From a virus, in IMG/VR virus record IMGVR_UViG_3300047462_000282, positions 62,001 through 126,000 of that record: 64,000 bases of DNA; one strand, written 5' to 3'. Under the pieces are notes generated by a model. That model was not told the DNA's origin and searched no databases. It was given only the letters and a program-made list of their open reading frames with translations. The position numbers were made by a program, and so were the translations under genes. Positions 1-64,000 of this stretch are shown one piece after another. How positions within the stretch are numbered: position 1 is the stretch's first letter; each line of letters begins with the position of its first letter.

Positions 1-1353
1 TCGGTTGGACTTGACGGCGACCGCATCATGGGTCGTACTGCTGACGTTATTTTCTTTGACGAAGTTCAGAAGACTACTGGAATGGCAATCGGTAACTCCC
101 TCAAAGTTCTTACCACTGCTAAGTATGGTAAGCCATCTAAGGGTGTGCAGGTGTATTTTGGAACGCCACGTCGTAAGGGTTCCGATTTCTACAAGATGTG
201 GCAAACATCTTCCCAACAGTATTATTACTTAGGCTGTGAGCAATGTAAAGAGCATTTCCCACTTTATACTCCTGGCTCTGATGATTGGCAGAAAATTTGG
301 TTGCATGGCTTCGTCGTCAAATGCACTCACTGTGGACATGAACAAGATAAGCGCGAAGCTGCCGAGCGCGGTAAGTGGGTTGCTCTTAAGAATTCTGACG
401 ATGAAGATTGTTTAATGATTGGGTTTCATATAAACCAGCTTTACATGCCTATGTTCAGTAAAGAAGATATCTTGAATGAAATGCCTGGCGTTCATCCAAT
501 CAATACTGAACGCGTATTTCAAAACGAAGTGTTGGGTGAGTTCTTTCAGGGAGATTCTAGCCCTATTACTCCAGAAGAAATTAGAGATAAATGTGCTGAT
601 GTTGGTAGAAAATTTTCCGCCCGCATTGAGAAGTCTCAAGATAATATCATCGTCGTTGGAATAGACTATGGCGCACGTTCCGACTTGGAACAACTAGCTA
701 ATCCAGATAAAGTTAAAGCTGTAGGACAATCTTACAGTACTGCCGTAGTTTTGCAGGTATCTGGTCCTGGACTACTATCTATTGAGTTTGCAACTAAGTT
801 TAGGCGTAATGATTTGGAAAGTAAAAAGGGAATCATCGATCAGATTATGAGGCAGTACAGCATTCAGTTGGCAGTAGGAGATATTGGTTACTCTAATGAC
901 TTTTCTGCAATTTTACATAATACCTATGGCGACCGCTATCTAGTTTCTCGCGCTCATAATAGAGTTAATGGTCACGTTAAGTATACTGAAGAGGCATTTC
1001 CAAAAGAAATAGTTTTTGAAAGAGATTATTATATTGGTGAATTATATGAACAAATGAAAAAGGGAATGATTAGATTTCCATTTGGAGATTATGAAAAAGT
1101 AGCTTGGTTAATTGAGCATTGTACTAGTATGGAGATTAAACCAGCAATTTCAAGGGGCGGAGATCCAAGTGTTCATTATGTTAAAGGAAGTACTCCAAAC
1201 GATGGTTTTATGGCATTATTGAATGCATACATTGCTTATAAATTCCTAATAACAAACGGATTTAGCAATAATAATCCAATTCTTCAGCAACAAAACTATC
1301 AACAAATCAAAAAACCACTTGTAGCTAGCGGGTATATGCCTCGTAAGTTTTAA
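1..1353 (+). CDS. Terminase large subunit, GpA-like (5' end off window)
   Basis: This is the DNA-packaging motor: an ATPase that pumps DNA through the portal, with a nuclease that cuts concatemers. The reading frame is open from base 1, so the N-terminus and Walker A lie outside the window. A Walker B motif (VIFFDE) is at about 46-63. It is followed by a paired CxxC...CxxC zinc-knuckle region (about 235-345) and a GFHINQLYMP segment, both typical of lambda GpA-type terminases. The C-terminal RNase H-like nuclease shows VVGIDYG (Asp near 664), AVGDIGYSND near 871 and a terminal NDGF helix near 1198. The ATG at 28 is internal, not the start. The portal gene follows 58 bases downstream, the usual order. 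The family call is confident. GpA-like rather than T4-like rests on the zinc region and the GFHIN motif. Confidence 0.93.
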   Translation, partial: SVGLDGDRIMGRTADVIFFDEVQKTTGMAIGNSLKVLTTAKYGKPSKGVQVYFGTPRRKGSDFYKMWQTSSQQYYYLGCEQCKEHFPLYTPGSDDWQKIWLHGFVVKCTHCGHEQDKREAAERGKWVALKNSDDEDCLMIGFHINQLYMPMFSKEDILNEMPGVHPINTERVFQNEVLGEFFQGDSSPITPEEIRDKCADVGRKFSARIEKSQDNIIVVGIDYGARSDLEQLANPDKVKAVGQSYSTAVVLQVSGPGLLSIEFATKFRRNDLESKKGIIDQIMRQYSIQLAVGDIGYSNDFSAILHNTYGDRYLVSRAHNRVNGHVKYTEEAFPKEIVFERDYYIGELYEQMKKGMIRFPFGDYEKVAWLIEHCTSMEIKPAISRGGDPSVHYVKGSTPNDGFMALLNAYIAYKFLITNGFSNNNPILQQQNYQQIKKPLVASGYMPRKF

Positions 1354-1411
1354 ATAACTCGATATATTATTAGTTGAGTATAGTATAGGGTATAGTGGAA
1401 AATGAGGTTCC

Positions 1412-3271
1412 ATGTCTGGTTTAAAAAAGTCCAAGTCAGAACAGTATTTAGAAAACAGATCGACTGTTCCGCAAGTAAGTGCCCTTATGGCTCAAGGCGT
1501 ATCACAATTTAGAAGAGACGGATTATCTGAAGAAGTAGAGCAAGGTCTATTTAGAGATGGTTCTGGACCTAATGTTAAAGAATTTGGTCAGACTGCTAAT
1601 TCAGTAGTTGCTGCTTCTGTTGGTATGAAAAAGTACGGTCAAGCTGTCAGCAGTGTCGGCGGCATGTTCCGTGGCATTCATGGCGATTCTATCAAACAAA
1701 CACCAGAAGTATATTCTCCACTATGGCTTAACAGCAACCTCAATCTTCCTCGTGATAGAGCTACTATCAACGCCTGGTGCCGTAGCTTTTATGCTTTGAA
1801 TCCATTCGTTCATAACGCTATCAATCTTCACAGCACATACCCAATCAGCAAGCTTAACATAAAGTGCCCTAACAAAGAAATTGAGAAATTCTTCAATGAC
1901 ATGATTGAAGAGATTGACTTGATGAACATTTGCGTTCAAATTGCGCAGGAATATTGGTTGTTAGGTGAAGCATTTGTTTATGCTGAGCTAGATGAAAGCC
2001 GTGGCAAGTGGAGCCGTGTTCTTATTCAAAACCCAGACTATATGATTGTAAAACGCACAGTGGTAGCCAATGAGCCAATCATCATGTTGCGTCCCGACGA
2101 AAATTTGAAGAAGATCATTTTCTCCAATCGCACAACTGATATTGAACAACGCAAACAACTTAACAATCATATCATTGATTCGGTTAAGCGTGGCGAAAAC
2201 ATTCCACTAGATAATTTCCATGTCAGTCATTTGGCACGTAGAATTAGCCCATATGAAATCAGAGGAACTGGTCTTCCAGTCTGTATTTTCCGCCAATTGA
2301 TGTTATTCGACAAGCTTAGAGAATCCAAGTATGCTCAAGCTGACAACATGATTAATCCATTGACTTTGGTTAAGATTGGATCAGAAAACTATAAGCCAAC
2401 CTTTGCTGACATTGAAGCTTGGAGAAATGTTTTCGAAGAAGCTCAATATGACAAGGACTTCAAAATTTTCACCCATGAGGGTGTAGCTGTAGAAAGAGTT
2501 GGTTACGGTCAAGGTATTTACGATATTTCTGGTGATATCACTCAAATCATCAAGGAAATCTATGTTGGTTTACAAGTTCCACCAGTATTGATGGATGGTG
2601 GAGCTGATACTACCTATGCAAACGGCGGTGTTGCTCTAGACGTTTTGAGACAACGTTACATGCAATTCCGTAACATGATGTCTCAATGGCTAAAGAGAAA
2701 AGTCTTTGCGCCAATCTCTAAGATTCAAGGATTCTACGACTACTCTGGTGGCGAAAAGCAATTAATCGTTCCAGATATTGACTGGAATCATATGTCCTTG
2801 TTCGATGCAGGAGACTACATCAACACTTTGGTTACTCTAACTCAAGGAGATGAAAAGTCCAAGAGAGCATCTTTGCATACCTTGTATCGCTCTATGGGTC
2901 TAGAATTCGAAGATGAAGTAAGGAAGATGCGCAAGGAAGCTATTCAACAAGCTATCACTAACAAGGAAAAAGTGGCTTTGGATGCTATGGATTTGACCTC
3001 TCTAAGAGCTTTGGATGAGGAAGATGAAATTCCAGAACCAGAAGGCGGCATTCCAGGACAAGCTCCACCAGGTGAAGGTGGCGTACCAGGAGAAGTTCCA
3101 GGTGGCGGCGGAGCCCCACCACCTCCTCCAACAGGCTTACCAGGATTAGATTTAGGCGGACCTCCAGGCGGTGGTGGCGGAGCACCTCCTCCCCCAGCAC
3201 CTCCTCCAGGCGGCGGAGAGGCAGCACCTCCTCCAGGCGGACCTCCACCAGCAGTCCCACCTCCAGCCTAA
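1412..3271 (+). CDS. Portal protein
   Basis: At 619 residues this has portal size and position, directly after the terminase. It should form the dodecameric ring at one capsid vertex that acts as DNA channel and tail attachment site. The central region carries portal-like features: a long segment on binding partners and clip (about residues 100-460) with a VGLQVPPVLMDGG stretch near residue 390, which resembles portal stem and crown regions. The last 90 or so residues are an extreme Pro/Gly tail, probably disordered. Such a tail is odd for a portal and could contact the interior or scaffold. The start at 1412 has an AUGAGG-type ribosome site about 8 bases upstream. Portal identity is inferred from position, length and general features, since portals lack short catalytic motifs. 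Confidence 0.85.
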   Translation: MSGLKKSKSEQYLENRSTVPQVSALMAQGVSQFRRDGLSEEVEQGLFRDGSGPNVKEFGQTANSVVAASVGMKKYGQAVSSVGGMFRGIHGDSIKQTPEVYSPLWLNSNLNLPRDRATINAWCRSFYALNPFVHNAINLHSTYPISKLNIKCPNKEIEKFFNDMIEEIDLMNICVQIAQEYWLLGEAFVYAELDESRGKWSRVLIQNPDYMIVKRTVVANEPIIMLRPDENLKKIIFSNRTTDIEQRKQLNNHIIDSVKRGENIPLDNFHVSHLARRISPYEIRGTGLPVCIFRQLMLFDKLRESKYAQADNMINPLTLVKIGSENYKPTFADIEAWRNVFEEAQYDKDFKIFTHEGVAVERVGYGQGIYDISGDITQIIKEIYVGLQVPPVLMDGGADTTYANGGVALDVLRQRYMQFRNMMSQWLKRKVFAPISKIQGFYDYSGGEKQLIVPDIDWNHMSLFDAGDYINTLVTLTQGDEKSKRASLHTLYRSMGLEFEDEVRKMRKEAIQQAITNKEKVALDAMDLTSLRALDEEDEIPEPEGGIPGQAPPGEGGVPGEVPGGGGAPPPPPTGLPGLDLGGPPGGGGGAPPPPAPPPGGGEAAPPPGGPPPAVPPPA

Positions 3272-3337
3272 TTTGAGGCTGCCACTTATGTATAATCCTG
3301 TATTTATTTACTGATTCCACATAGTGAAGGGTATACC

Positions 3338-4627
3338 ATGCAGAAAACTGCTCAAAAAAGAAGCATTCTCAATAAATTAAGGGAAATGACCAACGTCAGC
3401 GGTATTGCTGCCGAAAAGTTTTTCAACCCTGAATTTAAGCAGGTGATGGAAAGTTTGCGCGAAAAAGACAATTCTATCAGGGCTTTAGTCTCCGGTAAAG
3501 AAATTGAAGGCGCAGATCCTGGTCCCGATCCAGTTAGTCTAAAAGACTTATTGAAGTCTGCAAGATCCAATCTTAATAGACGTGAATATATGACTGCCGT
3601 AGCTGAGCTTGGCAGATTTCATAAAAAATTATTTGATGTAGCCCAGGCTTTGAAGGCTTTGGAATTCGATGTAGACAAAGTACATCATGAATTTTTATTC
3701 AAAGATTTGAGCGAAGAACACAAACAGCAATTAGCTGATTTGAAGACCAGATTTGCAACTGCTAATCGTCAAACTATAGTTAAAGAAGCAAGTATTATGG
3801 ACTTCTTTTACAATATCGGTACCAAGAGAGGCAGAGCCCTTGCCGCTTGGGAGAAGAGATATCCTAAGCAAGTCAATAAACTAAAGAAAGATACTGCAAG
3901 CTTACTAACAAGATCAGAGGCTATCTTAGGTCAATTATTGGGAGCGTTAAAAGAAATGGCAAGCGCCCGTGCTACTCGTAATGTAGATAACTACATGAAG
4001 GCTGCTGACAAAGTTACTAAGAGCTATCAAGTTTATGATAAGAGTTTTAAGGACTACTACATCTCTAATATCGAAGGATTTTTGAAGAGACCAGAAGTAT
4101 TAGGTCCTATTGAGAATGTACCCGATGCAAAGCAGATGGGTAAGGAAGAAATTCCAGTGGCTACTAAGAGTGAATTGCCACCAGTTAGCGTTACTACGCC
4201 ATCTCCGCCACCTGATATGACTGTCCCTCCTGCAACGCCAGTTCCATCTTTGCCTGCAGGAACTCCAGCAGCGGGTCCATCTGAGACTGTTGCTCCACAT
4301 TCTCCAACCGCTTTGGCACCAGAAAAAATGCCATCTATCCCTGGCGCTCCAGCTGCCCCAACTGGAATTCCAGCAACAGCACCTAACACAATTCCAGCTG
4401 GACCACCATCTATGGCTCCAGAATCAGAATTCCCAAGTGACATGTTAGCCAAACAAATGTGGGGCAAACATAGTCACAAACAATTCCTAGCTTCTTTAGA
4501 GGCTTTGGCTGGCGAAGACCCTCGTATATTGGCATCTTACATTAATAAGTATGCTGCCAAAATTCAGGGCGTTGATCCAGAACTTTCTATTAGTCTGTTC
4601 AAAATCTCAAAATCTATTAGAGGTTAA
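3338..4627 (+). CDS. Probable virion protein with Pro/Ala-rich linker
   Basis: The family of this 429-residue protein is not recognised. Residues 1 to about 250 are predicted largely alpha-helical and rich in Lys and Glu. About residues 265-370 form a Pro/Ala/Ser/Thr-rich linker with repeated PATP/PAGT-type motifs. The last 50 residues return to a compact helical segment. The gene lies between portal and a peptidoglycan-hydrolase-like gene and ends two bases before the next start, so the three are probably co-transcribed. A strong GAAGGG ribosome site precedes the ATG. The layout (helical head, flexible linker, small C-terminal domain) suits an internal or portal-associated virion protein, but no function can be assigned. 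Confidence 0.75.
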   Translation: MQKTAQKRSILNKLREMTNVSGIAAEKFFNPEFKQVMESLREKDNSIRALVSGKEIEGADPGPDPVSLKDLLKSARSNLNRREYMTAVAELGRFHKKLFDVAQALKALEFDVDKVHHEFLFKDLSEEHKQQLADLKTRFATANRQTIVKEASIMDFFYNIGTKRGRALAAWEKRYPKQVNKLKKDTASLLTRSEAILGQLLGALKEMASARATRNVDNYMKAADKVTKSYQVYDKSFKDYYISNIEGFLKRPEVLGPIENVPDAKQMGKEEIPVATKSELPPVSVTTPSPPPDMTVPPATPVPSLPAGTPAAGPSETVAPHSPTALAPEKMPSIPGAPAAPTGIPATAPNTIPAGPPSMAPESEFPSDMLAKQMWGKHSHKQFLASLEALAGEDPRILASYINKYAAKIQGVDPELSISLFKISKSIRG

Positions 4628-4629
4628 TC

Positions 4630-5727
4630 GTGTCTAAAAAAGTAGAACGAACTAAAACCTCAGTATCGATTCCGGAGCTTGTTCATTCATTTGCACGAGC
4701 ATGGCAGTCTTTACTTGGAAAAGCTCCTACCAAGGAGCAATTGGCTATGTTCGTTGCTCAAAATTCTATTGAAACTGGCAACCGTAAAGCTATGTTTAAT
4801 TACAACATAGGAAACATCATTCACATCCCAAATGTTGATAATTTCGATTATTTTGAGAATATGGATAGTTCTGGAGGCAAGCCATTCCTATCCAAATTTA
4901 GAGCATATAATTCATTGGATGAGGGAACTTTGGATTATCTAAAATTGTTGTACAAAGGATACCCCCAATCATTTCAAGCAGCCAGTGGAGGAAATCCTAA
5001 GGAATATGCGCACTCTTTGATCGCAAATCCAAAACATCAGTACTATGATCCTACTGTCGAAAAAAATTATGCATCTGGAATGTCTAATCTGTATACGCAA
5101 TATATGAAATCTAATGAGTTCAATGAGGCTTATAATAGTGCAGTTGGAGGCGCATCTGCGCCATCGGAACATGATGAGCTTTTAAGAAAATATATTGCTC
5201 GCATAAAAGAGAAAGGCGATGATGTGTACAGTCAACTTGGTGGCGAAAAACCTACTGTTACACCAGCCAAAACTACTCAACCATCTGCGGGTTTAGATAG
5301 CATTTTAAACAAATACTTGCAACAAGTCTCGGCTTCTGAAAGACATAGCAAGAAATTATACAACAAGCTATTACCAACCAATCATATGGTGATTCGTTTG
5401 TCCTCAGATGACTATACTAATACGGTAGAGTTTGCTCGTATTTTATGCGCAGCACTTGATGAAGAGTTGTTAGCCACTGCATTTACTCATACAGACGGTA
5501 ATGAAGTAGAGGTCGAATGTTCTATTGCAGGTCCAGCAGAGGAATGCACGGCAACAGTTAAACAATTAACTGCTGCTATTTCAGAAACATTTCAGCTAGC
5601 CACTGCTAAAGCTGGCGGCATCGTGGTAAAAGCCGACTGTATTACCAATAAAAAGTCATCTTATCAGCAAATGGACCTAAAATCCGCTAGCACACAATAC
5701 AGGAAGTTCCTGCTCAAATTTATTTAA
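4630..5727 (+). CDS. Virion-associated peptidoglycan hydrolase-like protein
   Basis: Residues 10-165 look like a lysozyme-superfamily glucosaminidase/transglycosylase domain. Visible are an ETGN segment, the YNIGNI motif, a YFEN/GGKPFLSKFRAY segment and a closing YASGMSNLY helix, in the order seen in phage cell-wall-degrading domains. The likely catalytic Glu is the one in NSIETGN. After a Pro/Thr linker, the C-terminal part (about residues 250-365) is a separate alpha/beta region of unknown role. The start is GTG at 4630, two bases after the previous stop; no ATG fits as well. Its place among head and portal genes suggests a structural lysin used at entry rather than a lysis endolysin. No signal peptide is visible. 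Confidence 0.72.
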   Translation: MSKKVERTKTSVSIPELVHSFARAWQSLLGKAPTKEQLAMFVAQNSIETGNRKAMFNYNIGNIIHIPNVDNFDYFENMDSSGGKPFLSKFRAYNSLDEGTLDYLKLLYKGYPQSFQAASGGNPKEYAHSLIANPKHQYYDPTVEKNYASGMSNLYTQYMKSNEFNEAYNSAVGGASAPSEHDELLRKYIARIKEKGDDVYSQLGGEKPTVTPAKTTQPSAGLDSILNKYLQQVSASERHSKKLYNKLLPTNHMVIRLSSDDYTNTVEFARILCAALDEELLATAFTHTDGNEVEVECSIAGPAEECTATVKQLTAAISETFQLATAKAGGIVVKADCITNKKSSYQQMDLKSASTQYRKFLLKFI

Positions 5728-5736
5728 GGAAAAGCA

Positions 5737-6135
5737 ATGGTAACAGAACAAGACGTTGAATATGTAGTGCGCGAGAGTAATAAAGACAGAAAGAATACGT
5801 TTGCTGAATTTATTGCCGAGCTTTTTAAAGGTAAATACATTGAAATTTATCTCGGTGATTCTTATGAAGAAGTGAGCACTGAACAAATTTCGACAGCTTA
5901 CCCTGCTGTTTTTTGTGGAAAGGTAGTTACTGCTTACCGCGAATGTTTAGTTTTAAACTCAGTTTACATTAATTCCGTTACCAAAAAAATGGAAACTGGA
6001 AATCTGGTTTTCATTAGTGAAAGAGCTATTAGAGGACTAAACGAAATCGATGGCAATGGAGTCATCGAAGATATGTTCTTGAGAAGCAAAGAGTCTTTCG
6101 ATATCTTAGAAAATTTTGTTCGCAGAAATAGATAA
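5737..6135 (+). CDS. Hypothetical protein, 132 residues
   Basis: The family is not recognised. The protein is acidic, begins with a helical segment, and has a beta-rich middle (KYIEIYLGDSYEE and the YRECLVLNSVYI region). It has an AAGGA ribosome site and follows the hydrolase gene by nine bases, so it belongs to the same transcription unit. It could be a small head or neck component, but nothing in the sequence establishes this. Confidence 0.7.
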   Translation: MVTEQDVEYVVRESNKDRKNTFAEFIAELFKGKYIEIYLGDSYEEVSTEQISTAYPAVFCGKVVTAYRECLVLNSVYINSVTKKMETGNLVFISERAIRGLNEIDGNGVIEDMFLRSKESFDILENFVRRNR

Positions 6136-6142
6136 ATGTACC

Positions 6143-6880
6143 ATGCACGATACCCAACACATCTTACAACTAGCTGACAGTTATCAAAAAACCTGTCTAC
6201 AAGGCTTGGTCAAGCTTGCCCGTATTAGGAAGCTTCCAGGCGGTAAGTATCGTGTATTGTCTGAAAAGGGCAAAAATCTTGGCACTTCCGATACAAAGGG
6301 CGAAGCTGTCAAAAGATTGCGTCAAGTTGAGTGGTTCAAGCATCATGACAAAAATAAAGCGGAAGACAAGGTAATTGATTTGACCGGTGCTCCTGAGTTA
6401 GCTTATTCCGCTATCATGCGTGAAATGAGACAAAAAGCTGAGCCACAACAGATTAGAGCTTTCTTAAAAATATACAAACAACATTTTGATAATGCAGTTA
6501 AAGATGAGCTGCAAAAGCCAGAAAAGGTAGCTCTTCAAAATGCTTTAGTTCAATTTAATAAAAGATTCAAGATCAAGGTAGATAAGAAGTTGATTAAGAA
6601 TGCAGCTATTAGTGAATTAGGTGATCCAGCTATAGTTGGTAAATATCTTTCTGATATTGTTAAATTTACTTTGAACAGAATAGAACCAGAAAAAAGAGTT
6701 GCTACAATTGATAAATTGAGACAAAAGTTTTACTCTTTTAATGCTGATGAAATTGCAGCAAAGACCATGCCACCTACTTCGGCTATTGGACAGTCTATTA
6801 CCTTCGTAAAACACGTTTTATTCAATCACGAGCCAACTTATGTTAGAGAGGTTCTCAAGAGCTTGGTAAGGAATTTGTAA
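6143..6880 (+). CDS. Hypothetical virion-module protein with KYRVLSEKGKNLG motif
   Basis: Residues 20-70 carry a compact basic motif (GGKYRVLSEKGKNLGTSDT, then VKRLRQVEWFKHH). I recognise this style of motif from many phage-encoded proteins of unknown role, where it looks like a small nucleic-acid or protein-binding module. The rest (about 175 residues) is helical. The longest frame opens at TTG 6116 inside the previous gene. I prefer ATG 6143 because it avoids a rare start and most of the overlap. The next gene starts in a TAATG overlap at 6880, so translation is coupled. Confidence 0.7.
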   Translation: MHDTQHILQLADSYQKTCLQGLVKLARIRKLPGGKYRVLSEKGKNLGTSDTKGEAVKRLRQVEWFKHHDKNKAEDKVIDLTGAPELAYSAIMREMRQKAEPQQIRAFLKIYKQHFDNAVKDELQKPEKVALQNALVQFNKRFKIKVDKKLIKNAAISELGDPAIVGKYLSDIVKFTLNRIEPEKRVATIDKLRQKFYSFNADEIAAKTMPPTSAIGQSITFVKHVLFNHEPTYVREVLKSLVRNL

Positions 6881-7650
6881 TGATTCAAAGGCTCAGAGAA
6901 ATTACTAAGGGTTTGTACCGTGGCAGTGCCCCATCCCCACAAGATGTTGTGCAGTTAAAAGAACAACTAGGTATCAATAAAATTGTTAGCTTAGATAAAG
7001 CTGCCGGTGATAGAATTGATCGTACCTGCAAATTATTAGGTATCGAGCATATTAAATTGTATCTTGATGAAAAACCATCTTCACTTCGCAGGCTATTCGA
7101 ATATAATTTAAAAAAGCTTCTAATAGATGGTGGTCCAACTTATTTACATTGTCATTTTGGTAAAGATAGAACGGGTCTAGTTACGGCTCTTTTCAAATGT
7201 AAATATATGGGAGAAAGTCCACAAAGAGCTATCGAAGAAGCCAAGGCTTTAGGTTTTGGTGTTGGAGTAGATCCTCATATAGTCAGATTGTATGAAGAAA
7301 TAATCAAGGCTTGCAAATCATCCAAAGATGAAAATGCAGCTGATATAGTTTCTAATGAGCGAGAGTATATTGGAGATAATCGAGATACTTATCTAGATGA
7401 GAGTCGTCAAGATTCTTTTGCGCCGTATTTAGATCATACTAAGCAAAATCCGGCAGATGCGTTGTATACATATATTAATGATCAGTCTCCGACTCGTCAG
7501 AATTACGATCCTGATAGACCAATAACGCCGTATGATCAAGAGAAAACAGATGTTGTCCCAATGGTGGGAGAATTTGATAATGATGCGGGTCAAAGAGGTT
7601 TTGGTCCAACAGAAAACTATGGTGGATTCTTTTCAGAAATAGGTCACTAA
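6880..7650 (+). CDS. Cys-based protein tyrosine/dual-specificity phosphatase-like protein
   Basis: The first 150 residues form a PTP/DSP-like domain. The phosphate-binding loop is HCHFGKDRTG near residues 90-99, with Cys91 and Arg97 in the CX5R pattern and the GKDRTG ending seen in Siw14-type phosphatases. Upstream are LYRGSAPS near the N-terminus and a candidate general-acid Asp in YLDEKPSS near residue 65. The remaining 100 residues are polar, rich in Asp, Tyr and Asn, and probably disordered. The enzyme should hydrolyse phosphomonoesters of proteins or inositol/nucleotide phosphates; the substrate is unknown. It is coupled to both neighbours by TAATG overlaps. A phosphatase among head genes is unusual. 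Confidence 0.82.
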   Translation: MIQRLREITKGLYRGSAPSPQDVVQLKEQLGINKIVSLDKAAGDRIDRTCKLLGIEHIKLYLDEKPSSLRRLFEYNLKKLLIDGGPTYLHCHFGKDRTGLVTALFKCKYMGESPQRAIEEAKALGFGVGVDPHIVRLYEEIIKACKSSKDENAADIVSNEREYIGDNRDTYLDESRQDSFAPYLDHTKQNPADALYTYINDQSPTRQNYDPDRPITPYDQEKTDVVPMVGEFDNDAGQRGFGPTENYGGFFSEIGH

Positions 7651-8300
7651 TGATTAAAAGGGCATATAGCGTTCAAATGACTTATGACGTCTCTGATGCT
7701 GAAAAAGCAGAGGCAGATAAGGCTTTGATCTATTTTAATCATGCACTTAAACTATTGACAATGGCATCAGAACATTTGAATATTATGAAGACTCCTTTCA
7801 AAAATAATCCAGATGTTCCATCTGAAGAAATTATGAAAGCAAGAGCTGCTATCAGAAGATTTAGAGACAAATCTATTGATAATTTCAATGATTTCAAAAA
7901 GGTAGCATTTAAGTGTGTTAACATTATGCAAAATTTTGCTTCTGATACGCAGACTGTTAAATTAATGAAATCATTTATTACATCTATTGATGATTTAGAG
8001 ATTAAAGTAAATGAATTTGCTGATTTATTTGCTGATTTAGAATCAAAAGACTTTGCAAGTAAAGTAGTCACTAATATTGAGGGTATTCAAGCAGAATGTG
8101 AAGATATTGAAGAGATTATTGATGAAAGAATTAAGAAACATATTCAAAACAATATCTTGGCTACAAGTTGGGTAGACTCAGTAAGTAACGAATTGCAGAT
8201 GAAAATTGAACAAAAGACACCATTGATACTAGATTTGTTCAATAAAAGACAAGATCAACTAAATGACACGGTAAAAGAGAGGACCACGTTAGGTAACTAA
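7650..8300 (+). CDS. Hypothetical helical protein, 216 residues
   Basis: The family is not recognised. Almost the whole chain looks like a succession of amphipathic helices rich in Lys, Asp and Glu with Ile/Leu heptad spacing, suggesting a helical bundle or coiled coil. It starts within a TAATG overlap with the phosphatase gene, so the two are translationally coupled and may act together. It is the last gene of the first cluster, followed by a 120-base non-coding gap. Confidence 0.68.
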   Translation: MIKRAYSVQMTYDVSDAEKAEADKALIYFNHALKLLTMASEHLNIMKTPFKNNPDVPSEEIMKARAAIRRFRDKSIDNFNDFKKVAFKCVNIMQNFASDTQTVKLMKSFITSIDDLEIKVNEFADLFADLESKDFASKVVTNIEGIQAECEDIEEIIDERIKKHIQNNILATSWVDSVSNELQMKIEQKTPLILDLFNKRQDQLNDTVKERTTLGN

Positions 8301-8423
8301 TTTTGGCTATTATAATGGAATAATAGCGTATATGAATGAAGTTACTGCCAGAATTCACAAAATTGTGGCAATATTACATTATAATTTGTAGATCTAATTG
8401 TGATTCTCCCACTTGGAGACTAA
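8301..8423 (+). promoter_or_regulatory. Intergenic region with two -10-like TATAAT boxes
   Basis: This AT-rich gap separates the portal cluster from the scaffold cluster. TATAAT occurs at 8311-8316 and again at 8380-8385. Neither has a convincing -35 at normal spacing (TTAGGT lies 16 bases before the first). A 19-codon open frame at 8332-8391 has no good ribosome site and is not called. A GGAG ribosome site at about 8415 serves the next small gene. Confidence 0.3.
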
Positions 8424-8585
8424 ATGTTTATAAAACATGGTGACGGAAAAATAATGTCAGTTCTTGATGAAGAAGAATTGACCGACGCGCAGAAAAAAGC
8501 TGCTAAGGATTTGTCTAAACAAGTCGTTAAGCAATCTGCGGAGAATAATGCTGATACTTCTACAACGAAGCAATCAGGGAGATAA
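8424..8585 (+). CDS. Small protein, 53 residues, start region duplicated in next gene
   Basis: A short gene with ATG at 8424, stop TAA at 8583-8585 and a ribosome site (TTGGAG) about 8 bases upstream. The product begins MFIKHGDGKI, continues with an acidic LDEEELTD turn, then a Lys/Gln/Ala-rich helix and a polar tail. Its first 19 bases match the start of the following gene at 8589 almost exactly, and the two proteins begin MFIKHGD and MFIKQGE. Being small, it could be a cofactor of head assembly or the remnant of a partial duplication. The good ribosome site favours a real gene. Confidence 0.65.
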   Translation: MFIKHGDGKIMSVLDEEELTDAQKKAAKDLSKQVVKQSAENNADTSTTKQSGR

Positions 8586-8588
8586 TGC

Positions 8589-11500
8589 ATGTTTATCAAA
8601 CAAGGTGAACTCATAGAGATTAACAGGATTGAAAATACAGCATCCTGTATTCCTGCCGTTAATCCAGAAATTCTAGAGAACTTTAGAAAAGTAGCTGCGA
8701 ATCTAAAAAAGATTGCCCCTAAAGCTGAAGATTTCCTTTATTTTTCTGCTGTTATGATGCATGCTGCTGAAGCTGCCGCGCTTAATGACGATGGCACTCC
8801 TAAGCTAAACGCCAAGGGCGAACACGTTGAAGTGGGCTGGAATAAGCAGGATGGCTCATGGCGCTGGATGAGTAATGATCCAAGCATTAAGCCTTATAAG
8901 AATTCTAATGGCGACATATTCCCCGAGGAAGAACTCGTAAAAGCATATAAGAAGTGGGTAGGCAAGCCTCTTTGCATCGATCATAAATCCAGCTCGGTAG
9001 ATCATGTAAGAGGCTTTATTGTTGATACCTACTACGATCGCGGGCTCAAGAGGGTTATCGCGCTATGTGCATTAGATAAACATAATTACCCAGATTTGGC
9101 TCGTAAGGTTGCCACTGGATATTCTAACTGTGTTTCTATGGGTACTGCTGTCGGACGCGCTATTTGCTCTGATTGTGGACGTGTTGCCCGTGCCGAACAA
9201 GACTTCTGCACCCATATGAAGACCAAGAGCTGCTACGGCGAAATTAACGTAGACTTAAATCCAATTGAACTATCCATTGTTGTTAATGGTGCCGATCCAA
9301 AAGCTAGCATCAAACACATCATTGCAGCCGCTAACACTCTTAATAGCTATGTTGAAACAAAGCAAAAAGAGCTAGAAAAATTGGCTGAAGATACTTATGT
9401 AGCCAATCTCTCTTTTGAAAATAAGGGTGGCGACGGGTTTTCTAAAGATCCAGGAAAAGTAACCAATGTAAGCGTTACTGCTAAAGATCTTGAAAGCTTT
9501 AAAAAGGATGTTGATAAGGCAATCGAGGACTTCCAAAAACTTCAATCTTCTATTTCAAATGAAGAAAATATGGAAGAACCTGGTAATCAACTGGCATCTG
9601 ATCAAATGACCGGTCCTGGTTTAACTGGACCTGCAGCCGATTCAGGATTGGCTCCTCCAACTGCAAGATATGCCTCTGCCAATGTTGGAGCAGATACTAT
9701 CGCCGAGCTTCGCGAGGTCACCAAGACCATTGAAGCTAAATTGAGCCAAATGAAACAAACCTTGGATAAGTTAGCAAACACTTCTACAAAACAAACACAA
9801 GAGGAAACTATGTCTGGAACACAAGATCTAAATAAAAAGGGTTACTACCAGGGTGCTGGCGGCGTTAACGAGCCTACTCCAGGTCAACCAAAATATACTA
9901 AGGACCCACTAAATGAAGAGCTTCGCGAAAAAGAAGACAAGCAAATGGTTGGTCAATCTCCGTTCCCAGGCGTAGGTCCTGTTGATGGAATGCATCCAAG
10001 CCCAGAGTCTGCTGACCCTGCAAACGAGTTAGAGCGTAAAAAGATGCTTGCTCGCGCAGAAGCAGAAGAGAGAGCAATTCGCCGTCAAGCAATTGTTAAC
10101 TTAGCTAAGGGTGCTTTAGAAAACAAGCAAGCTTATTTCCAGAATGGTTTGGAAAAGGGTAATGTTAACACCCCAACTCCTGGTCAAGTTAAGTATCCAA
10201 AAGACAAGCTTAACGAACAACTTCGTGATTACGAAGACAAGCAAATGGTCGGACAAAAGCCATTCCCAGGCGTCGGACCAGTTGATGGAATGCATCCATC
10301 TCCAGCTTCCGCAGAAACTCCTGACGAAAAGAAGCGTAAGGAAATGCTACAAAGAGCATCCTTGAGAGCAAGATTCGTCAAGGCAGCAAACGAAGACGGA
10401 ACTCAGAACCTAGCTAAGAGCGCATGGGAAGTATTCCTAGGCGACAAGCTTCTTCTTACCGCATCTGTTGACGAGCTTTCTGGTGGACGTACTGAACTAA
10501 TGTACGACCACATTGCAACCAAGGAATTTGGTAGCACTTTGATTGCTAAGGTCAAGAAGGAAGGCGCTGAGAAAGTTGCCAAACTATACAAGACCGCACA
10601 AGCTGAGCCTGCTGCTCCAGCACCAGAGGCTGGTCCATCTGGTGAGCCTATGCCCCAAGCAGAAGACACTGGCAAGTCTGGTGATCCAAAGGAAAACGTA
10701 CTAAGTCTAGCTGAAAAAGTTAGAGACCTATCTTCTGACCTAGTTGAAGGCGTTAGAGCCTTGACTGGTGAGCAAGCAGAAATGGGCGCAATGGAAGGTG
10801 GAGAAATTCCAGAAATGGGCGCAACCACAGCTTCTGATAGCTTTAGCACTGCCACTCTAAACACTCTAAGAAAGCAATTGAACGGAGCCCTTACAGACGC
10901 TATGAAGGAAGCCGTTGCAGAGCTTAACGATCATCAATCTGAACTTGAAATGATCGCAGGTCTTTACGATAAAGGCGCTGTCAGCCCGTCCAATACGGAA
11001 TTAGTTGGCACCCTCGTACAAGATGCAATGAACGAAGCCAAGACCGCTGTTGCTGACGGATTCCAGCTTATGACTGCTTTCGTCAAGTATGCTCGTGGTA
11101 CCCAGGCTATCGTCAAGCGCGCCGAAATGGAAGCAGAACTTGAAGCACTAGCTGAGGGAGAAACTATGACAACCGAACACGATAGTCATTCGGATGATGA
11201 CTTGATGAATCTAGTCCAAGAGACCAATGCTGACTTGGATGCAGTTAAGGATTTGATGAGCGACGAGCACTCTGTTGATGCAGACCCTGCTCTTGATTTG
11301 GATGCTGCATTGCCAACCGACGATGCTAACGAAGTAAACGTTGACATTAAGGATCCAAAGGCTCTAGACATGCTACCAAAGGGAACTGCAGTTGTTACTG
11401 CCTCCTACGATAGCAAAGAAGGTCGTGCCGCTCTTCGTGCTAAGCTAGCAGCTGATGCTCTTGGCAAAGAAGACGATGGCGAAATTCAAGATATGTCCAA

Positions 11501-12167
11501 GGCTAAGTTCAGCGATATGTTGCAAGAAGCAGATCGCCTTGCTGATGGTCAGACCCAGCTTGACACCAAGCCATCTGACAGCCTAGGAAAAGTTGAAACT
11601 CTTCCAGAAATCAACAAGCAAATGATGGACGTCGCTAAAGCTCCACCTAAGGTACGTAAGGAAGCAGAAGCCATTTACAAGCTTGTCTCTGAAGGCAAGC
11701 TAGATCCTAAGGACCTAGATGCTCTAGTAGCAGAAGGTTTGGATAAGGATGCAGTTGCTTACTACAAGAAGTACTTCGGTGAAGTTGATGGTGGTGGCGA
11801 ATTCGCAACCGAATTGGTCAAGGAACACGTCAAGGCTCAATTGGAAGCAGAGCTTGGCAAGTACAGAGTCAAGTTGGCACGTTCTTACGAGCTAGCATAT
11901 GACATGGTTGAACGTGGTTTGTGCCACAGTGATAGAGCCGCAGTCTCTTCTCAGGTCGATGAAATCATGAAGTTTAATGATGATAGCTTCGAGTCCTTGA
12001 AGAGAGTAGTTGCAAAGCATGCTCCAGTGCTACGCAAGGAAGCTGGTCGCCTACCACTAGTTGGTATGCTAGGTTCTGGTGAAGTTAATGGCGCTGCTCC
12101 AACTGAGTCTGATGATTGGAATCAATTGTCCGCAGCATTTGCTAAGACCTCTAAGAGACTGTTCTAA
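8589..12167 (+). CDS. Putative prohead protease fused to long scaffold-like region
   Basis: This 1192-residue protein has an N-terminal domain (about residues 40-260) resembling phage prohead maturation proteases: a CIDHKSS His motif near residue 130, a NCVSMGTA segment with the candidate nucleophilic Ser near 182, and a closing ELSIVVNGADPKA strand like those ending this protease fold. Between them is a Cys/His cluster (CSDCG, then FCTH and SCYG) that looks like a zinc-binding insertion. The remaining 900 residues are acidic, helical and Ala/Glu-rich, as expected of a scaffold. They contain a direct duplication (about residues 417-478 and 514-578, sharing NTPTPGQ- and PFPGVGPVDGMHPSP-type sequence). 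The family fit is by motif order only. The long tail may be cleaved off during maturation. Confidence 0.68.
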   Translation: MFIKQGELIEINRIENTASCIPAVNPEILENFRKVAANLKKIAPKAEDFLYFSAVMMHAAEAAALNDDGTPKLNAKGEHVEVGWNKQDGSWRWMSNDPSIKPYKNSNGDIFPEEELVKAYKKWVGKPLCIDHKSSSVDHVRGFIVDTYYDRGLKRVIALCALDKHNYPDLARKVATGYSNCVSMGTAVGRAICSDCGRVARAEQDFCTHMKTKSCYGEINVDLNPIELSIVVNGADPKASIKHIIAAANTLNSYVETKQKELEKLAEDTYVANLSFENKGGDGFSKDPGKVTNVSVTAKDLESFKKDVDKAIEDFQKLQSSISNEENMEEPGNQLASDQMTGPGLTGPAADSGLAPPTARYASANVGADTIAELREVTKTIEAKLSQMKQTLDKLANTSTKQTQEETMSGTQDLNKKGYYQGAGGVNEPTPGQPKYTKDPLNEELREKEDKQMVGQSPFPGVGPVDGMHPSPESADPANELERKKMLARAEAEERAIRRQAIVNLAKGALENKQAYFQNGLEKGNVNTPTPGQVKYPKDKLNEQLRDYEDKQMVGQKPFPGVGPVDGMHPSPASAETPDEKKRKEMLQRASLRARFVKAANEDGTQNLAKSAWEVFLGDKLLLTASVDELSGGRTELMYDHIATKEFGSTLIAKVKKEGAEKVAKLYKTAQAEPAAPAPEAGPSGEPMPQAEDTGKSGDPKENVLSLAEKVRDLSSDLVEGVRALTGEQAEMGAMEGGEIPEMGATTASDSFSTATLNTLRKQLNGALTDAMKEAVAELNDHQSELEMIAGLYDKGAVSPSNTELVGTLVQDAMNEAKTAVADGFQLMTAFVKYARGTQAIVKRAEMEAELEALAEGETMTTEHDSHSDDDLMNLVQETNADLDAVKDLMSDEHSVDADPALDLDAALPTDDANEVNVDIKDPKALDMLPKGTAVVTASYDSKEGRAALRAKLAADALGKEDDGEIQDMSKAKFSDMLQEADRLADGQTQLDTKPSDSLGKVETLPEINKQMMDVAKAPPKVRKEAEAIYKLVSEGKLDPKDLDALVAEGLDKDAVAYYKKYFGEVDGGGEFATELVKEHVKAQLEAELGKYRVKLARSYELAYDMVERGLCHSDRAAVSSQVDEIMKFNDDSFESLKRVVAKHAPVLRKEAGRLPLVGMLGSGEVNGAAPTESDDWNQLSAAFAKTSKRLF

Positions 12168-12191
12168 GCAACTAAAAATAAGGATACTATA

Positions 12192-13013
12192 ATGACTAAC
12201 AAAAGTGTATCAGATTTCGTAGCTGCAACAATGGATGCAGTTCTTAAGAGTGAAGCTCACAAGTCTTTGTTTGGCGAACAATACAAGACTGCTTCTGCTA
12301 AGTGCTCAAAGTGCAGCAAAGAAAGCTGTTCCTGCGACTCTTCAATGGCAGATGACGACAACGATGCTCGTGGTGGCAAGAAGTGCGACGAGTGCGGCAA
12401 ACCAAAGAACTTCTGCAAATGTGACAGTGGTTCAGCAGATGCTAACGATGCACGTAAGAAGAAGGAAGAATCCTCTTCTGGTGACAGCAGTTCAGCTTCT
12501 GACATGAACGATGCTCGCAAGAAGAAGGAAGAGTCCTCTTCTGACAGCAGTTCTGCTGACGACGATAACGATGCCCGTAAGGCAAAGTCCTCCTCTGACA
12601 GCGACTCTAGCAGCGCAGACGACAACGATGCCCGCAAGGCAAAGAAAGATTCCTCTTCCGACAGCTCTGACAGCAGCTCCGCAGACGATGAAGTAGTAGT
12701 TGATGCAGCATTTGATCTTGCTATCGACAGCCTACTTACCGCCTCCGCCGCTCTTGACAAAGTTGGAATGGAAAAGTCCTCTAGCTTCAGCCTAAAACTT
12801 GCCTCTCTAGTTGTAGAAGCCAAGAAGAAGGAAAAAGAAACTAAGAAGAGCAAGAAAGACTCTAAGAGCGATTCTCAATCTGCTAAGGACAAGGCTTCCA
12901 AGGAAAAAGAAAAGGCAGCTAAGGAAAAAGCTAAGGAAAAGGCAGCCAAGGAAAAAGAGAAAGAAAAAGCTGCTAAGGAAAAAGCCAAAGCTAAGTCTTC
13001 TTCAAAGAAATAA
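12192..13013 (+). CDS. Low-complexity Ser/Asp/Lys protein with Cys motifs and NDAR repeats
   Basis: The family of this 273-residue protein is not recognised. Three zones are visible. Residues 30-85 hold Cys pairs (CSKCSKESCSC, then CDECGKPKNFCKC) that could bind zinc. Residues 55-165 repeat a unit built from an acidic stretch, the tetrapeptide NDAR, a Lys run and a Ser run, five times. After a short hydrophobic helical segment (about 175-215) comes a Lys/Glu/Ala helix with repeated KEKAAKEK blocks. It has a clear AGGATA ribosome site and lies just after the protease/scaffold gene, so a role as scaffold, core or DNA-binding internal protein is possible. The repeats make it prone to replication slippage. 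Confidence 0.72.
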   Translation: MTNKSVSDFVAATMDAVLKSEAHKSLFGEQYKTASAKCSKCSKESCSCDSSMADDDNDARGGKKCDECGKPKNFCKCDSGSADANDARKKKEESSSGDSSSASDMNDARKKKEESSSDSSSADDDNDARKAKSSSDSDSSSADDNDARKAKKDSSSDSSDSSSADDEVVVDAAFDLAIDSLLTASAALDKVGMEKSSSFSLKLASLVVEAKKKEKETKKSKKDSKSDSQSAKDKASKEKEKAAKEKAKEKAAKEKEKEKAAKEKAKAKSSSKK

Positions 13014-13029
13014 TTCAAAGTAGGATACA

Positions 13030-13275
13030 ATGTTCAAAACCGCTAGCTTTGAAGACGAGATCTATCGTTCTATGGAAAATAAACTTGTAGAAGCACAAGT
13101 TGAAAACAAGCATGGATTCAATAAGCTAGCACAAGCAGTTAATTGTTTAAATGCTGCTGCTGAGATCTTTGAACAAGCTGGTATGCCAGCAGAAGCCGCA
13201 GAAATTACCGAAGTCTTGCAAGGATTGGCTAAAGACCTATCCGGCAAGACTTCTTCTGTTTCAGGATCCAAATGA
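13030..13275 (+). CDS. Small helical protein, paralogue of next gene
   Basis: An 81-residue, mainly helical protein. Its core (FEDEIYRSMENKL, then GFNKLAQAVNCLNAA and the FEQAG..AEAAEI segment) aligns over its full length with the N-terminal 65 residues of the gene that follows. The two overlap by ATGA at 13272, so they are translated together and may form a heteromeric helical assembly. An AGGATAC ribosome site precedes the ATG. Function unknown; position suggests head assembly. Confidence 0.7.
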   Translation: MFKTASFEDEIYRSMENKLVEAQVENKHGFNKLAQAVNCLNAAAEIFEQAGMPAEAAEITEVLQGLAKDLSGKTSSVSGSK

Positions 13276-13823
13276 TTAAGAAAAGTGTATTTGAAGATGA
13301 ATTAATTGCTGGAATGCAGCGTGAACTAAAAACTCATGCAGAGAAACAAGGTATGGAAAATCTTGTTAAGGCAGCAGATTATCTTCATTCCGCTATGGAT
13401 ATCCTAGATGAAGCAGGATTAACTGCCCATTCTGATCGTATTCTTAAACTTTTAGCTAAAATTGCTCGTGATGGTATTGAGCCAGGTGACGTAATTGAAT
13501 TTAAAAGTTTGTTAGAAGAGCCAAAGGAGTCCAAGGAGCTTCCTAAGGAGGAAATCTCGTTTAAGAGCCTATTGGACGGCGACGAGGACGATGCTAGGGG
13601 AAAGCCTCCACATCCAAAGAACCCTACCAAGATTCATGATCCTCATACCCATGGATTAACGCCTGAAAAACAGGTTAAAAATCTTTTGGAACATGGAACT
13701 CCATTCAATATGGCAGATGATGGCAAAGCTGATGATTTGCTGGATGTTGATATTGATGATGAAGCAATTGAGATTGTTGAACATCCATTAGGTCAATCTG
13801 ATTTTGAGGATGAAAAAGATTAA
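13272..13823 (+). CDS. Helical N-domain protein, paralogue of preceding gene
   Basis: Residues 1-65 (FEDELIAGMQREL, then ENLVKAADYLHSAMDILDEAG and the RILKLLAKIA helix) are homologous to the preceding 81-residue protein. The rest is acidic and probably disordered. It includes a GDEDDARGK stretch that recalls the NDAR repeats two genes upstream, and a short HPKNPTKIHDPHTHG His/Pro segment. Its function is unknown. The gene ends a cluster; a 131-base gap with a TATAAT at 13880-13885 follows. Confidence 0.7.
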   Translation: MIKKSVFEDELIAGMQRELKTHAEKQGMENLVKAADYLHSAMDILDEAGLTAHSDRILKLLAKIARDGIEPGDVIEFKSLLEEPKESKELPKEEISFKSLLDGDEDDARGKPPHPKNPTKIHDPHTHGLTPEKQVKNLLEHGTPFNMADDGKADDLLDVDIDDEAIEIVEHPLGQSDFEDEKD

Positions 13824-13954
13824 TAATTAGTTGTGCGTGCTTTAGCTATAGTTTTCGCAATCTTCTCCATAAATAGATATATAATATCAGTGAGACGGTA
13901 ATAGTGGCTAAGGATATTCATGAAAACAGATTCTAACAAGCAAGGGTGGCAATA

Positions 13955-14644
13955 ATGTTGCGCTTAGTACAAGTGGGCAATACGCTCCCCGCCAGTTTTA
14001 TTTGTGACCCGTCTACCGAATTTCAACCAGGAATGATTGCCGAACTAACTGTTATTGGTAATCAAGTAATGGCAACTGTTAGCAATGGTACCGCTCCCCT
14101 TGGTATCATTGATGATATCAAAACCAGGGCTTTTACTAACGTTTCTTGGAACGAAGTTGTTATTGTTCCTGCTATTGGTGTTCCTGGACCTGGTGGTCAG
14201 TTAGTGACCCCTATTGACATTAAAGCAGAATTAAGAAAGCCTAATATAGTATCTAGTAGTTTTAATTCTACTATTGATGTAGTGCTTAACCCTAACAATG
14301 GTGTTATCACCTTCTTAGCGGGTACGCTATTGAATTTTGATTTAACTGGTACTGGTCAGCCAAATGCTATCAGAACCATAGTTAACTATACCTATCAAGT
14401 GGCTAATATTCCGGGTGATGATAGCACCCAGGGTTCTGGCAGAATGACAGTTTGGTTTAATAGAATGTTTTTCCAAACTGATCAATATGAAACTAATCAG
14501 CAATATCCAGTTCGTGCTAATTTGTATGTTAGCGAAAATGGATTTTTGACTACTAGACGCCCAAGTTCTATTCATCCAGCTGTTGCTATGGTGACGGCAC
14601 CACCAACTCCAATGAACCCAATGTTGGAAGTTTTGTGGTTCTGA
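13955..14644 (+). CDS. Beta-rich virion protein (decoration or fibre-like)
   Basis: A 229-residue beta-rich protein with many Val/Thr/Ile strands and Gly/Pro turns. The N-terminus (GNTLPASFICDPST, then GMIAELTVIGNQ) resembles small capsid-surface or head-fibre proteins more than any enzyme. I chose ATG 13955 over GTG 13946 because an AAGGGTGG ribosome site sits six bases before it. The last nine residues, NPMLEVLWF, are nearly repeated (NPMIEVLWL) immediately after the stop codon, next to a homing endonuclease gene. This indicates the 3' end was replaced or duplicated. Exact role unknown. Confidence 0.68.
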   Translation: MLRLVQVGNTLPASFICDPSTEFQPGMIAELTVIGNQVMATVSNGTAPLGIIDDIKTRAFTNVSWNEVVIVPAIGVPGPGGQLVTPIDIKAELRKPNIVSSSFNSTIDVVLNPNNGVITFLAGTLLNFDLTGTGQPNAIRTIVNYTYQVANIPGDDSTQGSGRMTVWFNRMFFQTDQYETNQQYPVRANLYVSENGFLTTRRPSSIHPAVAMVTAPPTPMNPMLEVLWF

Positions 14645-14700
14645 ACCCGATGATTGAAGTGCTCTGGTTGGTCAAAAGGAAACGAGCTGATATGTAGTGT
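14645..14700 (+). pseudogene. Remnant of displaced 3' end of the preceding gene
   Basis: Just past the stop codon at 14644, the bases from 14643 again encode NPMIEVLWL in place of NPMLEVLWF, followed by VKRKRADM and a stop. Differences from the intact copy at 14614-14640 are mostly at wobble positions. The simplest reading is that the endonuclease gene arrived with its own version of the host gene's 3' end and left the original end stranded downstream. It has no start of its own and is not expected to be made. Confidence 0.55.
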
Positions 14701-14713
14701 TTTGGAGTCAAGT

Positions 14714-15487
14714 ATGCTGACAAACGAACAAAACACTACAATTCACTATCTTTATCGTATTACTAATAAAATTAATGGAAAAATTTATATCGGGCAAACG
14801 GTGGAGCCAGATAAACGATGGTATCGACATAAATATATGGCTACACAAGATCAGCCTTCTATGGTAATTTCGCGTGCCATTAAAAAATATGGTAGTGATA
14901 CTTTTGATTTTGAAATTATAGCAGCATGTACATCATGGGAAGATGTTAATGATACAGAAACTGTATTAGTTTCTCAATATGATTGTTTAGTTCCTAAGGG
15001 CTATAATGTTGCTCTTGGAGGATTTAATGCACCTAAATCGGAAGCCTGGTTGAAAGCTATGCGAGATTGGCACGCCTCACTTTCTGTAGAGAAAAGGGCT
15101 GAAATTAGTAAAAAACAATCAGAAGCCACTCAACAACAAATCTTTGAAAAGGGTCATCCTGCCCAGGGTCGCATCGTAACAGAAGAAGAAAAAGAATTGC
15201 ATCGTAAAGCACGTCTTGAGAACCCTATCGAATATACTGAAGAGTTAAGACAAAAAATGTCCGAATCTCATATCGGCATCAAAGACACAGAAGATACCAA
15301 ACAAAAGAAATCAGAAAGCGCCAAGGAAGCATGGGATAAACGAATTGATTATTCTCGCAAGTGCTCCGTTGATGGTTGCGACGTATCTGGTAAGGCAAAG
15401 TATAAGATTATCGATGGCATCAGATATTGCAACAAGCATGGTTTGCGTATGTTGAGGTATGGGCGATTGAATGCGCTAACTGAGTAA
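14714..15487 (+). CDS. GIY-YIG homing endonuclease with zinc finger
   Basis: The N-terminal domain begins YLYRITN...GKIYIGQT, the GIY-YIG signature, with the catalytic Arg in KRWYRHK and a downstream Glu in NDTETVLV. The middle contains NUMOD3-like helical DNA-binding segments (EELRQKMSESHIG and similar). The last 40 residues carry a CSVDGCD...YCNKHG zinc-finger pattern common in phage endonucleases. ATG 14714 follows a TTGGAG ribosome site; the longer frame from TTG 14654 reads through the stranded gene end and is rejected. It should make a site-specific cut in phages lacking the gene and spread by repair. Confidence 0.9.
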   Translation: MLTNEQNTTIHYLYRITNKINGKIYIGQTVEPDKRWYRHKYMATQDQPSMVISRAIKKYGSDTFDFEIIAACTSWEDVNDTETVLVSQYDCLVPKGYNVALGGFNAPKSEAWLKAMRDWHASLSVEKRAEISKKQSEATQQQIFEKGHPAQGRIVTEEEKELHRKARLENPIEYTEELRQKMSESHIGIKDTEDTKQKKSESAKEAWDKRIDYSRKCSVDGCDVSGKAKYKIIDGIRYCNKHGLRMLRYGRLNALTE

Positions 15488-15517
15488 AACAGCTGCATAT
15501 TCTTTTATTTAGTTGAG

Positions 15518-15537
15518 GGTTGATTAATAAATCAACC
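15518..15537 (+). other. Perfect 8-bp hairpin between endonuclease and next gene
   Basis: GGTTGATT and AATCAACC form a perfect stem with an AATA loop. No T-run follows, so it is not a canonical intrinsic terminator. It could be a transcript-stability or processing hairpin separating the endonuclease gene from the next structural gene, or a protein-binding dyad. Confidence 0.5.
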
Positions 15538-15591
15538 GGAAGCTTTCTATATTCTGGCATAATGTAGAATAATGCGATCATTGAGGCAACC

Positions 15592-16746
15592 ATGAGTTTT
15601 AAACATACCAATTTTGAAGATTCTGTCACTATGCGTTCTTTAGAGAAGCTCGCTAGAGACAAGGGATTGGTCAAGGACCAGCCTATGACTAAAGTAGCAG
15701 CTGCCTCTGAATTGGATCTATCTCCTTCTGAGAGCTTAACTGAAAATGTACTCAAGCTATGTTCTGGTTTGAGACACGCCGGTTTTGATAAGTATGCTAC
15801 TGAGCTAGAAGGAAAACTACTTGCATACAAACAGGTACAAACTCTTTATGAAGTAAATAAAGAAACTGGTGATGACTTGGTGCATGCCGCACATCCCAAG
15901 GGAAGCCACAAACTAGAAGACGTTGATAGTAGCGAAGCCGTCTTTGAAGATATCTTAGATCAGCACTTGAAGCATGTCACAATGGTAGAGAAGGATCCAA
16001 CTGGTAAACTATCTTCTGCTTCCGAAGTGCTTTCGGCTGTCAAGAATGTTTTTGCACAATCAGCATCACTTGCCGAAGTCAATCGCTTAGCTAATGGTAT
16101 TGTGAATCAAGTAAATGCAATTGCTAAGGCATCTAATCCTGAGCTTACTTTTTCTATTAACAATTGGGTCAACAGCATCTCAAGCCTTGCAGGAGATCCT
16201 ACCGTTTACAATATCAATGAAATTAAAAAGCAACTAAAGATATTATATGAGAGATTGGATCCATCTATTTTAAGTGGTGGAACTTATGGATTGGGAGGAC
16301 TTTCTGATTATACTTGGAGTAGAGTTCAGGGCGCTTTCCGTCAAGCAAACACTTTGGCAGATCAAGCCATTGCTAAACGCAGAGATGTTGATGCTGGTAC
16401 TCCGGTGGAAAATGACACTGGTACTGAGCAGGATAAACCTTCTGTCACTCAGCAAATGAAAGAGTATACTCCAGAAGCTTCTCCTCTATCAAGTCTTTAT
16501 AAGAGAATTGGAACTCTAAGACAAAAATTACAGTCAGCAGGATTGATAGGATCGGTTGCTCGTAATTCGTCCGCAATGGCTTGGATTAAAGAAGAGTCAG
16601 CTAGTTTAACTGATCTTGCCAATAGAATGGGTAAGGTTCCAGAAACTCAAGAAGCTCAGATGGCAACTATCTTGGAAAAAGAGTTGGCTACTTATGAACA
16701 AGAGGTTGAGCAGTTTTACAATCAATGGGTTCAGACAAAGGCATAA
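15592..16746 (+). CDS. Large helical virion-module protein, 384 residues
   Basis: The family is not recognised. The N-terminus (FEDSVTMRSLEKLARDKG, then LKLCSGLRHAGFDKYATEL) is similar in layout to the small helical proteins at 13030 and 13272 and to the protein at 20377. The latter also shares a DxxxAHP motif with this one (HAAHPKGS here, EDAHPNSV there). The rest is helical with a Gly-rich turn near residue 230. A TGAGG ribosome site precedes the ATG. It heads a run of large unknown proteins ending at 21636 that probably form one internal or tail-associated structure. Confidence 0.72.
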   Translation: MSFKHTNFEDSVTMRSLEKLARDKGLVKDQPMTKVAAASELDLSPSESLTENVLKLCSGLRHAGFDKYATELEGKLLAYKQVQTLYEVNKETGDDLVHAAHPKGSHKLEDVDSSEAVFEDILDQHLKHVTMVEKDPTGKLSSASEVLSAVKNVFAQSASLAEVNRLANGIVNQVNAIAKASNPELTFSINNWVNSISSLAGDPTVYNINEIKKQLKILYERLDPSILSGGTYGLGGLSDYTWSRVQGAFRQANTLADQAIAKRRDVDAGTPVENDTGTEQDKPSVTQQMKEYTPEASPLSSLYKRIGTLRQKLQSAGLIGSVARNSSAMAWIKEESASLTDLANRMGKVPETQEAQMATILEKELATYEQEVEQFYNQWVQTKA

Positions 16747-16748
16747 AT

Positions 16749-17747
16749 ATGACTTCGCCTAAAAAAGACTTTAAAAAAATAGTGCAGGAGATTCAGAAGA
16801 TTGCTGCTCCTCCACCTCCACCACCAACTGGTTACAGCGCAACTTCCTATCATCCAGGAACTACTGCACCTGCTGGTCATGCTGGTGGTGGTGTCGTTGG
16901 TGATCCTACTGTTAAAGCCATGCAACAGGAACTCATTAATTTGGGTCAAGCGGTTACTCAGCAAATTCATTTAGAAGGTCTTACTGGTGATAAAAGACAA
17001 CAACAGGAAGCTGTTGGCAGAGATTCGTTCGGAGATTTCATTACCAAGAACTATCTTAGAAACTCTGATGTACCAGGAGTTGAGTTCAATCCAGATCCTA
17101 CTAAGCAAAATTTGAATCAAAAGAAGCCATCCGATCCAACTCGTCTAAGTGTAGTTATGGACACTATGAAGAGAATTGGTAACCCTAAGGGCGGCGAACT
17201 TACCGCTGATGGATCGTGGGGTCCTCGTACGAACGCAGCTCTTCACAATGCTTATGCATTTGCATTTGCTATGTTGAATCTAGCAAGAGATTTTAACTTG
17301 CCAGTGAAGTCATATACAGAGTCCAATCTTGAAGGTCTTAAGAATGAAGTTCCAGAAGATGCTAACGACATTAATGCTGCAGAAAAAGCTGAACTAGCTC
17401 CCCGCATCGCTAAGCACTTAAGAGCAATTCAGAGAATGTACAAAGAAATCAAAGATGGCATTTTGGAAAAGCCTGCCTACAGAGCTTTTATTGAATCTGA
17501 TAAGCCATTTGTTACTTACAAAAAGCAAGCCCCTAAGTTGACTGAAGCTCAGCTTGCTGGATTGTCACAAGCCTTTGCCAACGGTTTTCAGGTAAGATCC
17601 AAAGATAAGGCAGCTGTTATCAACGTCAAAGATCTTGTTAGTATGGATGCTTTGAAAAAATGGCAGCAACAAAATTTGCCAGAGCTACCTCTTCAAATGA
17701 TTATCGCCCAGCTTAGACAACAAGTTCATCCCGCAGCAAACCAATAA
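16749..17747 (+). CDS. Virion protein with peptidoglycan-binding-like motif
   Basis: A 332-residue protein. After a Lys-rich N-terminus comes a Pro run (residues 18-28) and a Gly/Ala linker. Around residues 140-190 the segment ELTADGSWGPRTNAAL followed by a helical NAYAFAFAMLNL matches the pattern of PG-binding-1 domains (DGxxGpxTxxAL), which grip cell-wall peptidoglycan. The remainder is helical. The frame extends up to ATG 16725 inside the previous gene, but ATG 16749, two bases after the upstream stop, is more likely. With the hydrolase-like protein at 4630 it may help the particle engage the cell wall. The motif match is short, so function is tentative. Confidence 0.65.
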   Translation: MTSPKKDFKKIVQEIQKIAAPPPPPPTGYSATSYHPGTTAPAGHAGGGVVGDPTVKAMQQELINLGQAVTQQIHLEGLTGDKRQQQEAVGRDSFGDFITKNYLRNSDVPGVEFNPDPTKQNLNQKKPSDPTRLSVVMDTMKRIGNPKGGELTADGSWGPRTNAALHNAYAFAFAMLNLARDFNLPVKSYTESNLEGLKNEVPEDANDINAAEKAELAPRIAKHLRAIQRMYKEIKDGILEKPAYRAFIESDKPFVTYKKQAPKLTEAQLAGLSQAFANGFQVRSKDKAAVINVKDLVSMDALKKWQQQNLPELPLQMIIAQLRQQVHPAANQ

Positions 17748-17755
17748 GGAATACG

Positions 17756-19249
17756 ATGTCTATCATTTATGATGACCAAAAATTAATCGACCAACTAGTC
17801 AAACATGCTGAGGACTTTGAGAACAAATTCTCAAAGAAGGGTCAAGCTGCGCCTGACAACCAATCTCTTGTTACTTTGAGATCGCTACTAGATAGTTTGG
17901 CAGATCAAATTCCTGGTACCAAAGATCCAAATGCTCCAGCCGAAATTTCTCATGAAAAGGGATTCAATGAAGGCGATCCACAGTTGACTGTAGTCAATCT
18001 AGAGGGACTTGGTGCGCTAACAGATTTCTTGATGCAAAACAAGATAACCGTAGATGGTCAGAGAGTTGCTTATGACTTGGCTGAAGATCCAAATAGCGAA
18101 GACTATCAACTTTATCAACTAGAGCCAAACGCTGGCTTGTTGGAAGTAGAGGATAGAAGTCGTGTTACCAGAGGATTTTACGTAAACAAAGACCTACTTA
18201 ATAAGTACATTCAGTCTTTGCAGGCTCAGTTGGCAGCTAGACCAAATCCAGTTATGGATGTGCAGTTGCGCAAAATTATTCAGCAAGCCAACACTCAATT
18301 AGAATCTGGTTTAAGTGAGAAGTACACTCCACCAGAAAAAACGTTGCCAGCTAATGAAGTTTTGACTAATTTTCCACAAGTTCTAGATTACAAGTATTAC
18401 AACAAAGATGGAGATAAGGTTCTAACTTTTGGAGACGTCTCTACTGCTGCTGGAATCAAAGCTTGGGTGAATAATAATGGTATTTCCGTTGAGATTCCTG
18501 GACGTGAGGGCGGACCATTGGGAATCAATCATCCGCAATTCGACTTCTGTGTAGTTGCAAGAACATTATATGCTAAGGCACAATGGTTGCTAAGAACCAA
18601 GGCTACCACCCCAGAGTTGGAGAAAAAATACACTGCTTTCGTTAAGAAAATTACTGAAGTGGCTCCAACATTGCAGGGACCTGATGGAAAAGCTTGTTCA
18701 CTAGCAGCAGGAACAACCACAACAGCTCCAGCCGGGAAAGACAAGCAAACACAACAGGCAGGCGCCGGTGCCCAAAAGGTGTCCCCACAAATTCTGAACA
18801 ACATCATTAGTACTTTGCCGTTTTCCATTAGAGATATCAATTTCGACAGAATTGATAGCTTCTTTGGATTAGTACAGCAAATTATGAGCAACAATGGCAC
18901 CGCAATGCAACAAATAGGATCAACTGATGGTTCTATGAGAAGATTTAGTTCGACCTATATGCGTCAGGGCGAAAAAATAATTCCTCTTGGTATGTATCCT
19001 CGTCAATTTTTCAGCATGCTTAAAGATCCTGGTAAGCAATTCATGCCAGCATTGGATGAACTAAATGATATTCTTGATACCACGCGTAGCGTTGTAGAGG
19101 CATTTTATGCAACCTATGTTGGTCAGTTAGATGATAACCAAAAGGCTTATGTATTAGGTCAAATTGGAAGAACACCAAATGATCGTTCTATATACACAAG
19201 AAACTCTGGCGACTTGCAAAATCTTAGACAGGCAGTTAACGTAAAATGA
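17756..19249 (+). CDS. Large virion-module protein, 497 residues
   Basis: Not recognised. The N-terminal 30 residues are a helix of the LVKHAEDFENKFSKKG type, recalling the helical leaders of neighbouring proteins. The middle is mixed alpha/beta. A Thr/Ala/Gln linker at about residues 320-340 separates a helical C-terminal domain. An AAGGAATAC ribosome site precedes the ATG, and its stop overlaps the next start (ATGA at 19246), so the run 15592-20358 is one translational unit. Confidence 0.7.
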   Translation: MSIIYDDQKLIDQLVKHAEDFENKFSKKGQAAPDNQSLVTLRSLLDSLADQIPGTKDPNAPAEISHEKGFNEGDPQLTVVNLEGLGALTDFLMQNKITVDGQRVAYDLAEDPNSEDYQLYQLEPNAGLLEVEDRSRVTRGFYVNKDLLNKYIQSLQAQLAARPNPVMDVQLRKIIQQANTQLESGLSEKYTPPEKTLPANEVLTNFPQVLDYKYYNKDGDKVLTFGDVSTAAGIKAWVNNNGISVEIPGREGGPLGINHPQFDFCVVARTLYAKAQWLLRTKATTPELEKKYTAFVKKITEVAPTLQGPDGKACSLAAGTTTTAPAGKDKQTQQAGAGAQKVSPQILNNIISTLPFSIRDINFDRIDSFFGLVQQIMSNNGTAMQQIGSTDGSMRRFSSTYMRQGEKIIPLGMYPRQFFSMLKDPGKQFMPALDELNDILDTTRSVVEAFYATYVGQLDDNQKAYVLGQIGRTPNDRSIYTRNSGDLQNLRQAVNVK

Positions 19250-20358
19250 GTCATGCACAAGACCGCATCAGTTTGTATGTAGACATAATGATAGTGGAGG
19301 CACTAGCATATGGTGATGGTCTATCTAAAAGTGCCCAAACTGGCGGCGTTATGTCAGATCTTGTTGGTAAGGTAAAGCAATACGCTGATAACTCAATCGA
19401 TCCAAATGATAAGACCAATAGTTTGTTAAAACTATTGGCACCTGGTCTAATATTCACAACACTTAGAATGATTGGGTTGCCATGGTGGTTTACTGCGCTG
19501 TTAAGCTTAGCAGCAGCCGTTTTCCATATCGATGTTTTCGGAATTTTAAAATCCATTTATGAAAAAGTTAAGAGCGCTATCGGATTGGGGAAACCACTAT
19601 CCTCTTCACAAGTAGATGAAATGGTTTCCAGCTCGGTACAAGAACATGCAAAGCCAGCTACTGAGGAAGAGGCAGCCGAAGCTCAAAAGGAATTAGAATC
19701 AAAGTCATATGTTCTTATTAGAGAAGCGAAGCATTTAAAATTAGCTTTGAATGAGTACGATCAGTTGTTGAAAAGTGGTCAACAACGTCGAGGCATGAAT
19801 CTGGGATCTATATTCTCCAGGTACTCAGTTAAAAAGAGCGCGACGAGCAGTATTTTGTCTAGAGTTCTAGGGCTAATTTTCAAAGTATTGTTAGCATCTG
19901 CTGGGTTCATGGTAGCTGGTGACATGATTAATCATTTATTGGGCAGACCAAACGCATTAGACAATACTATGCAAAAAGGAAAACCAGTTGCACAAACTTC
20001 TGCTCCAACTACAACCGCACCAACCATAACTGCCAAGCAAACTAAGTTCCCACTCAACCCATCTTATCATGAAGAGAATTTTAATGGTACTGATAATAAT
20101 TGGATAGAAAATATTCCAAATAATAAAGAAAGCGTTGAGAATATGCTGGTTAACTTTGCAAAAGAAGTTTACGGTGGATTAGATGGTCAAGAGTCTAATA
20201 TCAGAAGTACGGCAGGATTTCAAGCTATTACGGATGCTATTGATTGGTATAACCATACATCTGCTGGTGGACCTATAGTTTTCATTCCTAGAATGTTTAC
20301 TTCTAAGAAAAAAATAGTAGACCATTTTATCGATGATGTGGCGGCAAAGGCTCCATAA
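19246..20358 (+). CDS. Membrane-segment virion-module protein, 370 residues
   Basis: Two hydrophobic stretches are visible: about residues 62-105 (LLAPGLIFTTLRMIGLPWW and the ALLSLAAAVF continuation, long enough for two passes) and about residues 204-230 (SRVLGLIFKVLLASAGFMVAG). Between them is a helical charged region; after the second is a Thr/Ala/Pro linker and a soluble C-terminal domain. The gene starts in an ATGA overlap. Membrane-active proteins among virion genes are often ejected at infection to form a channel, or act in lysis. Neither role can be shown here. Confidence 0.68.
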   Translation: MSHAQDRISLYVDIMIVEALAYGDGLSKSAQTGGVMSDLVGKVKQYADNSIDPNDKTNSLLKLLAPGLIFTTLRMIGLPWWFTALLSLAAAVFHIDVFGILKSIYEKVKSAIGLGKPLSSSQVDEMVSSSVQEHAKPATEEEAAEAQKELESKSYVLIREAKHLKLALNEYDQLLKSGQQRRGMNLGSIFSRYSVKKSATSSILSRVLGLIFKVLLASAGFMVAGDMINHLLGRPNALDNTMQKGKPVAQTSAPTTTAPTITAKQTKFPLNPSYHEENFNGTDNNWIENIPNNKESVENMLVNFAKEVYGGLDGQESNIRSTAGFQAITDAIDWYNHTSAGGPIVFIPRMFTSKKKIVDHFIDDVAAKAP

Positions 20359-20376
20359 ACCTATACATTATAAGGT

Positions 20377-21636
20377 ATGAATAATATGAAAAGCGACGTC
20401 TTCGACAGTTTTGTCAAAATAGCCCAAGAAAAGGGAATGATCTCGAACGATTCTGAGGATTCTAAGAAGAAATTAGAGAAAACTCATCGAGCCGATTCAT
20501 TAGACATTTCTGCTATCGAAGCTCTGTATGGCGTAAAACCAAACACTCCTAAAGACATGGAATATGAGCACAATATTATGGAAGACGCTCATCCAAACTC
20601 TGTGGTTATTTTACCTTCCTACGACAAACTTAATGGTTTAGTAGAGAACGAAAACGAGCGCCAGAACATCAATATTCATATCGTAATGAAAACTCCAGAT
20701 GGTTTATCTACGCAGCGCAAATACGCTCAGGAATTGGTGCTGTCTTTGGTTAGAGTCGCTAACGATTTAGATAACAAGAATCAAGATAAGTTAATGGCAT
20801 TAGCTGACTTGTGCTTACTACAAGCTAGCCAGCCACTTACTAAGACAGCTGTTGCTCCTTTAGTTATTGCTGGTGTTGCAGCAGCTGCCGCCCTTATTGG
20901 CGGAATTTATCTCAAGAATCATATGGCATTTTTTAGTGATGGTTTCGAGCAAGACTATCAAAAATTAGTTGCCGAAATTGACGATTTGATTGAATCAAAC
21001 GATTCAATTCAGACTAGTGTTGGTGCGGGCTACAATTATAGACCAGAGTTTATTCAAGAGATGCAAAATTTCAAGAACAAACTAGCCGGTTACTATAATT
21101 TGTATAAGTCAATTGAGCCATATATTGATCAGCTAGAAAAACCAAAAGATGCTGGTGAATTGCTAGAAGCTATCAAGAAGCCAGAAACAAACGCAATTGT
21201 TAATGCATATAAATCTTTCCGTAGCGCTACCGACAAAATTCTTCCATATTTCCAGAAGATTGAACAAGATTTTGATAACCCAAGCTACAAGCAAAGACAG
21301 ATTGTAGAAAAGGGTTGGGCAATGAAGGTTGTCGATCCATTTCTTCATGGTGGCAAGGGATTGGTAGCAGACGATTTTGACGATGTTGCTCATGCCCTTA
21401 AGACCTTTATGGGTGATATGCAAAATATCAATAAAGCACTCAAAGAGGCGAAATCACATGAAGATTCTCTTACCAAGGATCTTACTGAGGCATCTTATAA
21501 GAGCCAGGAAATGTTTGGTTCAGAGGAAGAGGGCGGCACAGCCTCAACTACTGGAAAACCACCTACATCCAAAGAGCAGATTGATCAAGGAGCCGAAGAC
21601 CTAGAAAAACAACTAGGAGAAATCGGACTAATATAA
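20377..21636 (+). CDS. Large virion-module protein with one membrane segment
   Basis: A 419-residue protein. The N-terminus (VFDSFVKIAQEKGM) shares its pattern with the protein at 15592, as does an EDAHPNSV motif near residue 70. A hydrophobic stretch at about residues 160-182 (VAPLVIAGVAAAAALIGGIYL) is a convincing transmembrane or membrane-insertion helix. The following 200 residues are helical, and the C-terminus is polar and Gly/Thr-rich. In-frame ATGs lie at 20377 and 20386; the first is used. With the preceding gene it forms a pair of membrane-capable proteins in the same unit. Confidence 0.68.
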   Translation: MNNMKSDVFDSFVKIAQEKGMISNDSEDSKKKLEKTHRADSLDISAIEALYGVKPNTPKDMEYEHNIMEDAHPNSVVILPSYDKLNGLVENENERQNINIHIVMKTPDGLSTQRKYAQELVLSLVRVANDLDNKNQDKLMALADLCLLQASQPLTKTAVAPLVIAGVAAAAALIGGIYLKNHMAFFSDGFEQDYQKLVAEIDDLIESNDSIQTSVGAGYNYRPEFIQEMQNFKNKLAGYYNLYKSIEPYIDQLEKPKDAGELLEAIKKPETNAIVNAYKSFRSATDKILPYFQKIEQDFDNPSYKQRQIVEKGWAMKVVDPFLHGGKGLVADDFDDVAHALKTFMGDMQNINKALKEAKSHEDSLTKDLTEASYKSQEMFGSEEEGGTASTTGKPPTSKEQIDQGAEDLEKQLGEIGLI

Positions 21637-21776
21637 ACAAATATGGGCATAGGCTTGTATTTTGTTCATAAGACCATAATTTTCTATCAATAAGAAAATA
21701 TGTTCTCTAGATTTTGTAAGTTAAGGTGTAAGTAACTATGCCGCTAAACGGCATTTAAGATTCACAGGATAATAAA
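21637..21776 (+). promoter_or_regulatory. Leader with small hairpins before decoration-like gene
   Basis: This 140-base gap has a TTTTCT/AAGAAAA hairpin near 21680-21698 and a tight hairpin at 21738-21754 (ATGCCG, loop CTAAA, CGGCAT) about 22 bases before the next start. An 11-codon open frame runs from 21700 to 21735 and ends in AAG TAA CT. The decamer GTAAGTAACT at 21728-21737 recurs at nearly the same distance upstream of the major capsid gene. An AGGATAAT ribosome site serves the gene. Confidence 0.4.
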
Positions 21777-22487
21777 ATGTCTTTAAAACTTCTACAACCA
21801 GGTACACAACCACTTGGACAATTTGATGGTTATGATAGCGATTACTTGACCCTAAAGGGTGGCGAAATCGTTACTTTGATTTCTGTCCCTGTTCCAGGTG
21901 ACAAGTCAGCTGCTGACTCTCTTGACGGTTATGTTAACCCATCAGGCGTTCAAAAGCGTCCAGTAGTAACTCACTCTAACCTTTTGAGCACTTCCCGCCC
22001 ATTGTTCCTTGCAGATGAAGGTATCACTGGATATGGAACCCTATTCGGCTCTGTCGTAGGTGGTGTTGTTGGACAAACCTCATACGGACCAGCATCTTCC
22101 ATTCCTTCCACTGCTCTTCTAGGACCTCACACCGCAACCGGCTCTGGCAAGGTAACTTGCTGGGACAAGCCAGGCTTGTACGCAGTATCTCTTGATGCAT
22201 GCGATACCGCAACTTCTACCGGCTTGCAACCAACCAACACCACTTTGGACGTTGGAACTCAGCTAACCTACACCTCTACTGGTCTTCTAACCCCAGTTGG
22301 TTCTCCAGCAGCAGTAGGTGGCGCTCCAGCAGTAGCACGTTTCGTTGACTTCGAGTCCAACGGTTCTCTAGTAACCACCCCTAACAGACTAGTTGCAGCT
22401 CTAAACAGCCCATCTGGTAACGTTAGCTCAGTTGGCCCTCGTCAGTTTGCATTCGCAACCTTCTGGTTCAGCCCTCCATCACTATAA
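21777..22487 (+). CDS. Probable capsid decoration or abundant virion protein
   Basis: A 236-residue beta-rich protein, Gly/Ser/Thr/Pro-rich and low in charge, typical of a surface structural protein. Its codon choice is strongly biased toward C-ending codons (ACC, ATC, TCC, AAC), as in the major capsid gene that follows and unlike most other genes here, which suggests very high expression. It lies directly before the capsid gene, where decoration or head-stabilising proteins are often encoded. No family signature is recognised, so the role rests on position and codon bias. Confidence 0.65.
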   Translation: MSLKLLQPGTQPLGQFDGYDSDYLTLKGGEIVTLISVPVPGDKSAADSLDGYVNPSGVQKRPVVTHSNLLSTSRPLFLADEGITGYGTLFGSVVGGVVGQTSYGPASSIPSTALLGPHTATGSGKVTCWDKPGLYAVSLDACDTATSTGLQPTNTTLDVGTQLTYTSTGLLTPVGSPAAVGGAPAVARFVDFESNGSLVTTPNRLVAALNSPSGNVSSVGPRQFAFATFWFSPPSL

Positions 22488-22627
22488 TCTAGTGAATTAA
22501 ACTAAGCCTAGCCGGGTGGCTGGGTGAGACGTGATGTCTCGAATCCCCTTAAAAGGAACCGCTCACCTTTTACGTAAGTAACTTTCAGCTGGTAAAACTG
22601 GCAAATAATTCTATTAGGAGAACGTTT
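22488..22627 (+). promoter_or_regulatory. Structured leader of major capsid gene with alternative hairpins
   Basis: Two mutually exclusive pairings can be drawn. GAGAC at 22526-22530 pairs with GTCTC at 22536-22540 (loop GTGAT). GGTGAG at 22523-22528 pairs with CTCACC at 22562-22567. A 15-codon open frame (ATG 22534, stop 22579-22581) runs through the second arm, with a GGTGAG that could serve as its ribosome site. It ends in CGT AAG TAA CT. The decamer GTAAGTAACT at 22574-22583 is shared with the leader of the previous gene. Overlapping arms plus a short open frame resemble attenuation or translation-controlled leaders. Confidence 0.4.
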
Positions 22628-23641
22628 ATGAATATGTTCAACAACCAAGGCGCAATGAATGCCTCATCCCTTAAGGATGCACTACAGACTCTAGTTAAGT
22701 ACGCAGCAGTTCTTGAAGAGAACACTCCAGCTAACATGGGTCTTGCTGGTCAACCATCCTTGAGCGACGAAAAGCGTGATGAGCTAATCTCCCGCGCTAT
22801 TATGACCCAAGACGGAAAGATTGCTCTTGCTCAGGCAATGGCAAACCCAATCCGTAGAAACCTTGATTACCACGGTATCGCACGTCGTGCCTTGGTTGTC
22901 GATCCTCTTCCACAAGGTGCTATGCCAACTTACGATAGAGATATCGATGTTGCCGCAGTTGTCATCTCCTCCAACGGTGCTGGTCCAGAATCCAGAGTAT
23001 TCGGTGACCGTGTAGTCGTTCCTGAATTCGAAATTTACGCAAACCCAACCGTCCGTATCGCTGAAGTCAAGCGTCGTAGATTCAACGTTATCGACCGTTC
23101 CGTTCAGAAGGCTCGTCAAGAAATCATGGCTCAAGAAGATGCAAACATCTTCGCAGCTCTTGATGCAGCAGCTTCTGTCGAAAACGTCCTAACCGATATC
23201 GCAGACGCAGGTCTTCTAAAGAGAGATCTTGTCGAAATCAAGCAACAGATTGATCGTTGGGACTTGGTAACCACCAAGTACTTCATGAACATCAACGAGT
23301 TCACTGATATCCTTAAGTGGGGTTCAGGCGGTGGACAAGGCGTAGGCGGCGGAGATTTCGATCCTGTCACCATGCGTGAAGTTCTACAAACTGGTCTTTA
23401 CGCCCACATCTGGGGTACTGACATCATGGTATCTAAGATCGTTCCACCTGGAACCATCTATGGTGCTGCAGATCCTGAGTTCGTTGGTGTTATGCCAATC
23501 CGCCAGGACATCGAAGTTCTTCCAGCAGACGAACCAAAGCAACTAAAGTTGGGCTGGGTAGTAAGCGAAATAATTGGTATAGCAATTGTGAACCCTCGTG
23601 GTTGTGCAGCGGGCAGAAAATCGGTCGTAATTGGTGCATGA
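22628..23641 (+). CDS. Major capsid protein, HK97-fold type
   Basis: A 337-residue protein with major-capsid features: a short helical N-terminus, an extended-arm region, then FGDRVVVPEFEI and the RRFNVIDRSVQKARQEIMAQED segment that resembles the spine helix of HK97-fold capsid proteins. The C-terminal beta region (MPIRQDIEVLPADEP) fits the P domain. Codon use is strongly optimised up to about 23560: 19 of 23 Ile codons are ATC and none is ATA. The last 27 codons switch abruptly (five Ile codons: two ATA, three ATT, no ATC). That tail abuts a homing endonuclease gene and was probably acquired with it. A strong AGGAGA ribosome site precedes ATG and an intrinsic terminator follows. Confidence 0.88.
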   Translation: MNMFNNQGAMNASSLKDALQTLVKYAAVLEENTPANMGLAGQPSLSDEKRDELISRAIMTQDGKIALAQAMANPIRRNLDYHGIARRALVVDPLPQGAMPTYDRDIDVAAVVISSNGAGPESRVFGDRVVVPEFEIYANPTVRIAEVKRRRFNVIDRSVQKARQEIMAQEDANIFAALDAAASVENVLTDIADAGLLKRDLVEIKQQIDRWDLVTTKYFMNINEFTDILKWGSGGGQGVGGGDFDPVTMREVLQTGLYAHIWGTDIMVSKIVPPGTIYGAADPEFVGVMPIRQDIEVLPADEPKQLKLGWVVSEIIGIAIVNPRGCAAGRKSVVIGA

Positions 23642-23659
23642 TCTTAAGTGATCCTCACT

Positions 23660-23677
23660 AGTTAGCGATGACTAACT
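23660..23677 (+). other. Hairpin after capsid stop codon
   Basis: AGTTAG and CTAACT form a perfect 6-bp stem with a CGATGA loop between the capsid stop and the terminator. It may protect the 3' end of the capsid transcript. Confidence 0.4.
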
Positions 23678-23685
23678 GAAATTTG

Positions 23686-23712
23686 AAAAAGCTACCGAAA
23701 GGTAGCTTTTTC
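23686..23712 (+). terminator. Rho-independent terminator after major capsid gene
   Basis: A perfect stem (AAAAAGCTACC pairing with GGTAGCTTTTT) closed by a GAAA tetraloop and ending in a T-run. This is the best intrinsic terminator in the window. It isolates the highly expressed capsid gene from the endonuclease and accessory genes downstream. Confidence 0.92.
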
Positions 23713-23755
23713 GTTGTTATATAGCAGGTGTATATGCATAATCTGGACTATAATT

Positions 23756-24637
23756 ATGAGCCTAACATCCATCAAACAACGAAACACCAAGAATAATGTT
23801 CTCATTGACGCCAAAATTGACGAGATTAATCGTCTCTATCAGGAAGGCGTGTCTATGACAAAAATTGGACAGCAACTCGATATTCACCGTAAAGCACTAA
23901 CCAGGTTATTTAAGAATAACCACGTTGAGTCTAGGAGGGGATTTTCTTATACTCGCAAATACAATCTCAACGAGCATTACTTCGATATCATCGATACTGA
24001 AGAGAAGGCGTATATCCTAGGTTTTATTTATGCGGATGGTAACAATTTATTTCGCACCAATAGGATATCTATTCATTTAGCGAAGAGGGATGAAGAAATA
24101 CTGAAAAAAATGTCGCACATCTTCTATGGTGAAGAGATACTCAAGTATAATGTGCGTAAGAATGATAAGGGCGAGACATTCCACTATGTGTGGCTTAACC
24201 TTTATAGCAAACATATGAGCCAACATCTCGCAACACTTGGCGTTGTTGAGAATAAGTTGTACAAAATAGTTTTCCCAGAATGGCTAGACAAATCCATGTA
24301 TCGCCACTTCATTCGAGGGTTAATTGATGGAGATGGTTGGATTTATCTACCTAATAACAATCGAGATAGTCCTAATATAGGATTAATTTGCACCCGTCAA
24401 GTTAATGATTTTCTAAAAAACTATTTTGAGGAAGAGTTGGGGCTCAAATCCTATTTGGTTAAAGCACATAAACAAGATATTGATATTATGTGCGAAATTA
24501 GAGTTAAAAACTATCACCAATGCAAAATTTTTTTGGATTGGCTTTATAAAGATGCCACTATCCATTTACAAAGGAAACATAATTTGTATCTTAATTTCCT
24601 CAATCGATACGAAAACCTTCGAGAGCAAAACAAATAA
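23756..24637 (+). CDS. LAGLIDADG homing endonuclease
   Basis: A 293-residue protein. Two LAGLIDADG helices are visible, AYILGFIYADGN near residue 90 and HFIRGLIDGDGW near residue 190, each ending in the acidic metal ligand. The N-terminal 50 residues contain a helix-turn-helix (GVSMTKIGQQLDIHRKAL). One chain with two motifs would act as a monomer cutting a long asymmetric site. The frame opens at 23714, but ATG 23756 starts the conserved part. TATAAT lies immediately upstream (23748-23753). It is inserted just after the capsid terminator, and the adjacent capsid 3' end has foreign-looking codons. Confidence 0.9.
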   Translation: MSLTSIKQRNTKNNVLIDAKIDEINRLYQEGVSMTKIGQQLDIHRKALTRLFKNNHVESRRGFSYTRKYNLNEHYFDIIDTEEKAYILGFIYADGNNLFRTNRISIHLAKRDEEILKKMSHIFYGEEILKYNVRKNDKGETFHYVWLNLYSKHMSQHLATLGVVENKLYKIVFPEWLDKSMYRHFIRGLIDGDGWIYLPNNNRDSPNIGLICTRQVNDFLKNYFEEELGLKSYLVKAHKQDIDIMCEIRVKNYHQCKIFLDWLYKDATIHLQRKHNLYLNFLNRYENLREQNK

Positions 24638-24654
24638 TTTTCTAGCATACTAAT

Positions 24655-25221
24655 ATGGATCCTAAGAAACTTCGCAAAGAATATATGAAGCTCCAGCCCA
24701 AGCTAAGAAAAGTTATGGAGCACGTTACTACTCAACTGGCCGATTTGCCGCCAGATGATTTTATATTGGAAACCAATGTAAAGCCATACACTAGTATCAA
24801 ACGTAAAATGGAAACGGATGATATTAGGAACCCAGAAGAATTATCTGACCTAATCAGAGGTCGCATTTTCTATTCTCCAGGATTTAATGCCAATGATATT
24901 GTTGGTATCTTGAAAAAGCTATTTGGTAAGTCAATCAAAGATATTGACAACAATAAACGTCGTTCACCAGAACATGGATTAGACTATCATGGAATAGTTC
25001 ATGTAGATTTAAATTTTGATGGCACTAATTTCGAATTGCAATTGATACCACTTGAATTCAAGCCATACAAAGAATTTCTACATCAGATTTATGAGAAGTT
25101 TCGCAATGAAAAAGATCGTGACAAAATGTCAGATCACCAAAAAAAGTTCTTGCGCAAAATTCATAACAAGATGTACAAAAAACTAGATGATGAAGCTCAA
25201 AAGAACAGAGAAGATAATTAA
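24655..25221 (+). CDS. RelA/SpoT-like nucleotidyltransferase (small alarmone-synthetase-like)
   Basis: A 188-residue protein made almost only of a RelA/SpoT synthetase-like domain. Visible are the VKPYTSIKRKM donor-binding stretch (canonical RxKxxxSixxK, with Asn where the first Arg usually is), the metal-binding Asp in ELSDLIRGRI, and the DYHGIVHVDL segment matching GYxxxH. The FELQLIP strand keeps the second catalytic Glu, but the usual following Arg is absent. Members transfer pyrophosphate from ATP to GDP/GTP or, in toxic forms, to ATP or tRNA 3'-CCA ends. There is no regulatory domain and no Shine-Dalgarno; the ATG sits in an AGCATACTAAT context. Its stop overlaps the convergent CCA-adding gene. 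Confidence 0.75.
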   Translation: MDPKKLRKEYMKLQPKLRKVMEHVTTQLADLPPDDFILETNVKPYTSIKRKMETDDIRNPEELSDLIRGRIFYSPGFNANDIVGILKKLFGKSIKDIDNNKRRSPEHGLDYHGIVHVDLNFDGTNFELQLIPLEFKPYKEFLHQIYEKFRNEKDRDKMSDHQKKFLRKIHNKMYKKLDDEAQKNREDN

Positions 25222-26453
25222 AGCTTCTTAGTCACTTCTAGCAAATAAGACTTGGTATTGTGTTCGGGATGACGCAAAATTTCATTGTAGCATTCATCTA
25301 AAGCTATTTTCAACTTAGGACCGGCAGGAATACCCGCTTCCATCAAATCATTTCCATTTATCTGCATTTCCTTCTTTGAATACACGATTTCTGTCTTGTA
25401 CTTGGCGAGGAGCGCCCTAGATGGGGTGCCAAGGACTTCAGACAACTCTATAAATTGCTCTAGTACCTGTTGCCAGGGCTCAGGAGCATGATTTTTGATG
25501 ACTGCCATAAAGCTCTTATAGGCTAACGGCGTGTCTTTAGCTTGAAAAGTAGCAAACCGCTCCAAAATTTCCAATAAAAAGACCACCTTTTTGATTTCCT
25601 TATTAGAAAGTTTTAGATTAAACAGCTCTGCATTGACTTCATGTGCCGGAATCTTGTTGTACAGGAAGGCAAGGCGAGTTTCTAGCTCACCTTTAACACG
25701 ATCCTGATGAGCTAACAGAGGTAATTGTCGTCCTGCCAGCAAAGGACAAGCAATATCTAAAGCACCCGACTTCAAAAGCAGTTGTAAACCATAAGATGGT
25801 TGAGCTGTCATCAAAGTCTTACACAATTCATCGCTAATTCTCTCTTTAGAGACCTTTTCGAGAGTTTCTAAGCTCTCTTCCATACCTTTAAACGTTTCTC
25901 CATCTACGCTGTAACCAAAACGTGCAGCAAATCTAGCTACACGCATGATTCTAAGTCCATCTTCTTGAAATCTGGATTTAGGATTACCAACAGCTTTGAT
26001 TATTTTTCGTTTTAAATCTTCAACGCCTTGATAAGGATCAACAATTTCATGTGACAATGGATCATAAGCAATGGCATTGATGGTTAAGTCTCGTCTTGCT
26101 AAATCTTGCTCGACATTCATCACGAAAAACACTTCTTCTGGACGTCTTCCGTCTTTGTATTCTCCTTCAATTCGAAATGTGGTCACTTCGAAATGATTTT
26201 GAACACCTTCACCCATGGCAACTGTGATAGTACCATGCTGTAATCCAGTAGGATATGTTTTAGGAAATAGGCTCAGTACTTTTTGAGGGCTTGCATCTGT
26301 TGTAATATCCCAGTCTTTTGGTTGAACACCTAAGAACAAATCGCGCACACAACCACCTACTAGGTAGGCTTGATGCCCCGCCTCGTTAAGTATGCGACAT
26401 ACTTCAATAGCCTGAGGATGAATCAGATTTTGAAAAAGTTTAGAATTTAACAT
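25218..26453 (-). CDS. CCA-adding tRNA nucleotidyltransferase (class II)
   Basis: A full-length 411-residue class II poly(A)/CCA nucleotidyltransferase. The N-terminal motif A is LVGGCVRDLFLG followed by KDWDITT, with the catalytic Asp pair. Motif B is RRDLTINAIAYD, then DPYQGVEDLKRK, and the EDGLRIMRVARFAARFG helix that binds incoming nucleotide. It should add or repair the 3'-CCA of tRNA. An AGGA lies about 14 bases before the start. It is one of few minus-strand genes here, and its stop shares the TTAA at 25218-25221 with the RelA/SpoT-like gene. A bacterial-type housekeeping enzyme in a phage head module suggests acquisition from a host and a role against tRNA damage. CCA-adding versus poly(A) specificity cannot be settled by eye. 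Confidence 0.92.
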   Translation of the reverse strand: MLNSKLFQNLIHPQAIEVCRILNEAGHQAYLVGGCVRDLFLGVQPKDWDITTDASPQKVLSLFPKTYPTGLQHGTITVAMGEGVQNHFEVTTFRIEGEYKDGRRPEEVFFVMNVEQDLARRDLTINAIAYDPLSHEIVDPYQGVEDLKRKIIKAVGNPKSRFQEDGLRIMRVARFAARFGYSVDGETFKGMEESLETLEKVSKERISDELCKTLMTAQPSYGLQLLLKSGALDIACPLLAGRQLPLLAHQDRVKGELETRLAFLYNKIPAHEVNAELFNLKLSNKEIKKVVFLLEILERFATFQAKDTPLAYKSFMAVIKNHAPEPWQQVLEQFIELSEVLGTPSRALLAKYKTEIVYSKKEMQINGNDLMEAGIPAGPKLKIALDECYNEILRHPEHNTKSYLLEVTKKL

Positions 26454-26559
26454 GGCGCCATCATAAATCCTAAAAAATTGTAGTCAAGGGGCGTAATTAC
26501 AGGGTATGAGTGTATAATGGCGCATAAATAATGACACCTAGCTGCGAAAGTGTACTAAT
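26454..26559 (+). promoter_or_regulatory. Divergent intergenic region with TATAAT
   Basis: This separates the minus-strand CCA-adding gene from the plus-strand structural run. TGTATAAT at 26511-26518 is a good -10 box for the plus strand, about 40 bases before the start at 26560, though no matching -35 is visible. A short palindrome (ATGGCGCCAT, 26450-26459) overlaps the minus-strand start codon. Confidence 0.35.
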
Positions 26560-27399
26560 ATGAAACTAGACACAATTTTAGAACTATACGATTTGATTTC
26601 TAGAGGAACGCAAAATGTTCAGTCTAGAAAACAAACGTTTGAGTTGAGAAAATTGATCCTAACAGCCATAACTTCTGAAGATGGTTTCAAAAAATTAGCT
26701 TTTGATACTAGACGTATTGATCAAGAAGTTGAATACATTCCTAGACGTGGACTTCAAAATTATCACAGAAGTGAAAAGTTTGTTTCCGATGCAATGGCAA
26801 ATAAAGTTTCAGCTTTTTCGAAACTAGCAAAAATGTTAAATCAGTTAAAGCTAGAATATGGTAAAGAGCCAGAATGGCAAGACAGCTATACTCGTGTTTT
26901 AGCATCTGCAGTAAGCAGAGGTTTGAGAACAGAAGAGTTAGATGGAGACTTCAGTGATTCTCAACCATCTATGGCAAGCATGGGTTATTTAGAAGAACTT
27001 ATGTATGTTAGATACAGACTAACTCCAGATAATTTAATGTCTATGTCTGAACAAGAAATGCGTACTGTGATTTTGAGCAAAGATGAAGTGCTAGTCAGAA
27101 AAGGAATGGTATCACCTTCCGCAAACATTACTCCACAAGATGTTTCTAAGTATAGTTATGATGGTATGGTTGATAAAATGTTAGCTACAATGGCACAAGT
27201 AATGACAACTTACAAACCACCTCAGCCAGATGATAATTTAACTACTAAACTATTTGATGTGAAAGCAACTCCAGATAGTCCAGAAATCGAGAGGACGGTC
27301 ACTATTACTATCAAAGATAAAATTGTGGATTCTTCCGAGTCTCAAAGTATAAAGACATCAACTGAAAAAAGTGCTGTTCCAGAAATAATTAAGGAGTAA
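26560..27399 (+). CDS. Hypothetical virion-module protein, 279 residues
   Basis: Not recognised. Residues 1-215 are helical, with a short PRRGLQNYHRSEKF basic patch. The C-terminal 60 residues hold a beta strand set (IERTVTITIKDK) and a Ser/Lys tail. It opens the plus-strand run that continues into the giant collagen-like fibre, with only four bases between it and the next gene, so a tail or fibre assembly role is plausible. Its start context, TACTAATATG, has no Shine-Dalgarno. Confidence 0.65.
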   Translation: MKLDTILELYDLISRGTQNVQSRKQTFELRKLILTAITSEDGFKKLAFDTRRIDQEVEYIPRRGLQNYHRSEKFVSDAMANKVSAFSKLAKMLNQLKLEYGKEPEWQDSYTRVLASAVSRGLRTEELDGDFSDSQPSMASMGYLEELMYVRYRLTPDNLMSMSEQEMRTVILSKDEVLVRKGMVSPSANITPQDVSKYSYDGMVDKMLATMAQVMTTYKPPQPDDNLTTKLFDVKATPDSPEIERTVTITIKDKIVDSSESQSIKTSTEKSAVPEIIKE

Positions 27400-27403
27400 G
27401 GAT

Positions 27404-28003
27404 ATGGGAATGGATGAATTTGCGCCCTATCTAAAACTAAACGGCACATTTATAGTTTTAAATCAATCTCCTCAAGTTAAGACCATTAAAATTTTCAACT
27501 ATCCAATCCCTTATGGTCAAACCAGAGATTTATTACAAATTCCTGGAGTTGCTGAACAGGATATTAGAGCGTCCTTGTTGAAGGGAGAGCTACAACATAA
27601 AATTCTTGCCCAAGATATTGTAATTGTAAGCAGCGATATTGACTTGTTGCAGTTTAATGATGATCAGAAACAATTTTTGCGTAATGCCGGTATTGTTGAT
27701 GGCTTGCAAGTCACTTCCACAAACTTTGCAGTTCTAAGAAAAGAAGATATCCAATTAATGGGAAATGTAGATGGAATCAATACTGTCTTTAGTATTCCTT
27801 CTGGTACTTTTATTGAGAACCCTACCTACAATATCATAGTTTATAAAAACGGAGTCAAGCAAGTTTTTGCTGATGACTATTTCATTGCTGAAAGTGGAGG
27901 ACCTGGTACAGGCTACGACACAGTAATCATGGTTGTACCACCTACAACTACGCCTGCACCAGTAGACGTTATTACTGCTGACTACTATGTATTTAATCCA
28001 TAA
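27404..28003 (+). CDS. Fibre- or baseplate-associated beta protein, 199 residues
   Basis: A beta-rich protein. The C-terminal half (GNVDGINTVFSIPSGTF, then YNIIVYKNGVKQ and DDYFI) matches the small beta module found in many phage tail and fibre proteins (the TvFt-x-VKNGvrl-x-DYt pattern). The N-terminal half has an IKIFNYPIPYGQTRDL segment of a kind often seen in structural proteins. It directly precedes the collagen-like fibre gene by ten bases, so it may be an adaptor or attachment protein for that fibre. A GGAGTAAGGA ribosome site is present. Confidence 0.68.
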   Translation: MGMDEFAPYLKLNGTFIVLNQSPQVKTIKIFNYPIPYGQTRDLLQIPGVAEQDIRASLLKGELQHKILAQDIVIVSSDIDLLQFNDDQKQFLRNAGIVDGLQVTSTNFAVLRKEDIQLMGNVDGINTVFSIPSGTFIENPTYNIIVYKNGVKQVFADDYFIAESGGPGTGYDTVIMVVPPTTTPAPVDVITADYYVFNP

Positions 28004-28013
28004 GGTCTAAATA

Positions 28014-31000
28014 ATGAGTAAAATAAACGCCAGCCAAATCAAAGGAGTGCCATCAGGTTCTGATGGTGGCGGCGGTGTTTCGTCTGGAATTTACGTTCTA
28101 AATAACGGTGTTACTCTCGGACTATTTGATTCAATCAATTTTCATGGTAATGGTGTAACCACTGTTGGAACAGGCATTACTGCTGATATTCTAATTAACA
28201 CCTCAGCAACTGGTACTGCAGGACCTCAGGGACCTACAGGTCCAACAGGTCCTGCTGGTGCAACCGGACCTACCGGACCTCAAGGTCCAACTGGATCAAT
28301 CGGTCCAACAGGAACTATTGGTGCTACAGGACCAACAGGTCCTCAAGGTCCAACCGGAACTATAGGAGCTACGGGTCCTACAGGACCGCAAGGTCCAACA
28401 GGAAGTGTTGGTACTACGGGAGCACAAGGTCCAACTGGATCAATCGGTCCAACAGGAACTATAGGAGCTACTGGACCTACAGGACCTCAAGGTCCAACAG
28501 GAAGTGTTGGTACTACGGGAGCACAAGGTCCAACTGGATCAATCGGTCCAACAGGAACTATAGGAGCTACTGGACCTACAGGATCTCAAGGTCCAACCGG
28601 AACTATTGGTGCTACAGGACCAACAGGAAGTGTTGGAGCAACCGGACCTACAGGTCCTGCGGGAGCAACTGGTCCTCAAGGTGCAACAGGTCCTGCTGGT
28701 GTCAATGCTTTTTCTAATACGCCAACATTCATTCAGCCACTAGTTGGAACTACTGTTATTATTAGTATCGCAACCGGAATTGGTTGGGCACAAAATCAAC
28801 AAACAGTCTTCGTATCTGGTGGTGGTTATTATCAAATAGCAACTGCTGCAGGCGCAACACTTACTCTCCAAAATCTTGGTTATCAAGGAAATGCACCAGT
28901 TGGTAGTGCAATCAATCCAGCATTCTTATCACCAGCAGGTATCGCAGGACCAACAGGATTAACTGGAGCTACAGGTCCTGGAGGTCCACAAGGAGCAACA
29001 GGTCCAACTGGTCCTCAAGGTCCAACTGGCGCACAAGGTCCAACTGGTCCAGCTGGTGGCGGCTCACAAGGATCACCGGGTCCTACAGGAGCGCCAGGAA
29101 TCAATGCTTATTCTACTTCGGCAGGCTTCACTCAGCCAGCTGTTGGTGCAGCAATAGCTATTCAAGTCCCAAGCGGCTACTGGATGCAACAAGGTCAATA
29201 TGTCTTTATCCCAAGTGGTGGATACTATGTTGTAGCCTCTGGAAGTGTACCAACCTTCTCGATACAAAACTTAGGTTATTCTGGCGTTAACATTCCAGTT
29301 GGTAGTACTGTTGCAGCCGCCTTTATTTCTCCAGGAGGAGTAGCAGGAGCGACGGGAGCAACTGGTATACAAGGAACTACGGGTCCTACAGGTCCTCAAG
29401 GACCAACTGGCACCATTGGAGCAACAGGTCCTACTGGTCCTCAAGGCGCTACAGGACCAACAGGTCCTCAAGGTCCAACCGGCTCAATAGGCACTACAGG
29501 ACCAACTGGTCCGCAAGGTCCAACTGGAACTATAGGCACTACAGGTCCAACAGGTCCTCAAGGTCCAACTGGAACTATAGGTGCTACAGGACCAACTGGT
29601 CCGCAAGGAGCTACAGGACCAACAGGTCCTCAAGGTCCAACTGGAACTATAGGTGCTACAGGACCAACAGGTCCTCAAGGTCCAACTGGAACTATAGGTG
29701 CTACAGGACCAACTGGTCCGCAAGGAGCTACAGGACCAACAGGTCCTCAAGGTCCAACCGGCTCAATAGGCACTACGGGACCAACAGGTCCTCAAGGTCC
29801 AACAGGCACTATAGGCGCCACAGGACCAACGGGTGCACCAGGTATCAATGCTTACTCTACTTCGGCAGGATTTACTCAACCTGCAGTAGGTGCAGCTATT
29901 GCTATTCAGATTCCATCTGCCTATTGGATGCAGGCTGGTCAATATGTATTTATTCCATCTGGCGGTTATTACACAGTAGCTTCTGGATCTGTGCCAACAT
30001 TTAGTTTACAGAATCTTGGATATTCTGGCGTCAACATTCCAGTCGGATCTACAGTCGCTGCTGCCTTTGTATCACCTGGAGGAGTTGCAGGCGCTACTGG
30101 CGTAACAGGATCTCAAGGTCCAACCGGAACTATTGGTGCGACAGGACCTACAGGACCTCAAGGTCCAACAGGAACTATTGGTGCGACAGGACCTATTGGT
30201 GCGACAGGACCTACAGGACCTCAAGGTCCAACCGGAACTATAGGAGCTACGGGTCCTACAGGACCTCAAGGTCCAACAGGCACTATCGGCGCTACTGGTC
30301 CTACAGGACCTCAAGGTCCAACCGGAACCATTGGAGCTACAGGTCCTACAGGACCTCAAGGTCCAACAGGAACTATTGGTGCTACAGGTCCTACAGGACC
30401 TCAAGGTCCAACGGGAACTATAGGAGCTACTGGACCTACCGGACCTCAAGGTCCAACCGGAACTATAGGAGCTACGGGTCCTACAGGACCTCAAGGTCCA
30501 ACAGGCACTATCGGCGCTACTGGTCCTACAGGACCTCAAGGTCCAACAGGCACTATCGGCGCTACTGGTCCTACAGGACCTCAAGGTCCAACGGGAACTA
30601 TTGGTGCGACAGGACCTACTGGACCTCAGGGTCCAACAGGATCTGTTGGTCCAACTGGATCAATTGGAGCAACCGGACCAACTGGAGCGCCAGGCATTAA
30701 TGCATACTCTACTTCTGCAGGTTTCACTCAACCTGCTGTTGGAGCTGCAATTGCAATTCAAGTGCCAAGTGGTTATTGGATGCAGCAAGGTCAATATGTA
30801 TTTATCCCTTCTGGTGGATATTATGTTGTTGCTTCTGGCAGTGTGCCAACCTTCTCGCTACAGAATTTAGGTTACTCTGGTGTAAATATTCCGGTAGGAT
30901 CCACAGTTGCTGCTGCGTTTGTTTCTCCAGGAGGAGTAGCAGGAGCTACTGGCGTAACGGGTCCAACTGGACCTCAAGGTCCAACCGGAACTATTGGTGC

Positions 31001-34000
31001 GACAGGACCTACAGGACCACAAGGTCCAACAGGAAGTGTTGGTGCAACAGGTCCTACAGGACCTCAGGGTCCAACAGGAACTATTGGTGCGACAGGACCT
31101 ACAGGACCACAAGGTCCAACAGGAACTATAGGAGCTACTGGACCTACTGGACCTCAAGGTCCAACTGGCACTATCGGCGCTACAGGACCTACAGGACCAC
31201 AAGGTCCAACTGGCACTATAGGAGCTACTGGACCTACTGGACCTCAAGGTCCAACCGGAACTATAGGAGCTACTGGACCTACAGGACCTCAAGGTCCAAC
31301 CGGAACTATAGGAGCTACTGGACCTACAGGACCTCAAGGTCCAACAGGAAGTGTTGGTGCAACAGGTCCTACCGGACCTCAGGGTCCAACAGGAAGTGTT
31401 GGTGCAACAGGTCCTACCGGACCTCAGGGTCCAACTGGCACTATCGGCGCTACTGGACCTACCGGACCTCAGGGTCCAACAGGAAGTGTTGGTGCAACAG
31501 GTAATCCGGGAATAAACGCTTACTCTACTTCTGCAGGTTTCACTCAACCAGCTGTAGGTGCAGCTATAGCAATACAAGTTCCATCTGCTTATTGGTTGCA
31601 AGTTGGACAGCACGTCTTCATTGCTTCTGGAGGCGCTTATGTAGTAGTCTCGGGTGCAGTGCCAACTTTCTCTATTCAAAATCTTGGACTATCTGGCGTA
31701 AACATTCCTGTAGGCAGTACAGTTGCTGCATCATTTGTTTCTCCTGATGGTATCCCTGGCGTTACCGGCGTAACAGGTCCTCAAGGACCAACTGGCACCA
31801 TAGGTGCTACAGGTCCAACAGGTCCTGCTGGTGCAACCGGCTCAATAGGCACTACAGGTCCAACAGGTCCTCAAGGACCAACTGGCAGCGTTGGAGCAAC
31901 AGGTCCAACAGGTCCTGCTGGTGCAACCGGCTCAATAGGCACTACAGGTCCAACAGGTCCTCAAGGACCAATTGGCACCATAGGTGCTACAGGCAACCCA
32001 GGTATTAATGCTTATTCAACCTCTGCTGGTTTCACACAGCCTGCTGTTGGTGCTGCTATAGCAATTCAGATTCCTTCTGCTTATTGGCTGCAGGTAGGAC
32101 AATATGTTTTTATCGCAAGTGGTGGAGCTTATGTAGTAGCATCAGGTGCAGTTCCAACCTTCTCGATTCAGAATCTTGGATTGTCTGGTGTAAACATTCC
32201 TGTAGGCAGTACAGTTGCTGCAAGCTTTGTATCCCCAGACGGGATACCAGGAGTAACTGGTGTAACAGGTCCACAGGGACCAACTGGAACCATTGGAGCT
32301 ACAGGTCCTACAGGACCTCAAGGTCCAACAGGAACTATTGGTGCGACAGGACCTACAGGACCACAAGGTCCAACTGGCACTATCGGCGCTACAGGACCTA
32401 CAGGACCACAAGGTCCAACTGGCACTATAGGAGCTACTGGACCTACTGGACCTCAAGGTCCAACCGGAACTATAGGAGCTACTGGACCTACCGGACCTCA
32501 GGGTCCAACAGGAAGTGTTGGTGCAACAGGACCTACTGGACCTCAAGGTCCAACAGGAAGTGTTGGTGCAACAGGTAATCCGGGAATAAACGCTTACTCT
32601 ACTTCTGCAGGTTTCACTCAACCAGCTGTAGGTGCAGCTATAGCAATACAAGTTCCTTCCGCATATTGGATGCAGATTGGTCAATATGTGTTCATTCCAT
32701 CTGGCGGCGCTTATGTTGTCGCATCTGGTTCTGTTCCAACATTCAGTTTGCAGAATCTTGGAATCAGCGGAGTTAATATTCCTGTTGGAAGTTTGGTATC
32801 TGCAGCCTTTATATCTCCAGATGGTGTACCAGGAGTAACTGGCGTAACAGGTCCACAAGGACCAACTGGAACCATTGGAGCTACAGGACCTACAGGACCA
32901 CAAGGTCCAACCGGAACTATAGGAGCTACTGGACCTACAGGACCTCAAGGTCCAACAGGAACTATTGGTGCGACAGGACCTACTGGACCTCAAGGTCCAA
33001 CAGGAACTATAGGAGCTACGGGTCCTACAGGACCTCAAGGTCCAACAGGAACTATTGGTGCGACAGGACCTACAGGACCACAAGGTCCAACAGGAACTAT
33101 AGGAGCTACGGGTCCTACAGGACCACAAGGTCCAACCGGAACTATAGGAGCTACTGGACCTACAGGACCTCAAGGTCCAACCGGAACTATTGGTGCGACA
33201 GGACCTACTGGACCTCAAGGTCCAACAGGAACTATAGGAGCTACGGGTCCTACAGGACCACAAGGTCCAACTGGCACTATCGGCGCTACAGGACCTACAG
33301 GACCACAAGGTCCAACTGGCACTATCGGCGCTACAGGACCTACAGGACCTCAAGGTCCAACAGGACCTCAGGGAGCTACGGGACCTCAAGGACCTGCCGG
33401 TACTCCTGGCTCGTTATTAACTAACGTTCCTTCGGGTTTCGTTTCTCCTGTTCTATCAATCCACATTTTGGGTGATAATTATAATGCCGCACCTACTGGA
33501 CCAAACTTCTTAGATACATATCTTGTTGCTTCTGGTGCTACAGGTGGTTGGACTGGAATGGATGGACATTTACTTCAGTTCGGTTATTCTGCAGTAGGCG
33601 CCTCTGGATGGACCGATATTACTGGGTCTATAATTCAGACCGGTCAAATTTTTGTTATTGGAGCCACTGGTCCAAGAGGAAATCCTACATCATATTTACC
33701 AACTGGTTCATTTGCTAACAAAACGGGACAAATTGTTCAGATGAACAGCAATGCACCTGGTGCGTCCTATACTTTCATGGTTCCAACAACTGGTGTTCAA
33801 GTAATGGTTGCGGGACAGAATGCAGTGTCACAAGATTTTGGATATGTATACGATGCAACGAACGGCGGTTGGAGAAAGCCACAAACAATGGCTTATTACT
33901 CTAATATTAAGACTGCCAACTATACTATTAACGTTAATGATTATTTGATTGCAGTCGGACCATTGACACAAGCAATTACAATTACATTGCCAGATAATCC

Positions 34001-34790
34001 AACTATTGGAGATACCTATGGTGTTAAGGATGCTTTGGGTAGCGCTAGAACATTCAATATTACTGTTTCTGGTAACGGAAAAAATATTGATGCAGCTACC
34101 ACATTCGTGATCACTAAACCGTATGCATCTTATTACTTTGGTTACAATGGAACTCAATGGGGAATTGTAAGTGACTATGGTGTAGCAACTACCAGCGTGC
34201 CTATTTATGCTGGCGGCTCTCTTATAAATGCTGGAACTGCTAACATTAACTTGCTTGGTGGATTGTTAGGTACAACCGGTCCAGCAAATACCATTAATAT
34301 AAACTCCCTAAATGATTTCGTTCAAGTTGGTGTAACTGGTGCTAACTTAAATGCTTCTGGTGCAGGAGCATCTGGTGGTATGATTCAATGGAATAGCGCG
34401 CAATATCTTCAAGGATTACTTGGACATACTACTATTGGAACGGCAGCAGGATGGATTACTGTTCAAAAATCTGGATACTGGGAAGTTAACTATAGTGTTG
34501 CTTTTACTGGAATGCCAAGTGGAGTAGCAGTTGAAGTTACACAATTCTTAGGAGCTACTGGTGGAAACGGACAATTTGGATATGGATCAGGAACTCCAAT
34601 TGCGCAATCTCTTGCTTATTTAACTAATACTTCAAATACAAATGTTCAATCACTAGATAAAAGCTACATAGTATATATTCCTTCTGGAACTAGTATTGAA
34701 ACATATTATAGAAAAGTTGGTGCAGCTATCGCTACTGGATTAGCCGTATCACCAACTGGAAGCATGTTCTTCTTACAGTGTGTTGGCTAA
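28014..34790 (+). CDS. Giant collagen-like tail fibre, 2258 residues
   Basis: An N-terminal beta segment (about 65 residues) precedes eight collagen-like Gly-X-Y tracts. These alternate with seven copies of an 80-residue beta module (modules start near 28700, 29098, 29843, 30696, 31511, 32003 and 32585). Six of those begin [20 protein letters not shown]; the first is divergent. The tracts repeat [15 protein letters not shown] and are extremely rich in Thr at X and Y positions, as in spore-surface BclA. The last 460 residues form a globular tip ending in a beta-rich domain ([11 protein letters not shown] to MFFLQCVG) resembling C1q/TNF-like trimerising heads. The protein should be a long trimeric fibre. 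No chaperone is obvious, but a Gly-rich adhesin-like gene follows. Confidence 0.92.
28217..33412 (+). repeat. Coding tandem repeat array of the collagen-like fibre
   Basis: A near-tandem array of 45-base units encoding [15 protein letters not shown], arranged as eight tracts separated by seven 240-base beta-module repeats. Units differ mainly at synonymous third positions. Neighbouring tracts share identical variants, a sign of slippage, unequal crossover or conversion within the gene. The array creates long spurious open frames on the minus strand. Confidence 0.95.
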
Positions 34791-34810
34791 TTAATATTTA
34801 TAGGTATAAT
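34783..34810 (+). promoter_or_regulatory. Candidate sigma70-type promoter before Gly-rich gene
   Basis: TTGGCT at 34783-34788 and TATAAT at 34805-34810 are 16 bases apart, in the short gap after the collagen fibre stop. It would give a separate transcript for the Gly-rich adhesin-like gene. Confidence 0.4.
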
Positions 34811-34851
34811 TAAATATATTAATTTAAGCTACCAATCGAGCGGGAGATTAC

Positions 34852-35631
34852 ATGCCATTTACAACTGTTTATTTTTCAAGCCACGGAACTTGGACTTGTC
34901 CAGGAGGAATAACTAATGTTTTAGTAGTTGGAGCTGGAGGTGCAGGAGGAGGCGGCGGCGGCTCCTCAGCCTGGGGCGGCGGCGGCGGTGGTGGCGCTGC
35001 CTTACAACAATCTGACTATTTATCAGTTACTTCTGGGAAAGTTTATACTATCAACATTGGGGCAGGAGGAGCTGGCGGATATTATGATGGAAGTAATTTA
35101 TTCAGTGGCTATGGGGGAGACGGATATTCTACTACAATAGTTAACTCACTTTCCGTCATAAGATTCAATGCGTTGGGTGGTGGTGGTGCTGGATCAGAAA
35201 CTCAAGATTATAGTTTATCACCAATGTATGGTGGAACGCCATTTGCAAAATCTAATGGTTTTGATACCTATATTAAAAGTGTAATATCAGCTGGCGGCGA
35301 AACATTTTATACTTTTCCTGGCAGCGGCGGCGCTGGCAGTAGCCTTATTTCTGGAATTGGCTCAGCACCAAGCGTTAATGGAATGATGAATTTTCTTGGT
35401 ACATTTGCAGCTGGTATGGGTGGACATGACGGAGGCTGTTACGGTGGCGGTGGTGGTGCAGGTCCTAAAGGTATTGGTGGAAATGGCGGCGCAGGAATTA
35501 CTAATGGTAATGGCATCGATGCAGCATCAAACAGCAGTGCAGGCGGCGGCGGTGCAGGAAGCGACGGAACTACGCTAATTGGCGGCAAAGGCGGAAATGG
35601 TGGTTCAGGTTATCTTTATCTTATTTACTAA
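34852..35631 (+). CDS. Gly-rich adhesin-like tail protein
   Basis: A 259-residue protein. It begins with a beta module (TTVYFSSHGTWTCPGGITNVLVVGAGG) common at the start of Gly-rich domains in phage receptor-binding proteins. It continues with at least four polyglycine-rich blocks (for example near residues 30-50, 190-200 and 215-250) separated by short variable loops. This matches the polyglycine-sandwich architecture of T-even gp38-like tip adhesins, where the loops contact the receptor. Its place after the long fibre gene fits a tip adhesin. A GGGAG ribosome site precedes the start. Confidence 0.75.
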   Translation: MPFTTVYFSSHGTWTCPGGITNVLVVGAGGAGGGGGGSSAWGGGGGGGAALQQSDYLSVTSGKVYTINIGAGGAGGYYDGSNLFSGYGGDGYSTTIVNSLSVIRFNALGGGGAGSETQDYSLSPMYGGTPFAKSNGFDTYIKSVISAGGETFYTFPGSGGAGSSLISGIGSAPSVNGMMNFLGTFAAGMGGHDGGCYGGGGGAGPKGIGGNGGAGITNGNGIDAASNSSAGGGGAGSDGTTLIGGKGGNGGSGYLYLIY

Positions 35632-35641
35632 ATAGAACAGA

Positions 35642-35700
35642 CAGTCCGATACAATTGGTAAGCGCTTAATTTTGATGATATAATACATTATATCGGACTG
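35642..35700 (+). promoter_or_regulatory. Promoter inside a 10-bp inverted repeat ahead of sugar cassette
   Basis: CAGTCCGATA (35642-35651) and TATCGGACTG (35691-35700) are perfect inverted copies flanking 39 bases. Between them, TTGGTA (35655-35660) and TATAAT (35679-35684) are 18 bases apart, a good sigma70-type promoter. The right arm would lie at the transcription start. This could be an operator pair for a repressor, or a hairpin that ends or processes read-through from the fibre gene. Confidence 0.55.
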
Positions 35701-35726
35701 ACTCTATTTCATAATCAAGGAAAGAT

Positions 35727-38700
35727 ATGCCTAAAGCCAATGTAAGTGTCTGCATCATCGTTAAAAACGAGCCCCTTTTAGAAAATTGTCTAAAATCTAT
35801 TCGTGATTATGTGGAAGAAATTGTAATAGTAGATACTGGCTCTACTGACAATACCCCAGAAGTTGCTAAGAGATACGCGAATATTTTTGAAGTTTATAGA
35901 GACTGTAATGATCCTCAAACAGGATTAATTGCAAATTTTTCTAAGGCACGTCAGCGCTCTTTTGATTTAGCAACCAAAAAATGGGTTATGTGGGCTGATG
36001 CTGATGATACTATTGTTGGAATTGAAAATTTACATCAAATAATTGAAGATTTCGAAAAATCTAATTCAGAATTAGATGCAATTTCTTATTTATTTCCATA
36101 TGAGTATGCATATGATGCAAATAATCGATGTACATGTTTACATTACAGAGAAAGAGTATTCTCTAATAAGAAGTTTTTCCGATGGCTTGGACCAGTGCAT
36201 GAAGTTGCTGTACCAAATGAGGGCGCTAGAGTTTCTTTAGTTACTAGAGAAGATATTATATGGAAACATAATCGTCAATATAGTCCAAAAGCGCCAGAGC
36301 CCGGTCGTAATCTACGTATTTTAAGAAAATATTTTGAGGAAGTTGGTGGCAGTGATGCTCGCCAAATGTATTATCTTGGTCTTGAGTGCTGTAATGCTGG
36401 ATTAATCGATGAAGCCATTGGTCATCTTTCAAAGTATGTAGATATTTCTGGATGGGACGACGAGCGCGCCATGGCATGCCTAAAGTTAGTAGATATTTAC
36501 TATGCTAGAGGTGATTGGGAAAATGGGCTCAAGTGGGCATTCAAAACTGTTGCTATTCAAGAAAATTGGGGTGAGGGTTATTTCGCTTTAGCTAAAATGT
36601 TTTATCACTTAGCATCAGCTGGAGGACCCAATGAAAGAAGAAATTGGGAGCGCTGCGTTCATTTTGCAAGAACTGGTCTAAGATTGCCTCCTACCAAAAC
36701 TTTATTGTTTGTCAATCCAAATGAAAGAGAAGTTGACATACATAAATACTTAAATTTAGCACTTAATAAGATAGGTGATGTCAAAGCTGCTCTGGCTAGT
36801 GTTATGATTGCCTTGCAAAAGCAACCTAATGACACAATGTTGGCTAACAACAGAAAATTATATGAAGATTTCTTGGCACGCCAAGAAATCGTTAAGTTTC
36901 TTGGAGCTATGAGGGACAACGGTACGATAAATCAAGCCTCAGTTGAAGCTGTTTCTGCCATCATAAACAATCTTCCAGTGCCTGGTAATTTGATAAATAG
37001 TACGCCTCCAACTGGTAGCACTCCAGTTGTTGTAGATAATCAGTTTCCAATAGCTGGCACAACCTCTAATGGACAAGAGTGGGCTATCCCGAACACATAT
37101 GATTTTTCTGGTTTCCCAATTAAGATGACAGATGAACAGCTGCAAGCAGCAGTCATCATGATTTGGAAACAATACATGTTACATGATGAAGTGTTGTCAG
37201 CCATTTCATTCTTAGAAAATGCGCCATATAATGTACGCCACTCGGTTGCAACAGAGAAAGCCCTAAGTCTTACTAAGGGATGTCTCGAATGGATGGGAAC
37301 AGACGAAGCATTTGAGAAAGTGAACTCTCCAGGTTTAGATAGAGAGGCTGGAACTCCATTACCACTTCAATTAAGAGATTCTGCCGAAGCACATCGTTTT
37401 GATTTGATGATGGCTCATATGAAGCCAAGTTCCTCAATAGTAGACTTTGGTAGCATGGATGGCTGTTTCACAAACCGTTATGGCATGGCAGGACACAAAC
37501 CAGTTGGATTAGATGGCTGTGATCACACGGTCAAATTAGCCAATAGAAAGGCGGCTGAATTCAACACTGGTGCGCAACACATTCACACCTATTTTAGTGA
37601 GGCAGAGAATAAGGTTCCTGCACATTCTTTCGATTACGCAACAAGTACTGATACCTATGAGCACATAAAAGACCCAGTAAAAGAAATGTTTGTTCCTGCC
37701 AAGAAAATGCTCAAGGAAGATGGTACATTTTTGCTTGCAACGCCATATGGTGCGTGGATGCGTGGACAATATATCCCTTGGGCACATCCTTGGAATTGGA
37801 CGCATACCGGAGAGAGCTGGCTGAAAGTCACTCCAAGAGCACACTTAATTGCCCCTACACCTTGGACAGTTGCTGCTGATTTCCAAAAGGCAGGTTATTG
37901 GGTCAAAAATAGTTATGCTGACTTGTGTGCAGATAGCTTTAAGAGTGTCGAGGATCAGGGAAACATTTTCGCAGAGGCTTGCGTTAAGCCGCCATCAAAC
38001 TATCCTGGACTTGATATCGTATTCTTCATCGGTGATGGAGTTGAGCAGTGGACACCAGAAACAGTTAAGAAAACTGGCATTGGTGGCAGCGAACTAATGG
38101 CTATAGAAATGACTAAACGTTTAGCAGCGCTGGGTCACAAAGTTAGGGCATATAATAGCTGCGGCAAAAATGGAGAAGGAATTTATGATGGTGTCGAATA
38201 TAGATTCACTAACAAGTTCCAAGATCTTAAGTGTGACGTACTAGTTGTGTCTCGCCGCGCCGATATGTTGGATGATAAATACAACATCCAAGCCAGCCTA
38301 AAGTTACTTTGGGTTCATGATGTATTTGCAATCAATGCATCTAATAAATTACTACTAAAGGCAGATAAGATTCTTGCCCTTTCAGAATGGCATAAGCAAT
38401 TTCTGATTAGTTATCATAATGTTCATCCAGAACACATCTTAGTAACTAGAAATGGTATTAATTTGTCTAGATTTGAAAAGTCCGTTCCAAGAAACAGATT
38501 CAAAACTGTTAATTCTAGTAGTCCAGATAGATCTTGGCCAGTTCTATTAGATGTTTGGCCAGAAATTAAAGCAAAAGTTCCTCAAGCCGAATTACACTTG
38601 TATTATGGTTTCAAAAATTGGGAATTTTCAGCTCAATATCAGCCAGGACATATGGATTTGATTAATAGATTAAAACAACAAATAAAGGATTTGGAAGGTC

Positions 38701-39131
38701 AAGGAGTTGTCTATCATGATAGAGTGACCCAGGAAAAATTGGCAGAAGAATTCCTGTCTGCTGGCGCATGGATTTATCCAACTTGGTTCTCCGAGACCTC
38801 TTGTATTACTGGAATGGAAGTCCAAGCAGCTGGTTTAAGACCTATTACATCAAGCATTGCTGCGCTTAATGAAACCATTGCTGATAGGGGTGTTAGAATT
38901 GATGGGGATTGGACCACACCAGAGTATAAGAAAAAGTTTGTAGATTCTGTAGTTGCAGCACTTCAAAAGGAAGACAATAGCGACCGAGTTGCACTTCAAC
39001 AATATGCTAAAGAACATTTTAGCCTGGATATATTAGCATCAGACTGGGGAAAGATGTTTGAACAGTTAATAGATTCTAAAAAATCTAATCCTGTCATTCC
39101 ATATCAACCAACGAAAGAGTATACGAAATGA
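35727..39131 (+). CDS. Fused glycosyltransferase GT2-TPR-methyltransferase-GT4
   Basis: A 1134-residue multidomain enzyme. Residues 1-130 are a GT2 glycosyltransferase (VSVCIIVKNEP, IVDTGSTDNT, and the WADADD acidic metal motif). Residues 190-380 are TPR-like helical repeats. About residues 550-740 are a class I SAM methyltransferase (SIVDFGSMDGCF motif I, LDG acidic turn, FDYATSTDTYEHI). About residues 760-1110 are a GT4 transferase (KKTGIGGSEL glycine loop, LALSEWH, RNGINLSRF, and a SETSCITGMEVQAAGLRP donor site). It can plausibly build and methylate a short glycan on a protein. It heads the cassette and overlaps the next gene by ATGA. Fusion of all four parts in a phage is unusual. Confidence 0.9.
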   Translation: MPKANVSVCIIVKNEPLLENCLKSIRDYVEEIVIVDTGSTDNTPEVAKRYANIFEVYRDCNDPQTGLIANFSKARQRSFDLATKKWVMWADADDTIVGIENLHQIIEDFEKSNSELDAISYLFPYEYAYDANNRCTCLHYRERVFSNKKFFRWLGPVHEVAVPNEGARVSLVTREDIIWKHNRQYSPKAPEPGRNLRILRKYFEEVGGSDARQMYYLGLECCNAGLIDEAIGHLSKYVDISGWDDERAMACLKLVDIYYARGDWENGLKWAFKTVAIQENWGEGYFALAKMFYHLASAGGPNERRNWERCVHFARTGLRLPPTKTLLFVNPNEREVDIHKYLNLALNKIGDVKAALASVMIALQKQPNDTMLANNRKLYEDFLARQEIVKFLGAMRDNGTINQASVEAVSAIINNLPVPGNLINSTPPTGSTPVVVDNQFPIAGTTSNGQEWAIPNTYDFSGFPIKMTDEQLQAAVIMIWKQYMLHDEVLSAISFLENAPYNVRHSVATEKALSLTKGCLEWMGTDEAFEKVNSPGLDREAGTPLPLQLRDSAEAHRFDLMMAHMKPSSSIVDFGSMDGCFTNRYGMAGHKPVGLDGCDHTVKLANRKAAEFNTGAQHIHTYFSEAENKVPAHSFDYATSTDTYEHIKDPVKEMFVPAKKMLKEDGTFLLATPYGAWMRGQYIPWAHPWNWTHTGESWLKVTPRAHLIAPTPWTVAADFQKAGYWVKNSYADLCADSFKSVEDQGNIFAEACVKPPSNYPGLDIVFFIGDGVEQWTPETVKKTGIGGSELMAIEMTKRLAALGHKVRAYNSCGKNGEGIYDGVEYRFTNKFQDLKCDVLVVSRRADMLDDKYNIQASLKLLWVHDVFAINASNKLLLKADKILALSEWHKQFLISYHNVHPEHILVTRNGINLSRFEKSVPRNRFKTVNSSSPDRSWPVLLDVWPEIKAKVPQAELHLYYGFKNWEFSAQYQPGHMDLINRLKQQIKDLEGQGVVYHDRVTQEKLAEEFLSAGAWIYPTWFSETSCITGMEVQAAGLRPITSSIAALNETIADRGVRIDGDWTTPEYKKKFVDSVVAALQKEDNSDRVALQQYAKEHFSLDILASDWGKMFEQLIDSKKSNPVIPYQPTKEYTK

Positions 39132-40249
39132 AGATTGCTTTCTTATTCAGTCCTTGGGGAGCTGGCAACAGACCGCTAGATTTTAAAGAGCTTTGGACAA
39201 GTTCCAGAGGCTTGACTGGCAGCGATCTTGGCATTGCCATTATTGCAAAAGAAATGGTTAAACGTGGACATGAGGTTTCTCTGTTTACTTTCCATACTGA
39301 CCCAGCTAACAAGCTAGAATCATGGGAAGGCGTTAAGCTATATAATTTCGAAGATGCTGCAACAGTCATTAAGCCAGATTGGGATGCCGTTATCAGTTGG
39401 AACGAACCAGACGCTCTTCGAGGAATATCTAAGAAGCCTCTTCGTATTTGCAATCAGATGTTAAATGATTTTACTTACTGCAAGCCTGGCTTTGATGATT
39501 TTGTTGATGTTTGGTGTTCCCCATGTCAAATGCATATGGAACATCTTAAAAAAACCGCTCCAGACCCAAAGAAATGGACTGTGCTACCTCTTGGCTGTGA
39601 ACCATCTTGGTACAAAGACGGACCAAGAGTTCCTGGTAGAGTAGTTTGGACGTCTTCTGCTGATCGTGGGCTTCATTTGCTATTACAAGAATGGCCAAAA
39701 ATTAAAGCAGCTGTTCCAGAAGCTCATTTGAAAGTATTCTATAATTTCAACTACTCCCATATAGAAAATCTTGAATTCAATGATCAAAATACTCATCCAC
39801 ATGTAAAGGAAATTGCTAATAGAGCAAGATACATGATGGAAATGATGAAAAGACTGAAACCATTGGGCGTGGAGCATGTGGGTTCTATTAGTCGCGCACG
39901 CATGGAACAAGAATTGAGTGAGGCTATGGTACTAGCTTATCCTGTTTCAACTGTAGCGTTTACCGAAGGATTTTCCATTTCAATAATGGAATCATGTGCA
40001 GCTGGAGTATTTCCTGTTATTTCTGATGCCGATTGTTTAGGAAGCATTTATGGAGGAACAGTACCTATGGTTAAGTCTCCTGCTGGGGAACATATGGCTG
40101 AATTTGATTCTTTAGTAATTAAAGGATTAACTGATTCATCTTATCGTTCAGAAGTTATAGATAAGTGCAAGAAGTTTTCTCTAAACTATACTTGGACTAG
40201 TATTGCTGAAAAACTAGAAACACTAATCAAAAAATATCCGGAAATATAA
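39128..40249 (+). CDS. GT4-like glycosyltransferase
   Basis: A 373-residue glycosyltransferase of the GT-B fold. The N-terminus MKIAFLFSPWGAG is the acceptor-side Rossmann strand. TSSADRGLHLLLQEWP and the following strand resemble the linker and nucleotide-binding region of GT4 enzymes. EGFSISIMESCAAG is the EX7E-like donor-sugar site (FxEGFxxxxxE), and the C-terminal helix closes the fold. It overlaps both neighbours (ATGA at 39128, TAATG at 40249), so it is translated with the fused enzyme and the cupin. Donor and acceptor are unknown. Confidence 0.88.
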   Translation: MKIAFLFSPWGAGNRPLDFKELWTSSRGLTGSDLGIAIIAKEMVKRGHEVSLFTFHTDPANKLESWEGVKLYNFEDAATVIKPDWDAVISWNEPDALRGISKKPLRICNQMLNDFTYCKPGFDDFVDVWCSPCQMHMEHLKKTAPDPKKWTVLPLGCEPSWYKDGPRVPGRVVWTSSADRGLHLLLQEWPKIKAAVPEAHLKVFYNFNYSHIENLEFNDQNTHPHVKEIANRARYMMEMMKRLKPLGVEHVGSISRARMEQELSEAMVLAYPVSTVAFTEGFSISIMESCAAGVFPVISDADCLGSIYGGTVPMVKSPAGEHMAEFDSLVIKGLTDSSYRSEVIDKCKKFSLNYTWTSIAEKLETLIKKYPEI

Positions 40250-40668
40250 TGAAAAATAAAGAATATACCAGTTTAGTTAATGAGGGTAAATTTCCAAGTG
40301 AACTTCGTGTTCCATTGGATAAACCATTCGAAGATGCTAGGGGCAAAATCCAAAATCTTGTGCTAGATCCAATTACTAGCGTTGCAATCATTACCAGTAA
40401 AGCTGGAACGGTTAGATCGAATCATTATCATAAGACTGATTGGCATTATTTATATGTTATTTCTGGCTCTATGAAATATTATGAGCGAGATGTTGACTCT
40501 GATAATCAAATTGAGCCTATTGTTGTAAAAGCAGGCGAAATGGTATTTACAGGACCAATGAAAGTTCACAAAACAGAGTTTTTAGAAGATACCGTGATGA
40601 TGAGCTTTGCAAAGAATGTCAGAGATCATGAGCATCACGAAGAGGATGTTGTTCGCGTGGAGTTCTAA
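40249..40668 (+). CDS. Cupin-fold sugar isomerase/epimerase-like protein
   Basis: A 139-residue single cupin domain. FEDARGKIQNLVL is a strand set also seen in nucleotide-sugar cupins (RmlC/QdtA/WxcM relatives). The cupin metal or active-site motif is SNHYHKTDWHYLYVISG with its paired histidines, followed by AGEMVFTGPMKVHKTEF. It is a plausible 3,4-ketoisomerase or epimerase of a 4-keto-6-deoxy sugar made by the dehydratase at 42786. A simple binding cupin cannot be excluded. Overlaps couple it to the GT and the methyltransferase. The C-terminus has a His/Glu cluster (DHEHHEED). Confidence 0.78.
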   Translation: MKNKEYTSLVNEGKFPSELRVPLDKPFEDARGKIQNLVLDPITSVAIITSKAGTVRSNHYHKTDWHYLYVISGSMKYYERDVDSDNQIEPIVVKAGEMVFTGPMKVHKTEFLEDTVMMSFAKNVRDHEHHEEDVVRVEF

Positions 40669-41864
40669 TGAAAGTATTTGAATGCAGACTGTGTAAGGGA
40701 AGACTAAGTGAGCCCAAGATAAATCTTGGGAAAACTCCGCTTGCTAATGAGTTTGTAAAAACTAAAGAGCCTCAGGACTTGTTTCCGCTGGAAGTATGTG
40801 TTTGCGAGTCTTGTGAACACTATCAGTTAAATGAGCAAGTAGAGCCCGAAAGAATGTTTAGAAACTATCTTTTCGTTGCTGGGACATCTCCAGTTAATGT
40901 TGAACATTTCAGACAATACGCCCTCCAAATGGTTGAAAGATTTGATTTACAATCTGATAGTAAAGTGCTAGATATCGCCAGCAATGATGGTACCTTATTG
41001 AAGCACTTCAAAGATTTAGGTTTGCAAATACTTGGCATTGACCCGGCTGTAAATTTAGCCGAAAAAGCTACTAAAAATGGCATAGAGACGATTGCGGAAT
41101 TTTTTACCGAACAATATGCTGATGTTATGCTGGAGAAATATGGTCAATTTGATTTGATTACAGCAAACAATGTGTTTGCTCATGTGCCCGATATGATTGG
41201 ATTTGCAAAGGGTGTAAAAAAACTTCTCAAACCAAATGGAGTTTTTACTTTTGAAGTATCTTATTTTGGCGATGTATGTGATAAAACTTTATTTGATACT
41301 ATTTATCATGAACATACCAGTTATCATACGGTGAAACCACTAATATCATTTTTCAATCAATATCAAATGGAAGTATTTGATATTGAGCCTATAACTAATC
41401 ATGGCGGCTCTATTCGTGTATATGTTGAAAATGCATATGGAGATTACTCTGCTTTGAGTCTTGACTCTTTTATTCATTCGAAATATTATATGGAAAATAA
41501 AGTAGCTAGATTACAAAAAGATATCAAGCTGCTTGGATATGAATTAAGAGAAAAATTACAAGAGCTAAAGTCACAAGGAAAATCTATTGCCATCTATGGG
41601 GTACCAGCAAAAGCAACCACGCTCATGTATGCTTTGAATATCGATGAAAATATGATTGATTTTGCTGTGGATGATGCACCTTTAAAGCAAGGAACATTTA
41701 CACCGGGCAAACACATTCCAGTTTTCCCAACTAAAATGATTTATGCTAAGCATCCTGACTATCTTCTAGTTTTAGCGTGGAATTTTGCCGATTCTATCAT
41801 TGAAAGACATCGCAATTTTGGTGGCAAGTTCATCGTTCCAATTCCGGAACTAAAGGAAGTTTGA
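40668..41864 (+). CDS. Sugar C-methyltransferase, TylC3/EvaC-like
   Basis: A 398-residue protein in three parts. The N-terminal zinc-binding domain has CRLCKG and CESCEH pairs and the LGKTPLANEF strand typical of this family. The middle SAM domain has VLDIASNDGTLL and GIDPAVNLA. The C-terminal domain begins IYGVPAKATTLMY and ends LAWNF. The IYHEHTSYHT motif is the conserved active-site HEH of NDP-hexose C-methyltransferases such as TylC3 and EvaC. It should place a methyl branch on carbon 3 of a 4-keto deoxysugar. The whole architecture is present, so the family call is strong; the exact substrate is unknown. Confidence 0.92.
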   Translation: MKVFECRLCKGRLSEPKINLGKTPLANEFVKTKEPQDLFPLEVCVCESCEHYQLNEQVEPERMFRNYLFVAGTSPVNVEHFRQYALQMVERFDLQSDSKVLDIASNDGTLLKHFKDLGLQILGIDPAVNLAEKATKNGIETIAEFFTEQYADVMLEKYGQFDLITANNVFAHVPDMIGFAKGVKKLLKPNGVFTFEVSYFGDVCDKTLFDTIYHEHTSYHTVKPLISFFNQYQMEVFDIEPITNHGGSIRVYVENAYGDYSALSLDSFIHSKYYMENKVARLQKDIKLLGYELREKLQELKSQGKSIAIYGVPAKATTLMYALNIDENMIDFAVDDAPLKQGTFTPGKHIPVFPTKMIYAKHPDYLLVLAWNFADSIIERHRNFGGKFIVPIPELKEV

Positions 41865-42778
41865 TGTTTTATTTTAGACACGTTAATAGGATGACTTATC
41901 CACAAAAGCACGTATTAGTTTGTGAGGATGATCTTACACAGCAAAAAAGAATAGCAGAACATTTTAGTTCGGTATTTGATACTCAAGGAATAGTTCAGTT
42001 CAGTTTTGTACCTGGTGCTGTGGCAGCCGCATCAATCATTAGCAGCTGTAAAATTGATTTGGTAATTTTAGATCATGACATGCCTGAGGGCAATGGGGCT
42101 GATTTGATAGCTTGGATGAAAGAAAATAAGAAGGATATCCCAATAATTACCTTTTCTGGAATTGCTCAGAATAATGCTAACATGATGGCTGCGGGCGCCA
42201 CTCATCTAGCCGGGAAAGAAGAAGTTATTAGAGGGCAAGTCGATGATCTTATTAAAACAATACTTGGATTAAAACAAGCTAATGTTGGAATTGCTGAAAC
42301 ATACGTTAATACTGTTTGTATCAACACACCTACTGCTACTAGATATTGGGTCATGCCAAATATAATGGTTGGTGGCAGTGTGACAAGCAAAGAAGACTGG
42401 GAACATTTGCAAAAAGCCTACAATATGGGCGCCGTTATCAACGTTGAAACAGAGCATTCTGATGTTGGTAAAGGAATTGATAAACTTCTAGAAATTCAAG
42501 TTCCAGATAATGGTACGCCATTTCCATTTGATGTCGTTAAAAAGGCAGTGCTATTTTCTAAAAATAACATGGATAAAAACATCTATGTGCACTGCCAAAT
42601 GGGAGCTTCACGTAGCCCAGCATTTGCATATGCGGTTTTAAGATACTGTTATAATATGACCCCTCAGCAAGCTTTAGAAAAAATAAATGAGAGCTATCCA
42701 TCTCACAATTATGGTTATCACGGCTATCATCAAACCTATATTGGATCAATAGAACAAGCTTTAGCTGAATTGATATAA
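41864..42778 (+). CDS. Response-regulator receiver fused to dual-specificity phosphatase
   Basis: A 304-residue protein. Residues 10-130 are a receiver domain: the acidic pair in VCEDD, the phospho-acceptor Asp in ILDHDMPEGNG, a Ser/Thr in ITFSGIA and a Lys in LAGKEE. Residues 155-300 are a dual-specificity phosphatase with the loop VHCQMGASRSPAFAY (CX5R, near residues 240-255). The start is ATG 41864, overlapping the previous stop by one base with a GGAAG ribosome site. Phosphorylation of the receiver by a host kinase could switch the phosphatase. No output DNA-binding domain is present. It is embedded in the sugar cassette and co-translated with it, which is unexpected. Confidence 0.88.
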   Translation: MFYFRHVNRMTYPQKHVLVCEDDLTQQKRIAEHFSSVFDTQGIVQFSFVPGAVAAASIISSCKIDLVILDHDMPEGNGADLIAWMKENKKDIPIITFSGIAQNNANMMAAGATHLAGKEEVIRGQVDDLIKTILGLKQANVGIAETYVNTVCINTPTATRYWVMPNIMVGGSVTSKEDWEHLQKAYNMGAVINVETEHSDVGKGIDKLLEIQVPDNGTPFPFDVVKKAVLFSKNNMDKNIYVHCQMGASRSPAFAYAVLRYCYNMTPQQALEKINESYPSHNYGYHGYHQTYIGSIEQALAELI

Positions 42779-42785
42779 AGGTTAT

Positions 42786-43751
42786 ATGAAGAAAATACTT
42801 GTAACAGGCTCATGTGGATTCATTTTCTCTAATTTTATGAGAAAAGTAATACGAGAGACTGCCTATTACGATTTTGTTAGTGTAGATAAAGTAATTGCTC
42901 CATATAATCGTTATAATGTGGAAATTAATCAAGACCACAATTTTTACATGGGTGACATTGCTGATGAAATGTTTATGAATAATGTATTTAGCATTGAAAA
43001 GCCAGATATTATCATTCATGGTGCAGCAGAAAGTTTTGTAGACGATTCCATTAGAAGTGCAGGACCATTTATTCATTCCAATGTTGTTGGAACGCAGGTT
43101 ATGGTAGACCTGGCACTCAAACATGGAGTAGAGCGTTTTGTGTATGTTAGCACTGACGAAGTATATGGACAACTAACTAGTGACAAAGATGAATCTTGGA
43201 CCGAAAAGTCTCCACTCAGCCCTAGAAATCCATACTCAGCATCTAAAGCAGCTGGGGAGCTAATTGTTAAGGCAGCCAACCAAACTCACGGTTTAAATTA
43301 TAACATTACCAGGTGCTGCAATAACTACGGACCTAGCCAACCGCCCCGTAACTTAATTCCTAAAGCCATTTCCTGCATACTAAACGGGACGCCCATTCCT
43401 ATCCATGGAAATGGAAAGCAGTTCCGTGAATGGATTTATGTAGAGGATCATTGCTCTGCTATCATGAAGATTGTAAAAGATGCTCCATTGAATGAGACAT
43501 ACAACATTGGTTCGGGTATTGAGTCCACCAATCTTAAAATGGTACATAAAATTTCCAAATTAATTGGAAATGAAGGTGCTGTGGTCAATTTTGTCAAGGA
43601 CCGTCCTGGACATGATTTCAGATACTCGGTTGATTGTGCCAAAATACACAATTTAGGCTGGTTCCCAAGTTTTGATTTTGATGCAGGCATGAATAAATGT
43701 GTTGATTGGTATCTTAACAATAAGTGGTATTTAGATTCAGTCAAATTATGA
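42786..43751 (+). CDS. dTDP-glucose 4,6-dehydratase-like (RmlB family)
   Basis: A 321-residue extended short-chain dehydrogenase. The N-terminal dinucleotide motif is TGSCGFIFSN, in which the third Gly of GxxGxxG is Phe. The catalytic STDEVYG carries the Thr-Asp-Glu seen in RmlB, the YSASKAAGE motif gives Tyr and Lys, and DRPGHDFRY near the C-terminus is an RmlB-type sugar-nucleotide signature. It should convert an NDP-hexose to its 4-keto-6-deoxy form. The unusual Gly-rich loop may alter cofactor binding. It overlaps the oxidoreductase by ATGA. No nucleotidyltransferase for making the NDP-sugar is visible nearby, so the host would supply it. Confidence 0.9.
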   Translation: MKKILVTGSCGFIFSNFMRKVIRETAYYDFVSVDKVIAPYNRYNVEINQDHNFYMGDIADEMFMNNVFSIEKPDIIIHGAAESFVDDSIRSAGPFIHSNVVGTQVMVDLALKHGVERFVYVSTDEVYGQLTSDKDESWTEKSPLSPRNPYSASKAAGELIVKAANQTHGLNYNITRCCNNYGPSQPPRNLIPKAISCILNGTPIPIHGNGKQFREWIYVEDHCSAIMKIVKDAPLNETYNIGSGIESTNLKMVHKISKLIGNEGAVVNFVKDRPGHDFRYSVDCAKIHNLGWFPSFDFDAGMNKCVDWYLNNKWYLDSVKL

Positions 43752-44539
43752 AAAATTTATTGTTAATTGGTAATGGTAAATGGGGACAAAAATATATCTC
43801 TACTTTATCTGCATTTCCAAATGTAAAATTACAAGTTGCTACTCGTAGTAATTGGAAATCTCTTGTAGATGAGCGTCCCGATGGTGTAATGGTATGCACT
43901 CCACCAGAGTCTCATGTAGAGTTAGCGGCTTATTCTCTTGAAAAAGACATTCCAACTATGATAGAAAAACCACTCAGCCTATCAGTTGCAGAGGCAAGTA
44001 TACTACAGAAATTCTCAGCACCTATCCTTGTTAATCATATTCATCTTTTCTCTACTGCTTATCAAAATTTACAAAGAATGATTAAGCCACACACTATTGA
44101 TAAAATAGTTTCGTTAGGCTATAACAATGGACCCATTAGAAGTTATTCTAGTCTTTGGGATTATGGCTGTCATGATTTATCTATGATTTTAGATTTAACT
44201 AGAACTTTTCCATTTGGAATCCAAGCTAATCAAATTTCTACTGATACTGGAAGTTTGTTTAATATAAAATTAGATTTTGTAACCTTTTCTGCAGAGAGTC
44301 TTGTAGGAAATGGTGGGCAAAAGCCAGTCAGGAAGCTAAAGGTGGAGTGTGGTGGTCTTAAAATAGCCTATGATGATAAAATGCGCTCACCTAATCACTC
44401 TCCTCCTTTAACAAACGCCCTCAATACCTTTATTAGAGCAATTGATGGGGAGAAAGATTATAGATTAGGTTTAGACTTATCAATAAAAGTCATTAAAATA
44501 CTAGAATCTTGTCACAATCTGCTGAATTTGCCTCATTAA
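43748..44539 (+). CDS. Gfo/Idh/MocA-family oxidoreductase
   Basis: A 263-residue protein, short for the family. It begins with the Rossmann strand LLLIGNGKWGQKY, continues with a VMVCTPPESHVELA segment and the MIEKPLSLS motif containing the EKP signature. The C-terminal beta domain is shorter than usual (families often reach 330-380 residues). In branched deoxysugar pathways such enzymes act as 3-ketoreductases (KijD10 type), which would fit the methyltransferase and dehydratase beside it. ATG 43748 (ATGA overlap) is preferred over the longer frame from 43724. Confidence 0.85.
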   Translation: MKNLLLIGNGKWGQKYISTLSAFPNVKLQVATRSNWKSLVDERPDGVMVCTPPESHVELAAYSLEKDIPTMIEKPLSLSVAEASILQKFSAPILVNHIHLFSTAYQNLQRMIKPHTIDKIVSLGYNNGPIRSYSSLWDYGCHDLSMILDLTRTFPFGIQANQISTDTGSLFNIKLDFVTFSAESLVGNGGQKPVRKLKVECGGLKIAYDDKMRSPNHSPPLTNALNTFIRAIDGEKDYRLGLDLSIKVIKILESCHNLLNLPH

Positions 44540-44577
44540 TTTGGTATATCTCTTATAAGACCTATGCTGGAGGTTGA

Positions 44578-45309
44578 ATGAGTAAGTATTATGTTTATGT
44601 GGTCATCAACCAGATAAATAATAAATTATATGTGGGTAAAACCAATAATCCAACGGTAAGATGGCATGACCACAAAAAAGTAGCACTTGGAGGTCGGGAA
44701 AAATATCCAGAAGACTTCTTTGCTATCCATGCCGCCTTACACAAGTATGGCATCTATAATTTTATATTTAAAATTATAGATGAATTCGATGATGAGAACG
44801 AGGCTTATCGAGCTGAGACGCAGTATATTTTACTATCGTGTTCTAACCTTAAAAAATTTGGATACAACTGCAATCTTGGCGGTGAGGGAGGTATTTCGCC
44901 AAGTCCCGAGACCAGGCAGAAGTTGATTGCTGCTGCCAACAAGCCAGAAAAGATAAAACTATCATCAGATATGATGAAGAAACGACATCAGGACAATCCT
45001 GGATTTTTATCAAATGTTCATAAGGGCAATCAGTATACTAAGGGACGAAAACTACCTCAAAAAGAAAAAGACCATCTGTCAAAAATGATGAAAGGACGAT
45101 TTGTTTCGGATGAAACAAAAAAGAAAATGTCCGAAGCTCAAACTGGTGAAAAAAGTTCACGGGCTAAACTAACAGAAAAAGAAGTTCTAGAAATTAGATC
45201 CAAATACATTCCTGGCAAATATGGGTATGTCAAATTATCAAAAGAATATGGTGTCCACGATGAAACGATACGTAGTATTATTAAGAGAACATCGTGGAGT
45301 CACATATGA
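44578..45309 (+). CDS. GIY-YIG homing endonuclease (SegB-like) with NUMOD3 and HTH
   Basis: A 243-residue protein. The GIY-YIG domain is YYVYVVINQINNKLYVGKT with the Arg in VRWHDH and the catalytic Glu in RAETQYILL. The middle holds NUMOD3-type motifs (KGNQYTKGRKL, DETKKKMSEAQTG). The last 50 residues are a helix-turn-helix (KLSKEYGVHDETIRSII). It is inserted between the sugar cassette and the patatin gene, whose start overlaps its stop by ATGA. A GGAGG ribosome site precedes its ATG. Confidence 0.9.
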   Translation: MSKYYVYVVINQINNKLYVGKTNNPTVRWHDHKKVALGGREKYPEDFFAIHAALHKYGIYNFIFKIIDEFDDENEAYRAETQYILLSCSNLKKFGYNCNLGGEGGISPSPETRQKLIAAANKPEKIKLSSDMMKKRHQDNPGFLSNVHKGNQYTKGRKLPQKEKDHLSKMMKGRFVSDETKKKMSEAQTGEKSSRAKLTEKEVLEIRSKYIPGKYGYVKLSKEYGVHDETIRSIIKRTSWSHI

Positions 45310-46166
45310 GGGCTCTTGTACTCAGTGGAGGAGGATCGAAAGGTAGTTATCAATCCGGTGCATTACAATATATACTTGGTGAACTTGAGATTAAATATGA
45401 CATTTTATGTGGAGTATCAGTTGGTGCAATAAACACAGCTTTCCTAGCAATGTATAAGCATGGAGACGAAAAAGAGTCAGCTATCACTCTTAAAAATATG
45501 TGGAGTAAATTAGATAACAGTAAAATATACAAAAGACATTTTCCATTCGGCAGATGGCATGCCATTTGGAAGAAAAGCTTTTATGACAGCTCCCCACTTG
45601 GTGATCTGTTAAGAAGTCATTTGTCATTAGAAAAAATTAGACAGAGTGGCAAAGACATCAATGTAGGTACAGTTTCTCTTAGTTCTGGCAAATACACACT
45701 TTTCAACCAGCATTCAGATTATTTTATCGAAGCAGTAATCGCCTCTGCATCTTTTCCGGGTATGTTGACACCAGTGTCTTTTCTAGGACAACTCTGGACA
45801 GATGGTGGTGTAAAAGAAATCTCTCCAATTAAGAAGGCAGTAGAGATGGGCGCTGATGAAATTGATGTTATTATCACGTCGCCGCAAACTCGTGTTGTTC
45901 GTTTTATAGAAAATCCTACCACTGTTGATATTCTCAAGCGCAGTGTCGATTTATCTACAGATAAAATTATGGCAAATGATATTGAGAAAGTACAAATGCA
46001 CAATAAAATGGCAGAGGCAGGATTTGAAGGCTATAAGTATGTAAAAATTAATATTTTACGTCCGGACTACAATCTGATTGAGGATCTCCTTGATTTTAGA
46101 CCAGAAAAAATCAAGGAAATGATGGAAAAAGGCTACACAGACGCCAAATACAAGTACATAATGTAA
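45306..46166 (+). CDS. Patatin-like phospholipase
   Basis: A 286-residue patatin-like lipid acyl hydrolase. The oxyanion loop GGGSKGSYQSGAL is at residues 7-20, the nucleophile motif GVSVGAIN (GxSxG) near residue 38, and the catalytic Asp in DGGVKEISPI near residue 165. The catalytic dyad is complete. It has no signal peptide. It could hydrolyse membrane phospholipids during lysis or entry, or act on host lipids. I chose ATG 45306 over the longer GTG 45294 frame. It follows the GIY-YIG gene by an ATGA overlap and ends the cassette region. Confidence 0.9.
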   Translation: MRALVLSGGGSKGSYQSGALQYILGELEIKYDILCGVSVGAINTAFLAMYKHGDEKESAITLKNMWSKLDNSKIYKRHFPFGRWHAIWKKSFYDSSPLGDLLRSHLSLEKIRQSGKDINVGTVSLSSGKYTLFNQHSDYFIEAVIASASFPGMLTPVSFLGQLWTDGGVKEISPIKKAVEMGADEIDVIITSPQTRVVRFIENPTTVDILKRSVDLSTDKIMANDIEKVQMHNKMAEAGFEGYKYVKINILRPDYNLIEDLLDFRPEKIKEMMEKGYTDAKYKYIM

Positions 46167-46195
46167 TAATTACATATAGTAAAAGGAGACTATCA

Positions 46196-46525
46196 ATGCC
46201 TAATTTTGCCGATCCAAACGCCGCTAAAGACTATGGTTATGACTTTAACTTTTTTCAAAAAGTAGTCGTTACAGCTGGTAATTTTAATACTGATTGTGAT
46301 GTTCTCATTAACATGAAAGCTCCTACCTATACTGTAACTTTCCAGCTAGAAGCTGGTAGTTCAGTCCAATATTCTTTCAATGGAACCACTGTACACGGCG
46401 ATATGCAGCAAGGTACAACTGGCTATATTACAAGCAACAGTTTGGTCTTCCAAAATCGCACCATTTCTAAAATTTGGTTTAAAGGATCTGGAACTGTTCG
46501 TATTGAGGCATGGGCAATTCGTTAA
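46196..46525 (+). CDS. Small beta-rich virion-type protein, 109 residues
   Basis: No family is recognised. The chain is almost entirely beta (TVTFQLEAGSSVQYSFNG, then ISKIWFKGSGTVRIEAW), typical of a small beta-sandwich in phage structural or surface proteins. The AAAGGAGAC ribosome site is strong, suggesting high translation. It is bounded by accessory genes (patatin and HNH). Confidence 0.68.
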   Translation: MPNFADPNAAKDYGYDFNFFQKVVVTAGNFNTDCDVLINMKAPTYTVTFQLEAGSSVQYSFNGTTVHGDMQQGTTGYITSNSLVFQNRTISKIWFKGSGTVRIEAWAIR

Positions 46526-46573
46526 ATGAACTATTGCGCCTAATTAGCCAATAATATGATATAGGTATGGAAG

Positions 46574-46894
46574 ATGAGAAAGAGCAAGTTAGTTAAGAAC
46601 AAGTGTGAAATCGAGACATGCAATGTTTCGGAGCCTAAGCTACTACATTTCCATCATATTATTGAAAGAACGGAAGTAAATACCAACAATCATGATTTCA
46701 ATTTAGCCATCCTTTGTGCCAACTGCCACGCTTTAACGCATACTGGCAAACTAAAGATCATTGGAGTATTTCCTTCAACAAAATTACCAAATAAAAGAGT
46801 TTTAGTATATGAGTTGGATGGTAAAAGGAATATAGATGGAGTTGATTTTCCATATGTCCAATTTGTAAACAAATCTTTTAAACTACATGGGTGA
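46574..46894 (+). CDS. Small HNH endonuclease
   Basis: A 106-residue HNH nuclease. It has a zinc pair CEIETC, the core FHHIIER, and a later CANCHALTH that completes the metal and zinc ligands. The C-terminal 35 residues are beta-rich. It is likely a free-standing mobile endonuclease, given five others in the window. Its stop is three bases before the next start. Confidence 0.85.
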   Translation: MRKSKLVKNKCEIETCNVSEPKLLHFHHIIERTEVNTNNHDFNLAILCANCHALTHTGKLKIIGVFPSTKLPNKRVLVYELDGKRNIDGVDFPYVQFVNKSFKLHG

Positions 46895-46897
46895 TGA

Positions 46898-47173
46898 ATG
46901 AGTTATAAAATTGATGCAAGTGATCCTACAAATTTGAGTGCCAAAATTTTACCTGAGCGAGAATCTCGCCGTAGAGTTTTGAATTTGGCTCGTGAAATGG
47001 GTTGCGAAAAAGACATGCTCCTACTTTTCGCAAAGTATGACAGAATGATGAAAGCCTGCACTGATGATAAAGAAAGATCGGATATTGGTAAGTTAGCCAA
47101 TGTAGAAGTTTACAAGCTACTCGGCGGCGGTGGTGAGTTAGTTGTTGATGGACAGATAGTCTGCAAAGGCTAA
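46898..47173 (+). CDS. Hypothetical protein, 91 residues
   Basis: Not recognised. It is helical, with a basic RESRRRVLNLAREMG helix and a Gly-rich GGGGELVVDGQ turn near the C-terminus. It starts just after the HNH gene without a strong ribosome site and is followed by the cold-shock gene, so it may be an early or regulatory small protein. Confidence 0.6.
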   Translation: MSYKIDASDPTNLSAKILPERESRRRVLNLAREMGCEKDMLLLFAKYDRMMKACTDDKERSDIGKLANVEVYKLLGGGGELVVDGQIVCKG

Positions 47174-47189
47174 AATAAAAGGAAATGTA

Positions 47190-47426
47190 ATGAGTAATGA
47201 TAGCAAGTTTGTTGGTGAAGTATTGTGGTTCGATCCTAAGAGAGGATTTGGATTTATTGGCTGGGAAAAAGAGGGAGTGAAACAGAAAGATCTGTTCGTT
47301 CATTTCTCCGATATTTCTTGTGAAGGCTTTAAAACCTTATACAAGAGTCAGAAAGTGTCGTTTGGTCTCGGTACCAACGTTCGCGGCGATCCAAAAGCCA
47401 CAGAAGTAACAGTTCTTAAGAACTAA
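47190..47426 (+). CDS. Cold-shock-domain protein
   Basis: A 78-residue CspA-like OB fold. It has GEVLWFDPKRGFGFIG, containing the RNP1-like KRGFGFI motif, and DLFVHFSDI with the RNP2-like LFVHF core, ending GDPKATEV. It should bind single-stranded nucleic acid and could act as an RNA chaperone during infection. An AAAGGAAATG ribosome site precedes the ATG. It is convergent with the minus-strand trio. Confidence 0.9.
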   Translation: MSNDSKFVGEVLWFDPKRGFGFIGWEKEGVKQKDLFVHFSDISCEGFKTLYKSQKVSFGLGTNVRGDPKATEVTVLKN

Positions 47427-47708
47427 TTACTTCTTTATAAACATCTCAATTATTTGAACAATCAGGGATAACAATCCTGTGACGAATAACACTTGAATTC
47501 TGAATAGATCTTTACTGGTCCGTTCAGAGTTAGTGACCAGTTTTTCCATCTTTTCTTCCATGTCGGCATCTCTTTTAGCGCCATCTTCTAGATGTGTAAT
47601 AATTTCTTCATTTTGCTCCGCTACCGCAGTTTCGATTTCGATAGCCTTTCTATTAACTTCTAGAATAATTTCCATGTCTCTTTTTTTGATATTGTCGTCG
47701 TTTGCCAT
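47427..47708 (-). CDS. Coiled-coil protein with C-terminal membrane segment
   Basis: A 93-residue protein: about 60 residues of charged helix or coiled coil, then one hydrophobic segment (LFVTGLLSLIVQIIEMF) at the C-terminus and KK as the last residues. A single C-terminal anchor with a cytoplasmic coil suggests a membrane-tethered accessory protein; holin or spanin roles are possible but not supported by motifs. GAGGG precedes the start. It is third in the minus-strand trio. Confidence 0.7.
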   Translation of the reverse strand: MANDDNIKKRDMEIILEVNRKAIEIETAVAEQNEEIITHLEDGAKRDADMEEKMEKLVTNSERTSKDLFRIQVLFVTGLLSLIVQIIEMFIKK

Positions 47709-47727
47709 AAATCCCTCAAAATAGAAA

Positions 47728-47901
47728 TTATTTTTTAGCTTGAGTTTTCTTTTCCTTACGAGTTTTTATCTTAGTGATTACCTTGTCACACTTTTCATTC
47801 AACTCTTTATATTCGTTGAGCGTTTTCTCTTCAACATTATCTGTTTCAGATTCAAGTAAAGATAGTTCTTCGGCGGCAGCGGTCTTGTGATTACTGTGCA
47901 T
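47728..47901 (-). CDS. Small charged protein, 57 residues
   Basis: On the minus strand an ATG at 47901 opens a 57-residue frame (MHSNHKTAAAEE, then an acidic and a Lys-rich helix ending TQAKK). An AGGGA ribosome site lies about 9 bases upstream. It fits tightly between the two other minus-strand genes, which supports a real gene. Function unknown. Confidence 0.65.
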   Translation of the reverse strand: MHSNHKTAAAEELSLLESETDNVEEKTLNEYKELNEKCDKVITKIKTRKEKKTQAKK

Positions 47902-47906
47902 AGCAG

Positions 47907-48302
47907 TTATCCCTTTTTTGTGATGAGTGGCATGGTATCCAACTCTGCGGTATCGGCATTTTCTTTGGCAAAATCTTCATCCGATACATTTAGTTCTTCG
48001 TACTTTTCTTCTTTAATGACTAGCACTGATCGCTCGCGACTTGGAATAAATGTCTCGCGAGTCATTGGTACGTTCGCTTTAAAAATTTCTGGTTCCAATT
48101 TACGAACAATGATTTTGTCTCTTTTCTTCCAAATAGAGCCTGACTCTACTGATTTTGTTAACTGCTCAGCGGTGTATTGGTAATGTCTTTTATCCAATAA
48201 ATTGACAGAGGAATAAGCCTTAATGGTCAGATTTAGATCTGCCAAGCTAACATTCCTTGCCGAAATATTGGTCACCCAAAAGGTGGGCTGAGCTATTTTC
48301 AT
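47907..48302 (-). CDS. Hypothetical minus-strand protein, 131 residues
   Basis: Not recognised. The first half is beta-rich (PTFWVTNISARNVSLADL, then VNLLDKRHYQYTAEQL) with a Lys/Arg basic patch; the second half is acidic. It heads a three-gene minus-strand operon. It has no Shine-Dalgarno; its ATG sits in AGCATATTATT, a context shared with two plus-strand genes here. Confidence 0.65.
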   Translation of the reverse strand: MKIAQPTFWVTNISARNVSLADLNLTIKAYSSVNLLDKRHYQYTAEQLTKSVESGSIWKKRDKIIVRKLEPEIFKANVPMTRETFIPSRERSVLVIKEEKYEELNVSDEDFAKENADTAELDTMPLITKKG

Positions 48303-48305
48303 AAT

Positions 48306-48321
48306 AATATGCTGGCATATT
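48306..48321. promoter_or_regulatory. Dyad in divergent gap, likely operator or promoter element
   Basis: AATATGC-TG-GCATATT is a perfect 7-bp inverted repeat in the 47-base gap between divergent genes at 48302 (minus) and 48350 (plus). It overlaps the AGCATA start-context motif of the minus gene. A regulator binding here could control both directions. Confidence 0.45.
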
Positions 48322-48349
48322 CATAAATTGCCATACAAATAGAGGCATC

Positions 48350-48685
48350 ATGATCACGGTCTTATCTTACTTTCCAGGAAACAAAGTCACTCTTTTTCTA
48401 GAGGTTGTAGATGGTTATGGCAGAGTAAATAGCATTACCACACCTCAAATAGATGGTATTTTACTGCCCACTTTTACAGCAGCTCCTGGATATCCACAAC
48501 CTATGTCACAATTAGACATTGGTCTATATTACTACCAATTTGTATTGCCTCAAGGCGCCTCTGCAGTAGGCAGCTATTTAGTTGAAGCCTCTTATACTTA
48601 TCAAGATGGATATGTAAATAGTCAATTATATCAAATTGTAGTGCTTGCTCCATTCGGTAACTTCAGCACAACGGTGGTGGGTTAA
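48350..48685 (+). CDS. Ig-like virion protein, 111 residues
   Basis: A beta-sandwich-like protein (KVTLFLEVVDGYGRV, ending with SYLVEASYTYQDGYVNSQLYQIVV). The pattern of a short variable head then a repeated-strand domain is shared with the first 110 residues of the next protein, suggesting a duplicated domain. It probably belongs to the tail or neck. GAGGCATC precedes the start. Confidence 0.65.
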   Translation: MITVLSYFPGNKVTLFLEVVDGYGRVNSITTPQIDGILLPTFTAAPGYPQPMSQLDIGLYYYQFVLPQGASAVGSYLVEASYTYQDGYVNSQLYQIVVLAPFGNFSTTVVG

Positions 48686-48686
48686 A

Positions 48687-49586
48687 ATGGTAATTAAAGC
48701 TCGTGGCGAATTACTAGACGTAACAGATCAGGTTAACTTAACTGTTCAATTCAAAGACCAGTTTGGTAATCCTATCGATACGGATTCTTTTCCACAAATT
48801 ACTATCATTCAGCCAAGTGGTTTAGTTGCATTGGCGCCGACTTCTACTGGTGTAGCTCGCACTGGCGTCGGACAGTACTCTTTTATTTACACTATTCCTA
48901 TCAACGGTCCATATGGTGTGTTCGCTGATGTTTGGGTTGGCTATATCGGTGGGTTTAGAGTAGAAACTACTTTTCAGTTTGTGGTATCCCACACTGATCT
49001 TCCAGCCCTTAATACAGACGGTTACGTTCATTTGGGTGACGATCCGGGTTTCCAATACTCTCAAATTGCTATTAAGAACATCAACAAGCTCATCAAGTCA
49101 CTAAAAGCAAGACTTAATAGTGCTGGCAAAGCTAAGGCTGCCGATGCCTATGGAAATGTTATCTATGTAGACTGCGATATCTTCTCAGTTGATATGCTAA
49201 CTACGTTTATTGCTACATCATTATGGGATTTCAACCAAGTTCCATATTTTACGTTCTTTGACTTCGACGACTCCGATTTCATCGAGCAATTTGGAGAAAT
49301 ATTGGTAGAGGGTGCAACCCTATATGCATTAGCATCTAAGGCTTTGATTGAGCGTGGTCGTGAATTTCAAATCACTGATAATGGTGTCAATTTCAATCCA
49401 CCAACTGTGTCTGAGTTAATGCAAACTCAATATAGTACGCTACTAGCCCATTACTGGGAAAAATTAAAATACATCAAGAACAGCCTACGTCCGTCACCAA
49501 GAGGTTTGGGTGTGTTCAGCATGAATAGCGGTATTAACCCAGCCTTTGCAAGATTACGCCACCTCCGCGCGAGACGCCTCATTTGA
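48687..49586 (+). CDS. Virion protein with Ig-like N-domain, 299 residues
   Basis: The N-terminal 115 residues are Ig-like (VNLTVQFKDQFGNPIDT, then the GQYSFIYTIPINGPYG region). The C-terminal two-thirds is helical with an LARRGL-type basic end. The start is ATG 48687, two bases after the preceding stop. The last ten codons are GC-rich with Arg and CTC codons (CGC, GCG, CTC) unlike the rest of the gene, and the LAGLIDADG gene follows 40 bases later, which suggests that end was replaced during homing. Neck or tail role is likely but unproven. Confidence 0.68.
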   Translation: MVIKARGELLDVTDQVNLTVQFKDQFGNPIDTDSFPQITIIQPSGLVALAPTSTGVARTGVGQYSFIYTIPINGPYGVFADVWVGYIGGFRVETTFQFVVSHTDLPALNTDGYVHLGDDPGFQYSQIAIKNINKLIKSLKARLNSAGKAKAADAYGNVIYVDCDIFSVDMLTTFIATSLWDFNQVPYFTFFDFDDSDFIEQFGEILVEGATLYALASKALIERGREFQITDNGVNFNPPTVSELMQTQYSTLLAHYWEKLKYIKNSLRPSPRGLGVFSMNSGINPAFARLRHLRARRLI

Positions 49587-49626
49587 GGGCATGAAGGTTT
49601 GTTCAAGTGCTGATATATAAGTCAGT

Positions 49627-50619
49627 ATGAAAAACAAACTCCTTTCCCAAATCAGCCCCGAACAACTCATTCAAGATTTTCAACAATTAGGTTCTGCCCA
49701 CAAAATTGCAGCCAAATATGGCATCAATGTGGCAACCGTTTACACGGCATTCAAAATCATAAATTACGATTGCTCTGTTCGCCAGGATGTGTCATCAATG
49801 GTAACCAAAGAAATTTTGGAAGAAGCTTATGCTCGATTGAAAACATTGAAAGGGGTAGGGCGCGAACTAAAAATTGATTCCGAAAGCGTTGCCCTTTACA
49901 TGGATAAATTCGGGCTAGAGTACCAAAAGCAAATCATCTACAATTGCGATCATGAATTCTTTTCACGAGATAACGAAGAGACATTCTATGTGGCTGGCTT
50001 TATTGCAGCAGATGGTTGCGTCAAAGATAGAAAAAATAGCTCTGGAAATACAAGATATGAATTGGGGATAGGTTTATCGAAAGAAGACAAAGATTTTCTT
50101 GAGCAACTTCGTCAAATAATGAAAGCGGAAACACCTATTAGAGATTTTATTGTCAAAAATTCCAAACGCAATCCAGAATGGAATGATTGTTGGAAAAGCG
50201 AAATAATTATCACATCAAAACAAATGTGCGAGGATCTTGGACGCTTCAACATTGTTCCACGCAAAAGTCTTATCTATACTTTTCCAGAATGGATGAAAAC
50301 GCACCCACTCAAGCATCATTTTATTCGTGGCTACAACGATGGTGATGGTAGCTTCTACATACCCAAGTTAAAAGACGGTAGAAAATCTGAACAAATCTAC
50401 TTTTCCATGCGTGGAACGCCTGCTTTTTTAGCAGATGTAAGATATATATTAGAACAAGAATGCGGTCTTGACGAAAGAGATAAACCAATCAGAATTTCAT
50501 CCGGTCATGGATGTTTAGAATATGGTGGAAATGGAATTGTCAAAAAGATCACAGATTATTTGTATCGAGATGCAACCATTTATCTTCCACGCAAACAAGA
50601 AATTGCAATTAAAGTTTAA
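49627..50619 (+). CDS. LAGLIDADG homing endonuclease with N-terminal HTH
   Basis: A 330-residue protein. N-terminal helix-turn-helix segments (SAHKIAAKYGINVATVY, and a second near residues 60-85) precede two LAGLIDADG motifs: FYVAGFIAADGC near residue 120 and HFIRGYNDGDGSF near residue 230. The C-terminus resembles that of the other LAGLIDADG enzyme (residues DYLYRDATIYLPRK match LDWLYKDATIHLQRK), so the two are homologous. It is a free-standing monomeric type placed after an Ig-like virion gene. Confidence 0.92.
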   Translation: MKNKLLSQISPEQLIQDFQQLGSAHKIAAKYGINVATVYTAFKIINYDCSVRQDVSSMVTKEILEEAYARLKTLKGVGRELKIDSESVALYMDKFGLEYQKQIIYNCDHEFFSRDNEETFYVAGFIAADGCVKDRKNSSGNTRYELGIGLSKEDKDFLEQLRQIMKAETPIRDFIVKNSKRNPEWNDCWKSEIIITSKQMCEDLGRFNIVPRKSLIYTFPEWMKTHPLKHHFIRGYNDGDGSFYIPKLKDGRKSEQIYFSMRGTPAFLADVRYILEQECGLDERDKPIRISSGHGCLEYGGNGIVKKITDYLYRDATIYLPRKQEIAIKV

Positions 50620-50629
50620 TTCCAATTAA

Positions 50630-51247
50630 TCAGTGTTCTGTTTTTCTTCTTTCAAAAGAAGGTGTCAAAAACTCTTGCGGGTTGCTTGCTAGTTTACAGA
50701 ATACTTCTGCCTTTTGCAGGAGAAGAGAATGCTTTTGTTTTTCCGGTCCCTTGAGTGGGAACGTAATGAAGATTCGATCATCGCCATTGTCTCCGCCCCA
50801 CAAGACTACCTCTTGGACAGCAAACTCTATGACTGGATCAATTTTAAACTTGTCTATCGACTCTTTAGCATAAGCTAGAGTGATGTGCGGCTTGAAGTCC
50901 TTAAAGATTTTAGAAAAATCGATTCCACACTTATCAAATTCTTTGGCAAGCTCATCGCGCATGTCGTGTAAGTCATCTGATTTTACTTTAGCAACAATAG
51001 GGACAGGTTTATCTTCTCTTGCAGGAAAAGAAAAGACATCTTCGACCTTAACAGTGAATGGTTTAATCTTACAGATAACATCGTAAGTTGCCTCTAAGGC
51101 TTTAGCAATCTCAGAAACTGGCCAATTATCTTCAAAACATAGAAGGGTAATATGATACTCTGAAGCCCCTTCTTTTTCACCGGGAACTTCAATACCTTTT
51201 AGCAATCTTCCTGTCTCAATGGGAACTCTAATTCCAAGAAAAGCCAT
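50630..51247 (-). CDS. 2H phosphoesterase (LigT/Acb1-like)
   Basis: A 205-residue 2H phosphoesterase. The two HxT motifs are YHITLL near residue 31 and PHITLAYA near residue 124, in the usual order and spacing, with beta strands (VFSFPARE, VLWGG) between and after. Family members cut or join 2'-5' linked RNA or cleave cyclic nucleotides. The T4 relative Acb1 destroys CBASS signals. It is a solitary minus-strand gene with an AGGG ribosome site, a typical setting for an accessory anti-defence gene. The C-terminus has an extra Phe/Arg-rich tail. Substrate not determined. Confidence 0.88.
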   Translation of the reverse strand: MAFLGIRVPIETGRLLKGIEVPGEKEGASEYHITLLCFEDNWPVSEIAKALEATYDVICKIKPFTVKVEDVFSFPAREDKPVPIVAKVKSDDLHDMRDELAKEFDKCGIDFSKIFKDFKPHITLAYAKESIDKFKIDPVIEFAVQEVVLWGGDNGDDRIFITFPLKGPEKQKHSLLLQKAEVFCKLASNPQEFLTPSFERRKTEH

Positions 51248-51325
51248 GCTGCCCTATCTTATATCTGATTGTTGTGTCTGTCAAGATGTAAAATTATGCG
51301 GATATGACTATTTTATCATAAAGTT

Positions 51326-51847
51326 ATGGCTTCCGAATCAGAAAAAATCCCCATCTCTGAAATTAAAAAGCTACCCTATAAGAGCTTGAATCGAATGATC
51401 AATAAAATGAGGGAGTTTTTGAAAAAGAACGAAACTGTTCAGCAAATGTTCAGAGAATATGAAGTTGATTTAGACGAGATCGACTATATTCCTATGAAAT
51501 TTGGTAAGCTAGACGTGTCGGCAAAAACTGACCATGGCGTTATAATTTTTAATTACAGATTGTTGGCTGATGGCGACTTTTTTGAGGATTTTTCTTATGG
51601 CGTTCATGAAATGACCCACTGGTTACAACAAACCACTGGAACTAAGCCCACTAAAAGCTCTGATGACGGCAGTTATTTGGATAACCCTTTCGAACAAGAG
51701 GGTTTTCAGAATCAAATCGAATATCTAGCTGATATGTTTGGAGAAGAACACGCCGAGGATTATGTGGACGATTTATTAGAGCATCATGATGTTGAAGACG
51801 AAGAAGAGCGTGAAGAAAAGAAAGAAACGCTAATGGCTAAAGTCTAA
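51326..51847 (+). CDS. Zincin-like metalloprotease-type protein
   Basis: A 173-residue protein. HEMTH at residues 94-98 is a HExxH zinc motif, followed by QNQIEYLAD with a candidate third ligand (Glu near residue 135). The C-terminal tail is very acidic (EHHDVEDEEEREEK). The small size fits minimal zincins found in phages. It could process a virion or host protein. It follows the divergent 2H gene and precedes the large tail protein; no strong ribosome site is visible. Confidence 0.75.
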   Translation: MASESEKIPISEIKKLPYKSLNRMINKMREFLKKNETVQQMFREYEVDLDEIDYIPMKFGKLDVSAKTDHGVIIFNYRLLADGDFFEDFSYGVHEMTHWLQQTTGTKPTKSSDDGSYLDNPFEQEGFQNQIEYLADMFGEEHAEDYVDDLLEHHDVEDEEEREEKKETLMAKV

Positions 51848-51869
51848 ACTAATAAAATAGCATATTAGT

Positions 51870-53801
51870 ATGATTTTCTACCCTAATCCAGTTCGAGCAG
51901 GAACAGATGCAGTTGGGTCACTTGGAGACGGTTATACCGTCAACATCAAGTGGTTCCAGGCAGAGCATTCTCATCCAACGAACAAGATAGCCTATCACAT
52001 TTACTACTCTACAGTAAAAGAAGATGTTTTTACTGATGGGGTGAAGTATGTCTCTATCGACGGATCCCTACAAGACAATATCGTTGATCTAATTCCTGGT
52101 CAAATGTACTTTTTTGCTGTTAGACCCGTAGAATATGATCCGGTTCAATTCCCACTATCTAATCTTCAAATAGCATATAATAATTTAAGAGTTTATCCAC
52201 AAAGTTTATTAAGAAGTAATATTGGATTTACAGATCTAATTATACCATTATTGGATGTCACAGGGTTTCCTAGCACAGGAGTTATCAAAGTTGGTGTTGA
52301 GCTGATTTTGTATTCAGCGGTTGACTCTTTTAATAATAACTTGATCGTGTATGGTGGCAATTCTCCACAAAATTCAAAGTTGGTAGATCAGGGTGGCGGA
52401 CATTTTTATCTACCAGCCGCAGGCAACACTGGTAATGGTACCATTAATGGATTAACGCTTACTAGTTCTACAGCTGTTACTCAGACTTGGACAATTAGAT
52501 GTGTTCAGGCAGATGGTCCTGCTCAAGCAGTGTTTATTGCTACTGGTTCTGTTTCTGGAACCAGTCTAGACATACATGGCAATCAAATTACTTGGGTTGC
52601 TAATGGAACGACTGTCGATAATGGTACATTTAGTTTCAATATAGTAGACGGTGGTACTGGATTCAAATTGGGAGATTCTTTTGTCATTAAAGTAACTGGA
52701 CCCGTACCAGGCTTTAATGGAAGGGGTTACAACAACACGGTAGCCCTCCCTCATAATGTAAATGGCTCTGATGGATACAATACCTGGAATCCTGCCGTAT
52801 TTTTGTTCACCATCGGAGAGAGCAATCAATGGGATAGGATTTTTGCTTGCCAATCTAGATTTGAATATCCACACTATGCTTTCACTATGATCGATGGATA
52901 TCATCAAGTCCTTAAAGATTTATTATCTACTGACTTGAGTGCTGCAGATGCCGCTAACGTCCAATTCCCCGAATATGACTTTGCAGGTTATCATAGAACC
53001 GATCCTGTGCAATTATTAAATGGTACTTGCGTAGGAAGCTATATTGGTGGCGAAATGGGATGCATTGACGGCTATGGCAACTATAATATTTTGCGCGGCT
53101 TTTCTTTGCAGGATCAGAATACTCAAAGACAAGACGTATTATTGTCTCTTACTGGTAGAGTTGCTGTTTTGATTAGAAGAGTACAAACAGGCATCACTTG
53201 TTCTTGTTACTTGCCATCCAGCGAATATCAGGATGATAGATGTCCATTGTGCTACGGTACTAAATTTGTTTTTGGTTATGAACAATATTTTAATCCAAGA
53301 TCATCTGATGGCAGAATCGAAGTCAGAGTTGGACCAACCGAAGAAAATTTAAAGATGTATGAAGGTGGATTAGAGTCTGAGTTCCCATTAGATTGCTGGA
53401 CTTTAACTGTTCCTACTATTAAAACCAGAGACGTGTTAGTATTATTTGATCAGGACGATAATGAAGAGTTTAGATATGAAGTAGCTGGAGTAACTAGAAA
53501 TAATACGATTAATGGTTTGGATGGCGGTCAACACTTCAGAGTATTCAGAGTTAGAAAGTTTGATCCAATTTATCAAATAAGAATCTTTAGAAACACCTCT
53601 GATTTCCCACAACAACTCAACACCAGCATTGGATTTGTGCCAGGCATTCCTCCACATACCCACACTATTGTGGTAAATGAAAAAGTTTTATCTGTCGGTC
53701 AAATCAATCAAACTACAGGCGTATCACAGGGACACAATCATCCAATTGTTAATGGTGAAGTAATGGAAGTATTGGGTCATACGCATACAATCATTTTATA
53801 A
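51870..53801 (+). CDS. Large tail-associated protein with zinc cluster and HxH tip
   Basis: A 643-residue protein. The middle (about residues 185-280) carries a beta domain (WTIRCVQADGPAQ, then GSVSGTSLDIHGNQITWVAN) that is clearly homologous to part of the tail sheath at the right edge. Near residues 440-465 is a Cys cluster (CSCYLPSSEYQDDRCPLC) likely to bind zinc. The C-terminus has three HxH motifs (PHTHTI, GHNHPI, GHTHTI), similar to metal-binding tips of phage spikes. There is no Shine-Dalgarno; the ATG sits in AGCATATTAGT. A role in baseplate or tail tip is likely. Confidence 0.72.
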   Translation: MIFYPNPVRAGTDAVGSLGDGYTVNIKWFQAEHSHPTNKIAYHIYYSTVKEDVFTDGVKYVSIDGSLQDNIVDLIPGQMYFFAVRPVEYDPVQFPLSNLQIAYNNLRVYPQSLLRSNIGFTDLIIPLLDVTGFPSTGVIKVGVELILYSAVDSFNNNLIVYGGNSPQNSKLVDQGGGHFYLPAAGNTGNGTINGLTLTSSTAVTQTWTIRCVQADGPAQAVFIATGSVSGTSLDIHGNQITWVANGTTVDNGTFSFNIVDGGTGFKLGDSFVIKVTGPVPGFNGRGYNNTVALPHNVNGSDGYNTWNPAVFLFTIGESNQWDRIFACQSRFEYPHYAFTMIDGYHQVLKDLLSTDLSAADAANVQFPEYDFAGYHRTDPVQLLNGTCVGSYIGGEMGCIDGYGNYNILRGFSLQDQNTQRQDVLLSLTGRVAVLIRRVQTGITCSCYLPSSEYQDDRCPLCYGTKFVFGYEQYFNPRSSDGRIEVRVGPTEENLKMYEGGLESEFPLDCWTLTVPTIKTRDVLVLFDQDDNEEFRYEVAGVTRNNTINGLDGGQHFRVFRVRKFDPIYQIRIFRNTSDFPQQLNTSIGFVPGIPPHTHTIVVNEKVLSVGQINQTTGVSQGHNHPIVNGEVMEVLGHTHTIIL

Positions 53802-53851
53802 AATGCAGAGTAATAAAGTAACATAATACTTAAGAAAACAGAGAGCAATAG

Positions 53852-55447
53852 ATGCCAAATCCTCCACCACCACAAGCCCCAAATTTCAATCCAGGCGTGG
53901 GCAGACTCGCTACGGATAGATATGACTTTGAAGCTCATATTGAGGGTACCAATTTTAGGCATCACGCTGATCAGATCGATTTATTTCCAACTATAGTTAT
54001 CAATAGCACAACCACAACCAATGTGCAACAAGCTTTGCAGCTATTAGCTGGACTTATTTCTGCTCCAGTTATTCCTCAAGCAACCATTGGTTCGAGCACC
54101 AATAATTTGGGTATCGTTACTTTGGGTGGCGATTTTGCCGGTACCGGCTCTAGTGCTTTAGCACCTAAAGTAGGTGGATTGCAAGGAACCCCGATTGTTA
54201 ATATTGCTCCAACTTTGGGACAAGTATTGGCATTCAATGGAGCTGCTTGGGCTCCTGCCTCTGCTCCACCTCCAGGAGGTTCTGCTGGTGGTGATTTGTC
54301 AGGCTCTTATCCTAATCCATCTGTTGTTAAATTGCAGGGCAATGCAGTGTCTGCGGCAGTTCCTAGCCTTAACCAATTGTTACAATTTACTGGTGGTGCC
54401 TGGACCCCAACTACAATATCTTCATTGCCACCATCTGGTTCGGCTGGCGGAGATTTGTCAGGAACTTATCCAAATCCAACTGTAGCTCAATTACAGGGAA
54501 CTGCAGTTTCAGCTTCTGCACCATCAAGCTCTCAGGTTCTAACTTTTAATGGATCTGCTTGGGCACCAGCCAATTCTACCGGAGCTACTAGAGCATATTA
54601 CGGTACTGGAGGAGATGGAAGTGCTCATTTTGACGGAGTTAGTACGGTACTGGGGATTGCTCCAATAGCAGGCGCTGTTTACCTATTAACTTTCAATCTT
54701 GTTTGTTCATCAATAACAATTGATGTTGGTGTTACTATCATAACTAATGGCTTTGTTATTATGTGTACAGGAACATTGACAAACAATGGAACTATAGACA
54801 ATTCTGGAGCAAATGCTTCTGGTACTGTTGGTGGCACTGGTGCTGCATGGTCCTTTATGGGCGGCGGTTCTGATGGTGGTTCTGGACTTCATTTTAGCGG
54901 CACACAACAAGGATTTAGCTTTGTTACTGCTGGAACTAGCAGTACAGTTGGGTTAGGAGGAATGGGTGGTACTGGAGGGAATATCTCCAATACAGCAGGC
55001 TCTTTGAATAACCCTTCCCCTACTTCTTTCGATGTCAGGCGTTTGACTATAAGTCAATGGTTCTCTTCTAACTTCATAAACAGTGCTAATGCCGTTAGTA
55101 CTCCAGTAACTATTGCATTTGGTGGCGGTTCTGGTGGCGGAGGTGGAGCCTCTCCTAGTGGTGGTCCTGCTGTTGACGGTGGTGCAGGAGGCGGCGGCGG
55201 AGGCATTGTTCTAATCAGCACTAGTGTACTTGCAGGCAACGGAATCATTAGAGCTAATGGTGGTAGCGGAGCTAATACTGGAGGTTGGGCAGGTGGTGGT
55301 GGCGGAGGTGGTGGTGTTATTGTAATTATTGCTGGGACCAACAGCTTCAGTGGTGGATATCAGGTTACAGGCGGAGTTCAGGGCGCAGGACCACATGGTG
55401 CTGGTTTGCCAGGCTTTCCGGGCTTTGTTGTACAAATCCAAGGATAA
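53852..55447 (+). CDS. Tail-fibre-like protein with repeated GDLSG modules
   Basis: A 531-residue protein. Residues 85-260 hold three repeats of about 46 residues built on GGDLSGSYPNPSV, LQGNAV and a closing LLQFTGGAWTP segment, a module common in phage and bacterial fibres. The C-terminal half is very Gly-rich (near residues 340-500) and resembles adhesin-like Gly-rich heads. The start follows a GAGAGCAATAG region with an AGAG ribosome site. It probably forms a side fibre or adhesin. Confidence 0.82.
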   Translation: MPNPPPPQAPNFNPGVGRLATDRYDFEAHIEGTNFRHHADQIDLFPTIVINSTTTTNVQQALQLLAGLISAPVIPQATIGSSTNNLGIVTLGGDFAGTGSSALAPKVGGLQGTPIVNIAPTLGQVLAFNGAAWAPASAPPPGGSAGGDLSGSYPNPSVVKLQGNAVSAAVPSLNQLLQFTGGAWTPTTISSLPPSGSAGGDLSGTYPNPTVAQLQGTAVSASAPSSSQVLTFNGSAWAPANSTGATRAYYGTGGDGSAHFDGVSTVLGIAPIAGAVYLLTFNLVCSSITIDVGVTIITNGFVIMCTGTLTNNGTIDNSGANASGTVGGTGAAWSFMGGGSDGGSGLHFSGTQQGFSFVTAGTSSTVGLGGMGGTGGNISNTAGSLNNPSPTSFDVRRLTISQWFSSNFINSANAVSTPVTIAFGGGSGGGGGASPSGGPAVDGGAGGGGGGIVLISTSVLAGNGIIRANGGSGANTGGWAGGGGGGGGVIVIIAGTNSFSGGYQVTGGVQGAGPHGAGLPGFPGFVVQIQG

Positions 55448-55492
55448 TATAGCGATATATTACTTATTTTGCATGCTCAATGAGGAGATCGT

Positions 55493-55951
55493 ATGGATCC
55501 TATTCTTCAGACCCTATTAAGCTGGCAGTTTATCATTTTTGGACTATCTATTTCTGCGGTAATTTTTGTTATCAGAACAATCGTAGAATATTTGATGTCT
55601 CAGTATGCGGCTATAGCTAAAGAATCAAAATTGTGGAATAATCTAGTCTTACCAATTTTACCAATCATTTTGGGCGGATTGTTAGGATTGTTTTTCAAAA
55701 TGTTTCCATATCCTGATGATTTAACTCTTAAATGGGATAGGGTTATGTTTGGTGTTGTGGCTGGTCTTTTATCCACCTTCCTTTATGGAGTTATCAAATC
55801 TTTACTACAGCAAAAAATAGGCTCTATAGTCCCTGGCACTGCTGCAGCCGATCCAGCTCCTGAAGCACCACCAGCACCACCAGCCCTCGAAGCAGATCCA
55901 TCAACTAATACAGCAAAGCCTGCCGCAACAGGACCATCTGTTGATCAATAA
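55493..55951 (+). CDS. Membrane protein, possible holin
   Basis: A 152-residue protein with three hydrophobic stretches: residues 10-30, 50-68 and 85-102, then a Pro/Ala-rich soluble tail of 45 residues. Its size and several passes fit holins. However, no lysis enzyme lies next to it and the Pro/Ala tail is unusual, so the identity is tentative. An AUGAGGAG ribosome site precedes the ATG. Confidence 0.6.
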   Translation: MDPILQTLLSWQFIIFGLSISAVIFVIRTIVEYLMSQYAAIAKESKLWNNLVLPILPIILGGLLGLFFKMFPYPDDLTLKWDRVMFGVVAGLLSTFLYGVIKSLLQQKIGSIVPGTAAADPAPEAPPAPPALEADPSTNTAKPAATGPSVDQ

Positions 55952-55966
55952 TCTTATGGAACAAAA

Positions 55967-58900
55967 ATGAGTAACTTCCCAGTCTCACTGGACGACGACA
56001 CAACACTCCCAGCTGTAAACAATAACATCGATGAGATAGGCGATACCGCCATTAATGCTCTTCGTGATGCTACGTTTGCGGTAGAGTGTAACATTGGCAT
56101 TGGAGCCGCAGGAACTGCTGACTCAGTTGCCAGTCGTTTAGCCGTTTCTTTTAATCCAGATGGAACTCTAAAGACCTCTGCTTTAACCAGTTTGGGCTTA
56201 GTTACTCTACCAATCACTCAAGATCAGATCGCCAACAACGCCGGAATCCCTGAGTCTAAGCTAATGCTAGACCACAGAACACAAGACTTGTTTAACTATA
56301 TTCAAGACTTATCTAATGGAGTTAATACTGCTTTGGGGTGGATTTCGTCTAGCGGCGTAAAACTAGAAGCACATCTTATTGGAGCTATCTATAGACACAC
56401 TTTGGATCAAATTGATGTTAGCGTTGATTTGACCCATTTTCCATTCTTCGATAACAAGTTCAGTGTTCCTAGAAACAACACTAATGCGTATTTTGCAATC
56501 AACGATATAAACAGTGAGTTGCTAGCACACCAGTGGGCAGATGGAACTCCATTCGGGATCATCCAAAATGTTGTCACCAACAATGGCTCTACATATCCAT
56601 CTGATTATGCTCATACTGCAAGCGGTATTTTCCTTAACACCAGCAGATTCGCAGTAATTCCGCAAACTGCACAAGATGTACAGGCATTCGCTGACTTTAT
56701 CGATGGCGCCAGCATTTTGACTTTGGGAACCAGAATTCAAAATCTGTACCACAACGGTATCTCTAGAAATTCTCGCTCTTCCAGCCTAACTGCTGATGGA
56801 TATGGTCAAGCATTAGTTCCAGTGACTCCAGCCATTGCCTACTTGAGAGGTAACGGCAACAGCAGCATTCCAATTGATGATATCGCTATCGGTGAAGATA
56901 TTATTCAATTCATGCCATCTTCGACCAACAGCAGCAACAACAGCTTCGATGAGCAATTTGCTTTAGTTAGACCAGGCGACATAGTTACGATTAGTTATGC
57001 AGGGGACGGCTATAATGTGGAAGTTCCGTTTGTCATTTCTGAGAAGAAATACATCCAGGGTGGTGGTAATAAAATTTACATCGTTAGAATTGCTGGTAAA
57101 AACATTGCCTACTCTCCTAACGCATCTGCCCGCATCGACAGACCTCTGTTCAATCAAAATAAATATGGTGTTCTTGCAGTTGCAGGCGTAGATTCCCCAA
57201 CTACTGTACCACCAAGTCTAATCGTTGTCAATCCTCGTGGTGCTCAATGCATGGGTGTAAACTTCAGCCCCGATCAATTCAACGAAACACATTATCTGTT
57301 GTATCTTGCATTGTTTACCACTGGCAATCCACTAGATGGTTATACTATTCTTCCAGGAATTGACGTAACGGGAAATCTAGGAAAAACTCCAGGCTCTTAT
57401 ACTTTGGATTCCGTTGTATATGCAACTAACCAAGCCTTCAGGAAGGCTGGATTCAATTATAGATTTATTGCTTTCCAGAAGGATGGAGAGTTTGGAATTG
57501 CATTAGCTGACTCTATCAACAATGCATCGTTCTCTGTTATTAGTGCGGTAGTAAGTGGCGCCGGATCATACGATCAAACATCTACTCAATTAAATTTCCC
57601 AAATAACGTTATTGACGTATTTCCAGCAGTTGGTATTACTGCACCAGATCCTCTTGGATTTGGTCCATTTGGTGCAAATATTGCAAGCCCACCATTCCAG
57701 GAGACCTACGGTTCCCCTCAGGCAGCACAGTTTCCAACCTATTTGTTCCCTCCATTAAGACGTAACAACTATTATGTCAACGGTGCTGAGCGTGAGTTAC
57801 TAAACTTAGATGTCAATCAAGTTCTAGATACCTATGGTGATGGTTTTTGGACTGCAACTATTGATGGATATACTGATAACCCAGGTCCTCCAGGACACGT
57901 AACAGTTACATATGGTATTCCACTAGACTTGTCCGCTTCAAAATTGAAGGCAGGTAAGACTATCGTTGTACAGCCACTTAATGGTAATACTGGTATAGTT
58001 AACTACGGTCGTTTCATCATTCAAAGCGTCAACTTTAGCTGCTGTCCACCAATTCAAACTGAAATAACAGTTTATGACGGTGTGCATGGCACCGGTGTAT
58101 CTCCTTCTTTGATTGCTCCGGTAGGAACTCAGGTAGCAATTTATTTGAGCGCCTCTTCCGTCTCATTCAGCGGAGAAACTGCTACAGACTTTACTGCTAT
58201 CAGTGCTGCCTTCAAGAGACACTTTGAAGTATATGTAGATATCGATGGTAACACCTTCACTCACGAACGTGGCAGATTAAATGTTAACGGTAACGTTTCT
58301 GTTAATGGTGTTACTTTGTATAACAGTTTGCCCCAACTGGGTCAGATGGATATTGTCAGCATCTCTCCAAAATTGAGAGGATATCAGTTCGGACCAGTTA
58401 ACAAGATTACCCTACAAATCTCTAGTTTTGATACGACCAGCGGATTATTCACTGGAAATCTAGCCTCTTATGACGGAGCTGTCTTCGGTAAGCAAGGACC
58501 AACTGTCTCTGGTAAAATTGGAGAGAAGATCAGATTCTATGATGAAAGCAACGTTGATTACATTGATGTCATCTTTGAATTTGGTAACACTATCCCAACC
58601 TTTACTAACCAGTTTATTGACATTCAGTTGTTCCCAACCTTGTCACTAGACCAAGAGGTAATGTTACTTGCTTCCTGCCAGGAGCGTTCTGACACCAACA
58701 CTGTCACTCAAATTGTAGATTTAAGACAGTTTGGTAATACCAGTGAAGAAGAGTTCACTACTTCAGCACTCAATTTCGTTTCTCTTCCTGAAAGACTATT
58801 ACATTTCAATGGTGTCGTCAGAGGATTTGACGGTTATGTTGCTGGAGCCTATGGTAATGACGGACTGTTCATTTCAAAGGGTGGTTTGGCTCTTGTTAAT

Positions 58901-61852
58901 GGAAATTTCGTAGATACCAACCAACAAATTTTCACTGTACCACCACTTCAAGAAATCTATACAGCTATTGCTTATCCAATCAACTACGCATTGTGCGTAA
59001 CTACAGGTGGTGATTTAGTTACTATCGTTCTAACTGATTTTGACTCGATATTAGGCACCCCAAATGCTCCAAACAGAATAGTAACTGTTAATAATTTAGT
59101 TTCTGGAAATACTTATCAAGTAGATTCTAATACCTTCTCTTACATTTTGAACAATAGAAAAGATTTGACTATCTTGTATGTTGTATCAGCAACAGTAACT
59201 GGATCAGGTAATTCAGCAGCTACTACACTTACTGTTCGTGACGTTAGAAGATTTATAAACGATGCTGACTCTAGCATTCCAGCAGTTTTGACGAGTGATA
59301 ACTCTCAAGGAAATTTCAAGACTCTAGCGGCAGCCCTTAATTGGCTCAAGCTTAATAGCGCATTCCAAGATGAATTGCAAGTAAAGGGCGCCTTCTCGCT
59401 TGCTTCTGATCCTGGATTAAATTTCCCTCTTGATATTATTGGTCAAGGATCTGCTGCAACTTTGGTGTTCAACGGCAGCATGAATATGTCCAACGTTACC
59501 TTCAATGGTATCAATGTGACTTTTAATGCAGCATTAACTGCAACCAATGTTACTTTCAACGACTGCACTGTTACATTTAATGGCGCAACTACCTTTAATA
59601 ACGTAATTATCGATCCTTCTGTAATTAATGTTAATGCACTTATTAGCAATACCGGTTCATCTGTTATAAGAGATACAACCATTAATGTAAGCATTGCCCA
59701 AGGTTTTGCCATCGGAAATGGTCTTAAGTTCCAGAACTGCACATTCAACTATACCTACAATCCATTGGGCGGCTCGCCAACTTATTCTACTACAGATTTA
59801 GTAAACGTAGGGTCTGGATTGATGTATGCCAACGTTAGTACATCTTTGTCAGATGTTATGGTTGATAAGTGTACCTTCAATAACACGCTGGCAGATCACT
59901 TTCCATTCATAAGTATACAGCTTGGCGGACCACTATCTGATGGATATGGTGCCTACGCTCAAAATATCTCTATAACGGGTAACAAATTCAATAGCCAGTT
60001 TGTTGGGAATGATCGTAGAGCAGTCGTTGCAATTACATCTAATCTTCTTGCAGTTCAGACGATTGGAGTCTATCCAGCTCTACCAAAGGTAGTCAATATA
60101 ATTATTAATGGAAACGAATGTAATTACGACCAGATAATTCTTCTATCAACTGCTAGACCAGTTTCTACATTATCACCAACTCCAATGACTGGATCAATGT
60201 TAGCTTGTGATAACTGCACTATCAACGATAATATTTGTGGAACCATTGGTTACATGACTGCAGCTGACTTACCAGCTAGCGGAGATAATTCTGAACCAGC
60301 CAACTTGGGCACTATCAGAGACAAAACGGATCAACTTACCATCGCTGGTAATACCTGTAAACTAATCACTAACCTAGATGCAATTGGTCAATATATTCCA
60401 TTCAAAGCAACTGATACCAACAATTTCGATTGGGTACAAGTAAGTACCGGAGGCTGTGCTATTGAGAAAAACCAATGCAGCTGGATATTGGTTGGAGCTT
60501 CTGCTTGGATGTCCGGTGCATCTTATGCAACCATCAACGGTACTGGTATACGTATTTCTCGTAATAGATTGACTGTTGGAAATCCGGCATTTTTAACTGC
60601 ATACAGAGATGTAAGCAACAGCAACATTACGCCTCCAGCTATCGGTATTTTATTGAGACAAGAAACATCTTCTCAATCTGATTTCAGTGCATCTGATAGT
60701 GTAATAAGTGAAAACATTTTAGAGAACAGAACTTGGTTTGATGGAATTGGTCCAACGTTTGCAAGCTTCCAGTATACTGTTGGTATCAAGTGCGAAGCTA
60801 GCGCCAATATTTATGGAAACATAATTGGAAATATAATAAACACGACTAATCCAATGGTCTTCCTTGGAGGAACTTCTACTGGTGGTCCAACGATCAGGTT
60901 CCAGAATAACACCCTTAATAGAAAGGGTAGCACTGTAAGTGCATATGTACAAGCAGCAAATAGTAACGCTATCAATACAGTTACTATCACTAACAACACG
61001 TTCGACTTACCAACTATTGATGGTGTCAGTACGGCTGTTGGTTTGAATATTCCACCTGCTTGGGCATTCCATACCAATATCAATCAGACTGCTTATTTGG
61101 CTATTTCACCAACTGATTATGTCAACTATGCTCAGCTTGGCATATTCCAATCAAATACCAATAACTCAAACACTGCAGGTGGCGCTCGCCCAGCTGACGC
61201 TATCTTTGTTGACACTACCAACAAATATATGGTAGCAAGATTTATTCCATGGATTAATTTGTTCCCACCTCCTGGATTTGGTCCAGCAGCACAATATATG
61301 ACTGTATCTGACTATGACTGTACTGCGGGTGCGGCTTCAAGAAATTACAGCTTTACAGTTCCATTAGATAATGCTCTGCCAATTGGTGTAAAAATTATTT
61401 CTGTAAATATGGGTATTTGGTTGCAAACTAACGTGGCAACTTTAGATATCGGTGCAGATATTAACAACCAATATACACTAAGTCTGATTCCATTTAATCC
61501 AACTGCTACATCTAACTCTGCTCATGGAGTTGCAGATGTTAAGAGCAATTTGAGCTTCTTTGGCGGACCAAACGATATTTCTGAAAATATTGCAGCACTT
61601 CTACAAAGCACTTTCTTTGTTGGAGGATCCACAACTGCAAATGAGAGACAGATATCAGATTTGACCAGCGCGACTCAATATATGACCATTAGTGCTTCTC
61701 AAATAGCTCCACTACAAAGTACATTTACGACTGATGGAAATCACAGAATTGCAGCTACTTTTGATTTGAACTATGTAAGAACTGGTGGATCTACATCCGC
61801 TCACTTCGTAACTTGGTATCTTTCTCCAATAGTAGTTCAATATAGATGGTAA
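55967..61852 (+). CDS. Giant tail spike with beta-helix region, 1961 residues
   Basis: The N-terminus (FPVSLDDDTTLP, then a helical NALRDATFAVE region) is of the type that anchors fibres or spikes to baseplates. Residues 160-1100 are beta-rich. About residues 1150-1690 show a right-handed beta-helix ladder: repeated short strands ending in Asn-x-N turns such as ITGNKF, INGNEC, INDNIC, IAGNTC, IEKNQC, ISRNRL, ISENIL and ITNNTF. This is typical of tailspikes that bind or cut surface polysaccharide. A separate beta domain ends the protein. The gene is one of the longest here. Confidence 0.82.
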   Translation: MSNFPVSLDDDTTLPAVNNNIDEIGDTAINALRDATFAVECNIGIGAAGTADSVASRLAVSFNPDGTLKTSALTSLGLVTLPITQDQIANNAGIPESKLMLDHRTQDLFNYIQDLSNGVNTALGWISSSGVKLEAHLIGAIYRHTLDQIDVSVDLTHFPFFDNKFSVPRNNTNAYFAINDINSELLAHQWADGTPFGIIQNVVTNNGSTYPSDYAHTASGIFLNTSRFAVIPQTAQDVQAFADFIDGASILTLGTRIQNLYHNGISRNSRSSSLTADGYGQALVPVTPAIAYLRGNGNSSIPIDDIAIGEDIIQFMPSSTNSSNNSFDEQFALVRPGDIVTISYAGDGYNVEVPFVISEKKYIQGGGNKIYIVRIAGKNIAYSPNASARIDRPLFNQNKYGVLAVAGVDSPTTVPPSLIVVNPRGAQCMGVNFSPDQFNETHYLLYLALFTTGNPLDGYTILPGIDVTGNLGKTPGSYTLDSVVYATNQAFRKAGFNYRFIAFQKDGEFGIALADSINNASFSVISAVVSGAGSYDQTSTQLNFPNNVIDVFPAVGITAPDPLGFGPFGANIASPPFQETYGSPQAAQFPTYLFPPLRRNNYYVNGAERELLNLDVNQVLDTYGDGFWTATIDGYTDNPGPPGHVTVTYGIPLDLSASKLKAGKTIVVQPLNGNTGIVNYGRFIIQSVNFSCCPPIQTEITVYDGVHGTGVSPSLIAPVGTQVAIYLSASSVSFSGETATDFTAISAAFKRHFEVYVDIDGNTFTHERGRLNVNGNVSVNGVTLYNSLPQLGQMDIVSISPKLRGYQFGPVNKITLQISSFDTTSGLFTGNLASYDGAVFGKQGPTVSGKIGEKIRFYDESNVDYIDVIFEFGNTIPTFTNQFIDIQLFPTLSLDQEVMLLASCQERSDTNTVTQIVDLRQFGNTSEEEFTTSALNFVSLPERLLHFNGVVRGFDGYVAGAYGNDGLFISKGGLALVNGNFVDTNQQIFTVPPLQEIYTAIAYPINYALCVTTGGDLVTIVLTDFDSILGTPNAPNRIVTVNNLVSGNTYQVDSNTFSYILNNRKDLTILYVVSATVTGSGNSAATTLTVRDVRRFINDADSSIPAVLTSDNSQGNFKTLAAALNWLKLNSAFQDELQVKGAFSLASDPGLNFPLDIIGQGSAATLVFNGSMNMSNVTFNGINVTFNAALTATNVTFNDCTVTFNGATTFNNVIIDPSVINVNALISNTGSSVIRDTTINVSIAQGFAIGNGLKFQNCTFNYTYNPLGGSPTYSTTDLVNVGSGLMYANVSTSLSDVMVDKCTFNNTLADHFPFISIQLGGPLSDGYGAYAQNISITGNKFNSQFVGNDRRAVVAITSNLLAVQTIGVYPALPKVVNIIINGNECNYDQIILLSTARPVSTLSPTPMTGSMLACDNCTINDNICGTIGYMTAADLPASGDNSEPANLGTIRDKTDQLTIAGNTCKLITNLDAIGQYIPFKATDTNNFDWVQVSTGGCAIEKNQCSWILVGASAWMSGASYATINGTGIRISRNRLTVGNPAFLTAYRDVSNSNITPPAIGILLRQETSSQSDFSASDSVISENILENRTWFDGIGPTFASFQYTVGIKCEASANIYGNIIGNIINTTNPMVFLGGTSTGGPTIRFQNNTLNRKGSTVSAYVQAANSNAINTVTITNNTFDLPTIDGVSTAVGLNIPPAWAFHTNINQTAYLAISPTDYVNYAQLGIFQSNTNNSNTAGGARPADAIFVDTTNKYMVARFIPWINLFPPPGFGPAAQYMTVSDYDCTAGAASRNYSFTVPLDNALPIGVKIISVNMGIWLQTNVATLDIGADINNQYTLSLIPFNPTATSNSAHGVADVKSNLSFFGGPNDISENIAALLQSTFFVGGSTTANERQISDLTSATQYMTISASQIAPLQSTFTTDGNHRIAATFDLNYVRTGGSTSAHFVTWYLSPIVVQYRW

Positions 61853-61855
61853 CTG

Positions 61856-62677
61856 ATGAGTACTAATAATTTTTTCAAATCTGATCTATTTGGAATACAC
61901 AATATCATTCAAGCATCGATGTTGGTATATCCAAAAGAGATTATAATAGCAACTTTAAGAGATTTCTTTTCTAAAGATAGCTATTATCATTATGCTAAGG
62001 ATCAATGGGGATTTGCTAATACCACTGACCACACTGATTTACCACCTGGCGCCGACATCCCAACTCAATTTGATAATAATGGAGCCCGCCAAGAGGGTCT
62101 GAGCACTAGGTTGTTCATTGGAGAAAATTATAGATACGATGGCACCTATTACCCATCCATTTTAATCAAGAGTGGCGGTAGCAGATACGTACCAATCTCC
62201 ATCAATAGAGACCAGGACGGCATTCAATATGAGGATGTCGTTTTTGAGGATGGATATGGAAATCAAACAATAGTTCACCGACCTAAAGCCCTAATTACTG
62301 CAGGAGCTTGGGAAGGTACTATAAATATAGACGTAATGACCCGAAGTCTTCGATCTAGAGATGATTTGGTAGAATTAGTGGCTATGTGCTTTACAGAAGT
62401 AACTTTTGACACTCTTTATGATGTAGGTTTAATAATTAAACCCATTACTATTGGGGCTGCCACTGAAACAGACGACAGAAACGATAAGCTATTTAGGCAA
62501 ACTTTGACATTAGATATAAGGACCGAATGGAGACGTGAAATTCCTGTAGGTAATATAATTGACGCCATTTTCTTTACTGCAACGTTCGAAAATCTGGCTA
62601 ACCCAAATAGTCCTATTGCCCCTAACCTCACTATCAATACTGAGACCAGCATTACGGACATGCTACTAAACACATGA
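61856..62677 (+). CDS. Virion protein upstream of sheath, 273 residues
   Basis: Not recognised. It is mixed alpha/beta, with strands GSRYVPISINRD and EGTINIDVMT and a C-terminal ITIGA segment. It starts three bases after the spike gene and ends in an ATGA overlap with the HNH gene. Location just before the sheath suggests a tail terminator, neck or baseplate part; no motif confirms this. Confidence 0.62.
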   Translation: MSTNNFFKSDLFGIHNIIQASMLVYPKEIIIATLRDFFSKDSYYHYAKDQWGFANTTDHTDLPPGADIPTQFDNNGARQEGLSTRLFIGENYRYDGTYYPSILIKSGGSRYVPISINRDQDGIQYEDVVFEDGYGNQTIVHRPKALITAGAWEGTINIDVMTRSLRSRDDLVELVAMCFTEVTFDTLYDVGLIIKPITIGAATETDDRNDKLFRQTLTLDIRTEWRREIPVGNIIDAIFFTATFENLANPNSPIAPNLTINTETSITDMLLNT

Positions 62678-63276
62678 GTACTTTTCGAGTATGTGGCAAA
62701 TGCAAAATAAATAAAGAAGAGGACGAAGATAATTTTCGTTTGTGCAAATATAAGTGCGGTGGTACCTATTTTAAATCAACTTGCAAAGATTGTGAAAAAC
62801 AACACTCTAGAGGTTATGCAAAAGAACATAGAGAAGAAAGAAAAAAGTATCAACAAGTGTTTTTGCAAGAGAACCCCAATTACATAAAACAATGGAAAAT
62901 AGATAACAGAGACAGAATTAATAAACGCGAGAGAAAACGACGCCAAACTGATATTAATTTCAAATTAAAAAAGAATATTTCTCGTGCTATTGGACATGCT
63001 ATTTTAAAAGATGGCAACTCTGCTATCAAATTTTTGCCATACACTATAAGTGATTTAAAGTGTCATTTAGAGGTCCAGTTTGACAAGAATATGACTTGGG
63101 AAAACTATGGTTTCTACTGGCACATAGATCATATAGTTCCTCACAGCACATTTAAGTACAATTCAATGGAAGATGAAGAATTTAGAAAGTGCTGGTCTCT
63201 CGGTAATTTACGCCCCTTAGAGGCTAATCAGAATAGATTAGAAGGGGCGAGGAGAACCAGGCATAAAAACACATAA
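62674..63276 (+). CDS. HNH homing endonuclease
   Basis: A 200-residue protein. The N-terminus has a Cys cluster (CGKCKINKEED...CKYKCGG...CKDCEKQ) like a zinc ribbon. A long basic helical region follows (about residues 45-115). The C-terminal HNH core is WHIDHIVPHSTF with the LGNLRPLEANQN closing motif. It overlaps the upstream gene by ATGA and sits before the tail sheath, typical of a mobile endonuclease between essential genes. Confidence 0.87.
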   Translation: MSTFRVCGKCKINKEEDEDNFRLCKYKCGGTYFKSTCKDCEKQHSRGYAKEHREERKKYQQVFLQENPNYIKQWKIDNRDRINKRERKRRQTDINFKLKKNISRAIGHAILKDGNSAIKFLPYTISDLKCHLEVQFDKNMTWENYGFYWHIDHIVPHSTFKYNSMEDEEFRKCWSLGNLRPLEANQNRLEGARRTRHKNT

Positions 63277-63341
63277 ATTATGCGTTAGTATGCGAATAAT
63301 ACTATATAACAATAGAAACTCAGGATTAAAGGAAACGAACT
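63277..63341 (+). promoter_or_regulatory. Leader of tail sheath gene with small dyad
   Basis: TAGTAT (63286-63291) and ATACTA (63299-63304) form a 6-bp inverted repeat with a 7-base loop, about 40 bases before the sheath start. AAAGGAAACG at about 63328 is the ribosome site. Confidence 0.35.
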
Positions 63342-64000
63342 ATGGCTAATATCCCAGGCGCAACAAATGTCCTACCAGGAGTATTTACTGATGTAATTAC
63401 TCAATCACGTGGAGTCGCGGTTCCTGGGGGTTCTCGTCTTGCTGCAATGATCGGCGAGGGCTCTACAGCTGAAACCATTGTTTCACAAGCTTTAGGTGGC
63501 GGTCAAGACGGCTTAGACCCAACTTATACTACCACGAATGGTGCGGATGGCAGACACTTCGCCTTAGTTAATTTTCCAATTATTTCCAACAGAACCACTC
63601 TTTTCAAGAATGGCATCCCGTTGGTCGGTTTAGAGTCTCTTATTGATTCCAACCCATTCAATACTAAATATGATTATAGAATTGATATTTCCACTGGTCA
63701 TATCGAGCTTCAACGCGGTTATTTGAAGGATCAAGGCGGAACCAATTTCCTTCCACTTAGCACTAACGTTGGTAATGGAACTTTGACTGGTCTATCTTTG
63801 TTGGATGCCAATGCTCCACCAGAGACCTGGACCGTTAGATGCTCTTCTGTTCAAAGAGACGCTTTCAATAACCCAATTTCTGGAACTGCTAAGTTCCTAG
63901 CAACCGGTTCTGTTTCTGGAGCTGTACTTGATGTTAATGGTAATCCAATTATTTGGGTAGCCAATGGGCAATCTGTTTCCAACGGAATTTTGCAATTCGC
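63342..64000 (+). CDS. Tail sheath protein (3' end off window)
   Basis: Starts ATG 63342 with an AAAGGA ribosome site and remains open to the right edge (219 codons seen). The N-terminus, PGVFTDVITQSRGVAVPGGSRLAAMIGEG, matches the conserved start of contractile tail sheath proteins. Near residues 140-219 it contains a beta domain (WTVRCSSVQ, then GSVSGAVLDVNGNPIIWVAN) shared with the large protein at 51870. It would polymerise around the tail tube and contract at infection, showing that this is a myovirus. Confidence 0.88.
   Translation, partial: MANIPGATNVLPGVFTDVITQSRGVAVPGGSRLAAMIGEGSTAETIVSQALGGGQDGLDPTYTTTNGADGRHFALVNFPIISNRTTLFKNGIPLVGLESLIDSNPFNTKYDYRIDISTGHIELQRGYLKDQGGTNFLPLSTNVGNGTLTGLSLLDANAPPETWTVRCSSVQRDAFNNPISGTAKFLATGSVSGAVLDVNGNPIIWVANGQSVSNGILQF

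Follow-up and report, generated by a model that had tools for sequence, protein, structure and literature searches.

A large-phage gene predicted to join a receiver domain to a Cys-based dual-specificity phosphatase within a glycan gene cluster

An uncultured large phage carries a gene whose 304-amino-acid product combines an N-terminal receiver domain with a C-terminal dual-specificity phosphatase (DSP). The gene is located at positions 41864–42778 (+ strand) of the window, the 64,000-nucleotide stretch analysed here, which represents bases 62,001–126,000 of a 193,526-base (∼194 kb) viral record. The explanation that we favour, tentatively and with somewhat less than even confidence, is that the fusion acts as an orphan response regulator, with the Cys-based DSP providing its output and the gene belonging to a glycan-building cassette of this phage.

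The gene is a single intact open reading frame starting with the ATG at 41864, which shares one base with the stop codon of the upstream gene (TGATG) and is preceded at a distance of four bases by a Shine–Dalgarno-like AAGGAAG (41853–41859); its own stop codon ends at 42778. Of the six possible frames of this interval, only that of the gene had a positive codon statistic, all others being negative, and the third-position GC content of the two halves (0.284 and 0.282) equals the phage's own value as determined from neighbouring genes. A second viral record of 178,722 bases showed 100% identity across 12,888 bp including the fusion gene, which speaks against a one-off assembly chimera and carries no information on conservation.

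Both halves exceeded the curated Pfam cut-offs, in agreement with the domain identities proposed in the sequence-only reading. The N-terminal half matched the receiver family PF00072 (3e-11, 43.9–45.7 bits versus a cut-off of 30.2) at 41912–42196 (+), and the domain extends to about 42280, spanning residues 10 to 135 or so. Completeness of a receiver is judged by five residues (PMC12632262), two of them acidic, the others being the acceptor Asp, a Ser or Thr, and a Lys; all five are present, namely E21/D22 (41924–41929), D70 (42071–42073), S98 (42155–42157) and K118 (42215–42217). Translation and alignment thereby bore out the earlier claim that the key receiver residues are kept, D70 lying within LDHDMP and K118 within AGKEE. 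K118 is situated beyond the end of the Pfam alignment, and in a MAFFT alignment it shared a column with the Lys of a conventional receiver. Two features depart from the usual pattern: K118 is followed by Glu where Pro is customary, and the acceptor Asp lies within an LDHD motif. AlphaFold modelled the receiver poorly, both within the full-length protein and alone (mean pLDDT 43 alone), because a sequence alignment was lacking, and the receiver fold therefore rests on the sequence profile, although the order of the predicted elements was consistent with (βα)5. A PADLOC match confined to the receiver half (E 0.002) was dismissed as weak.

The C-terminal half matched PF00782 (4.5e-9, 36.7 bits versus a cut-off of 33.5), and the DSP occupies residues 142–304 approximately (42287–42775, +). 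It possesses the HC(X5)R loop with C244 (42593–42595) and R250 (42611–42613) as well as an upstream D215 (42506–42508), so that the phosphatase signature HCQMGASRS noted previously is indeed intact. In an alignment of eight sequences from phage and bacterial relatives, D215, H243, C244, G247 and R250 were invariant. The AlphaFold model of this half was a confident DUSP fold with pLDDT values mostly above 90, and the nearest solved structures found by Foldseek in the PDB were DUSPs and PTPMT1 (E 3e-8 and weaker, of the order of 1e-8 to 1e-6, TMt up to 0.77). Weak similarity was also seen to the PTP-NADK, Tc-R-P, PTP-SAK and Init_tRNA_PT models. The fusion thus shares with the DSPc/DUSP family (PF00782; PTPMT1, DUSP10, YVH1, DUSP5) the fold, the HCX5R loop and the general-acid Asp, whereas it differs from the PDB DUSPs, to which it is about 20% identical, in being phage-borne, in bearing a receiver in front and in being surrounded by glycan genes.

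Two phage records contain the closest relatives of the DSP, and neither of these relatives has a receiver. The contig IMGVR_UViG_3300031772_005893 is syntenic with the glycan cassette of the window (the end of the large gene is 53% identical between the two) and has kept the DSP in a like cluster, where at 4521–5888 a DSP with 41% identity is fused N-terminally to a SAM methyltransferase in a protein of 455 amino acids, the stop codon of this gene overlapping the next glycosyltransferase gene. The 202 kb phage IMGVR_UViG_3300032053_000004 encodes a standalone DSP of 169 amino acids (42% identity). Both proteins belong to the same DSP subfamily as that of the fusion (41–42%), with the motifs HCQMG[GA]SRSPA and E-x-E-H-x-D in common, and are unlike it in being standalone or methyltransferase-fused. 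As the DSP is constant while its partner varies (receiver, methyltransferase or none), the receiver appears to be an optional addition in one lineage; the older, conserved role of the gene family is probably that of a DSP, the receiver being a control module added in this lineage. A comparison of the methyltransferase part of the DSP fusion in the syntenic contig with the methyltransferase inserted in the gene at 35727–39131 of the window did not support the idea that the two are the same.

The sugar-operon setting described in the sequence-only reading was confirmed by the annotation of the flanking genes, those of the cluster between 35727 and 44539 all lying on the + strand. Upstream of the cluster, a large tail-type gene (28014–34790), whose product we infer to be a tail protein from its size, repetitive composition and position, is followed by a gene for a glycine-rich protein and then by a multidomain GT2–methyltransferase–GT4 glycosyltransferase gene (35727–39131). 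After the latter come genes for a GT4-like glycosyltransferase (39128–40249), a sugar-isomerase-like cupin (40249–40668) and a protein of the NDP-sugar C-methyltransferase type (40668–41864; PF08421, PF13489 and PF08484), the first three of these four genes having homologues in the syntenic contig (55–64%, 56% and 46% identity, respectively). Downstream of the fusion gene are a dTDP-glucose 4,6-dehydratase-like (RmlB-like) gene (42786–43751; TIGR01181, 350 bits, just below the cut-off of 365) and a gene for a Gfo/Idh/MocA oxidoreductase (43724–44539). NTP_transferase, RmlD and epimerase genes are found elsewhere in the phage record, and glycan cassettes of a like kind have been described for large phages (PMC7824862). 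In the 42 kb spring-water podovirus MW202718.1, the major capsid gene is immediately followed by a glycosyltransferase/methyltransferase cassette (12022–20853), which includes a homologue of the gene at 35727–39131 and no annotated phosphatase. The position of the cassette behind a tail-type gene in the window, and of a similar one behind a capsid gene in MW202718.1, is compatible with glycosylation of either the host surface or virion proteins. GIY-YIG homing-endonuclease-like genes are interspersed among the glycan genes of both syntenic phages, at 44578–45309 of the window and at 3525–4352 and 7732–8511 of IMGVR_UViG_3300031772_005893, which suggests that they help to shuffle the cassette; another such gene is present at 14654–15487 of the window. 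A patatin-like phospholipase gene (45294–46166; PF01734, 2.5e-29) is located just past the cassette.

Among the Pfam matches listed for the phage record, neither a HATPase_c histidine kinase nor a second receiver was found, nor was a Ser/Thr/Tyr-type kinase of the Pkinase family. Any phosphodonor would therefore be a kinase of the host or acetyl phosphate, and a host two-component kinase may plausibly control the fusion. According to the orphan response regulator explanation, D70 would be phosphorylated during infection by a histidine kinase of the host or from acetyl phosphate, the altered receiver surface would raise or lower access to C244, and the DSP, acting via a phosphocysteine intermediate, would remove phosphate from a sugar, glycan or protein in the phage glycan pathway, so that the phage would tie glycan synthesis to the state of the host. 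The one pointer to the substrate of the DSP, which may be a glycan enzyme, a sugar phosphate or something else, is the gene neighbourhood. That the Pfam matches listed for the phage include no kinase able to phosphorylate a protein substrate counts against this explanation.

The assignment as an orphan regulator draws on the two above-threshold domains, the five receiver residues, the invariant DSP residues and the glycan neighbours, and is weakened by the finding that neither of the closest DSP relatives has a receiver, by the Glu after the Lys, by the cREC-like DHD and by the poor receiver model. In two rival explanations the receiver transmits no signal. The DSP may be the working part, with the receiver insensitive to phosphorylation and serving only for docking, dimerization or stability, as would fit the free variation of the DSP partner among phages, from the standalone 169-amino-acid protein to the methyltransferase fusion of 455 amino acids, and the absence of a cognate kinase from the phage record; however, a purely docking role would not require the five phosphorylation-site residues, all of which are retained, and we consider this explanation rather unlikely. 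Alternatively, a receiver fragment may have become joined to the phage DSP recently and by chance, leaving the receiver without a role, which would agree with the restricted occurrence of the fusion. The fusion was seen only in this phage and in the second record, identical over the 12.9 kb compared, and in none of the phage, plasmid or sampled bacterial collections. Using tblastn, no receiver–DSP fusion was detected in 50,697 phage records or 72,556 plasmids, and scans of IMG/VR revealed none beyond the identical record. Scans of GTDB contigs with narrow, short peptide patterns were negative, as were those of 284 genomes of one phylum (a weak scan that lacked a positive control), 379 genomes of that same phylum and 201 genomes of another phylum, and the bacterial DSP relatives examined were standalone proteins. 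Given the short peptide patterns of the contig scans and the missing positive control of the 284-genome scan, this absence is only suggestive. The collections searched likewise yielded no relative of the fusion that could show selection on the receiver, a point that also weakens the orphan regulator explanation. Against a chance fusion stand the intact receiver, the phage-typical codon usage and the retention of every catalytic residue, and we consider it improbable.

A further explanation concerns the cyclic-phosphate processing receiver family cREC (PF20274) of jumbo phages, which has the receiver fold family, the LDHD motif and a phage location in common with the fusion. The N-terminal domain could accordingly be a cREC-like hydrolase opening cyclic phosphates, either RNA 2′,3′-end or ADP-ribose 1″,2″-cyclic phosphate, with the DSP stripping off the resulting monophosphate in RNA repair or anti-defence clean-up; cyclic-phosphate-opening chemistry has been proposed for cREC (PMC9503650, PMC7824862). 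Apart from the shared LDHD motif, the subthreshold cREC match of the receiver half (9.7e-5, 23–24 bits versus a cut-off of 27) and the weak similarity of the DSP to the PTP-NADK, Tc-R-P, PTP-SAK and Init_tRNA_PT models argue for it, as does the fact that IMGVR_UViG_3300032053_000004, the phage with the standalone DSP, encodes a true cREC protein (54 bits) elsewhere, at about 10046–10363 of its contig (1489–1881 of the stretch examined). The conventional receiver model, however, scored about twofold higher on the fusion (45.7 versus 23.9 bits), and the MP turn, Ser and signalling Lys of true receivers are kept, whereas the true cREC of that phage lacks the Lys. Moreover, the immediate neighbours of the fusion gene are glycan genes and not NAD/ADP-ribose or RNA-repair genes, Nudix, sirtuin, KptA and RNA-ligase genes not being adjacent. 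Membership of the receiver half in cREC was thus rejected on its score and its Lys, and a cREC-like hydrolase is improbable and a weaker explanation than the orphan response regulator.

Receiver–phosphatase fusions are known with PP2C outputs of the RsbU/SpoIIE type (PMC5847659). In these, as in the fusion, a phosphorylatable receiver precedes the phosphatase and presumably gates it, but PP2C is a metal-dependent Ser/Thr phosphatase, while the protein described here has a Cys-based DSP and is encoded on a phage record without a kinase. The literature searched, which did not extend to subscription papers, yielded no receiver that has a DSP as its output. That the fusion represents the first response regulator with a Cys-based DSP output, through which a host histidine kinase would control how fast phage-directed glycan synthesis proceeds, is on present evidence unlikely. 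If true, such an output would join His-Asp and Cys-phosphatase signalling in one protein and provide a direct link from His-Asp to Tyr, Ser or sugar-phosphate chemistry on a phage genome, and on a kinase-less phage the fusion would read the two-component signalling of the host. How phages put such proteins together is shown by the exchange of DSP partners, which may be a receiver, a methyltransferase or absent.

Other parts of the phage record were also surveyed for their gene content. Bases 1–40000 of the record encode host-like IF-3, ribosomal protein S21, a trigger factor N-domain, peptide deformylase and Clp protease, together with an IS200-type Y1 transposase and a Cas12f1-like TNB (TnpB) match, the latter two likely constituting an IS605-type element. 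As some jumbo phages are known to encode tubulins, it is of note that a match to the Tubulin/FtsZ-family GTPases (PF00091, 2.9e-14) was detected within bases 40001–60000 or 166001–193526 of the record.
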